From Hydractinia symbiolongicarpus (lineage: Eukaryota; Cnidaria; Hydrozoa; Anthoathecata; Hydractiniidae), in the NCBI RefSeq assembly GCF_029227915.1, contig NC_079877.1, positions 15,734,851-15,798,850 on the forward strand: 64,000 bases of DNA. The letters are read 5' to 3'. This document shows, piece after piece, positions 1 through 64,000 of the stretch. The notes beneath the pieces were generated by a model, which made no database searches, was not told the DNA's origin, and saw only the letters and a list, made by a program, of their open reading frames with translations. Position numbers and translations under genes: made by a program. How positions within the stretch are numbered: the first letter of the stretch is position 1; every line of letters begins with the position of its first letter.

Positions 1-560
1 CTGCAAATGTCATAATTTTTATATTGCTATTTTTCTCTTTATATGTGTTTTACTAAGCATGAATAGCTAGCTGGCGTCTTCCCAGTTTAACTATATTTAA
101 CTGGGTATCTGTCTTATCTAATGTTACCTTCAGACTCCATATCTAAACCTAGCTAGCTAACTGATGATTAATGTTGTTATTCCTCTTTTAGCTATTTATA
201 TCCACCTTAGTAGTCAAACTTAGGGATCTTATTTGAGCACGAATTATGATGTAACAAGCCACAAAATCTTTTAAAGACTTATTGAACTTTTAGGGTAGTG
301 TGAGGAAAAACTTTACTTTAAGAGGAATGATTTTGTAAAACTAAAGTGTGTGCGTTAATTGGAGTAAGTTTTATTGTTTTGTTGTTGACATCCTGTTAAA
401 CTTCTGTAAGCTCGCATGTAAATTACAAGGTTATATATTTTTACAAGGGTAGTGGTTGATATTTTTACAAAGTTTGTTGACATTTTTTGGGAAATTTACC
501 TGGGTTTTTTGCATTTGTGGTTAAAATTTCTCAGCAGAGAATAGTATGGTTGCCGTTTAT
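1..560. other. no gene seen, AT-rich
   Basis: No coding signal, repeat end or RNA gene is visible. The stretch is AT-rich with many stops in all frames. Confidence 0.5.
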
Positions 561-1760
561 ATTGTTTGTATTGCAAACTGCTGTTTTTTAAATGTTGTGG
601 ACTTTTGTGGAAAAAGACCACATGCAAAATACTGAAAGAACAAATTTTTGTACAATTAGACTGTGAGCTGAAGTTGGATTTTTTTTATATTTTGTTTTAT
701 AAACTTTTTTTAAGCTTTAAACTAACTGTAAGTAATGTAATTACGGGAATAAATATTTGGTGATGATAAAAAATTACTGAATGTTCAGACTGAAACTGTT
801 TAACTTTTGTGAGGGAGGACCATATGCAAGTATATATACTAAAAATAATAATTTGATATTTTACACTTTCCAAGTTGTATTTTTGTATGCACTTAAATGA
901 CTGCTTTTTCTGAGTTGAATTTGATGGGTTTCATATCAATTTTGTGGAAGATTTTATGGGTGAAAACAATATAAAACATGCCAATTGAACTGATTTTTGT
1001 TCTTATTTTGATTTGCTCCTCATAAACCTTTGTGTTCTACATTTATTGTAAACTTTTGTGAGGAAGGACCATATATATATATACAATGTTTTCAAAATAA
1101 TGATTTTTGTTGATTTGAAATTTACTCCTTGCTCATTGCTTTTTCGACATTTCAGTTTAAAATGTTTGGTAAAGTCAGTACGGATCATGAGACAAAAAAA
1201 TTGTTTTGCTAACCGGTTAATTTTTACATTTTGTGCATATTTTTGCGGGAGAGGATGGTATGCAACCGAATAAATGATTTTTCAAAGTTTAACTTTTTGT
1301 TTTTTGGTGTTTTGAGTTTGTTTAAGTTTGGCTTTTTTATGTTGTTCAGGTTGTATTGTTGTATAAGCATTTAGGGAAAAGACAATGTTTAAAATGCATA
1401 AAGAACTTATTTCATAGATCTGTGCTTACTGTTGCAAGCCTTTCTTTTCGACATTTCAGATTAAAATATTGAAGGTTTTCAACATAATCACATAATAAGA
1501 TGTATACATATTTGAGATGTGTTATTTCTGACATTATTATTATTGTTGTCGTAACTGTCTGGGTTGTGACTGTCAATGTTGTAACTTTCTACTAACTAGA
1601 TTTTACACCATGCACGTCGTTGTTTTTCATATTTTGTCTGACGTTTTGTTGGGAGGATTTCATGCGATTTGACATTTGATATTTTGTGTTAGATTTTAAG
1701 AACTTTTTTGTTAAATTATGACTTATATACTTTCTTTTTATGCATTTTCAGATTATTATT
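560..1760. repeat. degenerate tandem repeat region
   Basis: Diverged copies of the same phrases recur every 190-300 bp. One is an 'aacttttgtgaggNaggacca' block followed by 'tatgca' or 'tatata', near 601, 801, 1051 and 1243. The other is 'gacatttcagNttaaaat', near 1145 and 1450, with a weaker copy near 1745. The short open frames here are not conserved between copies, so I read this as an old satellite-like or element-derived array, not a gene. Confidence 0.45.
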
Positions 1761-1880
1761 TTTAGTAAAAGGCATATTCAATATACTGAAATATTTGCTG
1801 ATGTCATCAAAATTCAAATGACAGAACTTTTCAATTGTTTTTCTGCTTAAGTGGATTTTACCACGGGCCTAATCTACTAG
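1760..1880 (+). mobile_element. Helitron 3' end (truncated copy)
   Basis: The segment ends with a short hairpin (gtgg..ccac, about 1851-1864), a 12-nt spacer and CTAG at 1877-1880. This is the layout of a Helitron 3' terminus (hairpin, 10-12 nt, CTRR). The last 120 bp resemble the end of the next copy. No 5' end was found, so the copy is truncated or diverged upstream. Confidence 0.55.
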
Positions 1881-2462
1881 TCTCTTATAATAATACGGAG
1901 CTTCTGTCTGTGACTTTTGCAAAGTGGATAAAATTTCTTTTATAAAGTCTATAAAACATCGCCTATAAATTTGTTCTGTAAATTAGCAAACTTTGACGTT
2001 AAAGCAATATTGACGTCAAAGGAAAGTATATTAAGATTAGTGAAGCCATTGCATTGCACTTTTAAATTTAAGGCTTAATAACTTGGAAACGGGTGGAAAT
2101 AACTGACGTCATCTCCTGCGTGGGTAACTAGGGACCACCTAGGACCAATTTGGGTAAGTTTCCCAAACCTGGGTCCCCAAATCCGTTTCGGAATGGGTGG
2201 GTTGATGACGTCATCAAAAAACCTTTAAACCCTAATATCTCTGCAACCGTTTGTCAAAAGTACATAATCCTATACATTTTCTTGATCAGCGTTTCAAGAT
2301 CTATACGATAGAGGCAACAGGTATACAAATTTCTAAAAAAAAATTTATCAGTTTTGACGGGGCCATTGCTGACGTCAGCAAAATCTTTAAATTCTTATAT
2401 CTCATTAACATCCAAATTTTTATCCTGCTTTAGTGGATTTTTCCACGGGCTTTATCGACTAG
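1881..2462 (+). mobile_element. non-autonomous Helitron, 582 bp
   Basis: It starts with TC directly after the CTAG of the preceding copy (tctcttataataatacgg, then a gtctgt run). It ends with hairpin gtggatttttccac, a 12-nt spacer and CTAG at 2459-2462, followed by T, as expected for Helitron insertion between A and T. No Rep/helicase is present, so it depends on another element. Internal sequence around 2070-2340 recurs at 40.93-41.2 kb, which shows a dispersed family. The abutting CTAG|TC junction indicates a head-to-tail rolling-circle array. Confidence 0.65.
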
Positions 2463-5128
2463 TATACATATATTTGCAACAATTTGTATATATATACAAG
2501 ACTAAGCAACCGTATTTGTAGCATATATATATGTTATTAAAATGAAGACATAAATTTTCTCATTTAGAGTATTTGCATGAATGTTGTGTGTATTTTTGTT
2601 CATGCGATGAAGAACTGAATTCTCTTGTGCAGTACAATGTATGGCCTGCAACTCCTACAAAACCACTAACAGCTGTATCTATGGATCTACTTTTCACCTT
2701 CATAGCTTTGCAATTAGAAGGGAAAATATCACTATTATCTTTTTGTGATGCACTTTCTTGTAAAAGTGGAATTCTTGATCACCAGTTGGTTAGTCGGTTG
2801 CAATATTGTGTGTGCGAGTCAAATGTGAGTCAAAAGAACATTTATAGTAATTAGAGCTTGTGTAATTTTAATCATTTTTCTAGAGAAAATGTCTTTATCA
2901 CTTTTTGAAAACAGATGCAATTGACCAATTTAGACAATTTTGCTATGGCTAACTTAACTTGAAGACAGTAAGTCCGAATTATTCTGGATTTAGGAAATGT
3001 GCAGCTTGCCCAAATGTAGGAGAAAGCTTATGAAGCAATTATTAACTTTACTACCAACTTTAGGATCTTGTTAGAATAGTTTATATATATATCTAATTGT
3101 GAATAAATTTAGAAAAATGGAAGCTTGTTTTATTGTATGGATGCCAATTTTGGGTTGGTCTTGAAAAAATCTTCTTCTAAATCAAAAAAGATGCCAATAC
3201 AGTCAGAGCAGTTGTTTGTTGCAGATACTGAAGTTGTTAATTTTTTGGAGAAATACGACGATTCATCAGGGGAAACAAGGAAAGTGAGTAATATATTTAA
3301 AATATTTATACAAAAACACTTAACTTTAATCAAAAAAAATGTTATTTATGTATGTGGCATTATGTGCATATATATATATATATATATATGTATATGTGAT
3401 ATATTTTTTAGGATTGCAGTAATTTTCAAGCTGGCAACAACATCCGTTCTAAGCGGAAGACAAATAAGCTCAGTGTTACTGGTGTGTTTGGCATGTCGTG
3501 TCGACATGAATATTCAAAATTATTTTTAAATATGTGCCATGGGGAAAGGTGGGTTAAGCATATACTTATTTGTGGTTAAATTGTGTAGATGTTCATGATT
3601 TTTATATGATGGGAAATTTTGTTTTTTTCATATAAGGAAAAAGGGTGACTGACATTTCTTAGGTTGGGTTATGCTGTTATGCTGTTAGATAAGATTTTGC
3701 AGGAATCTAATGGAAAACAATTAAATGTGCATATAGTATACGATATGGCATGTGTTTTAAAACGACACTTACAGGTTAGTTACAAAAACTTTCAAATATC
3801 AAGTGTATGAGAAAGCGGTTCTTTAACAGCAGAGTGATAAAGAAATGTTTTATAATACAATTTTTATACAGAAAAAACAAACCATGACGTAGTACAACCA
3901 TTTCAATTTCGGTATACCTTTGTTTCCTTCATATGGTCACAACGTTAATTGCCAGATAGGTAATTATTATCACTTGTTTAAGTGCTTAAGATCATAATAT
4001 TGTTACTTCAATGTAGTGTGTACCTAGATAAAGAACTCCATTCGAAGACTAGAGTCATTTGGTCTCATGGACGGAGAATTTATGGAAAGACTTTGGTCAT
4101 ACTTGCGCTCGTTTTCCAAAATTACTAAAGAGATGACCCCCGCTCATCGCATGGATTTACTGCGTGACGCTTTAATGCATTTTGGATCAATCAAAATGGG
4201 CAATATAGGTATACATAGGTAGAATAAAGCAAAAGAGGTAAACATGATTAAATAATGTAGTATTTATAAAAGGTTTATTAATTTAGGAAATACATTGGTA
4301 AATCTTTATGAAACAGCCAATAAAACGATTAAGTCGTGCTTTGATGAACTTAATACAATATGCTCAAACTTTCAAGGTATGTTAAGTAGTGAAGATGTTC
4401 TACAACCTTAAGACCGGGAATACTAAGTGTATTTTTCTCAGAGTTTTTTTTTACGCATGTGCATATTTTAAATCGTTATCGAATACTTCTCCGTTAAACT
4501 TACGAACGCAGAAAGTTATTTAAAAAACTTTTTTTGTTAAAACATCGAGGGCAGAGAATTTTAATTAGAAAAAGTACTTTTTAAAGCCTATATATAATTT
4601 GTTTGTCAATTGTATTCTTAGTAAGTATCACATCAGACGTGTTGAATGCGTGGAAAAGCGAGGAGGATGAAGCGGTAACAAAACAGTCTTCAAATGCGAA
4701 AGGTAATTTTTAGTAATTTAAACGGGTGCGCGTAGGGGAGAATAAGCGAGAGTCACTATTGATTTCAAATTGATCTAGATATTGAATGGACTCAGTGCTA
4801 CTATCGAAAGCTCAAAGAATTTTGGAAAGAAAAGCGCCTGTCACCGATGAGTGAAAAAAATTATTTAATTATGTTAGGCATCCTAAAGTTTGCGCTGTTA
4901 TATTATATAAGAAGTAATATAACATATATATAAGAAATAAAAGATAACCATTTTTGCGAGTTTTAGGATTGATATCACTCTCAAAAGTCTTAAAAAGAAG
5001 CATAACATTCTTGCACGTTGGACTGTTAGCACTCCTGAATATCAATTCGAAGATAACGCCTTGCAATCCTCACAAGATGAAGCCATATGCCAACTATACC
5101 ACGGGGTATCAGAACGAATTATGTTGTT
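2463..5128 (+). pseudogene. KDZ transposase, left copy (5'-truncated)
   Basis: Multi-exon remnant of a Kyakuja-Dileera-Zisupton (KDZ) DNA transposase, which would cut and paste its own element in the nucleus. Exons in order: about 2566-2830 (WPATPTKP...QLEGKISLLSFCDAL); 3125-3284 (CMDANFGLVLKKS, first catalytic Asp); 3412-3549 (GVFGMSCRHEYSKLFLNMCH); about 3664-3773 (YDMACVLKRHL, second Asp); about 3870-3957 (SYGHNVNCQ); 4031-4210 (GLMDGEFMERLWSYLR, catalytic Glu, then KEMTPAHRMDLL); about 4968-5128. Exons are bounded by AG/GT sites. Lesions include an in-frame TAG near 3888 and a damaged exon end near 4855. The N-terminal Cys-cluster exons and the C-terminus are missing. The family call rests on the ordered motifs. 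Confidence 0.85.
2463..5128 (+). repeat. left arm of a 2.7-kb inverted repeat
   Basis: This segment matches the reverse complement of 12461-15188 almost base for base, introns included. Differences are scattered substitutions, AT-microsatellite length changes and one replaced block near 4860. Similarity starts one base after the Helitron CTAG (2463) and stops abruptly at 5128, inside an exon. Confidence 0.9.
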
Positions 5129-5680
5129 GGGTGCATGTCTAAAAAATACACAATTTTAAACCTAATTTGTGCTCTCACATGAAGTATCCTTAATTTCAAG
5201 GCCCGTTTTATACATGTAAGATCACAGGAGGTTCGGGTTCAAATCCCGATTGGGCATATTTTTGAAGAAATTTGTTGCAGATAAATTATTCTTGATGGAA
5301 AATCCCAACATGAGATTAACAACCCCTTAGTTAGAATACCTTCTGTTAAATTTGAATAATGTGTTTTACCATATATTTCTGTCGTTAAAATTTTTTCTTT
5401 GATATTGATGCGAATGAGCACAATAATGTATGGACTTAACAATATTTAATTATATATTAATTATTATTTAAATAATTAATAATTAAGTCTAACCATATTT
5501 AACCATGTATTAATTATTAAGGTCAGGTAGGGTAAAGTAAGAAGCATAATTGAATTGACCTGGCATTACCTGATAAGATAGGTGTTATAAAAATTAAATT
5601 ATCAAATTAAGAGTTAGTCGACAAGGCTTCCTTTATCTATCTTGGGTTTTTTTAATCCTGCTCAAGGATCTTTTTTTTAG
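5129..5680 (+). other. intergenic AT-rich stretch with tRNA-like scrap
   Basis: At 5203-5259 there is a T-arm-like block (cgggttcaaatcccg) with possible acceptor pairing (gcccgtt / attgggc) but no D-arm. It looks like a shortened tRNA pseudogene or SINE piece. The rest, including the near-palindromic 'taattatt' run at 5450-5520, carries no gene. Confidence 0.35.
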
Positions 5681-7583
5681 ACACGTGGAATCAAGTCAGA
5701 ATGGCTGTAGCTCCCGTACTTAAGGCAATTCCAAACAAAAGCGTCCTGTCTTAAGAAGACTTCGAGAACAGCTGGAGGTATTGTAACACTAGTTATTTGT
5801 TTATATATTTTTAGAAAGAATAGTTGCTGTACATCTCTGGGAAAGTTCTTGTCAACAATGAAAGAGCTTTGTTCTTGTGCATTTAAAACAACTATTTTAG
5901 CAACACAATTTATAATTTGTTCTTTTCAGCGAAAGGCTAAATGTATGTTAAAGACATGCTCGGTAAAAGATTTCTTTCGTCATATCGAAGAGGATTTGAC
6001 CAAACGCTTTGACTTGGTAAATCTTTAAAGCAACAATTATGTGTTAACGATTTTGTTGAATATAAAAATGACATGGCTTAAAGACAAAATTTATCGAGTT
6101 TTACACAGTTTTGAAAAGCAAATACTATAGAGAATATTAGTTCAACTTTTTAAGGAGAAAATTCTTTTCTGTATAACTCGGCTGTTACTATTGTTTACCT
6201 TCAGGTTGACTTTCATTTAACACTTGGTATGGCAGCATTGAAAAGTACTCTGGTAGGAGATATTTCATTTCCATATTTTCACTTCTGTGGCAATTATAAT
6301 ATGCTCATCACTTTGTTTCCAATTTTAACATACATAGGCACCTTTACAAGAGGCGGACATGAAAACGACATAGCCGAAGTACATAATGATTTACACTCTG
6401 GAGTACAAACTAATGAGTTGGAAAAGTCTGCAGAATAGATGTTGTTTTTTCTTGCTCAAATATTTCTTTAATAAACATTAATTTTCTTTTTTGCTTATTT
6501 TACTTAGGATTGTTCTCGTGACTCAAAAAAACAACGGCTTACCTTTACCTTTCCGGTGCCCATAGAGAACGAAAAGCTAAAAATGGAATTGAATAAAGCA
6601 AAAGAAGCTGTTGAAAGATACAAGCAGATCGTATCGAGTCAAAAGAAGACTATACACATTCTGAAAGAGAAAAATTCTTCGATAATGCTGCAATGTGCGG
6701 ATTTCACAAAGCTAAAGATGTTTAAACAGCTTGGACATTCTCGATCGTCACTAATGGTTGATGCATCGTTGTTTTCATCGTTCTTCCATAATGGCGATCC
6801 GTTTTTACAAGAACAAACGCCCACAATTTTGACAAGTGAGGTAATCTCCGGCCTGGCTTCCAATGGTTCATTTCGCAGAAAGGACCCGTGCTGTGTTTGA
6901 CGATGGAGATTCTGTAATTTTAAAAAGTTACTTAGCACTTGGTAAAGAGGAAACATCTCTGCGCAACCTAGCTTATGTTAGCCACGAAGCACGACTGCTA
7001 CAGTTTGTTGGGAATCATCCCAATATTGTACAGGTCTTTGGTATTGTACACGCCAAAGGAAAATTTCATTCTGTGCTTAGCTGTGAAGGGGATAGCAGCA
7101 TAAAAATTTTGCTGAAGCGGAAGGTAATATTTCCCACAGAAGACATAATGAAACAAATGATTATTGGGCTAGCTAAAGCACTCTCTTTTTTATTTGATAA
7201 AGGAGTGTTACACAACAACATAATTCCTAAAAATGTCATGGTGAAAGGTAGTGACTTCACTCCGGTCATTATCGGGTTTTCATTCGCATGTCGAGTGTCT
7301 TGTGCGAAATCTAACGTTAAAGACGTTTCAAAAAGAACTTAACCGATCATCATAACGTGGCACCAGAATTGTATAGGGGAAGCGGCGTGCCATACATGAC
7401 CGATATTTACGCGTTTGTATTTACTGTTGCAACAATTATGGAATTAAAACCTCTGAATTTCAAAGATGCGCTCCTTGAAAGTCGCATTGAACGCTTTGTT
7501 TTTAAATGCATAGATAATCATGTTGGTTTGCGAGCCCCGCATAATTTTTTTTCTAGAAAGGTTGAGAGGGTTTTGTATTGTTA
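5681..7583 (+). pseudogene. kinase-like multi-exon pseudogene
   Basis: Exons bounded by AG/GT and in phase 0 can be placed at 5681-5777, 5930-6016 and 6205-6252. A less clear exon starts at 6338, and a long one at 6508 opens with a coiled-coil-like stretch (KLKMELNKAKEAVERYKQIV). From about 6835 a protein-kinase fold follows: a Gly-rich loop remnant (GLASNGSF), VILKSYLALGKEE for the Lys strand, HEARLLQFVGNHPNIVQVFG, LLKRKVIFPTEDIMKQMI, and a catalytic-loop equivalent reading HNNIIPKNVMV. Then come IIGFSFACR in place of DFG and APELYRGSGVPYMTDIYAF. HRD is HNN and DFG is GFS, so catalytic Asp residues are gone. There is a frameshift near 6860, another near 7340, and stops in the 5' exons. It lies between two KDZ copies and may be transposon cargo (inference). 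Confidence 0.6.
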
Positions 7584-8183
7584 GGCATGCATACATGTTT
7601 TATAATTTGCTCGAGTTAAGAATAGTTTATAGCATCCCAATTGCCTTGGAGTACGGTGTTTTGACTATTTGTTCAATAAGTCACGTAAATGGATGTTCAG
7701 GGGAGTTCATTGCACGGTCAGCATCTTGCGAAAGGTTTCAATTTCAATAGACAAACCAAATTAGTTATATTTTATGTAAAACTATTGTAAAGTAAAACAG
7801 AAAAAAATTATGTTTGTAATTTTGCATGTGCAATTTAGCATTAAATTATAATTTCCCTTACCATCTCAAGTCCCCTGTACAATTATATTACCCAGGCGAT
7901 TACATTGACTCAGGGCCGTAACTGACACAAATTTTTTTTGTTGTTGTTGAAAGGGAGAAATTTTACCCTTTAAATTGGTAAAAACGCATCCTCTGCGTTT
8001 TCCTTCATATTTACCATGATTGACAAATATTTTAAGAGGGCTGTGGCCCCCGGCCTCCTAGGCCACAACGATCCTGCCAGCCGATTAGTTTTAGTTTTAT
8101 CGTTCACTACTTGAGCAGAAAGCAATATAAGAAACTAGCGAAGGCGCAAAAAAAATTGTTGTTTTAAAATAAAAATACACGCT
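7584..8183. other. no gene seen
   Basis: AT-rich spacer between the + strand kinase-like pseudogene and the - strand chromodomain exon. A small GC-rich hairpin (tgtggcc...ggccaca) lies near 8041-8066. No other support for a feature. Confidence 0.45.
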
Positions 8184-8533
8184 TTACATTTTGTTCAAAA
8201 AATATCTTTTTACATCAGCTGAATTTACATTCTCCTCCGGCTCCCACGTTGGTACCTCATAACCAATCCACTTTATCAGGTATTCTGTAATATTTTGATC
8301 TTCACCTTCTCTATCTCTATCCTTCAGGATGTAATCGACAAAGCCTTCATCAATACTGGCATTACTTCTTGAAGGGTTATGTCGAGGCCTCTTGTGTTCG
8401 GGACTTTATCGGTCAGCTCAAGCATTTGACAATTGTCGTCAAGCTGACTCATTTTTCTATGACTTCCTTTCTTTCTTTTCTTTACATTTGAGGAAACAGG
8501 ATCTGTCAAAATTTCAGTCACCGCATCTTCCAT
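8184..8533 (-). pseudogene. chromodomain-containing 3' exon(s)
   Basis: Read on the minus strand, about 8345 down to 8184 gives FVDYILKDRDREGEDQNITE, then YLIKWIGYEVPTWEPEENV and a TAA stop at 8186-8184. YLIKWxGY...TWEPEENV is the chromodomain core, with its aromatic-cage Tyr and Trp residues. Chromodomains bind methyl-lysine histone tails and are common at the C-termini of transposon proteins. A second open frame at 8533-8324 (with KKRKKGSHRKMSQLDDN) lies just upstream but one base out of frame, so either a splice or a frameshift separates them. It appears to be the C-terminus of the same gene as the GTF2I-like and homeobox-like pieces up to 10510. Confidence 0.65.
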
Positions 8534-8655
8534 ATTTTTATTGACAACCTCAATATTTTCTACGACTGCGTCGGTAGGAGGTTGGAGACTAATCTGGTGA
8601 CCCTGGTGGGATTGGTTTTTCGCTGTATAACTATGGGAAAATAAGGTTTTATTCC

Positions 8656-8811
8656 TTCAAGGAAAGAAACTTTGCTGTTTCGCGATTTTTGGCATTTTTA
8701 CTGGGAAAGTTTAGCAAATTTTTGCCAATCTGTAAAATGTTGGCAAAAATTTGCTAAACGTTCCCAGTAAAAATGCCAAAAACCGCGAACCGCAAAGTTT
8801 CTTTCCTTGAA
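8656..8811. repeat. foldback element (72-bp arms, 13-bp loop)
   Basis: Arms 8656-8727 and 8741-8811 are near-perfect reverse complements (ttcaaggaaagaaactttg ... caaagtttctttccttgaa), separated by 13 bases. It is a compact snapback or MITE lying in a presumed intron of the minus-strand gene. Confidence 0.8.
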
Positions 8812-8900
8812 AAAATATTATTTTCATAAATCTTTTTAAATGACAAATATAAACAAACGACTTAGACTGCGGTAAATTATTTTTGGCACTTGACCTGACC

Positions 8901-9015
8901 ATAAGGGAATTAATTTTTAGGGAATTCATTCTCGCAAAATATTAGGACTTGCTAACTTCGCGAAAATCATTTTTTTTTTTCGAAACATTTTCCCGTAAAA
9001 TTAATTCCCTTAAGG
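8901..9015. repeat. small inverted-repeat element
   Basis: Terminal repeats taagggaattaatttt (about 8902-8917) and aaaattaattccctta (about 8998-9013) flank about 80 bp containing ttcgcgaaaa. The structure fits a short MITE. It overlaps the 3' part of the GTF2I-like frame. Confidence 0.6.
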
Positions 9016-9190
9016 TATGATATGATGTAAAAAAAGAACTGTTTTTCTGTAATGGATGTTCCATGTTATCCAATAATATGGATAGTTCCAATTTCGTACA
9101 GTTTGACGGTTTCTTAAAAATTAAACCCGGTGGTATTCCGAGAACTTCTACTTCGCCTTCAGTTATCTTTCGATACGGTACACGCGTCAA
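9014..9190 (-). pseudogene. GTF2I-repeat-like exon
   Basis: Minus-strand frame reading RVPYRKITEGEVEVLGIPPG then LIFKKPSNCTKLELSILLDN. The order VPY..., GxPxGxxFxxPS..., LxxxL matches the DNA-binding repeat of the TFII-I (GTF2I) family, where the usual core is GLPEGIPFRRPS. The frame runs on into the MITE at 8901-9015, so the 3' boundary is uncertain. It lies between the chromodomain exon and the homeobox-like exon on the same strand, which suggests one multidomain nuclear protein. Confidence 0.5.
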
Positions 9191-9443
9191 TTTTCCACAT
9201 GATGCTAAATCTATTTAAATATTTGTATGAACATCATAAATATCGCAGAAAGCCTCGTATACCAGCGTCGAATTGTAGGACCTGTAGCGTTTTTTTGATA
9301 TCTTATATCAAATATTTGGATAATCGTCATATCAAAAAACGCTATTAGCTCTGATGCATGAAAGTGCAAAATACTTACATATCTTTTTGTTAAGCGCTTC
9401 AGTAACTTTGTCTCTATCACTTTTTGAAGCTTTGGCACTGTTC

Positions 9444-10015
9444 TCAGAAACACCTAAAATTATAAATAGCTGAATAATTGCTAAAGCTAACATATTTATT
9501 CACGTTGTTTGGAGGAAAACATATTTTTGTCGGAAACTTCAAACTTGCAGCGAAACATGAAAACTCCCTCTCGATATCATGGTGCTGTTCTACAAAGTCT
9601 ACACCTCGTTGGCTGCCGTACACAGAAGTGTGACCTCTATTCCTCTCGCAATCAACATCAATAACCAATGTTTCTATGCCAAATGACAACATTTCTTTGC
9701 ACTAGAATAACAAGGTAATTAAGAAGAATGTTTTCAACATTGGGTTATATTAACTTAATAATTGTTAAAGAACCTTTGCTTAAATAAATTTACAGAAATT
9801 TCTCTCCTGGTAGTCAATAATGTTTACCAGGGATTCAATCTTTCGGCGAGTCTGTTGAATTTTTAGCCGTTGTTGTGCGCCCATGTCTTTGAATTCCGGA
9901 AGTTTGTAGCTTTATCACAGTACGATGACTTTTCAATTTCTGACAATCCACCCCATGCTCGAATGGCTTTTTTTAATGCTAAAGCGCTATCATGGTTAGT
10001 ACCTAAAATATATCA
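9444..10015 (-). pseudogene. internal exons of the minus-strand gene, unrecognised
   Basis: After an acceptor-like tattttag near 10015, the minus strand reads ALKKAIRAWGGLSEIEKSSY, which faintly resembles the end of an HMG box. After a frame change it reads MGAQQRLKIQQTRRKIESLV, a likely coiled coil, then YQERNFCKFI. A further open frame at 9692-9444 holds MLSFGIETLVIDVDCERNRG and no domain I recognise. The pieces fit one gene with introns between 10510 and 8184, but frame breaks argue for decay. The HMG comparison is weak. Confidence 0.35.
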
Positions 10016-10225
10016 ATTCAAAATTAAACTTCTGTCTTAACATGTGAAATGAATGTAATTATTTTTTACAAAAACTAGTTCACATTGCCTGTCAGAGAGG
10101 AAATATACTCGGATCGAAATATATCAAATCCTCGCATCGGTCATGCACGGAGTTTTTCTGTTTTTTTTCCTGCTTTTTTCTTCTTTTTTGATCAATCCAG
10201 TTCTAAATAAAGATAAAGTGTTAAA

Positions 10226-10510
10226 TTATTTTCGTGACTCATCGTCTTTTGGTAAATGGCGATAGAGCGGAAACTGAACCTTGACTTGGATCTCTGTTAG
10301 CCCTGTTTTTTCTACCGCTTCCCTCAGTAAAGTCAAAGAACCAATGTTGTCTCTTCCGTAACACGTCATTCCCTTGTCGTACATAGCTTCTAGTAAATCA
10401 AGTTGCTCCTGCGATTTTTGTGTTCTTTTCGTTATTGTGCTGGAGGCCATATCGTTATACTCAACTAAAATAGGAATAGGTTTTGGCGTGAAAACAGCGT
10501 TCGGATTCAC
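10226..10510 (-). pseudogene. homeobox-like N-terminal exon
   Basis: Open frame of 94 codons starting with ATG at 10510. Residues about 28-85 read TKRTQKSQEQLDLLEAMYDK ... LREAVEKTGLTEIQVKVQF. The pattern KRTxxxxxQLxxLExxYxxG...GLTEIQVKxxF is that of a homeodomain-like helix-turn-helix, but the WFxN recognition helix is replaced by QFPLYRHL. It is probably the 5' coding exon of the minus-strand gene ending in the chromodomain. Similar homeodomain-like folds occur in transposon-encoded DNA-binding proteins. Family assignment is tentative. Confidence 0.45.
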
Positions 10511-10784
10511 GACTAAGGACTTGAACGTAACATAGCGTCTGGCATTGCAAACAACAGATTACTAATGTTTCACTCTAGTATATGATACACTATATCCATC
10601 GTTGCTTCTCCTATAGACAGCTTTTGTTTTAAATAGACGGGGACAACTAAACGTCTGGGCATTTTTGTAAAATTTAATTTAAGATAAATTACTCTGCGGG
10701 CTATTCAAAAATTCTTCTGGTTTTGTGAAATCATAGAAGTTTATCAATATTGCATGTTCTTTATGCAATATTCTTTCTGAATAT

Positions 10785-11200
10785 GAGTATAGGCCATAGG
10801 CTAACCAGAGTAAAACATTGGCTTGAAGCTGATTCACTTGGGCATTGTTTATAAAGTTCGTTCTGTCAGTATTCGAAATGACCGTATTAGAGCCTCCGAG
10901 TTACTCGGTTTGGGCCATAGTCTAACCAAAGTAAAACAATGACTTGACGCTGATTCACTTCGGCATTGTTTATAAAGTTTGTTCTGTCAGTATTCGAAAT
11001 GACCGTATCAGAGCCTCTGAGTTACTCGGTATGGGCCATAGGCTAACCAGAGTAAAACATTGTCTTGACGCTGATTCACTTCGGCGGCATTGTTTATAAA
11101 GTTCGTTCTGTCAGTATTCGAAATGACCGTATCAGAGCCTCCGAGTTACTCGGTATGGACCATAGGCTAACCAGAGTAAAACATTGGCTTGACGCTGATT
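10785..11200. repeat. 121-bp tandem repeat, about 3.5 copies
   Basis: Units start at the 'ggccataggctaaccagagt' phrase near 10792, 10913, 11034 and 11158 (spacings 121, 121 and 124, the last with an extra 'cgg'). Each unit also holds 'gattcacttcggcattgttt' and 'cagtattcgaaatgaccgta'. The final unit is cut off near 11200 and runs into unrelated sequence. Its position, just beyond the 3' end of the right KDZ copy, suggests a subterminal array of that element. Confidence 0.85.
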
Positions 11201-11546
11201 CATTTCTACGTCTTTCTTACTGTGAAAATTATCGTTTTGCGCTACACAGGCAACAGGCTCGTGAAGAAACAAGGTGGGAAGGAAGTTACGCCAACAATTA
11301 TATTATATAGTTAAGTAAGGTACACGAATTTTAATATCTAGTCATGAAATTTAAAACAAAAATAAATTATATGTAAAAAAATATCTTAGGTATTAAATAC
11401 ATTGTTTTGTTTCAGAATAGGTCTAATGAAGATGGTTGTTTCAGGTACAAGTCATGCGCAACACTTTTGGTTATATACTCCTTATTCCCTTCCGTTGTAT
11501 TTTTATATAATCGAACTACGGCTTCATATATATATTTACAATATAA

Positions 11547-14500
11547 CTAATATTCACCATCTGCACTTTCACTTGAATCTGAGTATATTTCACTGTCCTC
11601 AGAGTAATACGCGAAATCTATCGTTTCGTCGTCTTCGTACATAACTAGCACATCATTCGCAAGTGGATTTTCAATGTGACGAAACTATTGAACAGAGTTT
11701 TATTTCGATTTAAGGTATCGCTCACGCGGCCCATAACTTCACTGATGACAAACTTTTTGGCAGGCTTGTCGCATGTTTCCAAGTATTGTTTTAGTATTTG
11801 AAATTGCGCTTGCTAATAATCTATAACGCATGACATTTCATGTTTTACAAGGCCAATCTCTTCAGACGCTCGTTGCTGTCTCAAATATAATTGGACGCAA
11901 TTTCTTTTCACATTTTCTGGAATTATTGACGTTTTCTAAAATAGCAAGTATTGCAATATGCACGTGACATGTGCGTAAAAATTACTAATTATACTAAATT
12001 ATAAAAAAATGGAAACAAGAATCACTTAAAAAATCACGAAATACGGCACACGAGGTAAACACTATCATGGATTGAAATACTTTGGTATACAGCTGAGTTC
12101 ACATCCAATATTTTACTGTATTTGAGGTTAGAATAGCTCTCGTTTAACTCCTTCCGTATGTCATTTAATCCGTCCAGCTGATTCTTTATTTCTCTACACA
12201 CTTTATTTATTTGGGCGCTGAGACGATTAGCAATTGCAGATCCATCTAGGAGGGAAACCCAGACAGTTTGATTATAGTAAGAGCTATTACGTTGTAATAA
12301 ACTTCGATTAAGGAGATTAAGTTTTTTAAAAGAACCTCGTATCAAATTTGAACGATTAACGATGGAAGTTTAAGTCAGAAACAAGTCATCAAAGAATGGT
12401 AATGCGAACAAAGAACAATTGAATATTTCATTAGTACCTCCGTAACGATTTTTTAATACAAACAACATCATTCGTTCTGATACCCCGTGGTATAGTTGGC
12501 ATATGGCTTCATCTTGTGAGGATTGCAAGGCGTTTTTATGTTCGAATCGATATTCAGGAGTACTAACGGTTCAACGTGCAAGAACTTTATGCTTCTTTTC
12601 AAGACTTTGGAGAGTGATATCAATCCTAAAATTTGCAGAAATGGTTATCTTTTATTTCTTATATATATGTTATATTACTTCTTATATAATATAACAGCGC
12701 AAATTTTAGGATGCCTAACGTAAATAAACAATTAGGATGTCCACCTTGCTGCTTTAGAAATATGGCAAGCTCGATCTGATAGCTTTTCACTCATCGGTGA
12801 CAGGCGCTTTTCTTTCCAAAATTATTTGAGCTTTCGATAGTAGCACTGAGTCCATTCAATATCTAGATCAATTTAAAATCAATAGTGACTCTCGCTTATT
12901 CTCGCCTACCCTCGCCCGTTTAAATTACTAAAAATTACCTTTCGCATTTGAAGGCTGTTTTGTTACCGCTTCATCCTCCTCGCTTTTCCACGCATTCAAC
13001 ACGTCTGATGTGATACTTACTAAGAATACAACTGACAAACAAATTATATATAGGCTTTAAAAAGTACTTTTTCTAATTAAAGTTCTCTGCCCTCGATGTT
13101 TAAACAAAAAAAGTTTTTGAAATAACTTTCTGCGTTCGTAAGTTTAACGGAGAAGTATTCGATAACGATTTAAAATATGCACATGCGTAAAAAAAAACTC
13201 TGAGAAAAATACACTTAGTATTCCCGGTCTTAAGGTTGTAGAACATCTTCACTACTTAACATACCTTGAAAGTTTGAGCATATTGCATCAAGTTCATCAC
13301 AGCACGACTTAATCGTTTTATTGGCTGTTTCATAAAGATTTACCAATGTATTTCCTTAATTAATAAACCTTTTATAAATACTACATGATTTAATCATGTT
13401 TACCTCTTTTGCTTTATTCTACCTATGTATACCTATATTGCCCATTTTGATTGATCCAAAATGCATTAAAGCGTCACCCAGTAAATCCATGCGATGAGCG
13501 GGGGTCATCTCTTTAGTAATTTTGGAAAACGAGCGCAAGTATGACCAAAGTCTTTCCATTAATTCTCCGTCCATGAGACCAAATGACTCTAGTCTTCGAA
13601 TGGAGTTCTTTATCTAGGTACACACTACATTGAAGTAACAATATTATGATCTTAAGCACTTAAACAAGTGATAATAATTACCTACCTGGCAATTAACGTT
13701 GTGACCATATGAAGGAAACAAAGGTATACCGAAATTGAAATGGTTGTACTTCGTCATGGTTTGTTTTTTCTGTATAAAAATTGTATTATAAAACATTGTT
13801 TTATCACTCTGCTGTTAAAGAACCGCTTTCTCATACACTTGATATTTGAAAGTTTTTGTAACTAACCTCTAAGTGTCGTTTTAAAACACATGCTATATCG
13901 TATACTATATGCACATTTAATTCTTTTCCATTAGATTCCTGCAAAATCTTATCTAACAGCATAACAGCATAACCCAACCTAAAAAATGTCAGTCACCCTT
14001 TTTCCTTATATGAAAAAAACAAAATTTCCCATCATATAAAAATCATGAACATCTACACAATTTAACCAAAAATAAGTATATGCTTAACCCACCTTTCCCC
14101 ATGGCACATATTTAAAAATAATTTTGAATATTCATGTCGACACGACATGCCAAACACACCAGTAACACTGAGCTTATTTGTCTTCCGCTTAGAACGGATG
14201 TTGTTGCCAGCTTGAAAATTACTGCAATCCTAAAAAATATATCACATATACAAATATATATATATATATATATGCACATAATGCCACATACATAAATAAC
14301 ATTTTTTTGATTAAAGTTAAGTGTTTTTGTATAAATATTTTAAATATATTACTCACTTTCCTTGTTTCCCCTGATGAATCGTCGTATTTCTCCATCAAAT
14401 TAACAACTTCAGTATCTGCAACAAACAACTGCTCTGACCGTATTGGCATCTTTTTTGATTTAGAAGAAGATTTTTTCAAGACCAACCCAAAATTGGCATC

Positions 14501-15900
14501 CATACAATAAAACAAGCTTCCATTTTTCTAAATTTATTCACAATTAGATATATATATAAACTATTCTAACAAGATCCTAAAGTTGATAGTAAAGTTAATA
14601 ATTGCTTCATAAGCTTTTTCCTACATTGGGGCAAGCTGCACATTTCCTAAATCCAGAATAATTCGGACTTACTGTCTTCAAATTAAGTTAGCCATAGCGA
14701 AATTGTCTAAATTGGTCAATTGCATCTATTTTCAAAAAGCGATAAAGACATTTTCTCTAGAAAAATGATTAAAATTACACAAGCTCTAATTACTATAAAG
14801 GTTCCTTTGACTCACATTTGACTCGCACACACAATATTGCAACCGACTAACCAACTGGTGATCAAGAATTCCACTTTTACAAGAAAGTGCATCACAAAAA
14901 GATAATAGTGATATTTTCCCTTCTAATTGCAAAGCTATGAAAGTGAAAAGTAGTTCCATAGATACAGCTGTTAGTGGCTTTGTAGGAGTTGCAGGCCATA
15001 CATTGTACTGCACAAGAGAATTCAGTTCTTTATTGCATGAACAAAAATACACACAACATTCATGCAAATACCCTAAATGAGAAAATTTATGTTTTCATTT
15101 TAATAACATATATATATATATATGCTACAAATACGGTTGCTTAGTCTTGTATATATATACAAATTGTTGCAAATATATGTATATACTAACCAATAATTGT
15201 CATATTACGAGTATATCTTGACGAACACATTTGTACATGTTTGCTGCACAACGTTCGGTAGTATTTGTACTCTTTTACTTCAAAATGATTCTAAAACCCA
15301 ATGAAAAGAATCAGTAGATGTTTTGTTACACACAATGCCACAAAGTTGCATCCATACCAAAAATATAAACCTATTATATCAGCCCTAAAATAAAGTTTTA
15401 GTTTTGCATGTAAAAGGCTGAGAGTGAACACTGTGTAATAAATCATAGAAATAACTCACAGTAATTTCTTTCATGCAATGAAATGGAATACTGCTATGAA
15501 ATTCTTTGCAACAACTGCTGCAATGATTGACACCATACACAAGCTGTATTTGAAAAATCTACACCACATTTTACACAATTGGTTGAAAGCATAAGATGAT
15601 ACTTATTTCCATATGCCAATATAGTATCTTCAGTTTTTAATTTCCTTCAATTTTCTTTTCTTTGGACTTTTAGTACAGTCCAGTTTTAACAACAGCTTCG
15701 CCACTTATTAGAAACTCACAGACATGGTGAAGTTCTGCATCAAAAATATTGTTGCTAGATGATGAAGGTTGACTTATTGTGATATCATTGTTGGTAGATG
15801 ACTGATATGGTGCACTCTTATAAACTTTTTTAACTCTGCTATTATGCAACCGACTGCTAACTATTCTAGCACCCTTACGTTTGGTTTTTGCAAATGGCAT
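11547..15900 (-). pseudogene. KDZ transposase, right copy (fuller)
   Basis: Second KDZ transposase copy, read leftwards. It has what the left copy lacks. An N-terminal exon starts with ATG at 15900 (MPFAKTKRKGARIVSSRLHN). A Cys-cluster segment lies near 15560-15470 (NHCSSCCKEFHSSIPFHCMK), the CxC-type zinc cluster that accompanies KDZ enzymes. The 12.46-15.19 kb segment holds catalytic exons with CMDANFGL, YDMACVLKRHL and GLMDGEFMERLWS. A C-terminal part at 12330-12060 (SYYNQTVWVSLLDGSAIANR) is followed by a part near 11830-11700 (YLETCDKPAKKFVISEVMGR). An acidic tail ends in SSESADGEY with a stop at 11549-11547. Where the left copy has a stop (near 3888), this copy reads through, but it has its own stop near 12825 and frame breaks. 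Likely inactive but recently so. Confidence 0.85.
12461..15188 (-). repeat. right arm of the 2.7-kb inverted repeat
   Basis: Reverse complement of 2463-5128 at very high identity across exons and introns. This arm keeps about 60 bp (near 12720-12785) that the left arm has lost. Beyond 12461 and 15188 the KDZ gene continues here but not in the left copy, so this copy is the likely source. Confidence 0.9.
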
Positions 15901-18170
15901 TGTTAATAATGTATATATATTATATTTAACATAGATCGTTACGAAAAAAAAAGGTATTTTTTATTCATAATGTCAGCCAACATCAATTTTTTATACTGCA
16001 CACTATTAAAGAATATGTTTTTCGCCAAGTTCACAATCATAATAATTATACTCTCCTCATGTATAACCTCCTTTGCTTTGAATAAACTATCACTTTAGGA
16101 GTAGGTGACAAAAAATTTTCGTAATGATTATGAGGGTGCTAATAAGCCCCAAATGCCCGCATAAGAGAGAGTTTGGGCAACATTTTGACTAAAATTCATG
16201 ATTTCACCGAAAATTCTCCAAATATATCCACACATTCCTAAATTATTCCCGAAATTCAAAATGGCGCTTTCAATCCCGTTGAGCTAGCCACAATAAAAGA
16301 CAACCCTTGGAGTAAACAGAGTTCCTTTTTTTATATAATTTTTGCTGATAAATCTAGCTAGCTAGCTGCTACCTAAAATATGCCACTCATTTTCCGAAAG
16401 TTTCTTGTTTCCATTTGTAAAAATTTAATGTCAATCCGCTACTGAGTATTGAACATCACAGTACTAGACCTAAAGAAATGGTAATTTAGAACTTGCCTAA
16501 GCACATTAGTAAACATCCACTTCACATTAGATAAGAAGTAATAAGCACCTAATATGTTGTAGCAGAGGGAGGGGAGAATCCAAACCAAACCTACTAAACC
16601 AACTTTGCAAAACCTGTGGAAAACCTATGGAAAAAAGTTCTTAAAGAGTTATAGTCTAACTAGCTAGCTAGCATCGAGCTATTCTATAGTTGTGATGATA
16701 AAGCGAATCCGTAAAGTAAATTAAGGCAGATAAATGTGGAAAATAAAACTAAACACGCTCGTTGGGAATGGGTTCGTTCGTAGCATTGCTGTCATCTTTT
16801 TTTACTTTACTTTTCTTAGATGTATAATTTCCGGAATCAAGCTTGTTCGGTAAACTTGGCTCAACTGTAAAGCGATTGGGAGCGGTATCAGTTGTCTCCA
16901 GAGATACAGACATACAGCTGTAAGCGATGACCATCGTATCACAGTACGCAACTGTTACCGATGTCTATAGATCACACAATACTCAATCGTTATCAAAATA
17001 CAAACAATTATAAGGTCAATTTTAGTATAGGCTGTTAAATATCAGTAATTCTTGATTAGGACACCTAAATATACTTTAAAGTTCTTTAATCAAGAAGCAC
17101 CAAATTTAAAATTTATTTAGTGATATAAATATTATATATATATATAAAATTGAATGTATTTGAAAATAAGTTAAAAGTACATAACTGTCAGTTTCACGCT
17201 GAACGATTATCAAATGTACAGTGATAAACTACTTCAACAAATTTTAAAGAACTGTGTAAATCCGGTGGGGATATGTACAAGTTATAGACATAAAAGAGCA
17301 ATACAATTGATAAAAACAGTTAAAAGAAAGACGTATTAAATTATTTGTCCGGAGGCACAGATTTAAAATTGTTCAAATAAAACTTGTTACTATGACGACA
17401 CTTCGATATTAATTCTGTTCTTTTGTTTAGCAATTTCAGTTTGGATGTTATTATATGGTATTAAAACTTTTGTTCCATGACAAAAGACTTAAATCGAATC
17501 AATATTTGCTTTGGTTTAACAATAAATTTCTTTTTGCACTTACTTGAGATATAAGACAAAGTTTTTTGTTCACTTACTCACCAAATTATACACCAACATT
17601 AATAAGGTAACATACTGGAGAATGCAAATAAAAAGAAAACCTAAAATTTTGCAACTTAATTGTCTGTAACAAATAGATATATACATGTCTTGCACGCTAT
17701 GAATTAAATAAGGTAAACTTCTTTTGTTACGGGAGCTTTGAACAGATGGATGAAAGATGCTTTTAGTTGTTTTTAACATGATATATATATATAGTTGGCT
17801 TTGTAGGGACGCTAAGCTACAGCTGTAGCTAGCTTAAATGGGAGCTTTAAACACATACTCTAGAACCGTATTTAAGGTCTCTCTGGAAGCATTTGAGAGA
17901 AGGTAGATAGGTAGTTAGGTAGCTAGCTAGCCTATCCCTTCAAAAGGGGAGAACCTAAAGAAGCCAGCTAGCTAGCTATATATACATCACACCACCACTA
18001 CCTAGGCCATTTGCCAACAATTTGATGCTTAGGTCGTAGAATAAGGAACTCGCAAATTAAGTTAATCTTCCATCATAAAGATAAAGGTCCATATCAACCT
18101 GAAAAATTACTTTCCAAGAAGTTTGTTGGATCACTTGCATCTACAGTCGCCATTTTGTTTTTAGCCTAAC
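15901..18170. other. non-coding stretch with LTR-like scrap
   Basis: No gene recognised. At about 16869-16970 there is a block (ctccagagatacagacatac) that recurs at 18176-18290 in the same orientation and probably derives from LTRs. Clusters of 'gctagctagc' occur near 16360, 16660 and 17920-17975. A line at 17825-17860 (taaatgggagctttaaa) resembles the body of the SINE at 47.5 kb. Confidence 0.4.
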
Positions 18171-18175
18171 AGGCT

Positions 18176-18530
18176 GCGACCGATAGCCAGCGTTATCAGC
18201 TATCTCCAGAGATACAGACATACGGCTGTATCTGATAACCAACGCGTCACAGTGCACAAGTGTTGCCGATCTATATCACATACAGTTAACAGAAACGGGT
18301 GTGCTAACCCGAGGAGAAACAGCGGGGTCGCCCGTTCTTTATATATCGCATATTTCGTGTTTCCGTAGCACGATGTTTTTTTCGCGCGCAAAAAGGCAGA
18401 CGGAATACGGCTATTATTAAAGAGATTTGAATTAGAACGCACACTTGCAATACAGTTACTGTTGTTGTTGTTAGCATTCGCCGCGGTAGATAACATAAAT
18501 AAATATTCACATTTTCAGCACCAGAGTTAG
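18176..18530 (-). mobile_element. LTR-like fragment next to gag
   Basis: Repeated block shared with 16869-16970, followed by GC-richer sequence with a possible transcription start region ('ctttatatatcgcat'). It lies directly 3' of the minus-strand gag frame, where pol should be, so pol has been deleted and the LTR-like sequence now follows gag. Terminal TG/CA could not be fixed. Confidence 0.35.
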
Positions 18531-18534
18531 AGGA

Positions 18535-19329
18535 TCAGAAGTAGCCATTTTGTTGTTCACTGAGCGCCGAACCCCTAGCACTACTTTTGCAGCAACATGC
18601 AAAATGATCGATCTTGTGGCATTTATTACATTTTTTCCCTTCGGCCGGACATGCCTGAGAATGTGGGTAGTTGTTCCCACATCTATAACACGTTTTATGG
18701 TTATCTTTTCGGCTACTGCTATTTCCTCTGCTGGACAAGTTCTTACCTCTGAGTGTTTCCAGTTTCTTTGTAAGTCGGTTAATTTCTTTCTGTGGATTCA
18801 TCAAACGCTCTACATCACCGGCTTGTTGAGCTACATCCTCCAAATGTTTTCCATAAATTATTAAGTCTGCTAAACTAATTGCTGTATTCTTAAATGCGTG
18901 TTTACGAATTTTGGTGTAACACAATTTGTTGTTTAAGCTCTTTGTCCAAATTTGTTCCAAAGTCACATTTGTTCGCCTTCTGTTTTAACCGTTATGAAAA
19001 ACTGATGAATGTTTTCGTCGGGATGTTGATTTAATTTTCCAAATGTATACACTTCATAATCGATGTTTTTCTTAGGTGAAAAATATCCATCAAATATTGT
19101 AATGGCGTTTGCAAACGTTTCATCTGTACCTGGTACTAAAAGATCGTATATGTCATACGCCAATGTAAATAAGCAATAAGGCTAATTTCTGCTCGTCTTC
19201 TTCAACGCTCAGAGCGACACACAATTTCAAAAAACGTTTCTTATATTCTTCCCTTCGAGATAAGATTGCAGTAAAATCATCCGCATCGAACTTCGGAAAA
19301 GTTGAAAGGTTAAAAGTTGAAATAGCCAT
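18535..19329 (-). pseudogene. Ty3/Gypsy gag relic
   Basis: The minus-strand frame starts with ATG at 19329 (MAISTFNLSTFPKFDADDF). It is interrupted by a one-base frame change near 19155 and continues as AYDIYDLLVPGTDETFANAI and FDGYFSPKKNIDYEVYTFGK. After another break near 18965 it ends with a CCHC-type nucleocapsid (CYRCGNNYPHSQACPAEGKK, then CNKCHKIDHFACCC). Gag packages the retrotransposon RNA into particles. Just upstream, at about 19440-19450, tggcgacgag fits the sequence next to a primer-binding site. No protease, reverse transcriptase or integrase follows, so it is a deleted element. Confidence 0.8.
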
Positions 19330-19445
19330 AGCTTGTAATAAACAGAATACAAAGGAATTACACCAAGATTATTGTCTTCTGAAAATGAAATAAATTTCTG
19401 CTGTTGCTTATGATCTTTCGTTAAAAATATAATTTCTCGTCGCCA

Positions 19446-21150
19446 ATGTTAAACGCTAAGGACACGTGTGTTCAACATAATCTATTCTCAAAAATAATTA
19501 TATTTACAGTACTTTTTTCGTACTTGTTTTCGATATGCTCTCCATCGTATAGGGCTTACTCCATTGTAGTGTATACTCACTATAACAGTTTCTGGAAAAA
19601 AATGAACACATTGGTGAATCTTTTACGCGGAGCCAATTCATGTGCGAGATTACATGAGAAACTAAGCCAAGGCGGTAAAGATTTTATTTATAAAGCGGGT
19701 CGACATTGAATTTTAAAAGAATATCCTAAGATCTAGTGCTTATAATGTTGTATTTATTATAGTGTAGTAAAGTTTAGCTTAAGATAAACCTATTTCATAT
19801 TCCTGTGCAAGTATTGCCTCACACCTCAAGTAGCCAGTGTTTGAAACGCGACTTCAGGAACGAAAACTTGTTTGATGGCGCGCCGTATATTCATTTTTGC
19901 TCAAAAAGTGCCTTTTTGCTTTCCGTACAAAAGTTTGGTTGATTTTTTGCCATTTTGAGTCATATTACACATGTGTTGGATGTTATACACCGATTACTGG
20001 TTACTTATTGTGGATTTTCATGTATGTTTTTGGTCCTCATCTTAGTCTTTCCATTATGGTTTTACATTGATTTCATATCATTTTGCAGCTTAAAACATTT
20101 TAATTGCATCATTTAAGGAACTTTTAGCTACCTACTCATTACGCAGACTTACACACTTTGATTCTATTTTTTTATTCTCTATCATTTTATCTTTAAAATT
20201 TATACCAGTGTTGAAAATGGTTTTGTATCTTCATTATGATGATACAATCATCTTGAAATTTGTCATTTCAGATGATTCTTCGGCCCAGTATTGACATCAA
20301 TCAAATACAATTGTAAACAGAGGGTTTCACTTTATTATAGACAACAACATTGTTGGTTACATCACCAATTTATAGCCAATGAAGTCCAGAGTTTTGCATT
20401 TGTTATGTTATTGAGATTTTTCAAATCGAAGTGAAATAACCTGCGCATCTACTTTTATATTATTTAGTAGACTCTAGCGTATGTACCGAACAAACAAACA
20501 AACAGCTCTAGCGTATAACATCCGTATTAGATCATTAATAAAATAGACATAATTCAGTGTTTCTCACATTGGAAAAACACATCACGGAATTAAGACGTAT
20601 GTCACAAAATTAGGACGTGTCAGCAGATCCCTTTTTTGCTTAACACGGGGAAATGTCCACCTCTTGTTTACCTGCATTTTTACGTTTATTGTTGTATTAA
20701 ATAACACATTTTTTGAGAATTAAAGTCCAAAGTACCTGTTTTCAACTTCCTGCCACTACTTCTATTCCGATATATCTTTGTAAAGATTTTTGAGAATCAC
20801 ATCAAAAATTTTTTTATAAATTCCTTGCCTTTCATAAGTTATATTTTTTTCCTCATTCACAAATTTGTTAATTAAAATAGCAGTAATATGATATGGTGAT
20901 GATACAAACAGGTCTAGCCAATTGGGTTTTGCAGGAATCAATTTTTTCCCTTACCCAGTGTTGTATCTTTGTTTATATCATATACTGTATAGTCATTTGG
21001 GTATATTCTTTTGTTATTCATGGTTTTTGAAAATAATTGATTGAAAAAAAAATAAAAATATTATTGATATCTTTTTAAAATTGTATTGTGTGTTCAAACC
21101 AACAGGATTTCTTGTTTTGTAGATTTTTAATCAACATCAAATCGCAATTC
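19446..21150. other. no gene seen; possible LTR at the left edge
   Basis: 19447 onwards (tgttaaacgctaaggacacg) could be the end of the 5' LTR of the gag relic. From about 19.75 to 21.15 kb I see only AT-rich sequence and short simple repeats (caaacaaacaaaca near 20493). Confidence 0.4.
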
Positions 21151-21391
21151 TAAATACACTCTTTTACGGTCTCAGTTCCGGTCCGCTTTTTACACACTTG
21201 TTTCTACGCAACGGAAGAATTTCGAGCAAAACTTAAGGACAGTTGCGGTTAGTAGGTGAGAGAAGTAGGTCGAAAAGTAAACATTGATAAAAAAAAGTTA
21301 AAAAAGGATATTATATCCACAAAAAAACAAACAGTATTTTTAAATACTAAACCCACAAATTATTTTGATAAACTCTTTGGTGATTAAAGAA

Positions 21392-22269
21392 GATGGATGG
21401 CGAAATTCCAAGCTGTATCAGCGCCAGTGGAACAGACAATTCTGAAGTTCCAGAACTTGGAGAACTCAGTCTTGAGGATTTCAAGCTGTGGAGTTCTAAG
21501 GCATTAAAATCCTTTCTTTCCCTTCGAAATAAATCTGTTGCTGGTTCAATCGAAGTTTTGACAGACCGGTGAGTAAGCATTGAATAACTTAAACTTCAGA
21601 GCCAGCCTGTGGCTGTGTCAGTGCAGTGGCTTCTGTGTTGCTTACAGAGCTAGGGCTTTTTTGTGATTATGGATATCAACTTTATGCTTTACTTGTTTTA
21701 TTTTTAGCGCTTTCGCAGCGTATGAAGAACGTGTACCAGTCGACCAAGAGAGGGAGCATATTGAGAAAACTTTACTCCAGGAATATGTAAATAAACTTTT
21801 AGTTGAGGGAGAAAACATTCCAGATCCTTCAGATTTGAAAGCAGGTTGGATAAAAGAGGAAAATGGAATTTCGCAATGGCCACCATTATACCTCAGTGAC
21901 ATTTCAAGATATTAACATGAAGTTTCAAATAAACATGATCTGGTTCAAAGGATCGAATGCGAATATAAGCAGGGAAAGGCATATCGATACTTTTCAAACA
22001 ATTTTATTGGTGAAGTACAAATTAATTTATTGGATGATGAATTAAAATTTTGGCAAAACGTGCTGAAAAATCTGGTTTGGTTTTGGAAAAAGTTTACTGC
22101 AGCAGAAATTTTATCGCAAAAATTGAAAAAACGATTTAATGTTATTCATGAAGAGCGAGATTTGGTACATATTGTGCGAGTGATTCCGAATGTTGATTGT
22201 GAGATATCAAGTGACAATATGATACCAGATTTACTTTCCCAGGATAGCTTTGATTTAATAGTGGATTAG
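21392..22269 (+). pseudogene. SAP/YqaJ partner protein of ISL2EU, internally deleted
   Basis: Exon 1 is 21392-21568 (MDGEIPSCISASG..., then LEDFKLWSSKALKSFLSLRN, a SAP-like helix pair), with a gtgagt donor. Exon 2 starts after ttttag at about 21708 and reads VPVDQEREHIEKTLLQEYVN, IPDPSDLKAGWIKEENG and SQWPPLYLSDISRY. A single TAA then interrupts the same frame, which continues through ECEYKQGKAYRYFSNNFIGE into INLLDDELKFW...WFWKKF and stops at 22269. The first part matches the N-terminus of SAP/SWIM/YqaJ proteins of ISL2EU elements; the end resembles the last strand and helix of a YqaJ nuclease. The zinc-finger and nuclease core between them are missing, so this is a collapsed gene. Confidence 0.6.
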
Positions 22270-22486
22270 TTTATATATACATGTTGTATTTGTAAATCGT
22301 TTAGTGATTCAAATTATTCAGAAGGGTTTTTGCGAATAAATTTTTTCTCAAAAACATTTTATATATACAATATATACCTTGAGGAAAAAATATTGCATTA
22401 CTTTTATTTTTGCAGAAGACAAGTTAAATTCCAAAAATTTTTGTATGACAAAAATTTTATTCTTCAATGTATATATTGTATATTGC

Positions 22487-24188
22487 TCAGTCAGTATATA
22501 TGGGATCTTTGAAATTGCACAATGCAGAGCACACAATTAAAATATCATCTATATGACCCAACATAGATATCGGTAGTTCGGTCGCCAAAATGCGAAATGT
22601 TTTTAATCGTCTGATAACCTGTTCAACCAGAATTCGTACTTTTGCGATTGAACTTGTTTTGCTAACTTCAGCGGGAGTCATTTGCGATGCTCCTCTACGT
22701 CCAGGTGGTACTAGAAAATATAAACATCTTGCAGCACATTCGTCGAATAAGTTAAAACCTTTGTCTGCCATAATAGAACTATATTTCGGAATTTTGTCCA
22801 AGAATTCACTATCCAGTGTTATTTGCTTATCGCTAATTCTTCCTGTGTATGCTTTTGATATGAATGTTATAGCTGAATTGGGTGCAACACATACAAGAAA
22901 TTTCAGTGTATTATGATGCTTGTAATCTGACCATGTTGCACTTTGTAATTCTAGGTCTCTTGGTGTCTCTATAAAAATTTCGGAACAGTCTATAATACCA
23001 TTTAAGTTTTTAAATTGGTGAAAGCGTCTGAGAGATGACAAAAAAAGTGTGCCAGGATCTGGAATATAAACAAATGACTTCAAATATTCAGCCATGCCTC
23101 TAAACCAACAATCAAAAATGTTCACACACAAACTTTCAGAAATTTCAAACCGCTGTGATAAATCGAGTGTTAACAGACCAAGTCTCAATTTCATCAGACA
23201 CAATATAAATTCATCGCATGAAGTCAATTTTCTATCTGGACCCATTTTTTCAGGGGTAACTTTGAACTGTCTTGTCCCTTCAAGATCATTCTTACTTCTA
23301 TAACGCCTTCTGACTGACGGTGCAATTTTTTCATGAAGTTTGTAGAATAACCCCAAGTTAGCAATGTTCGTGTAAAAGTTACAATTTTTATCTGTCAATA
23401 CTGTCTCACAGTGTGTTTTTTTATCATTGGCTTTTAATATTTTAATTTCCTCTTGTAATTTTCTAATGTGTTGTAGAAGAGTGTGCAATAATGATACTAA
23501 CATCACTTTTAAAACTAAAATGCTTATTTCCTCTTTTTCTTCCCTGGGTACATATTCAAAAAACATGTCTTCAACTTCATCATTAACTACCAGTGAATTC
23601 TCAATTACGTCAAAGTTCGATGATGTGGACAAATCACTTGAAAAAAGTTTTTTTTGATTTTGTTTACTACTACTGCTACTAGAGTCTCTAGCTTTCCTCT
23701 TTTCGATTGGAGGTGATAAAAGAGTGGCCTTTTGCCTGAATCGTAACCCATATTTTTAGTTGGATTGGGATTTAAAATCGTTGTTTTGCCATCCATAAAA
23801 TGGAGAGAGCAAATACGAGTATCTTTGCTGGGTTGTCATTACTTTTTACCACTGTAATCAGTTCTGTTCACTAACTTGATCCAGGCATCTCTTTTGTCTG
23901 GTTGTTTTCTTTCGGTTGGAAATGGATATAACCTAAAATGAAAATACATATGCAAATTATTATATTAAAGCTAGCCTATATTATATTTTATATTAAGAGT
24001 CTTCAAGTTGGCTAAGAAAAAACATATAAAAATCGCCTTAACCAGAATAATACTTAAATAAAAGGTTCCTCACATGAACATGATGATGAAGATCTTAAGC
24101 AGTTATGTATTTCACATTCCACTGTCCTCCATTTTCCCAACTTTCTAATGCTATTTGAGCAGTCTTTCACAACACATGTATACGCCAT
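22487..24188 (-). CDS. THAP-DDE transposase (ISL2EU)
   Basis: A nuclear transposase that binds the element ends and moves them. The first exon begins with ATG at 24188-24186 (MAYTCVVKDCSNSIRKLGKW), the first half of a C2CH THAP zinc finger. The second half is in an exon near 23940-23740 (LYPFPTERKQPDKRDAWIKL, then TRICSLHFMDGKTT). The long last frame, 23632-22487, has a coiled-coil segment (LLQHIRKLQEEIKILKAND), the HTH_Tnp_4 helix-turn-helix (SCDEFILCLMKLRLGLLTLD) and a DDE_Tnp_4 nuclease. Candidate catalytic residues are D in GIIDCSEIFIE, D in SIMADKGFNLFD and E in RILVEQVIRRLK. The last frame is open for 381 codons. Frame joins between THAP exons need introns, and a frame change in the second exon region could be a lesion. 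Confidence 0.75.
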
Positions 24189-24273
24189 ATTTTTGATTTG
24201 CTCGAAATTTTCCGTTCGGTATAAAAAAGTGTATAAAAAGCGGAACGGAACTGAGACCGTAAAACCGTGTATT

Positions 24274-25215
24274 GTGTTTGTGAAAAAAAACAAGTACTGT
24301 TCAGAACATTATTCACTTAGTAAAAATAACAAAACTTTAACTAAGCCGTTCATTATCTGCTCTTTTTTTCTTAACAATAGAAATTGTTTCAACCGTTAAT
24401 CCCAGACCGGTATTTTAAGCATATTCTTAAAATCGCGTGTAGAATTTTTTTTTTCACAAATTTTTATGCCCCTGAAGTATATAGAATTGAGTTCCGTTAA
24501 TAAAGTTATCAATCTAATAATTCAGTGGAATTTTTAATGTGTTTGAAAGAAAATCAATTCAAACATTTTTCTCAGTGTTTTGTGACTATTAAAAAAATTG
24601 TGTAAATAACATAGAACTAGACGACCTTTATTATTTGTTTCTCTATTGACTGTGTATCAGGTCTCCTAAATTTAAAGTGTATTTAAACGCCTGCTTTTTA
24701 CACGTTTGGATAAAATGTCTAGTATAAGATGGAGTAATCGCCCGTTCAAAGTCAAAAGAGACAAAAAATTGAATGGAACCTTAGCTTATATATACGTATT
24801 TTACACAGGAAGTGATGTCTTAAATATCTATTTAATCGTACGGAACTGAAAGTTAATAAGGTCACTCTTAATGAGGTAGCCCACTTATATTAGACAATAA
24901 CGATATGTAATTAAGAGATAAATTACACATTTAATTTGTGAATTTATTGAAAGATTTTTTTATATGTTTGCTATTTTCATTAACTTAAAGTTTCATATTT
25001 GATTATGATGGCGCAAAATAAAATAAAATATAGAAGTTGTATTCATATTTTAGCATCAATATATGTTGTCATACTTAACAGCAAAACAGGTACTACAAAT
25101 TTTTTTTCATTTTGTTTGTATTTTAAAAATTTGACTCCTTTTTTATTTATCAAATGGACAATATGATATATAAAAGAATCTTTCATAGTCCTATAACTGT
25201 AGTTAAATATCTGTA
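24274..25215. other. no gene seen
   Basis: AT-rich spacer between the ISL2EU element and the Penelope-like relic. No motif or repeat end recognised. Confidence 0.45.
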
Positions 25216-25221
25216 CCTTAA

Positions 25222-26010
25222 AACCGTTGGTTTGGTGGCGTTATATTGATGACATATTGATCATTTGGCAGCATGGAGAGAAAAATGTTAAGCAGTGTGT
25301 AGAACTTCTAAATCTTGTCACCCTCCAATTAAGTCTACCGCTACGTATTCTAAAGAAGGAGTAAATTTTTAAGATATCCAGGTTGTTATTAAAGGCAACC
25401 AAACTTATCGCTGATCCGTACCAAATGAAACCAACAGATACTCACCAGTATCTGGAGGCAACGTATTTCATTCCAAAAGTTCTAATCCCTATAGCCAAGC
25501 TTTACGTCTGAATCGAATTTCTTCAGATTTTTTTGATAAGAGATATAACGAACTGGAGACTTGGCTTATAAAGCGAGGTTACAGTGATAGATTAGTAAGA
25601 CAGAGAATATTAAAAGCGAGAAAATTTAAACAGAATGACTTAAATAGAGAAATCTTCTGTCGAAAAAGACCCTGGCATTACCTTTAATATAGCTTATCAT
25701 GCCCAAACCTTTAGTTGTCAGATTTAAACGAGGGAAAAGCTAGAAAGATTTTCTTGTTGAATAAAGCGGTCGTAAGCGGTGTAAGGCACGACGTTGCGAT
25801 GTCTGCAATTACAGTAAGAATTGTCAAAGCTTTAAAAGTGGCAGTAAAATTTATAACATCCAAAAGAGTTTGAACTGTAATTCCAGTATGACGGTTTATT
25901 TGGTACAATGTCGAGAGTGTAAGTAGAAGTATGTCGGAAGTGAAAGTACCAAGTTGCGTCTCCGTTTTACCAGCAAAGATGGAAGCAAGGAGTTTGTTTT
26001 ATGTTTGTTA
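25222..26010 (+). pseudogene. Penelope-like retroelement relic (RT end plus GIY-YIG)
   Basis: The plus strand carries, with frame changes, the C-terminal part of a Penelope-like reverse transcriptase: WWRYIDDILIIWQHGE (the YxDD active-site strand), then KPTDTHQYLEATYF, then SQALRLNRISSDFFDKRYNE and RGYSDRLVRQRILKARKF. It is followed by the element's GIY-YIG endonuclease: ARRCDVCNYSKNCQSFKSGS, then SMTVYLVQCRECK, one stop, and KYVGSESTKLRLRF. Such enzymes prime reverse transcription at nicked targets. The N-terminal RT part is missing and there are at least two frameshifts and one stop. Confidence 0.8.
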
Positions 26011-26045
26011 ACTCGTGATGTTCTATTGCGCGCATGGTGATTGTG

Positions 26046-26143
26046 CAAGGTATAAAGATAACATGTGAATAATAAATGTCCTAGACTGTAAGTGCTAGAA
26101 TAACAATAATGGCGGACGAGCCGCGAAGCCGTGATAATATATA
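26046..26143 (-). repeat. 3' LTR fragment
   Basis: About 98 bp matching 31127-31248 in direct orientation, ending at gataatatata. It abuts the Penelope-like relic on its left, so the rest of the LTR has been lost there. Confidence 0.7.
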
Positions 26144-26352
26144 CAAGTCCTATTTTTTTTTTTTTTTTGAGAATATAGCTAAACATATCTTAAAAAACAA
26201 CCATATCACTTCAGCTGTCTGTTCAGTTTAATACATAGTCCTGGAATCGCACTGGCATCTGCCTCAATCGTCTTGATCTGCGAGGAGGAGTTTCACCAGC
26301 GGTAGCAGTAGTCGGCGGTGCTTCGTGTTGCTCGGTATCGTTATGCTAAATG

Positions 26353-27300
26353 TCAGCAGAGTCTGGCACAGGATTGATCGCAGATGGATTGAATTTTGGC
26401 TGTTTCGTTGGGAGTGTCTGTCAGTGGTGGTGAAGGCTCAACGATATCTGTTTGTCGACACTCAGGCAGGATTTTCCTCAAAAATTGGCAGTTTCTGAGT
26501 GTTGTACAACGACTTCCATCCACTACAACCCGGTATTGTCGATGGGGCAGTGCTTCAGCTACGATTCCGGTCCTTTGCCATCGTAGTGATTGGTTAACAG
26601 TTGGCTTGTTTTCGATAGACTGTGTGTATCGTTTGCGGAAAGTAGCTCCCTCACATTTGCGAAATCTATCCACTGTTGTCAAAACCGCGTGAGAGGTGGG
26701 AGATGATCTTTCAAATGACGTCTAAAGAGGAGATCCGCAGGCGACACGCCCATATCAGGTGCAGGAGTGTTCCGGTATAATAACAGAGCTTTGCTGACTT
26801 CATCTGTGTCGAGTGATCCAGACGGACTAACATTAGTCGTGAAAATACGCTTGGTGATTTTTACGGCTACTTCAGCACGTCCGTTACGCTGTGAATATCC
26901 AACAGATGATGTATGGTGGGATACATGCCAGAATTGCACGTCGTGTGAATTGAAGGGCGGGCCAACATCTGTCGAAATTTCTTCTGGTACATCGAAACTT
27001 GTGAAATATTGTCTGAGTATTGTAATGAGCATTGACGCTGATGCATCCGGTTTGGTTGCAGCAACTTCGGCCCATCCGGATAATCGGTACATTCACCCGA
27101 CCATATGGAAGAGGTCGGCGACAGTATGTTAGAATGGATACACTGGAAAATTGGGCTCTGTCGGCATATCCTTTCTGTTTGACGGGGAAATTTCGTTGCA
27201 TCGCTTGCACTGATCCCGTCTATTTTGAATCTGAGCTGACATTCCCGGCATGTCGCGTGATGGGAGATATTGGGGATGAATAAGTTATCGTCGAATCGGG
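26353..27300 (-). pseudogene. Gypsy integrase region
   Basis: Read leftwards from 27300: an HHCC-type zinc-binding remnant, then the rve catalytic core. ISTDVGPPFNSHDVQFW holds the second catalytic Asp strand, and HHTSSVGYSQRNGRAEVAVK holds the catalytic Glu helix. LLLYRNTPAPDMGVSPADLL follows as the typical end of the core. A further frame, 26682-26353, contains QSLRWQRTGIVAEALPHRQY, the integrase C-terminal SH3-like tail. Several frame changes (for example near 27090) break it. Confidence 0.8.
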
Positions 27301-27479
27301 CGTGAATTGCAGCGACTATATCTTCTTCGATTGCATTGTGGCTTGAGGGTAATTGTTATGAGGTTGTCGGTGCGCGTGACATCGCATCAGCGCCGTTGTT
27401 ATTTTAACCAGGTATGGCGATGACATGAAACTGGAACATTAGTGCCTTCTTTCTACCAAACTGCTCCTGCAGACTATGT

Positions 27480-27745
27480 AAAAAATACATCCCACAAATT
27501 GGTTTTATATGACTCGCGGATGTACTGTCGCTAATTTCATATTTGCTTATACACTCACTTAATTTATACAACCACAAATGTTAAAAAATTGTATATATCT
27601 AAAAATATTTTATGCCTTATATTTATACTGTATATTTTAAAATCTTTCTTTTCAAGTTGACATTAACTAGCTTTTATTAGCTATATATGCATTTATACTT
27701 AGTCAACTATAAATAAATGAATAATAATAATAATAATAATTCTAA
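27480..27745. mobile_element. small insertion with (ATA)n end in Gypsy pol
   Basis: Between the RNase H end (reading DAMSRAPTTS on its left side) and the RNase H core lies an AT-rich 265-bp block ending in 'aataataataataat'. Gypsy coding resumes on both sides, so this block was inserted later. The simple-repeat end suggests a SINE or short LINE tail; no internal promoter is clear. Confidence 0.4.
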
Positions 27746-28654
27746 TTTTCAGGAGTCTCGGGTTAGATATTTCATTCAGGCTACGGTTGTTGAAGATGCA
27801 AACCAAAGGTTCGTGGTCGACTGCGACAATTAGATTATGACATCCCATCATGTATATTTTGCAGCATTCCAATGCAAAGAGAGGAGCATGGGTGTCACCT
27901 TCAATTGGTGCGTAGCGGGCCTCTGCGGGGGTTGTAAGTCGGGATCCAGCATAACATATCTTCCAATGTCCATCGCCACATTTTGGGTCGACAGATAGAC
28001 ATTCACAATGTTTTTGGGACAACGTGAACCCTATTCCATTCTTGCTCCAGTCTGTATTAATGCACGTTCGTCGGTTGACTTGAAATGTGTGTACACCGTT
28101 TCGAATGCTATCTAAGTTTTCTGATTTAGAGGACTGAAATAATTGTTTGAGTTGATCGTCCCAATAAAATTTCCCATCATGTTTTAGCAGATCACGAAAT
28201 GGTGACATTATAAGGGTTTGAGCGAATGAATACGACGTTTGATTGACAAGTCCGAACCAGCATCTAAGACCTGTAATATTCTTTGGAGATGGAAAATTCC
28301 TAATAACATGCATAAGTTTAAGATTAGGTTGGTATCCCTCCTGGGAGATGTCAATCCAGCAAACTCAAACGTATCTTTGGCAAATGCAAACTTCTTTGGG
28401 TTGAAAACTACACCATTATCTGCACACAATTTTATATAGCGAATTGTGTGCCAAAAAGCAGAAGCGATATCCTTGTCCCACAGAAGAGAATCATCGATGA
28501 TTCGTTTTACTCTAGGGATGTCCTTAGTAATGTCATCAAACCTCTTTGTGTGACCATCATTGAATGCATGGAATCCCTGAGGAGCAGGAAGGTAGCGGCA
28601 CCTTCCCCATTCTGTGATGTACGTGGTAGCGTCGCGTGTACTTTTGTCGAGCAT
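27745..28654 (-). pseudogene. Gypsy reverse transcriptase / RNase H
   Basis: Minus strand. RT palm and fingers: WGRCRYLPAPQGFHAFNDGH, then RIIDDSLLWDKDIASAFWHT with the active-site DD, then NPKKFAFAKDTFEFAGL. After a frame change near 28300 come the thumb (FPSPKNITGLRCWFGLVNQT) and RNase H (INTDWSKNGIGFTLSQKHCE, later VAVDHEPLVCIFNNRSL). The order is that of Ty3/Gypsy pol. Further RT N-terminal pieces continue to about 29040 in broken frames. Confidence 0.85.
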
Positions 28655-29040
28655 TAAACTATGGTAACCATTCCATGCATCTAGGGTGGTTTTCTTGGTA
28701 TTAGTTGGAACAACACTGACAACATCGAAAGGTGACTGGGTGTGGTGGATTTCCCTTCTGGTTGCTGCCTTTTAAATGTTGAAGGTCAACTGTTCTTCTA
28801 GTAGTGCCATTTTTCTTTAGTACTGTGATCATACGAGAGCATCATGTAGTTAGAGTGCCGGTAGGGACAGGCTTGATGATTTTCAGGGCGATGTCCTCGT
28901 CTAGCTGCCGTTTCACTGCTTCTTTCCAATGATGTGGCAATGGTATTGGCTTGTGGCAAGCAACAGGGGTGGTATTGGGCAAAAACGATTTCTTCAGAGG
29001 ATCTCCAGTCATTACTTGTAGGCTTTGATGACAGCATGTA

Positions 29041-29350
29041 TTAAATACTCTGCTTGCGAAGTATTTTTTTATCCATCACTCAGTGTCTTCCCTGTATTCC
29101 CGTGCTGCAGGGTTTGGTATCTGGTCCGGAATAGGTGGACACGATGAGCGAGCGGGACAACCACATGCGGCAGTTGACTCTTCGTGTGGAACGATGACAT
29201 TGTGGGTGTTGACACTACTCACTACATGCTGGTTAGGAAACTCCCATTGGATGATGTTTAATTTCCTTAGAGCAGATTGAGATAAGAACATACCGTTGAC
29301 GTCCTCGCATTTGTAGACGAGCTCAGTCGCGGTTTTGTTGTTAACAGAAA
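29041..29350 (-). pseudogene. Gypsy protease/RT linker
   Basis: Minus-strand frame with ATELVYKCEDVNGMFLSQSA and ACGCPARSSCPPIPDQIPNP. The CGCPxR..PPxxP signature sits between protease and RT in a common animal Gypsy lineage. The protease catalytic DTGA strand is not visible because the insertion at 29.35-30.02 kb replaces that side. Confidence 0.65.
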
Positions 29351-30030
29351 TGTCCGGATTCCGCCCGCCACCTTCAATAACTTTTCATAGGGTTGTTCAA
29401 ATTGAATGAAACTTGGCACACTTATAGTACGTCATAAAAGGAACAAAATGACGGCAATAAATTTTTGCTTGCATCAGCATATTTTCTGTGACGTCATCAG
29501 AAGCTTGAAATTTGTTAAAAATGGCACTATCTGCTTAAAATTTAATTACCTTTGTTCTGGAGTGAATTTTTACATTCTGTTTGAAGTTTCCGGAAGCTAA
29601 ATAAAAGTTACTTAACATATCTTCCGGTTTTTATATGGATCCCATAAACAATTGCCAAAACTTGTCCGAAACTCTGGTTTTTCCCTATTTTCGGGTAAAA
29701 CCCGACAAAATCGGGAAATTGGATTAGTCACGTGTCTAAATTATGCAAAATGATTCTTCTTGATAAAACAAAGTTGTGTTGAAAGTTTCAAGTTCTAAGG
29801 ATAATTCTAACAGGAGTTATTATATTTTCCCCATTATAAGGACTTCATAGAGATTTTTATGGGTAGTTTCGAGTAATGGCCAATATCAAGGCCTCTGAAA
29901 GGTATGGGACCTAAAAATTTAGCATACACGTGTCTAATAGATAAATATTGAAACTCAGTAAGTATCATAGACATAAAAAAAGCAATAAGGAGTTTTTTAA
30001 AAAAAACCGTCAGGGGGGGGGGGGGGGGGG
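29350..30030. mobile_element. TTAA-type non-autonomous element inserted in Gypsy
   Basis: This block (ataacttttcatagggttgt at the left, agcaataaggagtttttt at the right) matches the element at 44.58-47.77 kb in reverse orientation. It lies between Gypsy gag and protease, so it inserted after the retrotransposon. Its right edge is a run of 20 or more G (about 30013-30033). It lacks any long frame. Confidence 0.65.
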
Positions 30031-30669
30031 GGGACGGTCAGTCAATCGTGGTAAGGATGGTATTGCTGCCATTTCGCCAAGGATTTTGTTGCGGTGTAAG
30101 GAGTTGTATAGTCCTGCTATAACTTGAGACATGATTATATTTTTAGAGTATGATGTCCTGCATTGGGCATCAGCACAGTCACAATTGCGCACAAAATCAC
30201 AGAGCATGGCCTGTGACTTAAGGCGGGAAATGAAATACGTGATTGATTCTCCGTCGCTTTGACGTATGGTAAAGAATTGTTGACGATAAACCTCTGGGTG
30301 TACGGTTTTTACAGCAACGGACTTGATGTGTGCCAGCAATTCTTCTTCGTTGACAATGTTGAGGGCGTCGGGTCCAACAAAGTTGAATAGCATCTTGTTC
30401 ACATTCGCATCGTATGCCGATCTTAATTCATTGCGTATACTCTGTCCATCGATCAAACGTGTCATTTGCTTGTATCGGTTCCACTCGTCGATAAATATGT
30501 GCCATTTGATATCGGTGCTATCAGCAGATATTGTGGGGCGACTTGGTTTTAAGCAGCGACCGGTTGCATTGGGTACAGGAGGTGATTCTGGGATGAGCGT
30601 AGACATTAGCTGTGCCATCTGTTCCTGCATTGCTATTTGTTGTCTTTGCATTTGGATTACAGCAGTCAT
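30010..30669 (-). pseudogene. Gypsy gag
   Basis: Open frame of about 219 codons starting MTAVIQMQRQQIAMQEQMAQ, a Gln/Met-rich N-terminal helix, then a capsid-like part (WHIFIDEWNRYKQMTRL, QQFFTIRQSDGESITYFISR). No CCHC knuckle remains, because the frame runs into the poly-G edge of the inserted element (ending in Pro repeats). It is the best-preserved frame of this retrotransposon. Confidence 0.7.
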
Positions 30670-31126
30670 GGCAGCGGTCGTTGCGTCTGCTTAGTCGCGG
30701 TGGTCTGCCTTGTGTCCATATTGGCAGCCGTACGAACTAGTAACGTTGTTCGGAAAACAAAAAACAAAGATGGCGGCTTCTAACGATGTGTATATATTGA
30801 GGTGGAAATGTTTAAGACAAAAATGTGGGGAAAAACAGTGTTTTGTATTGTAGAAATCCCAGAACTCATGTGACAGTGATAAATAACGTCCAGGGAATAC
30901 AAAAGCAGCCAGCAGTATTTCTGGAATGTATGTAGGCAAAATGTGGACTGACCACCTTGTTCAGTTAGCAGAAATGTCAATGATGCAATGTACACGAAAA
31001 TTGTGAATATGTTTGCTGAAAATGTTTGTAAATTGTTGCTTTACCTTTCTGGACTGGTTCGTCTGTATTGAGCGTCGTAAAGGTAATAAATAGTTATAAG
31101 AACTAACAAACTCGCAGCGCCATGTA

Positions 31127-31248
31127 CAAGGTATAAAGATAACACGTGTGTCGTTCGTGAAGTATCTGCGTGAATAATAAATGTCCTAGACCGTTAGGGC
31201 TAGAATAACAATAATGGCGGACGAGCCGAGAAGCCGTGATAATATATA
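31127..31248 (-). repeat. 5' LTR fragment
   Basis: Partner of 26046-26143. It carries an extra 'acacgtgtgtcgttcgtgaa' stretch. Between it and gag (30.69-31.12 kb) are leader sequences with no long frame. Confidence 0.6.
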
Positions 31249-33060
31249 AAGTGATAATTTATCTAAAATTTATTAATCGTTTACTGCTACATCGACCGTT
31301 AGAATTGTGCTTTTGTTCTATTCTCTTTGGACTCTGCTTTGGACTAAGTGTACTACAATAATTATAGTACACTTAAACAATGTGTTACTTTTGTTTCTAT
31401 AATACACACTCATGACCGAATTGGCTCAAATGTATGTAATTGTGGAATTTTTTTTCACAAAACTAATACAGCGTTCTCAAACTTTTCTTGCTCAACCCAG
31501 TAGGACCTAGACCTCTTTTAAAGCAACTTAGGTTTATTTATAGACCATTTCTTGAAATACTTGACCTTTCTTAATAATGTTGTTGTGATAAAATATTTGA
31601 CAGGTAGTATTGCTAGACCAAGAACCTCTTTTTAGTATTTTTGTAAGTAGCACACCACTCACACTTGGCTAAGAACGGAATGCTAGTTTAGATGAGTGTG
31701 CCTCGAAAACTGATCTATTTATTCCAGAATTGCTTAGTAATTTCTTGAGCCAGTGGGAAACAGTTGAAGAAATCATTGCGTAAAGTGGACTGGGAGTTCC
31801 TAGCCGCAACTATAGGGATCTATTTGTCTTTTTCCAATCCAACCTGCGTTCATCCAAAGTCTTAACAACACGCTACGTTTAATCCTGTAAAGGCCTAATA
31901 AGTTGCAGAAGGAGGAGTTTTTCCTGTTTTCAAACTTTTATGTAACTTAACAAAGAAAAACTATAGAAAGTATCTGTCCTAGCCAGAAATTTTACATTAA
32001 GGTGTTAAACTGTGACAACACGTAGGTTACTGACAATGCTAACAAACCAGTTAACTTATACTAAACATCAAAGTTACTTAATTTCTCATTAGCAAATAGT
32101 ATGTCTATGTAGCTTAAAACTTTGTCAACATTCCTTACAAAAGTAAATTTAAGTTGTGGCGCTCTCAAGTTGAAAACACCTGTGCCCCTTCTGCAGGACA
32201 TGCAGAGGAACCATAGCGGTGACGTATGATAGTTCTATGCTTCTATACATTCGTCAAATAACAAGGACAAGTAATTTAGTATGATACTTACAGCAGATGT
32301 TCCAGACTAAATTGTTGCCTAACCTAGTTGCCTAACACCTGGTTTCTAGAATGTGGGATTTCTTGTTTGAAATTTTTCACGCTATAACACGTAGAGAATT
32401 TTCACAATGGATGGAAATTTACCTGGGAATCTTGCAACATATTGGAAAAAGTAAAAACCTTTTACACTGAGATATTTATTCATATTTTTTAAGTGAGCAT
32501 ACCACGGTTATGTTGAAATTAAAATTATGTTGGCATTACCTAAAAAACCTAGGGCAAACGTTTTCAATCGTTAGACTCTATCATTTCTGCTTGAATGGCA
32601 TTCTACTAGAACATTCAGCTTGCTTGGTACAAATTCTGTAGTAATTGTGATTTGCTTGGAACGATACAGTGTCCATTACCTTGCTGATATCTAACAAAGA
32701 CTTCTGTGTGTCGACCCCACATTTCTAACAGGTATGACAAAGCTGCTTGTTGTCTATTTGCAAATAAATCGCAATTTTGTAACATGTTTTGGTGAATGTC
32801 AGAATTGCAAATTTCATTAGCTTTAGGATGTTGAAATGCAACAGTTTTCCTTTCTAGGACCATCTTTCTCATGTAACTGTTCCCAGAAGGTATGTTTTCT
32901 AGCCTTAGGATGATGCATCGCGCTGTATGATTAAATTCAGGGTTTGTGTTAAAATATATCTTTTCATGTATAACGTTACATTTTCAATCCATTAAGCGAA
33001 TTTTACCATCGTATGGTTTGTCAAATTCATCATTTCCTTCTAAGACCCTTGTCTGAGGGA
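31249..33060. other. no gene recognised
   Basis: AT-rich stretch. A minus-strand frame at 32872-32615 (85 codons) has no recognisable motif and no splice context, so it is not called. No repeat ends seen. Confidence 0.4.
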
Positions 33061-33094
33061 ATACTGAACTTTATTTATACTGTAGTTGTTAATT

Positions 33095-35757
33095 TTACTA
33101 TGGGGTGATATTGAAGTGTGTCCTGGCCCTGAGGACAACCTTATGGCATTATGTAAACAAAAAGGACTCAGATTAGTTCACCAGAATATTTGGGATTACT
33201 AAGTAACATGACTAACTTCAGAAATTGACATTATTGGGCTATCAGAAACACATAAAGTTAGCAACGACCACACAGATACCGATGGTTTATATGGTCTACA
33301 AGGATATTCATTTTTAAAACGGAACCGAAGTACTGGGATATGCGTGGGAATTGCGATTTATATTAAAGATGGATTAAACTTTAAGAGACGACCTGACTTA
33401 GAAAATTCCTCAACTGAGTCTCTATGGATATAAGCTTTTATACAAAAATCAATATCACTTTTAGTTGGACTTTTTTATCGTCCTTCTGAGGGATCGAAGT
33501 ATTTGCAGAGTAACTTTAACGAATTATTAAATTATCATCTAGAATCATTACGAGTAGCAATTGCACTGAAATTGCAATTATGGGAGATTCTAATATGAAT
33601 TATAAAACAAAAAACACCGACTAAAATTTTAAGTCAATCAATGATGCTTATGGTTTCAAACAATTAGTTAAAAAACCTACACGTATAACAGATACATAGC
33701 AATATTAATTGATCTGATTTTTACTAACTATCCACTAAACGTTTCGTTTGTAGAAGTATTACCGACGTCACTATGACATGGTTGGCTGCGTCAGAAAAAT
33801 GAGCCACATGAAACAGTCGATGCGCACAATCAAATGTTGTAATTACAAGAATTATGATCCAGAAAAAATGCGTAAGGATATAAATGATATTGATTGGCAA
33901 CCGGTCTACCAGGCTACCGATGTTGATTACTTCAACAATAAACTTCGGAAAGTTTTTGATGAACACACACCTATGCTTGAAAAATCTGACATGAACAAAC
34001 GTGATAAATTACTTTGTAAAACACGTAAAACAAACGTAAAAAAATGATTGGGCAATTTATAGAAGATTGCAAATCTGATGTAACAACAAAATCAAAAAGG
34101 CAAAAGTAACCTTTCAGAAAACCACCTTAACTGAGAATATAGGTAATCTTCAGAAATTTTGGAAAACAATTAAATCAGTGTTTCCGAACAAGACTCGTAA
34201 CATAAAAATCAGTGGCGCTATTAACGATGATAAAACATCTATCGTAAATAACTTCAGTAATTACTTTAGTACAGTTGTAAAAACTTTGAAAACTGCAGCC
34301 ATGCCTCTGATGAACTTTGCTCGGCGGGTAAGGAATAAAATGGTACCACGCACTGATAAATTATTTAAATTAGACCTTGTTTTTATCATTTATATGGAGA
34401 AAGAACTTCGTTCCCTTAAGCGTACAAAAGCCAAAGGTATCGACGAGTTACCACCAGGACTTCTGAAGGATTGTTCAAATTAATATCTAAACCTCTATGC
34501 CATATTGTCAATCTTTCCATTTAAACATCCACTGTGCCATCTAAATGGAAATTAGCCAAAGTTACGCCTGTATTTAAGTCTGGTGTTAGTTCCAAGCCAG
34601 AAAATTTTAGACCCATATCAGTTCTTCCCGTTGTATCAAAGGTTATTAAAAAGGCTGTTTATAACAAGTTAATGGACTTCTTAGAGGAATAAAATGATCT
34701 GAGTGATAGTACGGTTTTACAAAAAAATGATCCACCAAGTTGGCTTCCATCCTTTTATGTGATAGGGTACGCAGGGAAATAAATAATGGTAAAATGGTAG
34801 GTTGTATCTATATAGACCTATCTAAAGCTTTCGACACAATTGGTCATGGTGTTTTATTAACGAAGTTGCAGGCATATGGTATTAAAGGGAATGAATTAGC
34901 GCGATTAACAGATTACCTTTTTAACAGAACTCATATTGTGGAGATTGACAATGTCCGTTCCAATGAAGAAGCTGTATACTTCGGCGCTCCTCATGGTTCT
35001 TTTCTGGGACCACTGCTATTTTTGAACTTCTTCGACAACTTTGAAACTCAATTAAAAAAATCGAATCGAGTTATTAAATTCGCAGACGACACTGTTCTGT
35101 TCCTTTCGTGTAGCAATTTTCGTATAATTGAATCCAACCTTAATGCCGATATGGAAATTGTCACATATTAACTTCTTGAGAACGAGCTAATCATGAACTT
35201 AAACAGAGGCAAGACCGAAGTGATGCTGTTTGGTACTTCACAACGGTTAAAATACCATAAAGACTCGCTGCATGTCGTTTATGGTGATACTCCTATCAAT
35301 GTTGTGTCCCAATACAAGTACCTTGGAACGATAGCAGATAACCATTTATCGTTTTCTAGTAATTTCGATAAAACGTATAAAACTTCCAGTAGTCGGTTAA
35401 GATTGTTACAACGTATGACAGCTTTCCTTACAAGTGACGCTGCGCTGAATGTCTTCATGTCGATGATAATCCCGCTCTTCACCTACAACAGCACACTTAA
35501 AGTTATGTATAATGCAAGTCAGATGAGAAAGCTGGATACATTGAATAATGGTGCCAAAAGCGGTAGTAAGACAAATAAACGGCTGCCGAAATTATTAATG
35601 TGTTGATACGTGATCAATGCATGATGTGTAAAAAGCGCTTATTAAAGGACTTCACCATTGATACTTTCAGTAATTACTTTGATGTTCTTCAACATTCTGA
35701 AAGAACTAAAAACTAACTGTTTTCCATCAAATTACAGCGAGTAAAATCCTATCCTGT
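33095..35757 (+). pseudogene. CR1/L2-like LINE, first copy
   Basis: Non-LTR retrotransposon ORF2 in several frames. Apurinic-type endonuclease: IEVCPGPED, GLRLVHQNI, EIDIIGLSETHK, LLVGLFYRPSEGSK, and GDSNMNYKTK in place of GDFN. Linker: YFNNKLRKVFDEHTPMLEKS. Reverse transcriptase: VGCIYIDLSKAFDTIGHGVL (catalytic Asp), GAPHGSFLGPLLFLNFF (His instead of the usual Gln), and VIKFADDTVLFL (FADD active site). Thumb: YLGTIADNHLSFSSNF. The RT part at 34740-35171 is open; the endonuclease is cut by stops and shifts. The element ends where the second LINE begins, without a clear 3' tail. Confidence 0.8.
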
Positions 35758-38146
35758 ATAGATATTCAGAGAATAGAAAACATAAAAAATATCGAAATTT
35801 TAAACGAACTGGTAGCATCTCTTAAGCAGTCGACGACAAAGTGCCTTTTTATGAATAAAGAGTTAAATAAGGCAATAATAACTAGATCTAGACTAAGAAA
35901 TAAATACTTAAAAAACAAAAGCGATGAAAATGAAACTGCTTTTAAAAAGCAAAGAAATAAATGTGTCAAACTAGTACAAAAAAGTAAAGAAACCTACTAT
36001 AACAATTTAGAGATTAAAAGTGTTACAGATAATGAAAAATTCTGGAACACAGTTAAACCTTGCTTTACTGAGAAAGTCAAAAACAAAGAGCTGATAACAT
36101 TAGTTGAAAATGGAAAAACTATCACTGATGACCTTGAAATAGCATTGATTTTCAATGATTATTTTTGCAACCTTGTTCCCAATCTTAGAATCAAGCTAAA
36201 TGAAAATCCACAAAATGATAATATTTTTAATGATAAATCTATTGAGAACTCGTTATCGAAATTTGCTAATCATCCAAGTGTTGTCAAAATCAAACAGTTT
36301 TATGGCGAGTCTGGTGAAAAGCTTTCTTTCAGACGAGTCAGCCTATTTGATGTTACAAAAAAAATTAAAGATTTGGATAAAAATAAAACACACAGCAGTC
36401 TGACATTCCAACGAAATTAATACAGGAAAATTCTGACATTTTTGGAAATGTTTTGTGCAATAGCATAAATTATAACATCGACCAATCCAATTTTCCAAAA
36501 AGCCTTAAGAACGCAGACGTCATTCCAGTTTTCAAAAAGGAGGACCGTACGGACAAGTGTAACTAACGCCCGGTCAGTATACTGCCTAATATCTCTAAGA
36601 TATTCGAAAAATGCTTATACGAACAAATTGAAGCTTTTTTTCAACCTATTTTTAACAAGCAGCAGTGTGGTTTTCGGAGAGGTTTTAGTACGCAGCAATG
36701 CCTTATAGCAATGATCGAAAAATGTAAAAAAAGCCTAGATAATAAAGGATCTTACGCAGCGTTATTGACAGACTTATTGCTAAATTGCACGCTTATGGGT
36801 TTGACAAGGATGCTTTTAGATTAATACATAGCGATTTAACTGGCCGGAAACAAAGAGTTAAAATAAACAACTCATTTAGTACGTTACTGGACATCTTATT
36901 TAGTGTGCCACAAGGGTCTATTTTAGGCCCACTACTCTTCAACGTTTTCCTGATAGATTTATTTCTGATAACGATTGAAACTTATATAGCTAGCTACGCA
37001 GATGACAACACCCCATATACGTATGGGTCTGATAAAAATCAAGTTGTAAAAACCTTGAAAAAACAGCAAAAAGATTGTTTATATGGTTTGCTGAAAACGG
37101 TATGAAAGCCAATGAAGCAAAGAGCCATCTTCTTTCTAGCTTACCACTTGATACAAAAGCTGTCGTTGGAGACACGTACATTGAAAACAGTGACCAACAG
37201 AAACTGTTAGGGATAAAAATTGATCGGAAATTAAAATTTGATTGCATGTAACGGACTTATGTCAAAAAACCAGCCAAAAACTACATGCGTTAGCGCGTGT
37301 TGCACCTTACATGGATACTCAAAAAAGAAGAGTTATTATGAAGGCTTTTGTTACCTCTCAATTCAGTTACTGTTCTTTGATATGGATGTTCCACAATAGA
37401 ACACTGAATAACAGAATTAATAATCTGTATGTAAGAGCACTTCGAATAATCTATTGTGACCATACATCAACATTTAAGGAACTGTTACATAGAGATAAAT
37501 CAAAAACGATACACGAAAAAAATCTTGAAACACTAGCTATAGAAATATATAAAGCTAAAAACAAACTCTCGCCTGATATAATAAGTGATATTTTTCTGTT
37601 CCGTAGTAGCACTTATAATTTGAGAAATGAAAGAGAACTTTGCTATCGCACAGCAAAAACGTCTACTTATGGCACTGAAACTATCTCAAATTTCGCGCCA
37701 AAATTGTGGCAGATAATACCATCAAATATAAAAACATCTGAAACGTTACAAGAGTTTAAGTCAAAAATTAAGAAATGGAATCCAGAAAGTTGCCCTTGTA
37801 GGTTGTGCAAACCGTATATTAATGGATTAGGTTTTATTTGACAGGCAGACTTTTATTTAGTATTTATAGCATTTTGCGGTTTGTTTTTGTTGTTGTTTTT
37901 CCCGAATTTTCTGGCATACCACTTCCTTGCAATATATAGGATCTCAAAAATAAAAGCTATAGTCTAACCATCCTTTATTTCAGGATGATGGTATGCAAAG
38001 CAAAGAAGTCAAATTAACTAAATTAATTGCCTTCTTCATTGATTTTAATTAGCGACTTTTCCCGAGAAGCTAGAATTTTTTATATTTTTTTTACACGTCA
38101 ATGTAAAAGAAATTGTTAATAATATTAATAATAATAATAATTTAGT
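35758..38146 (+). pseudogene. CR1/L2-like LINE, second copy, 5'-truncated
   Basis: Starts inside the linker (MNKELNKAIITRSRLRNKYL, KSKETYYNNLEIKSVTDNEK, FWNTVKPCFTEK). It continues with RT pieces: CGFRRGFSTQQC, VPQGSILGPLLFNVFL, and SYADDNTPYTYG with the active-site YADD. It ends with an open thumb/C-terminal frame at 37242-37841 (FSYCSLIWMFHNRTLNNRIN, CPCRLCKPYI). The 3' tail runs to an 'aataataataataattta' simple repeat at 38116-38145, as in CR1/L2 elements. It is more open than the first copy, hence probably younger, but frameshifts near 36415, 36780 and 37105 disable it. Confidence 0.85.
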
Positions 38147-38659
38147 TTGAAGTGAGGTATGTTTTTGCTGATATATAGTTCTATGCACTGTTTAATTTTG
38201 TTCACCGTTTCCTTTTTTTCATCCCAAGAAGTTTTATCCTCTTCAATGTTTCTAACACTGTTTTTTGAGATTGAAAGCCCAGGGTGTCAAGAAGTCAAAA
38301 TTTTCTTTTACCATGCGTCACATCCGATGCATATCGTCCATGTAGATGGTTGGCCCGAATAGTTATACGCCGTAACAAGGCTGTGGGAACCTTGAACAAT
38401 TTTGTAAATATTTTCAGTGTAGGTGGCAGACCAAAACAAAGACAAAGATATATTCGTACAAGTTTCCTGACTATAACTTGACAAAATCACATATTTTCCA
38501 GATTTTTTTAAAATGGAATCATCTTTGAGTATTATTTTGTACACATAATCGCCTTGCCTTAAAACAAATTTCATGAAAATTAATTTTGTCATCTTAAAGT
38601 GGCTATATGGAATAAATTTAATTTAATCTTTTTTATATTAAACACAGATCGGTTTCACC

Positions 38660-39090
38660 CGCCCTTCTTTGGAATTAAAAACCGATTACTTAAGAATTCC
38701 CCATCAACATGATTTACATTATGGATGACTCCCTTCTTTGACATTTTCGCTATTTCTTGATCCACTAATAATTACCGATCCTGAGGTTGTACCTGAATTG
38801 GTGTCTCATGGAGAGGAATATGATAGCCTTGTTCAATAGACAAAGTTTTCTTACCGTGGGTCAGTTTTCCCGGAGATCTGAAATACTTTAGCCTTCCTGC
38901 TAATGGCAAGTTTTGGATGTACCATGGGAGCATAAATATTATGATTAGACTCACAACTTTCAGTACGGATAGAGAAACTAGTTCCGGAAATCTGTTGGAA
39001 CAGGAAGTCTAATTTGCAATAGATCAGGATTTCATACCATCTCCATTTGTTGAGCTTCGACGCTCTTCTGATATCTTCCACTACGCCCGT
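38660..39090 (-). pseudogene. DIRS/Ngaro-like reverse transcriptase scrap
   Basis: Minus strand reads AGRLKYFRSPGKLTHGKKTL and SIEQGYHIPLHETPIQ, then, in another frame, DQEIAKMSKKGVIHNVNHVD and GEFLSNRFLIPKKGG. The order GxLxxF...W/K, QGYxIPF, and EIxxMxxKGVI...GEFxSNxFxxPKKxG is that of the start of a DIRS-type tyrosine-recombinase retrotransposon RT. Nothing further downstream is preserved. Confidence 0.6.
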
Positions 39091-40855
39091 TGTTTTGGTT
39101 TTGATTGGTTAAATGACTCTGTATTCGCGCCTAATAAAACATCCCCTTCATTCTGCCGTCTATTGAATGGAAGATTTCAGTGGAAGGGCTTTTTTGGTTA
39201 TTGTGACCTTTGAACACCTTTAAAAGTCTATTTCATGAATTCTTAGTAACAATATGAGAAATATAAGAACGGAACATTTTACCGAATAGATTTTCCTCAT
39301 TTCGTTGAAGTAAGGAAGCATTTACCTTGAGAAATTTAGAATTCTTTAGGAAGGGTTTAGAAACATCAGGCCGTCTTAAATACGTAACTGGTCGACACAT
39401 AACGTAGCAAAGCGGTTCATTGCGTCAGTAAAATGGCTACCTTCTCAATCAAAGCGTTCTATGGTTTTTCACAATTCTGAATATTATCCACTCATTTCCG
39501 CAATCTGAAAAGCGGGCCCATAACCTGCAGTAATTACTGCTAAATATTTTCCATAGAGCTGCTTATGTACAAGGTACTCTGATTTAAAGTAAGCGCTTCG
39601 ACAATATCCTCCAATTTCTTAGCTGCATTTAAATTAGTGGGTATTTGATTGATAGAACTCAATCCTCCTCAATGTCCTTGTCAGAGATACAGTTTTTAAA
39701 ATGGCGATTTGCATAATGTGCCATACCTCTACGAAGCTTTCATTTATATTCCTCAGCTTTGGAATTGACTAAAGTGAGGAGGAAGAAGAGGAAAAGGCAA
39801 AGAAGATTTACTGTTTCTACACTTACTCTTCCTTTTTATCTTTTCATTTACCCGCTTCGTTTTTAGCATGATTATTAAAGACAATGCCTTCGATTTTTCG
39901 GCTAGCTCTACTAGTTCCTGGAACATCAGTAGCTGAGACTGCGAGGTGGGTGCCTCTGGCTTCATCTTTAGAACTTCATTTTAGGAGGATTGAGCCTTTG
40001 AATTTGGAACTGGAATACTGCTTCCACAGCAAATCTTTCGTTTCATTTGTTGGTTGTGTTCAGATATAATTATGTAAAACAGCTCGGTTATTCATAGATA
40101 AGAAAATTTTGTTTCTCATCGTCGAGAACTATGACCGTTTGCTTCGCGTAGGAAAGTTGTAAGAGAAAGAAAGAACAGGGCCTTAGTCGCTTAAGCAAGA
40201 CATTTTTGAGGACGCAAATAGTTCTGGAAATTTTCAAAAGGTTGTCTGACGAAAGTTTTTTTGGTTAAAGCTGCAATCCTTGTTGGCAATTTTTCTCCCT
40301 AGCTATATAATAAACAGAAGACAAAACATTTACTAAAACCCATCACACTTTCAGAAAATAATCATAATGCTAACTATAGTCTCCTAACAAAATTGAGATT
40401 TTCCTTACGAAAAGAAAGGAAGATGCAAGATTTTTCTTTTTTCTCTTAGCATAAATGATACGCAAGAACATATATCTATCTAGCGTTGACTAGGAGCAAC
40501 TTAGTCCTTAAAAAAGTTAGGCAAAATATTATCGAAGCCTCAAATTCATATCTCACCTTTTCCTCCAAATCAACTATCAAATATAGGAAAGGTACCTGGC
40601 GAAAAATAATAACCAAAAATAATAGCAACTGTCTTCAGCACAACTCCAAACGCAATCCACTTATATAATGATTATAGAAGAATGGGATATAATAGTATTT
40701 TTACCTTTTACCGCCAGTAGATCCCATTCTTTTTAAACTAACTCATTCTCAGTGTGCCATATTTTCCCACGGTATGGCAATTTTAAAGATTTTTTCTTAT
40801 GTAACTGGCAAAGTGATTGTGTTTATTACCTGTTGATGTAGCCGAAAAACGCATG
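39091..40855. other. no clear gene; possible DIRS 5' remnant
   Basis: The minus frame 39965-39753 (MKPEAPTSQSQLLMFQELVE, basic tail) lies upstream of the DIRS-like RT and could be a gag remnant, but has no defining motif. The remainder shows only AT-rich sequence. Confidence 0.3.
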
Positions 40856-40859
40856 TCTT

Positions 40860-41375
40860 CGTTAAAAAGTGCCTAGATTTTATGGGACAACGTCAATGCA
40901 TCAGTAAAGCAATTACATTTTACTTCCAAGTGTAAGGCTTAATAACTCGAAAACGGGTGGAAATAATTGACGTCATGTCCTTCGTGGGTAAGTAGGGACC
41001 ACCTCAGACCATATCTGGACAAATTTCTGAACAATACTTCAATCCACTTGTTTCAGACTGGACGGGTTGATGATGACATTAAGAAATTGTTAAACCCCAA
41101 TGTCTCTGTAACCGTTCGTCAAAAACACATGACCCGATACATTTTCTTCATCAGCATTTCTAGCTCCGCACAATACGGGCAACGGGTTACTGAATTTCTA
41201 AACAAACTTTTTGTCAGTTTTTGCCTATGTAAGCGAACTTATATCTTCTATACTGCTAATTAAAACTATGTGATTCTATACTTGGGTCAGCATTTCCAGA
41301 TCTACGCAGTACAGGTAACAGCTAATGAAAAATTGCGAAAACAAATTTCTTTGTACATCAATGGGTCATTTTTAG
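40860..41375 (+). mobile_element. Helitron-family repeat copy
   Basis: Blocks 'aaggcttaataactcgaaaa' and 'cgggtggaaataattgacgt', then 'gtgggtaagtagggaccacc' and 'tacattttcttcatcagcat', match 2070-2330 in order. Both ends are worn: no hairpin plus CTRR was found. The open frame 40967-41263 lies inside the repeat and is not a gene. Confidence 0.65.
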
Positions 41376-41378
41376 CAT

Positions 41379-42350
41379 TTAAATTCTTAAGGCGAAATAA
41401 CTTGTAAACGGAGACGAAGGAGAGTCCATAACATGTTGCAATACAGCAGTAGGTTGCGAAACCTTAACCTCTCTACCCGTCAGTGGCGAAAATCCCATGT
41501 GTTCGGACATGCGAACCCTAAAATGGCGAATAGACTTGCCATAATAAGTGACATTGCAGTCACTACACGTAAACATATAAGCAAGTCCGGAGCATAGAAG
41601 TTTCGGAATGCAATGTTTAAATGAAAATAATTACTCAGGCACATATTAGAGGTAAATACTACTTTAAGTCTGCAATGAGGTAAAAACGAACTAAGTAGTT
41701 TAGATAATCCGGTCCGCATTTGTAAAGACACAGGCCCTAAAAATGGTAGCACAATACACATCTCTTTTTTAGGAACAGTGGTAACCTTTCTTTACGTTGA
41801 AACATGTTGTTGAGAAAGTTACGTATGCAGAAATCGACAACATTATCAGGGTAACCATTTTTCCGAAAAATGTTTTTAAGTTTGTCCACTTCGACATGAA
41901 ATAATTTAAAACTAGAGCTTAACCTCAAACTACGATACAATAAAGTAGAAATGAGACCATGTTTATATTGCATAGGAATAAAGCTAGTAAAATTGGTTCA
42001 AACACCACTAAATGGGGGTTTCCGATAAACATTAGTAACAAATCTGTTTTAATTTCTAGAAATGAAAACGTCTAAGAAAGAGAGTTTGTCATCTGCCTCT
42101 ACTTCATAAGTAAAAGAAATAGACTTATGGCAAGAATTTAAATAATCACAAAATGGTTGAATATCATATTTGGAATTAAACAAAACAATAATATCATTAA
42201 CGTAACATTTAGAATACTTGGGTTTGAATTCAACTGGACATTGGTTAAGCCAAATATTTTCATAGTGACACATGAACGCATTAGCTAGGGTTGGTCCCAA
42301 TGGTGATCCCATTGCAACACCATCAACTTGCTTGTAGAACGAGTCATTAA
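41379..42350 (-). pseudogene. Penelope-like retroelement relic, second copy
   Basis: Read leftwards from 42350: YKQVDGVAMGSPLGPTLANA (RT motif B), then CYVNDIIVLFNSKYD where YVDD has become YVND, then ISFTYEVEADDKLSFLDVFI. Next is a broken thumb (KLKNIFRKNGYPDNVVDFCI). Last is the GIY-YIG domain: MFTCSDCNVTYYGKSIRHFR, VRMSEHMG. The YVND change removes a catalytic Asp. Compared with the copy at 25.2 kb this belongs to a different lineage, closer to the group with MGSPLGPT and long linkers. Confidence 0.8.
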
Positions 42351-43679
42351 TTTAATTCTTAATTTTTATTTTATTTTATAACGGTATGAATTTGTATAAC
42401 GCAATGTCTGTGATCATGCTCGCATGAAGCGGGCGAAAGCTAACATAAAATTGTCGAAAAAAATACTCGTTTTTCTTCTTTCTTCAAGATACTTATGTTG
42501 TAACAATGATATATTCAAAATGGTAAATATTAGCCTCTGTTGGGAGAATTTGTTTACAATCAGAAGACTATTATTAAATGAAATACTGGGATTATAAATA
42601 GCCTTTCTTTGATTTTCTTCACAAAAGTCAGCTAATAATTAGGACTTGAAAGTTGCTAGTTATTAGTATTAGGATTTTTCTGTTACACACATGATATATA
42701 AAAAACTTGAGAAAGAAACTATAAAATTGATAACGTACTTGGCTCTAATAGCTGGTCTGTATTTTCTCAAATTCCGTCTGCAAAATATACCACCTGTTTT
42801 TTTTTCACCAAATAATAAATACAATACTTCATATATATACTCTATATAAATGGCATATAAGAAGCAAATCTCAGATTCTTTACCCACTGCAAAAATTACT
42901 TACCCCCGTCATAATGACTAATATTTTTCCAAACATTTTGTACATCTCCGTAATACCAGATAAAAGTTAGAAAAAGTCACGGAAGGGCAAGGAATATAAA
43001 GCATTCGAAAAAAAGTTACAGCACATTGAATATGCCGCGGGTCATTATGCCCCTCCCACCCCCCGGGCTTAATAGAGTTAACCGTTTTTTTGAAACCACA
43101 TGTTCTTTTATATACATTTTTATCAGCGTTTAAAGCAGTAGAGGCAACGGGTAAACAAAATTTAAAAAAATATTTTGTATCAAGGGTCCCTGCTCTGCAT
43201 TTTAAACGTGCTGATTACGTAAGGAAAATCTTAATGTAGGTTCTAAACTATTACTGAAGACGTTGTCTTGTTAGTTGCTGTTGTGACAATTTTACTCCGG
43301 ATATTTATTAACACAATTAATTTCTTTAAGACTGTTTACTATGTTACTTGTAAATTTTGCTCCAATGAAGAATGTTTCAGTCTTAGCGTTCATGTAATAT
43401 ATTTTAACTAATGAGAATTAAAAATTGTTTTTACTTAATTCGTTTTTTTGTCCTAAAAATGCTATGGTAGCTCGTCGTAGTGATGTTGTCACAACGTTGC
43501 AGCAAATTAGTTGGCGCATCGTAACACAACTTTGTCGCGATAATAATTCGCAACGTTTAGCAAAGTTGGTGGAATGTCACAGGTTCATGTTGTTGATACG
43601 TTGTAGCAATGTTGCTGTCCTTCTCGCGCTGTAGGCCTTTGCTTGTTGTGAGGAATGTTTTCTACCGCTTTTTCATGTT
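42351..43679. other. no gene seen; repeat scraps
   Basis: At 43110-43175 a fragment (atttttatcagcgtttaaag, gtagaggcaacgggtaaac) matches the Helitron-family interior near 2270-2330. At 43035-43080 a C-rich block followed by 'gagttaac' resembles an end of the TTAA-type element. Otherwise nothing recognised. Confidence 0.45.
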
Positions 43680-44247
43680 ATGAAATATATGATATGTATA
43701 ACAGTTGTATTTTTCCAAAGATTTTGTTTGGCATGTAACAAGACACTGACTACAATAAATTCAAGTTCAAGACAACCTTCCAAGATCTTTATAAAATCTA
43801 TCCTTACAAAATCAACTTGTATTTTTTTGCGAAAGATTAGTGGTTCTTATATTATTATTTACAGTTTCCACCGGAGATATTACTGCCACAAGTCAAAGTG
43901 TTGAAGAAGCAATAATTAACACTACTGTAGTAATGAAATGGCAAGTAACACCTGGGCGAAATCAAAAAGTTCTTTAATGTAAAAGTTTTCTTTAATGCTG
44001 TATGTTTTACCGGATTATGTAATGGTGATTGCAGGTAAACATTTGCCAACAGTAGCTGCAGAAGGTAAATCTTTATTTCAAGACAGATTAACCGCTACCT
44101 TCAATACAGCTGGTAAAAATGAATATATAGCAACTTTGGAAGGAATTCAGTTCAAAGACAATCACACATATCGGTTGATAGCCTTCTTTGACGATACAAT
44201 AAATATTGAAAGAAAACATGGTGATATTCAAATAAAAAAAGTTGTTG
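43680..44247 (+). pseudogene. Alr-like receptor: leader and V-set-like exons, frameshifted
   Basis: Exon 1, 43680-43734, encodes a signal peptide (MKYMICITVVFFQRFCLA) with a phase-1 donor. Exon 2, about 43865-44247, reads STGDITATSQSVEEAIINTT and VVMKWQVTPG, then loses frame around 43953 and again before 44010. It continues as KHLPTVAAEGKSLFQDRLTA, FNTAGKNEYIATLEGIQFKD and NHTYRLIAFFDD, and ends GDIQIKKVV at a phase-1 gtacgt donor. The order of strands (KWQV at strand C, DxxTYxL at strand F, terminal G strand) fits a V-set Ig domain. The two positions where Cys is normal are not Cys, which matches my memory of domain 1 in Hydractinia Alr proteins. The frame losses and stops make this exon non-functional as given. 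Confidence 0.6.
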
Positions 44248-44582
44248 GTACGTTCTGTTTTTCCGTGTTTATTTTTTATTGTTTATAAGTAGAGATAGCG
44301 GATCGCAAATCCGCACTAATAAAACAAAGCGAATTAAAACAAATGATATCTATAGCTATTCTGTACCATATCGAATTCGTTTTAAAGAACTGTCCATTGT
44401 GAAAACCCGGTGAAATCTCTTATTTAAACGAGTAAGAATTTCTCTTTATTAAATGTGCATGAGCATTGACAGTGGAAATATGGTAAAAACAAAACACCAC
44501 AGTGTAAACAGTTTATCTTACCCATCCACGATGTTTCACTCACCTGCGCATATGCAGCAGTGCAACAAAACAAAAACACCAC
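44248..44582. other. no gene seen
   Basis: Intron-like or intergenic sequence after the V-set-like exon. A small hairpin (gcggat..atccgc) lies near 44299-44314. Confidence 0.4.
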
Positions 44583-45164
44583 TTAACCCTATTCGGTCCG
44601 CGGGGGATGGATAACTCCTTATTGCTATATTATATGGCTTTGGTACTTACTGAATTTCAATATTTATCTATTAGACATCAGCATGTCAATTGTTTAGGTC
44701 CCATGCCTTTTAGGTGCTTTGATATTGGACATTGACTAAAACTATTCCTAAAAATATTTATGAAATCCTAACTAGAAATTAAAAAAAAGGTTGCGAAGCA
44801 TTTCGCAAGTTGCAAGCAAAATAAATCTTACCAATACTTTGTCCCTAGCGCTTCTCGTTTCTCTGGCGCTAACATCTCCCGAAATACATCAAATTTGAAT
44901 ATCATAGGGTAGAAGAACCCTGAGGACTAGGCAGGGAAATGAACGCTCTGCAGAATAATTCGTTGCACAAAAACAGTTTTTTTTTGCGAATAGACTGCGC
45001 GAGTTTTTGATGTGCCTGAGATATATCTTTTCAAAATGTGCGAGAAAATTAGATTACGCGAAACTAACAAAAACGAAAAACGCGTATTAAAATTTTGTAT
45101 GACCTTTTCCCACAAAATGATAACAGTAAAGAGCGCAATACAAAATTACACTTCTAGCAGTTTT

Positions 45165-45540
45165 CTGAAAGATATGTAATACATCGAATTGTACAACCCG
45201 CAGAAGTTGGTCTTAACGTTAACGATTTCGTAGATGACCTTACAAGAAAACAGTATTTTTCACGTAAAAGTACCGGTACTCTAGAAGCCATAGAATCTGC
45301 TGGAAAGAATTTTGAAACCTCACGGGAAACAATTAAAACAAAAACAAACAAATCAAAACAGTTTTTTAACTTTATCAAGATTTATTAAATAGCTTCAATT
45401 TTAGGCAGAAAAAACACTAACGGTTTCGTTTTCTTTTCACCACACGCATTGGAAGATTACATCACTCACTCCCATTGTACACAATCTAAAAGAAAAAGAA
45501 AACATTTTCATATAGTGAAGCTTCCAGTGCCTTCAAGGGA
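45165..45540 (+). other. coding-like fragment, unrecognised
   Basis: A plus frame without a start reads AEVGLNVNDFVDDLTRKQYF then SRKSTGTLEAIESAGKNFET up to a stop near 45388. A second piece reads NGFVFFSPHALEDYI. The amino-acid composition looks protein-like but I recognise no family. It lies in the segment inserted into the TTAA element, so it may be a scrap of another mobile element. Confidence 0.25.
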
Positions 45541-46219
45541 TGGCCAAGTCAATGGAATTAAAAGCGCTGTTTTTTATCTCGTAAGGCTAGTTCGGTAAAG
45601 TGTAAAAGAAAAAACTAAACAATTTGGCGACTTTACTAATATTAGATGCAAAGTTTCAACCATACCAACAGTTTGCAAATCTGACAAAACATTATAAAAG
45701 TTTTTTTTTTTTCAAGATTTAATTGATGCAAGGCCAGGGAAATTAATTAATTTATTGTCCTAGACACATTCCAAAACACATGCTTCTTATCTTTCCTTTT
45801 TTTTTTCAACCAACATTAATGCAATCACCCAGAGGAAATTATAATGTCTCTTGCCTGTGTTTTAGAAGCTAAGCACACAAATACAAAAATATTACAAGTG
45901 CTGAACTTTGGCAATCATATTTTTCAATCAGACCCTTTTGAAAACTATGCTGAATCATGTCAATTAGTAAACTCATCACTATAGAGTAGCACCTTGGATA
46001 AGATTCTTTGTTGGATGAATAAAATGACTGACAAATGGTTTATCGTAAATAAAATGTGGGTTGTTCTCAAACACACGTGGGCGGTGGACAGAAAACTGTG
46101 ATGTAAATTTTCTTCGTGTATTATTCTTGAGAATATTCTAAAATTACAAGCAGTTTCAAAAATGCCGACGACTTTTAAAGAACGTGTGCGGCTTGGGCAT
46201 CCTTGGAGTTCTGTTTAAC

Positions 46220-46676
46220 CGAGGGTGCCGACTCGACGGAAACGTCGCAAAAACCACGGGGGCTGTCGGACGACTTCCGGCGAATTAGAAAAAACTAATT
46301 TTCGCCCGGAGAAACCCGAATCAACCCGAAACAAAATTTTTTTAAACATTTATTTCCATGTTTCATTTATTCTTTTAACGTCAAGCAGTGGTAGTGAAAG
46401 ACTGTTTTTTATATCATTTATTCGCTAAATAAACTGTACGTACAACTACAAAATGGCACATTCCTTCTTCTCGACAAAATTTAAATGAGAACAATGAGCT
46501 CTCCCCACATTGCATTACGGGCGCAATTTGGGCACTTTTGTCCAAAAGTTCAAAGTCCAAAAGGGTCCAGTCTTTTCCGGGCGGTTACAGACGAAAACCC
46601 TGAAAAAAATACCCGAAAAAACGCTTGCGGTTGCCCTCACATATACATTGTTTTCGGCGAGTTGCCAACCCTCGTC
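46220..46676. mobile_element. MITE-like element with about 24-bp TIRs
   Basis: Left end about 46222 (gagggtgccgactcgacgga) and the reverse complement of the right end about 46675 (gagggttggcaactcgccga) match at most positions. About 455 bp, GC-richer than its surroundings, no transposase. The flanking target duplication is not clear. Confidence 0.5.
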
Positions 46677-47337
46677 TACTGAAATGACAGTTTTAATGTC
46701 GTTCTAAACCTTGTTCTCAGGGAGGGCGTACGGACAACTAATTCCTATTGAGTATTACATTGCTGTTGGTTTGATAGCAAAATAGGATATTTTCTTAATT
46801 ACTGTAACAGGTTACTTAATAAATAAAAAATTGTGATGAAAAACAGTTGGTTGGCCCACTCTAACACCCAAAGCTATTTGTTTTTTCTGCTGCCTACCAA
46901 CAGGTTTTGCTTTATCTGGCTATCAGTCAGGTAGTAATACACAGCTTCTCCACATGTATTTTACAAATTACGTTCAATTATTTTATACAAAACAGAGCTA
47001 AAAATCTCTATGAATTATCTTTAGAACTTGAAACTTATAACGCAACTTTGTTTCATCAAGAAGAATCATTTTGCTTGTTTTAGTCACGTAAGTAATCCAA
47101 TTTCCCAATTTTTTTGCGTTTTAACTGAAAATTGGAATAAACGGATTTTCGAATGACTTTTACTTAGCTTTCAAAAGCTTCAAACAGAACGCAAAAATGA
47201 ATTTTAAGCAGATAGTAGTATTTCAATGAATTTAAAGCTTTTGATGACGTCACAGAAAATGTGCTGACGCAAGCAAAAACTTATTGCTTCCATTTTGTTC
47301 CTTTTGTGACGTACTATATGTGTGCTAAGTTCGATTA

Positions 47338-47655
47338 CCGACTGATAGCCTTGTGGTAGAGCGTTCGCTTTCAGTGCGGGAGGTCTTGGGTTCAAACCCC
47401 GGCCGAGTCATGCCAGAGACTATAAAAGTGTAAATCTATCCTTTCTGCTTAGCGCTCAGCATGAGAATAGGATTGATATCTTAGGCGGTTGTCTAGTTGA
47501 GCGATTGCTGTGCTTCCACGACCTTCGTAGCTCAAATGGGAGCTTTAAATGCGCTAGGACCCCCTTCGCAGGACCCTCGTTGATAGCAGTACCAATAGGA
47601 ACTGAAGAGGCTATCCTGGGTAAATAAGAGTAATAATAATAATAATAATAATAAT
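47338..47655 (+). mobile_element. tRNA-derived SINE with (TAA)n tail
   Basis: The head at 47340-47410 is tRNA-like. It has an A-box-like segment (tagccttgtggtagagcg), an anticodon-arm region, and a B box with T-arm (tcttgggttcaaaccccgg) closing with gccgagtca. A body of about 220 bp with a conserved-looking middle (tcgtagctcaaatgggagct) runs to a tail of 'taataataataataataat'. It would be transcribed by RNA polymerase III and moved by LINE enzymes. It splits the TTAA element cleanly: 'aagttcgatt' on the left joins 'tcaattttgac' on the right, as in the uninterrupted copy. Confidence 0.8.
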
Positions 47656-47766
47656 AATTCAATTTTGACAATCCTATGAAAAGTTATTAAGGGGTGGGGG
47701 GGTCGGATTCCACCACTCCCCCCTGGTCATAATATGTTCGAAAAACCCCGGACCTAATAGGGTTAA

Positions 47767-48675
47767 GCCTTACCTTGATTTGGATAAAACCAATTAAAAT
47801 GGATAATATTGTTTTTACATCTTCTTAGAAACAATAAAATAAAACACAGCTCGGCGCGTTATAATTGTACAAATTACTTCAATCTTTCTGTAGAAAAGGT
47901 AGCTTACACAGGAGCTTTCCGTTCCAACTCAAATCTCCAGAAAAAGCACAGCAACAAAAAAGCTTAAAATATACAAGTAAAGTTGATTAGAAACAGGGCT
48001 AGCAATAAATTATTTCAAAATAAGAAAACAGTTGCAATAATATTATTTTTCATTAAAATACAGCTATAATAGTATTAAAAGCAAAATTGACAAATAATTT
48101 ATTTATTCAATGACTAGCTATAATACGAAGAACTAAGGCATATTTCAGGTCTGTAAAATATAGTGTCTAATATGCCGACTACCGTTTCTTGTTCACATTA
48201 TATTCCTCTCTGCGTGTTTCAGTTCGGCGGACGTTTAATTTGGACCAAAAGACGGGGAGAGGAGGGGGGGGGGTTAAAATCCGGGGTTCGAAATCCCCGG
48301 ACCGTTTAATGTTGCCAATTTCGTTCTCTTGTGATTAAACAATTTTTTTAAATTTAAATATGTACAAGCATTTAAAGCGTGAATGGACCGTCCGCGCTCA
48401 AAATTACGTCTTTTTTTAACTTAACGATCAAGCAGTGATATCAGGGGTTTTTTAAAAAACATCATTTAAAACATCATTTTATTGCTATAGTATTCAGTAA
48501 AATTTCTTACTCCGCTTACGCAGTAACAATTGACTATATTTTAAGACTAATATTTAAGTTAACAAACGAGTAAATTATGTCATATAACTGCTGGAATGGA
48601 AATACTATGGTTAAGAGGACAAATGATACAAAACCAGCATGAAGTCGATAATAAGATTATGTTACTTCACTGGTT
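47767..48675. other. no gene; diverged repeat shared with 51.5 kb
   Basis: Parts of 47880-48180 (caggtctgtaaaatatagtg, gagctttccgttccaactca) recur loosely at 51510-51720. A G-rich run with 'ggggttcgaaatccccgg' sits at 48258-48300. No coding signal. Confidence 0.4.
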
Positions 48676-48954
48676 TTGTATCCAGGAAGATGTTTTTTTT
48701 ACCTGTGCAAACAAAGTCACCCTTATTTCTGTTCAATCCACGTGAAATTGGCGCCAAGAAAACAGATCTATTTTTTCAAAAATGTTGATGTCCATGCAAT
48801 TAAACTTGGTACATGCTTAGAGATTTGCAGATGTGAGAGGCCAGAAAGACCATATGCTTGCTTGATTGTTGAGTTAAAAAAAGTAATTGAAGTAAAAAGA
48901 AATAAGCACGGACAGTCCATTTTAACCGAAAAGCAAAGAAATCGGTACAATTGA
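48676..48954 (+). other. open frame, unrecognised
   Basis: 93-codon frame with a better-looking C-terminal half: IYFFKNVDVHAIKLGTCLEI, then ACLIVELKKVIEVKRNKHGQ. It has beta-strand-like alternation but no motif I can assign. It could be an exon scrap of a mobile-element protein. A 13-bp hairpin (gatacaaaaccag / ctggttttgtatc) lies just upstream at 48625-48683. Confidence 0.25.
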
Positions 48955-51900
48955 TTTAAGAAAATAAGTCTGTGGCTTTGCTAAGAAACCTTTAGATAAA
49001 TTAGCGTGTAATTAACTCTTTATTCCAAATGTTGATGAAACTTGACCAGACACATATGCATATTCTACAAAACGATGTAAATAGAATTAACTCCTGGTAT
49101 TATACCATCATTTAATTTATCGTGGCCATTACTCTTTAAAAGATAACAGTTGTTGTCTCTAAAACAAACAGTTAATCAATCATACGACACTTACAGTTAG
49201 CCCTGATACATACACAACAGACAAAATATAGGATTACTTGAAACTTAGTTCTGCGAAAACGGCGAACTGATTCTCTAGCGTAATTTTTTTTTTAAGAAAT
49301 ACAATTTTGCTACACTAGAATTTAATTTCGAGGGGCCATCCAGATTCAGGAAAATTGTAAGAACTAATTAAGCAATTCAAACCACCTGCTCTGGTATATC
49401 TTATAAGAATTTCTAGGGAATGTGACAGGACTACGCGCTTTTTTATGTAAGAACAACTGTATAAGGACAGGACCCAAATATTTTCAGATGAATAGAAACA
49501 AAACTGTTTTTACAACTAACAACCTGAGACTGAAATTTTTTCAGAAAAAAAGAACAAACCAGAATCTAAATTTTCTTGTACTTCTTTTTTAACTATCGTA
49601 AAGTCTCATAAGTGAGAACAAAGTAGGACTGAATTCGGAAGTTGTGTAGGCATTAAAACAACGAAAGAACAAATCAGACGAAAAGGGGTGCAAAAAATTA
49701 TAAAACAAAATTTATCTTCAGGAAATTTTAATTGGGTGGGTTTCGAACATTTCTGAAAGCATTCTAACAGTACAAAACATTTAAAATTAACTTCCATTTT
49801 TTGTAAATAACAAACGTGATTTTGAATCCAATCTCTTAAATCTAAAAATTTACAAAATAATAATGACAACATCATATAAGGTTTAAATTGTTTGTTTAAT
49901 CACGTCTCGTACGTAGTTAAATTACATTCTTGTCTATACATTAAACTTCCAGCCTTCCGGGGTGTACCTACATGGCCTAAAAAAAACAAAAAAAACGTAA
50001 GAACCCATAAGAAAACGACAAAAACTATTTTAAAACATCATCCATGTTACAGGCATCATCACAGAGATATTTTACAAGTTACAACAATCCTTTTTATACA
50101 TGGATGTAAACACACAAGGTCTAGTGTCATTCTAATAAATATCAGTTTGTCTGACTTAATGCAAATAAAACAAGATGCAGGGGCTGCATAAACTATCTCG
50201 CATGTCAATGTCAATTGCACATCACTGCAACAATATATTTTTAATTTATTAACGGGGTCATTTTAAAAAACCTAAAAATTGATTTACAGCAGTTCCTGGC
50301 GTGAGGTATATGATGCATGGCTAAGATTCCTATGAAATCTCTATAATGGAGGAATTAATTAGGATTATTCTTAGAATTTAAAAGTCACAACACAACTTTA
50401 TTTCATTGAGAGGTATCATTTCCCCCAAAAAATTCTTAAAAACTTTTTTAGAATTCACAAGCTGTTAAATCGTCAAATTAAATATATTTACTCAAGGCGT
50501 GATGGCTCAGTTGGCTAACGCGTCGGGACGTGAACGCAGAGGTTGTGGGTTCGGACTCACTCGTTGGTAGTTTTTCTAACAAAAAAAGTAGTATGGGTGG
50601 CAAGTACCATTCTTCTTATAAATTCATTAATAAGTATGTTTGTAGGTTAGATATGTAAAGAAAATGATGAAGCCTGAATTTTTTACCTTTTAGAACAGAG
50701 ATATATATTTTTTTTTCACAGAGATATATATACATTTTTTTTTTTAAATAAATAAATACAATCTAAAAATTGTTACTTCAATACAAAAGCGTTTAACAAA
50801 CATAATAAACAAAATTTTTTTACCTTTTTAAGTATTTTTATATATGTCCAAACTTAATCTCCCAAAAACAATAATTACATTAACCGTCGCCGCCCTTATC
50901 GAACAAATGTTCACTTCACACGTCGTACATAGCTCACTTCTTGAAAAAATTATTGTGAGATTTGAATATTGAATAATTTAACAACATGCAAAAGTAGGTA
51001 AACAAAGTAAAAGTTCTACAAAAAGGCACCGTTTGATAAAATAGTTCAGATTAGGAACATATATCATTAAAAAGACGCTAGTAGCAACAGTACAAATGTT
51101 TTTTAACCACAAATGAGCAAATACCTTAAAGAATGAAGAGGTATATTTTCCCCTGTTAGTTTTGGATTTATTTCCACGATGCAACAAAAAAAGAAGCAAC
51201 TTGAGTTTTGGGAAATATTTAAAAATAGTATAATAAAATTTAAAAAGAAAGAGTTTTGTTAATACTTGTGGATTGAATTTTCTTCTTCTGATAGCTAGAT
51301 GTAGCTATCTAATGATTCCATTGAAGGATGACAGCAAAAAATATATTATCCATAGTGGCCTCAGGCACCAAAAAGTAATTTAGTTATCTAGCTACATCAA
51401 ATCAAGGAAAAAATGTAAAAATAACTTTTAAATAATCCATACCACAAACATGCCAATTCAAGTTGATAATTTGGTACGTTTAAATCTTCTTTTTAATGAC
51501 GCCAAAAATATAACACGTTTTTGCGCATTATAAATGTTCAAAATAATATAGTGTGCCTTCAAAGAAAAGGTACAAGCTTTCCAACTCAAAATATTAAGAG
51601 AAAAAACATGCCAGCTAAGCCATTTATTGTCAGCGCCTGGTATAAACTATGTATTTGCGTTAGGTCTGTAAAATACACGATAATTCAAATTAGCTGATAG
51701 CCGTTTTCTGATTGCTTGAGTGTACTTCCCAGTCTTTCCCTTGGGGCAAACGAAAAATCGAGAGGGGGTAGGTAAGACAGGGGTAGGTGGGTACAAAGCC
51801 AACTTATTGTCATTTTTAGCTGACTTTTATTACATCTGCTCGGTCTGAACTTATTTTTTTTAGTAGAGAGAAAAATAACCTACTCCTTTGTAAGAAAATA

Positions 51901-51980
51901 TCAGTCATATTTCCTTAATCTGATTTTATATGATTTTTTTTCAATCAAAATTTTAGGAATTTCAATAATTCCTTTGGTAT
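48955..51980. other. no gene; scattered repeat fragments
   Basis: A TTAA-element fragment (ctatgaaatctctataatgg to attgagaggtatcatt) lies at 50330-50420 and a tRNA-like segment at 50497-50570. The rest is AT-rich, with a diverged copy of the 47.9-48.2 kb sequence at 51.5-51.75 kb. No protein frame supported. Confidence 0.4.
50497..50570 (+). repeat. tRNA-like sequence (SINE head or tRNA pseudogene)
   Basis: A-box-like 'tggctcagttggctaacgcg' and T-arm 'gtgggttcggactcac' in tRNA order and spacing. The acceptor ends do not pair well, so it is more likely a SINE head or pseudogene than a working tRNA gene. Confidence 0.5.
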
Positions 51981-51984
51981 ACCT

Positions 51985-53830
51985 CGCGTCTAGCAAACAT
52001 GCTCCACAATTTCGCAATAATAACTTTACTGTCCTTCATTACTGCTGTTCTAATGTGGTGATTTTTCGGGAATAAATAGTAGCATAGCACGTAGTTATCT
52101 TCCAAGGATTAGCAATGCTGGACTCAGGTTCGTTGTGATATGAGGCGTGTTTATGTATGTGATTATTGTTTCGTTCAGTGCAGTTTTCTAGTGCTTTCCT
52201 TGTATAAGGGCGTTTCGAAATATTTTCCCAAATATTTTCATAAATGATTCAACATTTCCATTCCTTCGGGGCTATAACGGAGTTATTCGAGCATGTTTGC
52301 TTGTGAAGTAATGTTTTACTCGCGCGCTGTTATCGAAACGTATAGATACCGCGTAACCAAATATATTGAACAAACTTTCGAGTTTGTTGTCAACATTAGT
52401 TTCTGTTCTCAAATTCATTGATTCTACGGACGTGAATCGTGAGATAATTTATTACAAGTAATTTTAAGCCGTTACTTACTGGATCAAAAATATCAATAGA
52501 TATATCGACCCATGGTATATCTGGTAACTCTGAGTTGGCGGTTTGGTGGTTGTTTAATAGGAGTTGCTACTACTTGGCATGTGAGACAGTTTTTGATGCA
52601 GTTTTCTACATCAGCATCCATGCGGTACAAGTAACGTAAGTTCTTAAAAACTGTTTAGTTTTCACGAGCTCTTGATGGCTTTCATGTGCCACTTTTATAG
52701 CAATCTTTTGTAATGTGTGTGGCATGATTACGCGGTTAAATCGAAGAGAATTTCGTTATTTTAAGAAAATTTTGTTCTTAACTTTTCATATTTCTTGCAT
52801 TCGTTTGTAAAAATGACTGTGTGAATAAACTCCGTTAGTACTTGTAGTTCTCGATCTTTTCTAGTTTCGGTTCTCTTCTCTTCCAGGGTCATAGATAGTA
52901 ATGCGGCTGTCTCGCTGATAAAGTTGATGCAATTAGTTATATAGTTGGAGCTTTTCCTTTAACCCTGTTCCTGCTGGGCCTTTTAGGGGGTCCTCAATGC
53001 TGGGGGGGGGGCTGATTGGACCTCCCTCCCCCTGCGTAATTTCTACAATTGTTGTCCGTTGGATTTGAAACTTACCACAAGTGTTGTCCAGGTATTAATA
53101 AACAATTTGGTGAAAAAAATTGATGACGTTATCATTTTTTGGTGATGACGTCATAATATTTGGTGACATATAGAAAAAGAGCACTAACTTTGAATTTTGT
53201 TTATTGTTGTATAATTGCGATGAACTCAGTAACAATAATAATTGAAACACAAAATAATATAACAATATAAACTAAGAAGTGACATAAGCTTTTAAAAACA
53301 TGTAAAAACATTTTATAGGAAAAAAAATTTTTTTTAGAATTTTACTCAACATAAATAAAGTGCTGCCATTGCAACACTTCGGCATAATTCCCAAAAAATT
53401 TTTTGGAAAATAAAGCTAAATAAAAGTTGGGACAAGTCACCAAATTTGAAGGTATAATTATAAACACATAAAAAGTTATTAAAAAAAGTTTTGTCCGCAT
53501 AAAAACTGAATTTTTTTTATAATAGTCTCAGCGGTTTGGTTACTTTCGAATAATTTTCCATAAACTGCAATAGATAGGTGCAGATACCGAGAAATGCCAC
53601 AACTCTTTCTGGGTTTGGTGATACACTAAATTCGCTAACGATTACTTCGTAAAAGGGTAATTCTTGTTTTCCTATTATGCACTTTTTAGTATTAATTTAA
53701 ACCCGAGTTCTAAATGTTTGCTAAATAATTTTTCTAAATGTCTTTTGTGGTCAGTCATGTCTTTTAAAGAAACAAGTGTGTCATCGGCTATGCAGCCTTA
53801 TACTGGGAAGTTTCCAACTTTAGATTGTAG
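51985..53830 (-). pseudogene. Ty3/Gypsy pol relic
   Basis: Read leftwards. RT pieces at 53830-53500: IADDTLVSLKDMTDHKRHLE (YxDD strand worn to IADD), KLFSKHLELGFKL, then FSVSPNPERVVAFLGICTYL. An insertion follows (about 52.96-53.49 kb). Integrase at 52860-51985: VIMPHTLQKIAIKVAHESHQ, MDADVENCIKNCLTCQVVAT (zinc-binding arm), then core residues near RRNGNVESFMKIFGKIFRNA with the catalytic Glu helix, and TTNLSPALLILGR. Frames are broken repeatedly. Its RT and integrase are too worn for me to relate it to the 26-31 kb element. Confidence 0.75.
52960..53490. mobile_element. possible TTAA-type insertion inside Gypsy relic
   Basis: Begins with ttaaccctgttcctgctggg and a G-rich stretch, similar in style to the TTAA element ends at 44583 and 47766. 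It separates the RT and integrase parts of the Gypsy relic. The other end could not be fixed. Confidence 0.35.
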
Positions 53831-55255
53831 ACAATGCTAAATTATATTGCTCGCGTCGCTTATAAGCAGATATTCAGCTTGCGATATCAACAAAGCGAGA
53901 CTTAACCGCGCTTAATTTTCAGTTTTATCATTCACACTTGGAAGGGAATAGGATGACAAAAAAAAATCATTTTGTTTAACACAAACAGCAATTTTTCAAA
54001 CTCTAACAGACTAACACTTCAACAATTTTCTTGTTGTTATGAAACATTCGCGCTTCAGTTATTTGCAGCTCTCCATCTGATTGCTTATTTGTGTGTACTA
54101 CTATTGAGAACAATAAAAGAAGGAGTGCGATATAATAACATTTGATAACATTTTTAATTAATTAATTTTAACTCTCTATCTGATTGACTTGCATGTAATT
54201 TTATAAAGGAACTATTTATATAAACAAAATATTGTGCCGGAGAAACTGTCGAATATCTTGAGCAGAAATTCGATATCGGATATTTGCTGAGATATTCGAC
54301 TCTTGGCTAACGACTGCACGAATATCCAAAAATATTCTGTCAGATGCTCCCGCCTGAGGTGCATGATAATACTGTATATTAATCGTTTAAATCGAAATAT
54401 GCCGTTGTGTGTTATAAAGTTTGTAATTTTTCTCGAGGTTTCCGGATAGTGTTATTTGCGTGTATGCATCTTTAGATCAATTATTGAAAATATTTTGGCT
54501 TCTTCAGTTTCTTAGTTCGGTCGTTTATGGTTGGGAAATTTTTCGTATATTATTGCGCGGTTAATTTCTCTGGCATTTGGGTTACAACCACATTGGATAT
54601 CCATTCTTTAGAGGCTGTTCATATGATGATATAACTTTTACTTTCTGTTCATATGGCATGGGCGAGAAAACTTCTCTTCGGGTAGAAAAATACCATGTGA
54701 TAAGTTTCTATTGTTTATTTTGATAAGAATCTATTGTTGTATAAATTATGCCGAATCGACATCAATTTATCTCGCCTGCCGAGGAAACTTCTGTTCATAT
54801 GGAAAAATGCATTACTTGCCTTCCGAGATCTCGATCATGCGCACCCATCTCGGTAGGCGGGTAAATTTTTTTTCTCACATGAACGCAACTAGATTTTGTT
54901 AAAAGTTTGTTAACAACCCGAGATCTCTACTTGATATCATGCTGAAACATTTACCCGGTTCCCGAGGAAATATTTCCCATATGAAGCGAGTTTACACTTT
55001 CGATTACTTCATCAGCTTTGAGTTGTCTAAGTTTGTTAATGATGTTTTTGCGCAATGAGAAAGGTTGTTTTGTACTAATTTTTTGTCATACGGTGGTAGT
55101 AACACGAAGAAGTGATAGTTCCGCGGCCGCTGTCAGTTATATTAAATTTTTCCGAGACCACATACACCCGCTTCACTGTAAAATTTTTGTTGTTTTCAAA
55201 TAGTGTTTCGAAGTAGCCAATCATGCTCAAAGCCATATGCAAAAATGCGCCTATG
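53831..55255. other. no gene; palindromic MITE-like sequence
   Basis: At 54640-54995, alternating 'ttcatatgg', 'cgaggaaactt', 'ccgagatctcg' and 'ttcccatatgaa' phrases appear on both strands, suggesting a worn palindromic MITE. No gene elsewhere in the stretch. Confidence 0.35.
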
Positions 55256-55532
55256 CAGTGCCGTAACCACGAATTTCGTTTTTTTTGGGGGGGGCAGCCT
55301 AGTTTCAGTGTCTAAGGAGGCCCAACCATGGTTGGGGCCGACGGGCCAAGAAAATTTTTGAATTTTGAGTGCGCTAGATTGGCCTTTTTGAGAGTACTTT
55401 TTAAAGAAATTTAATCACTAGAAATCACGAAAATAAAGGAAAATACAGACAATTGCTCCAGTTTTCTGAGTTTTTTTTTTAAATCAGGGAATAAACGTTT
55501 ACATAAATTTCATGAACAAAAGACTAAAAATG

Positions 55533-57814
55533 TTATCTATTGTAATAGCCAAAAGTGTCTATTCTGCTTTGGTGTTTATCGATAAATTCATCTCCTATTT
55601 GAGTTAAATCCATTTTGTCAACGAAATCAGTATGAATATGGAGGACCATCAAATTGTTCAAACGTAAATTCGTGGTTGTTGATCTAAGGTACGTTTTGAC
55701 TCGTTTCAAAGCAGAAAATGATCTTTCGCTGATGGCGTTTGTGGACGGCATTACCAACAACAATTTCGCTATTTTGACAACTTCACTTAGAAGAGTTCTT
55801 TGAGATTGATCAAAACTTTCTAACAGCTTGATTAGATCGGTTACTTTGAATTTCTCTTTGTCGTAACCAAGGTTGGATGCGATGACTGGGAGTAGCGGTA
55901 TTTGGACTTTAGCAAGTGACTCGTTGATATCTCCTTCGTAGAAACGACAAACTGCTTTTAGATGACTTTCCCATTCCTGACAAGTGATCGATTTTAAAAG
56001 AACTTCCTGTAAATTGACGTATGTCTTGTAATCAGGTTAATCGAATCTTTGTTGGATGTAGTTAATAACTAGATCGAAAGTTTCAAAGTAAACGTGGCGA
56101 TAGTGATCTTTGGCAGTGTCATGAAAATGATATGTTCCAGGAGGGCCATCTGATACTTTGTTAAAATAATCTGGCATCTTTCTTTTTCGTGGGAGTTTAG
56201 GATCAGATACTCCGAGTTGTGATTTCCAGACAAGAACTCGCTCCCAAAATAGCTCAAACAATTCGTTGCTTCTGATCTTCTCTAACCCAGCTAAGACTTC
56301 CGACACCCGTTGCTGTCCCTCTACTGCCGAAATATCTCCTTGGAGAGACCTGCTAAGATTATCTGTATGTTTCAATAGGGTTTCACCAAGACAACAGCAG
56401 AAGACAAAATTAAAACTAGACATAACAGTCATTACTCCGTTGATTCTCGCTCTCATATCTGGAAGCTTAACATTCGATAATGACCATGTCCAAAGCTCCA
56501 TTAATTCCTTATGGTTTTCAAGAAAGGATTCAAGAACCTCACCTCGCACAGTCCATCGTGTAGGAGAAAACTCATGGACCGACTTGGATTCATTTCCTGT
56601 TGCTTCTCTGATATTCTTTAATTGTGTGTCTCTCTTTGGCGATTTTTTGACAAGTTTACATATTTCATAGGCAGTTCCAAACGCTTCTTTAAGTTCAGGG
56701 ATTTCTTTTATCACATCGCCAACAGCTAAATTCAAAGCATGTCCGTAACAGTGTGTGTACAAACATTTTTCATTCAACGATTTGATTTGGGTAGCAACTC
56801 CAGATCTGTGACCAGCCATGGATGCAGCTCCATCATAACATTGGCCGCGAGCATTTTCTAATTTCAAGTTCATTCGTAAAGAATATCTTTGATTATAAAA
56901 ACGATTTGGTCAGCACTAGTATCAGGTAGTGGATGGAGGCCAATGAACTCCTCGTGAGCCTGTAATTCATCATCAACCCACCGAATGCAAATGACAAGTT
57001 GTTCCGTATTTGAGACATCCCCTGTTTCATCTGCAAGGATTGTGAAAATCTCAGCTGACTGAATATTTTTTGCAATGTCACGTAAAATACTAAGTGCTTC
57101 GATTCGCAGCATTTCGTTTTGAATAGCCGGTGACGTGTAGTTTTGCTTTTTTGCAAGCCATGCACTCAGTTCCTTATCATCTTCACATCGGAGTAAAAGT
57201 AACTGGTGGAAGTTCGAATTCAACTCGCTGTGTGTTTCCTCATCCCAATTGCCTCGAAACGGAAGTGATTGTCGCCCTAGATATCGAACGCTTTGCAACA
57301 GTTTTAACAGCATTCGTCTATTCCTTTCCTTTGTGGCTGCAAGATTATCTACCATGATTTCACCAATGTCCTTTGATGTACCTGGCGCAGTAATCAGTCT
57401 TTCAGTGGCTTCTTTATGGGAGTCGCTACATTCGTGTTTAGAAAATCCTCTTCCAGATTCAAGCGCCTTTTTCCAATTTCGGTAGCCGGTTTCAGTAAAA
57501 ACTGTCTCTGCTTTTGTTGCAGAAATCATGCTTTTTCTAAGAGCACTGAGACAAGTAAAGCAGAAAGCAGCGTCTTTATTTTGGTCGTAATGTAACCAGA
57601 GGAACTTGTCAAACCATGTTGGGTTAAACAATCTTTGTTTCGAATCTTTACCAAACGTTGTTTTTGGAAAACTCAAAGAACGAGGTTGGTTCGGTTTAGA
57701 TGGATCACTCGTTGTTTCCTTAAAATTATTCTCCGGGTTTGTTGGTGCTGTCGTTGTAGGTGTCGTCGTTGTAGGTGTTGTTGTTGCTTCTTCGTTTGTT
57801 CGTCTGAAAAGCAA
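55533..57814 (-). pseudogene. hAT transposase (TTF-type zinc finger), two lesions
   Basis: The frame begins after an acceptor-like ttttcag (about 57805) with a Thr/Pro-rich N-terminus (EEATTTPTTTTPTTTAP). A TTF-type zinc finger follows (WFDKFLWLHYDQNKDAAFCF, TCLSALRKS, later GFSKHECSDSHKEA). The hAT RNase H-like core has FTILADETGDVSNTEQLVIC (first Asp), then GQCYDGAASMAGHRSGVATQ and CYGHALNLAVGDVIKE (second Asp region, domain entry). The C-terminal hAT dimerisation segment is MPSTNAISERSFSALKRVKT with the Glu-containing SERSFS motif. Two defects are seen: a one-base frame change near 56872 (ILYE stop, overlapping MNLKLENARG) and a single TAA at 56039-56037 after QQRFD, beyond which the same frame stays open to 55533. 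It would need a third-party transposase. Confidence 0.85.
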
Positions 57815-58079
57815 AACAAGTGTAAAGGTTGCTTGGATAACAGTTATGGGATGAATTAAAAAGCAGTGGTGGGGTTAACGAAGTATTTAAATATTTATTT
57901 ATTAATAAGTCACTTTCTTTTCAGGTCTAATGAGCCATTTTGTTAAATCACTTGTTTTCTTCGGCATTTTCACTCTGTTTCAAATTAGTCCGTTACTTTG
58001 TTAATTCTATATTCTTACATGTTTTTTTTTTTTTTTTTTTTTTTTTTTAAGTCAGTCCAACTCGTTCTCGTCTTCTCAC

Positions 58080-58190
58080 AACACTATTTTCAGAATGTAG
58101 TTTCCATCCAATTTCATCATCATTTCCATGCAGCAAACACTATCAGAATGTAGTTTCCATCCAATTTCATCATCATTTCCATGCAGCAAG
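58080..58190. repeat. 57-bp tandem duplication
   Basis: Two copies of 'tcagaatgtagtttccatcc' plus 'aatttcatcatcatttccat' follow each other without a gap inside the hAT 5' non-coding region. Confidence 0.85.
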
Positions 58191-58391
58191 TATTAGAGTT
58201 ACGCGTTTTAAATAAATAAAAGAGTGGAAATCGGTTATAAATCATTCTCAATAAGTGTTTAGTTTGTTTATATATAACAAATGGTCTTTAGACATAAGAC
58301 AAAACGTTTTTCTTAACTTGTCATAACCATCTTTAAAAAAATTATTGGGGGGGCCCGGGCCCCCCTGGCCCCCCCGGTGGTTACGACACTG

Positions 58392-60570
58392 GCTTATGTA
58401 TCGGTTTTTACGCTGTTCTTTTCTTTACTAAAGCACGAATACGTGTTCCTATCTATTATGTTATTCGGGCTACCGCTGTCGGAATTTTGGTTGAATTAAA
58501 GAGACAGAAAACCGTCCGTTAACGCCAAGCTGAGTGCTTAGTACAGGTAAAAGATTTCACACCTTTTTCAAAATAAAAGGTTAATCGCACCTTCAGTTTA
58601 ATGAAAACACAGGAAATACTTTACGACGTCCAGCTAAAATAATCACAACAAAATTTTATTTGTAAATTAATTTTATATGACAGAAATAGAAGATGTAGTT
58701 GCCTTATTGCATCCAGCATTATAATAATCATTAGGAAGTTTGTTGTAGCCAAATTGCATTTAGCTACTTTCAACTTTAGCCGGAGGTAGCGAAGAAGCTA
58801 TCTAGACAGCCACTGCTCCAACATATATATAAATATTGATATAATAAACCAAATAAAAATTTTGAAAAATAGAAAAAAATAAGGTTAACTGTACTGAAAA
58901 AGGTCCAAGTCAGACCTACAAACTTGGCACCATCACTTGAAAAAATGGCCTTCGTAGCATGTTTCCGGGTTTTTTTCAGGTTCTTTCGTGATTCTGAAAT
59001 TAAGCAGCGAGCAACCAAAATAAAATCGGACTCTGCGGGAATTTTCCAAAAAAAAGCTGAAGCGCAACTCTTTTGAACAGAAAACGGCTATTAATAAAGA
59101 GACTAGACGAGAGCCCCGAAGTGAAATAGGAGCTGCAAACTGTGTCACACATGGAGCGCTTCAGTAAAAGTATGCAGTTTGTCATAAATTGAGTATACGC
59201 ACACAACAAATTAGGGTTTAAAAAAGGGTTATCGCCACTTCGGTTTCAATAAATATACAAAAATTAGCCCGTTGTGATACCCAGGTTGAGCGTTTACACC
59301 ATTTTTCATATCTAAAAAGGAGGAGCACTTACGCTTTTCCAAAGAACTTTAATCACAACCTCCATTTAAATAAAAACGCAGGAAACAGTCTGTCGTTAAC
59401 ATTGAACGCTTAATACAGCGTACATTGCACACCTGGCCCAACACTAAACAATCACTCAGCAGTTTTAATTTGCAGAATAATTTTTCATAACAGAAATGTG
59501 TAGCTACCTCTAACTGCATGTAGCACAAGTTATTAACTAATAGTTTTGTTTTTGCCAAACAAAACTTTTCAACTTTTAATTTTTAGGACTTTAAGAGCTA
59601 CCTATATAGCAACAATCCTAATATAAAAATAAGAAATGCTGGTTTAGGATAAAATTCTCAAACTGAAAAAAAAACATAAGAGCAATAAAGCCAGCTATAT
59701 CTAACTATCTTGTTTTAGGATGCTCCTTCAACATCTACCTTTGTAACCAAAATCTTACGATTAGCGGATTAAGAGTTAAATGTGCCTTAGAAGCCTGATA
59801 TAATTACCTAAATATGTAAAAACACACAGAAAACAAATATTACTAAAATTAAAAGCTTCTTGAAGCCAAAAAGGTCAAACAAACCTAGAAACCTGACACT
59901 AAACACGACCACCTCTAAAGTCAAACTGGCCTTCGTTGCTCAGAGTCACATTCCTTGTCAGCATGTCGAGGTCGCGAAAATCTCGGACTGGTTTTTCAAA
60001 ATAACTAGGCGCCATGATTGATTGATGCACCCGGGAGATCAAAACAAAGGTAGTTAAAATATATCGCACTTGGGTATTTTGTGCGCATTTTAAAAATATA
60101 GCCATTATTACAGAGGCTATAGCGCGTGGATAATTCCACGGGGTAGCCCGTTCTTTCTTAATGCAAATCGTGTTTCTCGCTACTTGTAATACGATTTTGC
60201 GCATAGGAAGACAGACAACAGCAGGTATATTTACCGCAATTTACCCTCCCTTCCTTGCAGAGTATGTTTACAAAGTTCATATATTACAAATCCGAAAAGA
60301 TTTGCGGGAAACTCAATAGTAGCTAGAGGCACCAACTTAACATGTCGGCAATAATATCCGAAAAGATGTGAGAAAACAAGTCAAAAAAGTATTAAGTCAG
60401 GAGGATTAAATAGTATTAATCAAAAATCTGCTCTATAAATTGCAGATATTCTGGTCGGCAAAAAACTAATTTATCGTATGGTTAGAGTTTTCCACGCTCT
60501 GTGAATGGCCAATCTATAGGAAATATATGCTATATTATTACTTTTCACCAAAACACGTGTACAATTGTTA
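58392..60570. other. no gene; diverged internal duplication
   Basis: Segment 58490-59100 resembles 59340-59960 loosely: 'gaaaacacaggaaatacttt' against 'aaaaacgcaggaaacagtct', and 'aatggccttcgtagcatg' against 'actggccttcgttgctcag'. This suggests an old tandem duplication of about 0.8-1 kb. Open frames here are not conserved between the two copies. Confidence 0.4.
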
Positions 60571-60584
60571 CTTATTTTTCAATT

Positions 60585-60731
60585 CTATAGTGCAAAAAGC
60601 TGATATGAAAATAATACGTCGTATAAGTCGTCTGTCTGTCACGTAAAATGTTAACCGCATTAGCGAGACCCACAAAATGCGGTAAATAATCAACGACGAA
60701 CCCGTGGATGTATCCACGGGCTACCAACTGG
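60585..60731 (+). mobile_element. short Helitron-like element
   Basis: The 3' end has hairpin cccgtggatgtatccacggg, a short spacer and CTGG at 60728-60731, followed by T. Upstream, 'aataatacg' and 'gtctgtctgtcacg' resemble the 5' part of the Helitron at 1881. The 5' TC was not fixed; the total is about 150 bp. Confidence 0.6.
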
Positions 60732-61300
60732 TGATCACATATTATCTTGCAATAATTTTTTTTATTTACTGTTGAACTTCTATGCTCAGTTTGTATGAGA
60801 AACTAGTTATCGCATGTTCTTAAAAATATCGTCATGCTCTTTTATTTTTTTATTTCTCGTATAAAGCCTTGTAAAACATGTGAACGAAAACATAAAAATG
60901 AGAAGAATATTTTCGATTTTCTCGGCACTGTGCCATAACTACTACACAAAATAAATTCTATTCGAAGAAGCTTGGAAAATTGCAGTGAAGTAGACCAGTC
61001 CTGATTTGTTTAAGCTATGTTGGCAGCACAAATTAATACGTACCCTGGTATGTTTAATACTTGGCCGATTTATCACAATAACTCAATGTGTCATAATAAA
61101 AAAAAATTATTGTTGATCTTAGGACATGATTTTCTCAAGATGAACTTCATGTTATGACTATAAGTAATGAATGACTTTATTTATTTATTTTTAGGAGAAT
61201 AACCCAAATAATATAGCGTTAAAGAATCATGTTTACTACTGCCATTATTAAAATAGTCAATAGCAAGTATCCAGCATGACATTCATTTTATCTTTCATAG
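60732..61300. other. intron or upstream sequence of the receptor exons
   Basis: AT-rich, no repeat or gene recognised; ends in the tatctttcatag acceptor at 61289-61300. Confidence 0.4.
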
Positions 61301-63508
61301 GAAAACCAATGTTTTGTGGCAAAAAATTAGATCAAAATTATACTATAGTAGAGGGAGAAAGTTTAAATGTTAGGCAAGATGTTTGTGGACACCCGAAGCC
61401 TGTTGTTGATTTAAAGATAGGAAGCCGTAGCATTAGCTTATCGAGTTCTTCTAGCAAGAGTTATGCGACAACACAATACAATTATACCAATGTGTTAATA
61501 AAACGCAAGGATTGTGGCAGACACATGGTTTTTACTGCTGAAAATAAATTAGGAAGAATTAAAGACAATGCCGTGGTTGGTGTTTTATGTAAGTGTCAGA
61601 GAAAATTTATATATTCTTTCAATATATCATTTACTGATCCGTTTTTAAAACCTTTTTAGTTACACCGTCGACCGTATCAGTAAAATATTCATATCGCGAC
61701 AATAACAGTTGCATATGGGTATCATGGGACAGTGAGAACACTGGCAATTGTGCTGTTGAATATCATTTACAGTTTGAAAATATTAGAGATGTTTACAATA
61801 CCTACAAAAAGGATTACATTTACTGCCTCACGCCGAATGCTTCCAATGTCACTATTTGGGCTTCATATAAAGGAATCTCAGGCAAAAAGGTAATTGCTGA
61901 GATACAGCATGTACCGCCAACAACAGAAGTTGTAATACCAGAAAAGATTATCGTGCAAGGTAACGTTAATTTCATGTATGAACATATGACGCGTTGCCCT
62001 GTAGTTATGAAGCTCGCTCTATAATCAGAAGGATGTTTCGGTCCACAATGCGGCCATGTTTAATAAGTGTATTTACCCTAGCTATAGCCCAGCCCCTGTA
62101 CTATCTGAGGCAAATTGGTTGGGCAATTCCATGTAATGCCTAATGCATATATTGAAAACACAAAAACCACACTAATAACAGTAACTCTAACACTGAGTGG
62201 GTTTATCCTGTAAAATTTCGGAATAATAATGATAATAGTAATTGTGGAAAAACGGTTTTTAAGCAAAAATATGATTTTTTTTTAGAAGCGCAAACATGAA
62301 GAAGAACTTGTAATAAGAAATTTGCTGAAGAAAAAACACATTTTACTCTACTTATTGTCAGAAATAAATAAATAATTTTTTATTGGTGTAAGACATTTGA
62401 CATTTAGACTTATTAAAATATCATACCCAGCAGAGTATAAAAAATAGAAAAGAAGCTTTTGAAACACAAATAAACTAACTACTACGAATTAATAAAGTTG
62501 CTAAATGCATTGATAACATATTTCCTAGGTTATAGTAGATTTATTTTGTTTTATGAAAAATTAGATTTACTTTGGAATCTACTATACGCACACTAAGAGT
62601 ACTTTTTTTGCGGACAATGTAGGAACAGAATAAGTGATCTCGTACTAATAATATTCTTTATTTATTATGCAGATAAAAACCGATTCCCGAAAAAAATAAT
62701 CATTGCAGTGACTATCACACTGGCTGTATGTGTAATAATTAACATTACCACTTGCTTAATTCTGAAACGCAAAGGTTCGTACACCTTTCTTATCAGTTAT
62801 CTTGAATTAGGTTTCGAATTATTTAAAATTACGTCCACAAAAAATGAAAAAGAACTACTTAAATAGTATAATTTTATCCAAATCATGGTTTCCTCTGTCT
62901 AACTAAGCTAGAGTTTAACACCCACTTTTTTACGCTGCACCATAAACACGATAAGTTATTTAAGATTGACATTTTAACATCTGGGATGATGGTATAAGTG
63001 AGTTTTATAAAGAAAATGCTGACATTACGTTTCTCTCAATAATTAAATATTAAATATGATTTTCCTTCAAGTAAAAATAGAAATAGCATTTTCCATATTT
63101 TTATGACTTCAATTAATTTCCAAATGAAGAAAATAGAAGTTGTTGATGGGTGACGCAGTTTTTAAGTCGAGGTTGCTTCGCTATGACTTTTTGCTCACAA
63201 AATTTGTAAAGCAGTGTCCTTAAAATAACTTAGTTTTTATTTTCCTAATACATATTTTATTTGGTCTCTATTTAGGCAATATTTCCTCCAAAATTCACCA
63301 TCGAAAAAAGCAGTCCGTGGTCACAAGTAATATTGATAATTACGAAATTATAGAAAAACCCACATCCAATTATGCAGACCTGAACTTACACGGTGTGGAG
63401 ACAAGTTTGTATGCTGATTTGACAACAACTGCTGAAAGCACCAAACAAGGTAGAGGCATAGCTCCAGTCGATTTGCAGAGAGACGTCTATGAGAACGCCA
63501 AAATGTAG
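61301..63508 (+). CDS. Alr-like Ig/FN3 transmembrane receptor, 3' exons
   Basis: Four exons, each with AG acceptor and GT donor, all joined in phase 1. 61301-61588 is an I-set-like Ig domain (NYTIVEGESLNVRQDVCGHP, KDCGRHMVFTAENKLG). Strand B has Cys, strand C has no Trp, and the usual strand F Cys is absent, with a Cys instead at DCG. 61660-61959 is an FN3-like domain (CIWVSWDSENTGNCAVEYHL, ASNVTIWASYKG) with N-glycosylation sites. 62673-62774 is a transmembrane helix (IIIAVTITLAVCVIINITTC) with a KRK stop-transfer. 63276-63508 is a cytoplasmic tail with Tyr motifs YEII, YADL, YADL and YENA. YEII-x6-YADL and YADL-x9-YADL both fit ITAM spacing. No lesion in any exon. The layout matches Hydractinia Alr allorecognition receptors (cell-surface homophilic recognition). 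Leader and V-set exons may be those at 43.68 kb. Confidence 0.75.
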
Positions 63509-64000
63509 AATAATCGTTTAGAGAGGCGAACCTGTAAATGCGTCAGATTTTTTAAATATCTTTTAAGTGATGAATGACGGGTAATAATGATGACAAATAA
63601 GGATGACAAAAAAGAGTTACTTCACTGTTGTTAGCATTTGTTGATGCATTTATATTTTTATTTGTTGCTGAAAAATGTCATAATATATCATTTAATAAGT
63701 TGTTTTGTTAGTTGCCTTAGATTCAATCTATTTCCGGGATAAAATTAGCAAAAAAACGGGTGATCTTCCTCACAAAAAGGGCTATCGGGGTGTGCATAAC
63801 TCCGTCCAAATTTCAAAACAAAATGGTGCTTTGCAGTTGTTTTTGTAAAATTATTGCCAATATGTTGGTATGTTGATAAATAAACCAATCAGAATTTTTC
63901 GACAAATATTTTATTTAATTAACATGAGTAAACTTCGAAGTTGTTGTTGTTGAACGATCAAAGCGTTGGAATAGGCTTTGTAGAACAGGGACAGCAAGGC
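63509..64000 (+). other. 3' UTR and downstream sequence
   Basis: AT-rich sequence after the receptor stop codon; no other gene or repeat end seen before the window edge. Confidence 0.5.
63879..63884 (+). terminator. candidate poly(A) signal of the receptor gene
   Basis: AATAAA about 370 bases after the stop codon at 63508, the first clear hexamer in a plausible 3' UTR. Confidence 0.45.

Follow-up and report, generated by a model that had tools for sequence, protein, structure and literature searches.

A predicted Alr-family receptor gene of the Hydractinia allorecognition complex with an ITAM-containing tail and a frame-broken first-domain exon

The DNA analysed here, a stretch of 64,000 nucleotides that we call the window (C3:15734851-15798850, Hydractinia symbiolongicarpus chromosome 3), lies inside the allorecognition complex and has many Alr-type exons around it. 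The gene in the window is NCBI LOC130635943 (protein model P0002), and Table 1 lists its parts together with the neighbouring features that bear on it. By homology and position it is a paralogue in this complex, a member of the Alr family within the IgSF. The gene set of Huene et al. 2022 reportedly numbers 41, and Alr proteins are said there to consist of a signal peptide, a V-set-like domain 1, an I-set-like domain 2, an FN3-like spacer, a transmembrane (TM) helix and a cytoplasmic tail. Published accounts place the complex on chromosome 3 with 40 Alr or Alr-like genes spread along it (PMC11876637), and give the HSymV2.0 assembly as 482.9 Mb in 84 sequences and 15 chromosomes (PMC10411563); the genome that we searched comprised 480.9 Mb in 76 contigs.

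Table 1. Features of LOC130635943 and its surroundings, in window positions.
Feature	Position	Strand	Basis
Candidate signal-peptide exon, MKYMICITVVFFQRFCLA, phase 1 out	43680..43734	+	Scan for ATG, hydrophobic core and GT donor; without homology support
Domain-1 (V-set type) exon, frame-broken	43865..44247	+	tblastn with P0001 and P0002; frame reading
Short tandem repeat at frame break	43965..43997	+	Tandem Repeats Finder: 1.9 copies, period 18, consensus unit 17 nt
17 kb phase-1 intron	44248..61300	+	P0002 runs from the exon ending at 44247 into the exon at 61301
hAT transposase remnant, three open stretches in the 17 kb intron	55533-57874	-	hAT dimerisation domain E 2.9e-7; DUF4371 E 8.1e-14
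Exon, Ig domain 2 (I-set-like)	61301..61588	+	Open frame, splice sites; 76/95 residues as in P0001
Exon, extracellular spacer, FN3 fold	61660..61959	+	88/99 residues as in P0001; fold comparison
Exon, transmembrane helix followed by KRK	62673..62774	+	Hydropathy; helix in P0001 model; 28/33 residues as in P0001
Exon, cytoplasmic tail and stop	63276..63508	+	70/76 residues as in P0001, including all four tyrosines

The initial annotation had called the gene Alr-like and proposed comparing its exons with Alr1 and the Alr cluster. That comparison bears the name out, both through similarity to two named Alr1 alleles and through the site within the chromosome 3 cluster. P0002 is 35% and 37% identical to the two alleles over 260 and 280 positions (BLASTP E 9e-46 and 2e-53), and P0001, a homologue described below, shares 38% identity with one of the two along 290 positions (E 7e-59). 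Among the family members listed by the protein-database searches (4, 4 and 11, query included) none was named Alr2. Searching the genome with P0001 returned at least 102 exon-type matches, 9 of them off C3 by reading; the count is a lower bound since 94 of 203 candidates were scored.

All four 3' exons begin at AG acceptors and the first three end at GT donors. The internal exons, of 288, 300 and 102 nucleotides, are multiples of three and run from phase 1 to phase 1, while the last (233 bases) ends with TAG at 63506-63508, and the spliced 3' part contains no internal stop. The earlier description of four lesion-free phase-1 exons is thus correct for these exons and incorrect for the gene, which does not start at 61301: a V-set exon with a broken frame lies about 17 kb upstream. 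We considered chance joining of the four exons and rejected it, since P0001 carries the same exons joined alike.

The division into Ig-like, FN3-like, transmembrane and tail parts stands, being borne out by the I-set profile, the fold comparison, hydropathy and the P0001 structure model. The I-set profile matches 13 of 14 family proteins at E <= 1; with the window protein alone it scores E 0.12, under the cut-off, and Pfam gives that protein no match above cut-off. A phmmer search of the PDB with the window protein likewise gave no match. By sequence the spacer shows weak matches to the alpha-L-iduronidase C-terminal region (E 0.01), to CRLF2_D1 (in 3 of 13 proteins) and to fn3 (in one of 13, at 0.066). 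Its predicted FN3 fold is supported by structure comparison rather than by sequence, the comparison being a re-alignment of the Foldseek top 1000 chains and not a full search. The P0001 structure model has a helix at 347-373; its domain 2 is modelled too poorly for use.

Upstream, the domain-1 exon measures 383 nt between its AG acceptor and its GT donor and, this not being a multiple of three, cannot hold phase 1 to phase 1. Read in the entering frame it gives STGDITATSQSVEEAIINTTVVMKWQVTPGRNQKVL and then TAA at 43975-43977. Its second part (43995-44247) is open in another frame, the one used by the NCBI model, and a 10-nt direct repeat with a spacing of 18 is found at the repeat that marks the break. 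P0002 itself is read from 43995-44247, 61301-61588 and 61660-62021. Because it begins at the methionine at 43995 and runs past the spacer donor into the intron, signal peptide, TM and tail are all missing from it. A scan of positions 25000-43864 for signal-peptide exons yielded three candidates, including the one in Table 1. Given the broken domain-1 exon, the assembled allele probably yields no full receptor, unless that exon is skipped, which the phase-1 exon design would allow in frame. The window also holds several long frames that we classified by eye: one like a DDE transposase (22487-23755, minus strand), one like a Gag/Pol-type element (26353-30690, minus strand), frames like a LINE reverse transcriptase (34079-37841, plus strand) and one resembling part of a protein kinase domain (6845-7342, plus strand).

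What an intact version of the gene would look like is indicated by P0001, a full-length homologue of 451 aa with signal peptide, V-set, I-set-like, FN3, TM and tail parts in order. It most likely derives from cDNA, since its contigs, of at most 1626 bases, are too short for introns like those of the window gene; its source may be another allele or another species. Identity to the window gene is 34% over the domain-1 portion (27/80), 80% in the Ig domain, 89% in the spacer, 85% in the TM exon and 92% in the tail, the best conserved part. Alr proteins are known for combining a fast-changing first domain with a conserved remainder. The best genomic match to domain 1 of P0001 was about 40% identical among the 94 of 203 candidates scored, a list outside which the window's own domain-1 exon falls.

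We also considered whether LOC130635943 might be Alr1 itself and rejected this, given an ectodomain identity of 37%, a different tail, and a separate locus, LOC130635932, that is the match to Alr1, with 95% identity to D9ZHU1 from end to end, tail included. A tree of 13 of the 14 family proteins (the short, divergent P0014 was left out) pairs P0002 with P0001 at 100/100 on a long stem apart from Alr1; support is weak at the deeper forks (87/88), and the program warned of long branches, including a possible false join of P0013 with this pair. Ectodomain identity, tree position and the LOC130635932 match together make the window gene an Alr paralogue and not Alr1. The two share a homologous ectodomain (35-37% identical to D9ZHU1 and D9ZHT4) and the same chromosome contig, whereas the Alr1 tail is longer (155-158 residues) and carries YAMR, YVTD, YSEL, YAEM, YAPV and YAPI. 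Scanning the Alr1 tail for ITAM and ITIM patterns returned none, so these motifs are dispensable for the proven allodeterminant. A published cell-atlas figure (ARC, clone 291-10) carries the legend "UMAP expression plot of LOC130635943, an Alr1 gene" (PMC11876637). On our sequence comparison, either "Alr1 gene" would be meant loosely there or the plotted marker would be the paralogue. Taken at face value, the plot means that LOC130635943 is transcribed in the atlas cells, although the reads may derive from the other haplotype.

The tail tyrosines had been placed at codons 63341 (YEII), 63371 (YADL), 63410 (YADL) and 63488 (YENA), and these positions are exact; the ITIM-fitting strings SNYADL and SLYADL and the proposed adaptor site YENA are likewise present. 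The classical spacing within an ITAM is x6-8. The window tail (YEIIEKPTSNYADL) fits the rule YxxI/L-x6-8-YxxI/L, and P0001 has YKII-x6-YADL. Of the two overlapping ITAMs first described, YEII-x6-YADL is canonical; YADL-x9-YADL lies outside the classical range and fits a looser x6-12 rule only, so that "double ITAM" is a generous term. When the 80-residue tail was shuffled 100,000 times, a Yxx[ILV]-x6-8-Yxx[ILV] pair arose in 1.5% of shuffles and at least two pairs at x6-12 in 0.13%, the two conditions coinciding in 0.09%; at least two ITIM-like sites arose in 2.5%. By these frequencies the motif is modest evidence by itself, and conservation is the stronger evidence. ITAM and ITIM motifs on Hydractinia Alr genes have already been reported, as a review notes in citing Huene et al. 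2022 (PMC12065747). LOC130635943 is thus a worked example of a known family whose ITAM/ITIM tails are in print; the literature searched, which was available in part and included Huene et al. 2022 as represented in other papers, contained no description of its tail or frame break, and a search for the name LOC130635943 brought up a single paper.

The tail is not unique to the window gene, an idea that we dropped on finding that the genome has 26 matches at E <= 0.01, counting the tail itself; 12 lie on C3 and 14 on other contigs, and 8 of the 26 contain a stop. Adding the tail of locus L039 gave a set of 27, with near-identical copies and stop-bearing tails included and P0001 outside the count. 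By our own count the Y1-Y2 distance is 10 residues in 20 of these and the Y2-Y3 distance 13 in 22, and most of the tails have serine at -2 of Y2 and Y3. Within this set an I or L at Y1+3 occurs in the window gene only; loci L031, L033 and L034 have V there and most others T. These counts make the x9 pair a family pattern and the canonical x6 ITAM a feature of this locus. Five short-tail paralogues, LOC130635934 (P0004), LOC130635939 (P0005), LOC130635937 (P0008), LOC130636868 (P0009) and LOC130647443 (P0010), four of them on the chromosome 3 contig, have the same domain order as the window gene where complete, and share with it the tail plan Y-x9-YAD[ILV]-x12-Y[AE]DL. They differ in having T at Y1+3 in all five, where I in the window gene creates the canonical x6 ITAM; in a fourth tyrosine (YAEI or YYEI), present in most paralogues and absent from the window gene; and in ending with YANI, YSNI or YANT rather than YENA. 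In LOC130635934 and LOC130635939 the canonical pair falls at Y4-Y5 instead.

Other tail exons came to light in the same searches. The L031 tail exon at C3:15808350, some 10 kb further downstream than the window gene, reads YETV, YTDL, YADL and YAEI and probably belongs to a further paralogue. Four loci, L051-L054 (C2:35084001-35094000, C7:32130001-32140000, C7:22586001-22596000 and C2:36554001-36564000), each contain a fragment of an Alr tail exon, interrupted by the same in-frame TAA and embedded in long multicopy DNA. Identity is 99.6% over 8.9 kb between the two C7 copies and 93-97% in the longest pieces of the C2 copies; L052 also has frames resembling reverse transcriptase by eye. It looks as though mobile DNA has carried these tail exons beyond the complex. 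A second dispersed group (L047, L048 and L049, at C13:24.64 Mb, C16:0.22 Mb and C10:7.00 Mb) has an open Alr tail frame with the third tyrosine changed to N; for the most part its pieces, spread over three contigs, share 95-98% identity along kilobases.

Vertebrate ITAM/ITIM receptors such as FcR, KIR and CEACAM combine an IgSF ectodomain, a TM and paired YxxL/I tail motifs. The window gene appears to share this plan, a likeness for which we claim no orthology. According to the review, the fester co-receptors (FcoR) of Botryllus are, similarly, IgSF receptors of an invertebrate allorecognition locus with ITIM/hemITAM tails; unlike the window gene they belong to a chordate and carry variable-type Ig, sushi and two C2-type Ig domains, and the review terms the receptors of these allorecognition systems unrelated (PMC12065747).

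We consider it likely that LOC130635943 is an Alr paralogue whose intact allele encodes a surface receptor signalling through tyrosine motifs, and whose assembled allele is probably null. An intact allele would make a single-pass receptor on the epithelial surface, and its fast-changing V-set domain would touch a partner on the neighbouring cell. Contact might then cluster the receptor and lead to phosphorylation of the tail by a Src-family kinase. Y1-Y2 would act as a canonical ITAM docking a Syk-type tandem-SH2 kinase, Y2 and Y3 could serve as ITIM-like sites for SH2 phosphatases, and YENA as a Grb2-type docking site. We infer clustering, phosphorylation and SH2 docking at this tail from the families named. 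The genome contains 60 matches to SH2 domains. Several observations weigh against the preferred reading: with a broken domain-1 exon and a signal-peptide exon that is a candidate, this haplotype may make no receptor; the NCBI model stops short of TM and tail; the Alr1 tail does without such ITAM and ITIM patterns; and domain 2 is poorly modelled and scores under the I-set cut-off in the window protein.

Alternatively, the gene may have become a pseudogene, whether in this haplotype or throughout the species, its intact downstream exons being a young relic with signalling lost. For the assembled allele this overlaps with the explanation that we prefer, and it differs from it if no intact allele exists. 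The frame break and the truncated NCBI model are consistent with it, as is the published count of 44 Alr-like gene models in the earlier reference assembly that were suggested to be pseudogenes (PMC11067881). Against it stand the four later exons, which are open and have GT-AG splice sites, a homologue with all parts intact, a tail better conserved than any other part, and the plotting of LOC130635943 as an expression marker in the atlas. We regard this as quite possible, though short of probable. The tyrosines might instead be endocytic or adhesion-scaffold signals (YxxPhi sorting, adaptor docking) and not an ITAM or ITIMs. YEII and both YADL sites fit YxxPhi, and the x9 spacing of the family is outside that of a classical ITAM; yet the spacings kept across the 27 tails and the serine at -2 of Y2 and Y3 argue against this, and we think it unlikely.

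There is also the possibility that the signal-peptide exon is spliced directly to 61301, giving an in-frame Ig-FN3-TM-ITAM protein that no longer reads allotype. The phase-1 to phase-1 exons would permit this, the exon at 43680-43734 could supply the start, and the expression reported in the atlas would be accounted for. That exon is, however, a mere candidate, and the NCBI model takes in the second part of domain 1, which makes such a protein distinctly improbable. We rate as highly improbable the bolder version, that the assembled haplotype expresses this domain-1-less Alr receptor with its ITAM tail and that it marks the published "Alr1+" epidermal cells. Were it true, the receptor would signal while blind to allotype, and haplotypes would differ in whether they have it at all.

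For specialists, the preferred reading, an Alr paralogue with a probably null assembled allele, comes with a corrected model of LOC130635943, which gains a TM, an ITAM tail and a far-upstream V-set exon with a frame break in it, and with evidence that the locus plotted in the atlas as "an Alr1 gene" differs from Alr1. Moreover, a canonical ITAM at Y1-Y2 in LOC130635943 and at Y4-Y5 in LOC130635934 and LOC130635939, set in one conserved tyrosine frame, provides a natural contrast through which the question of activation versus inhibition in this family becomes testable.
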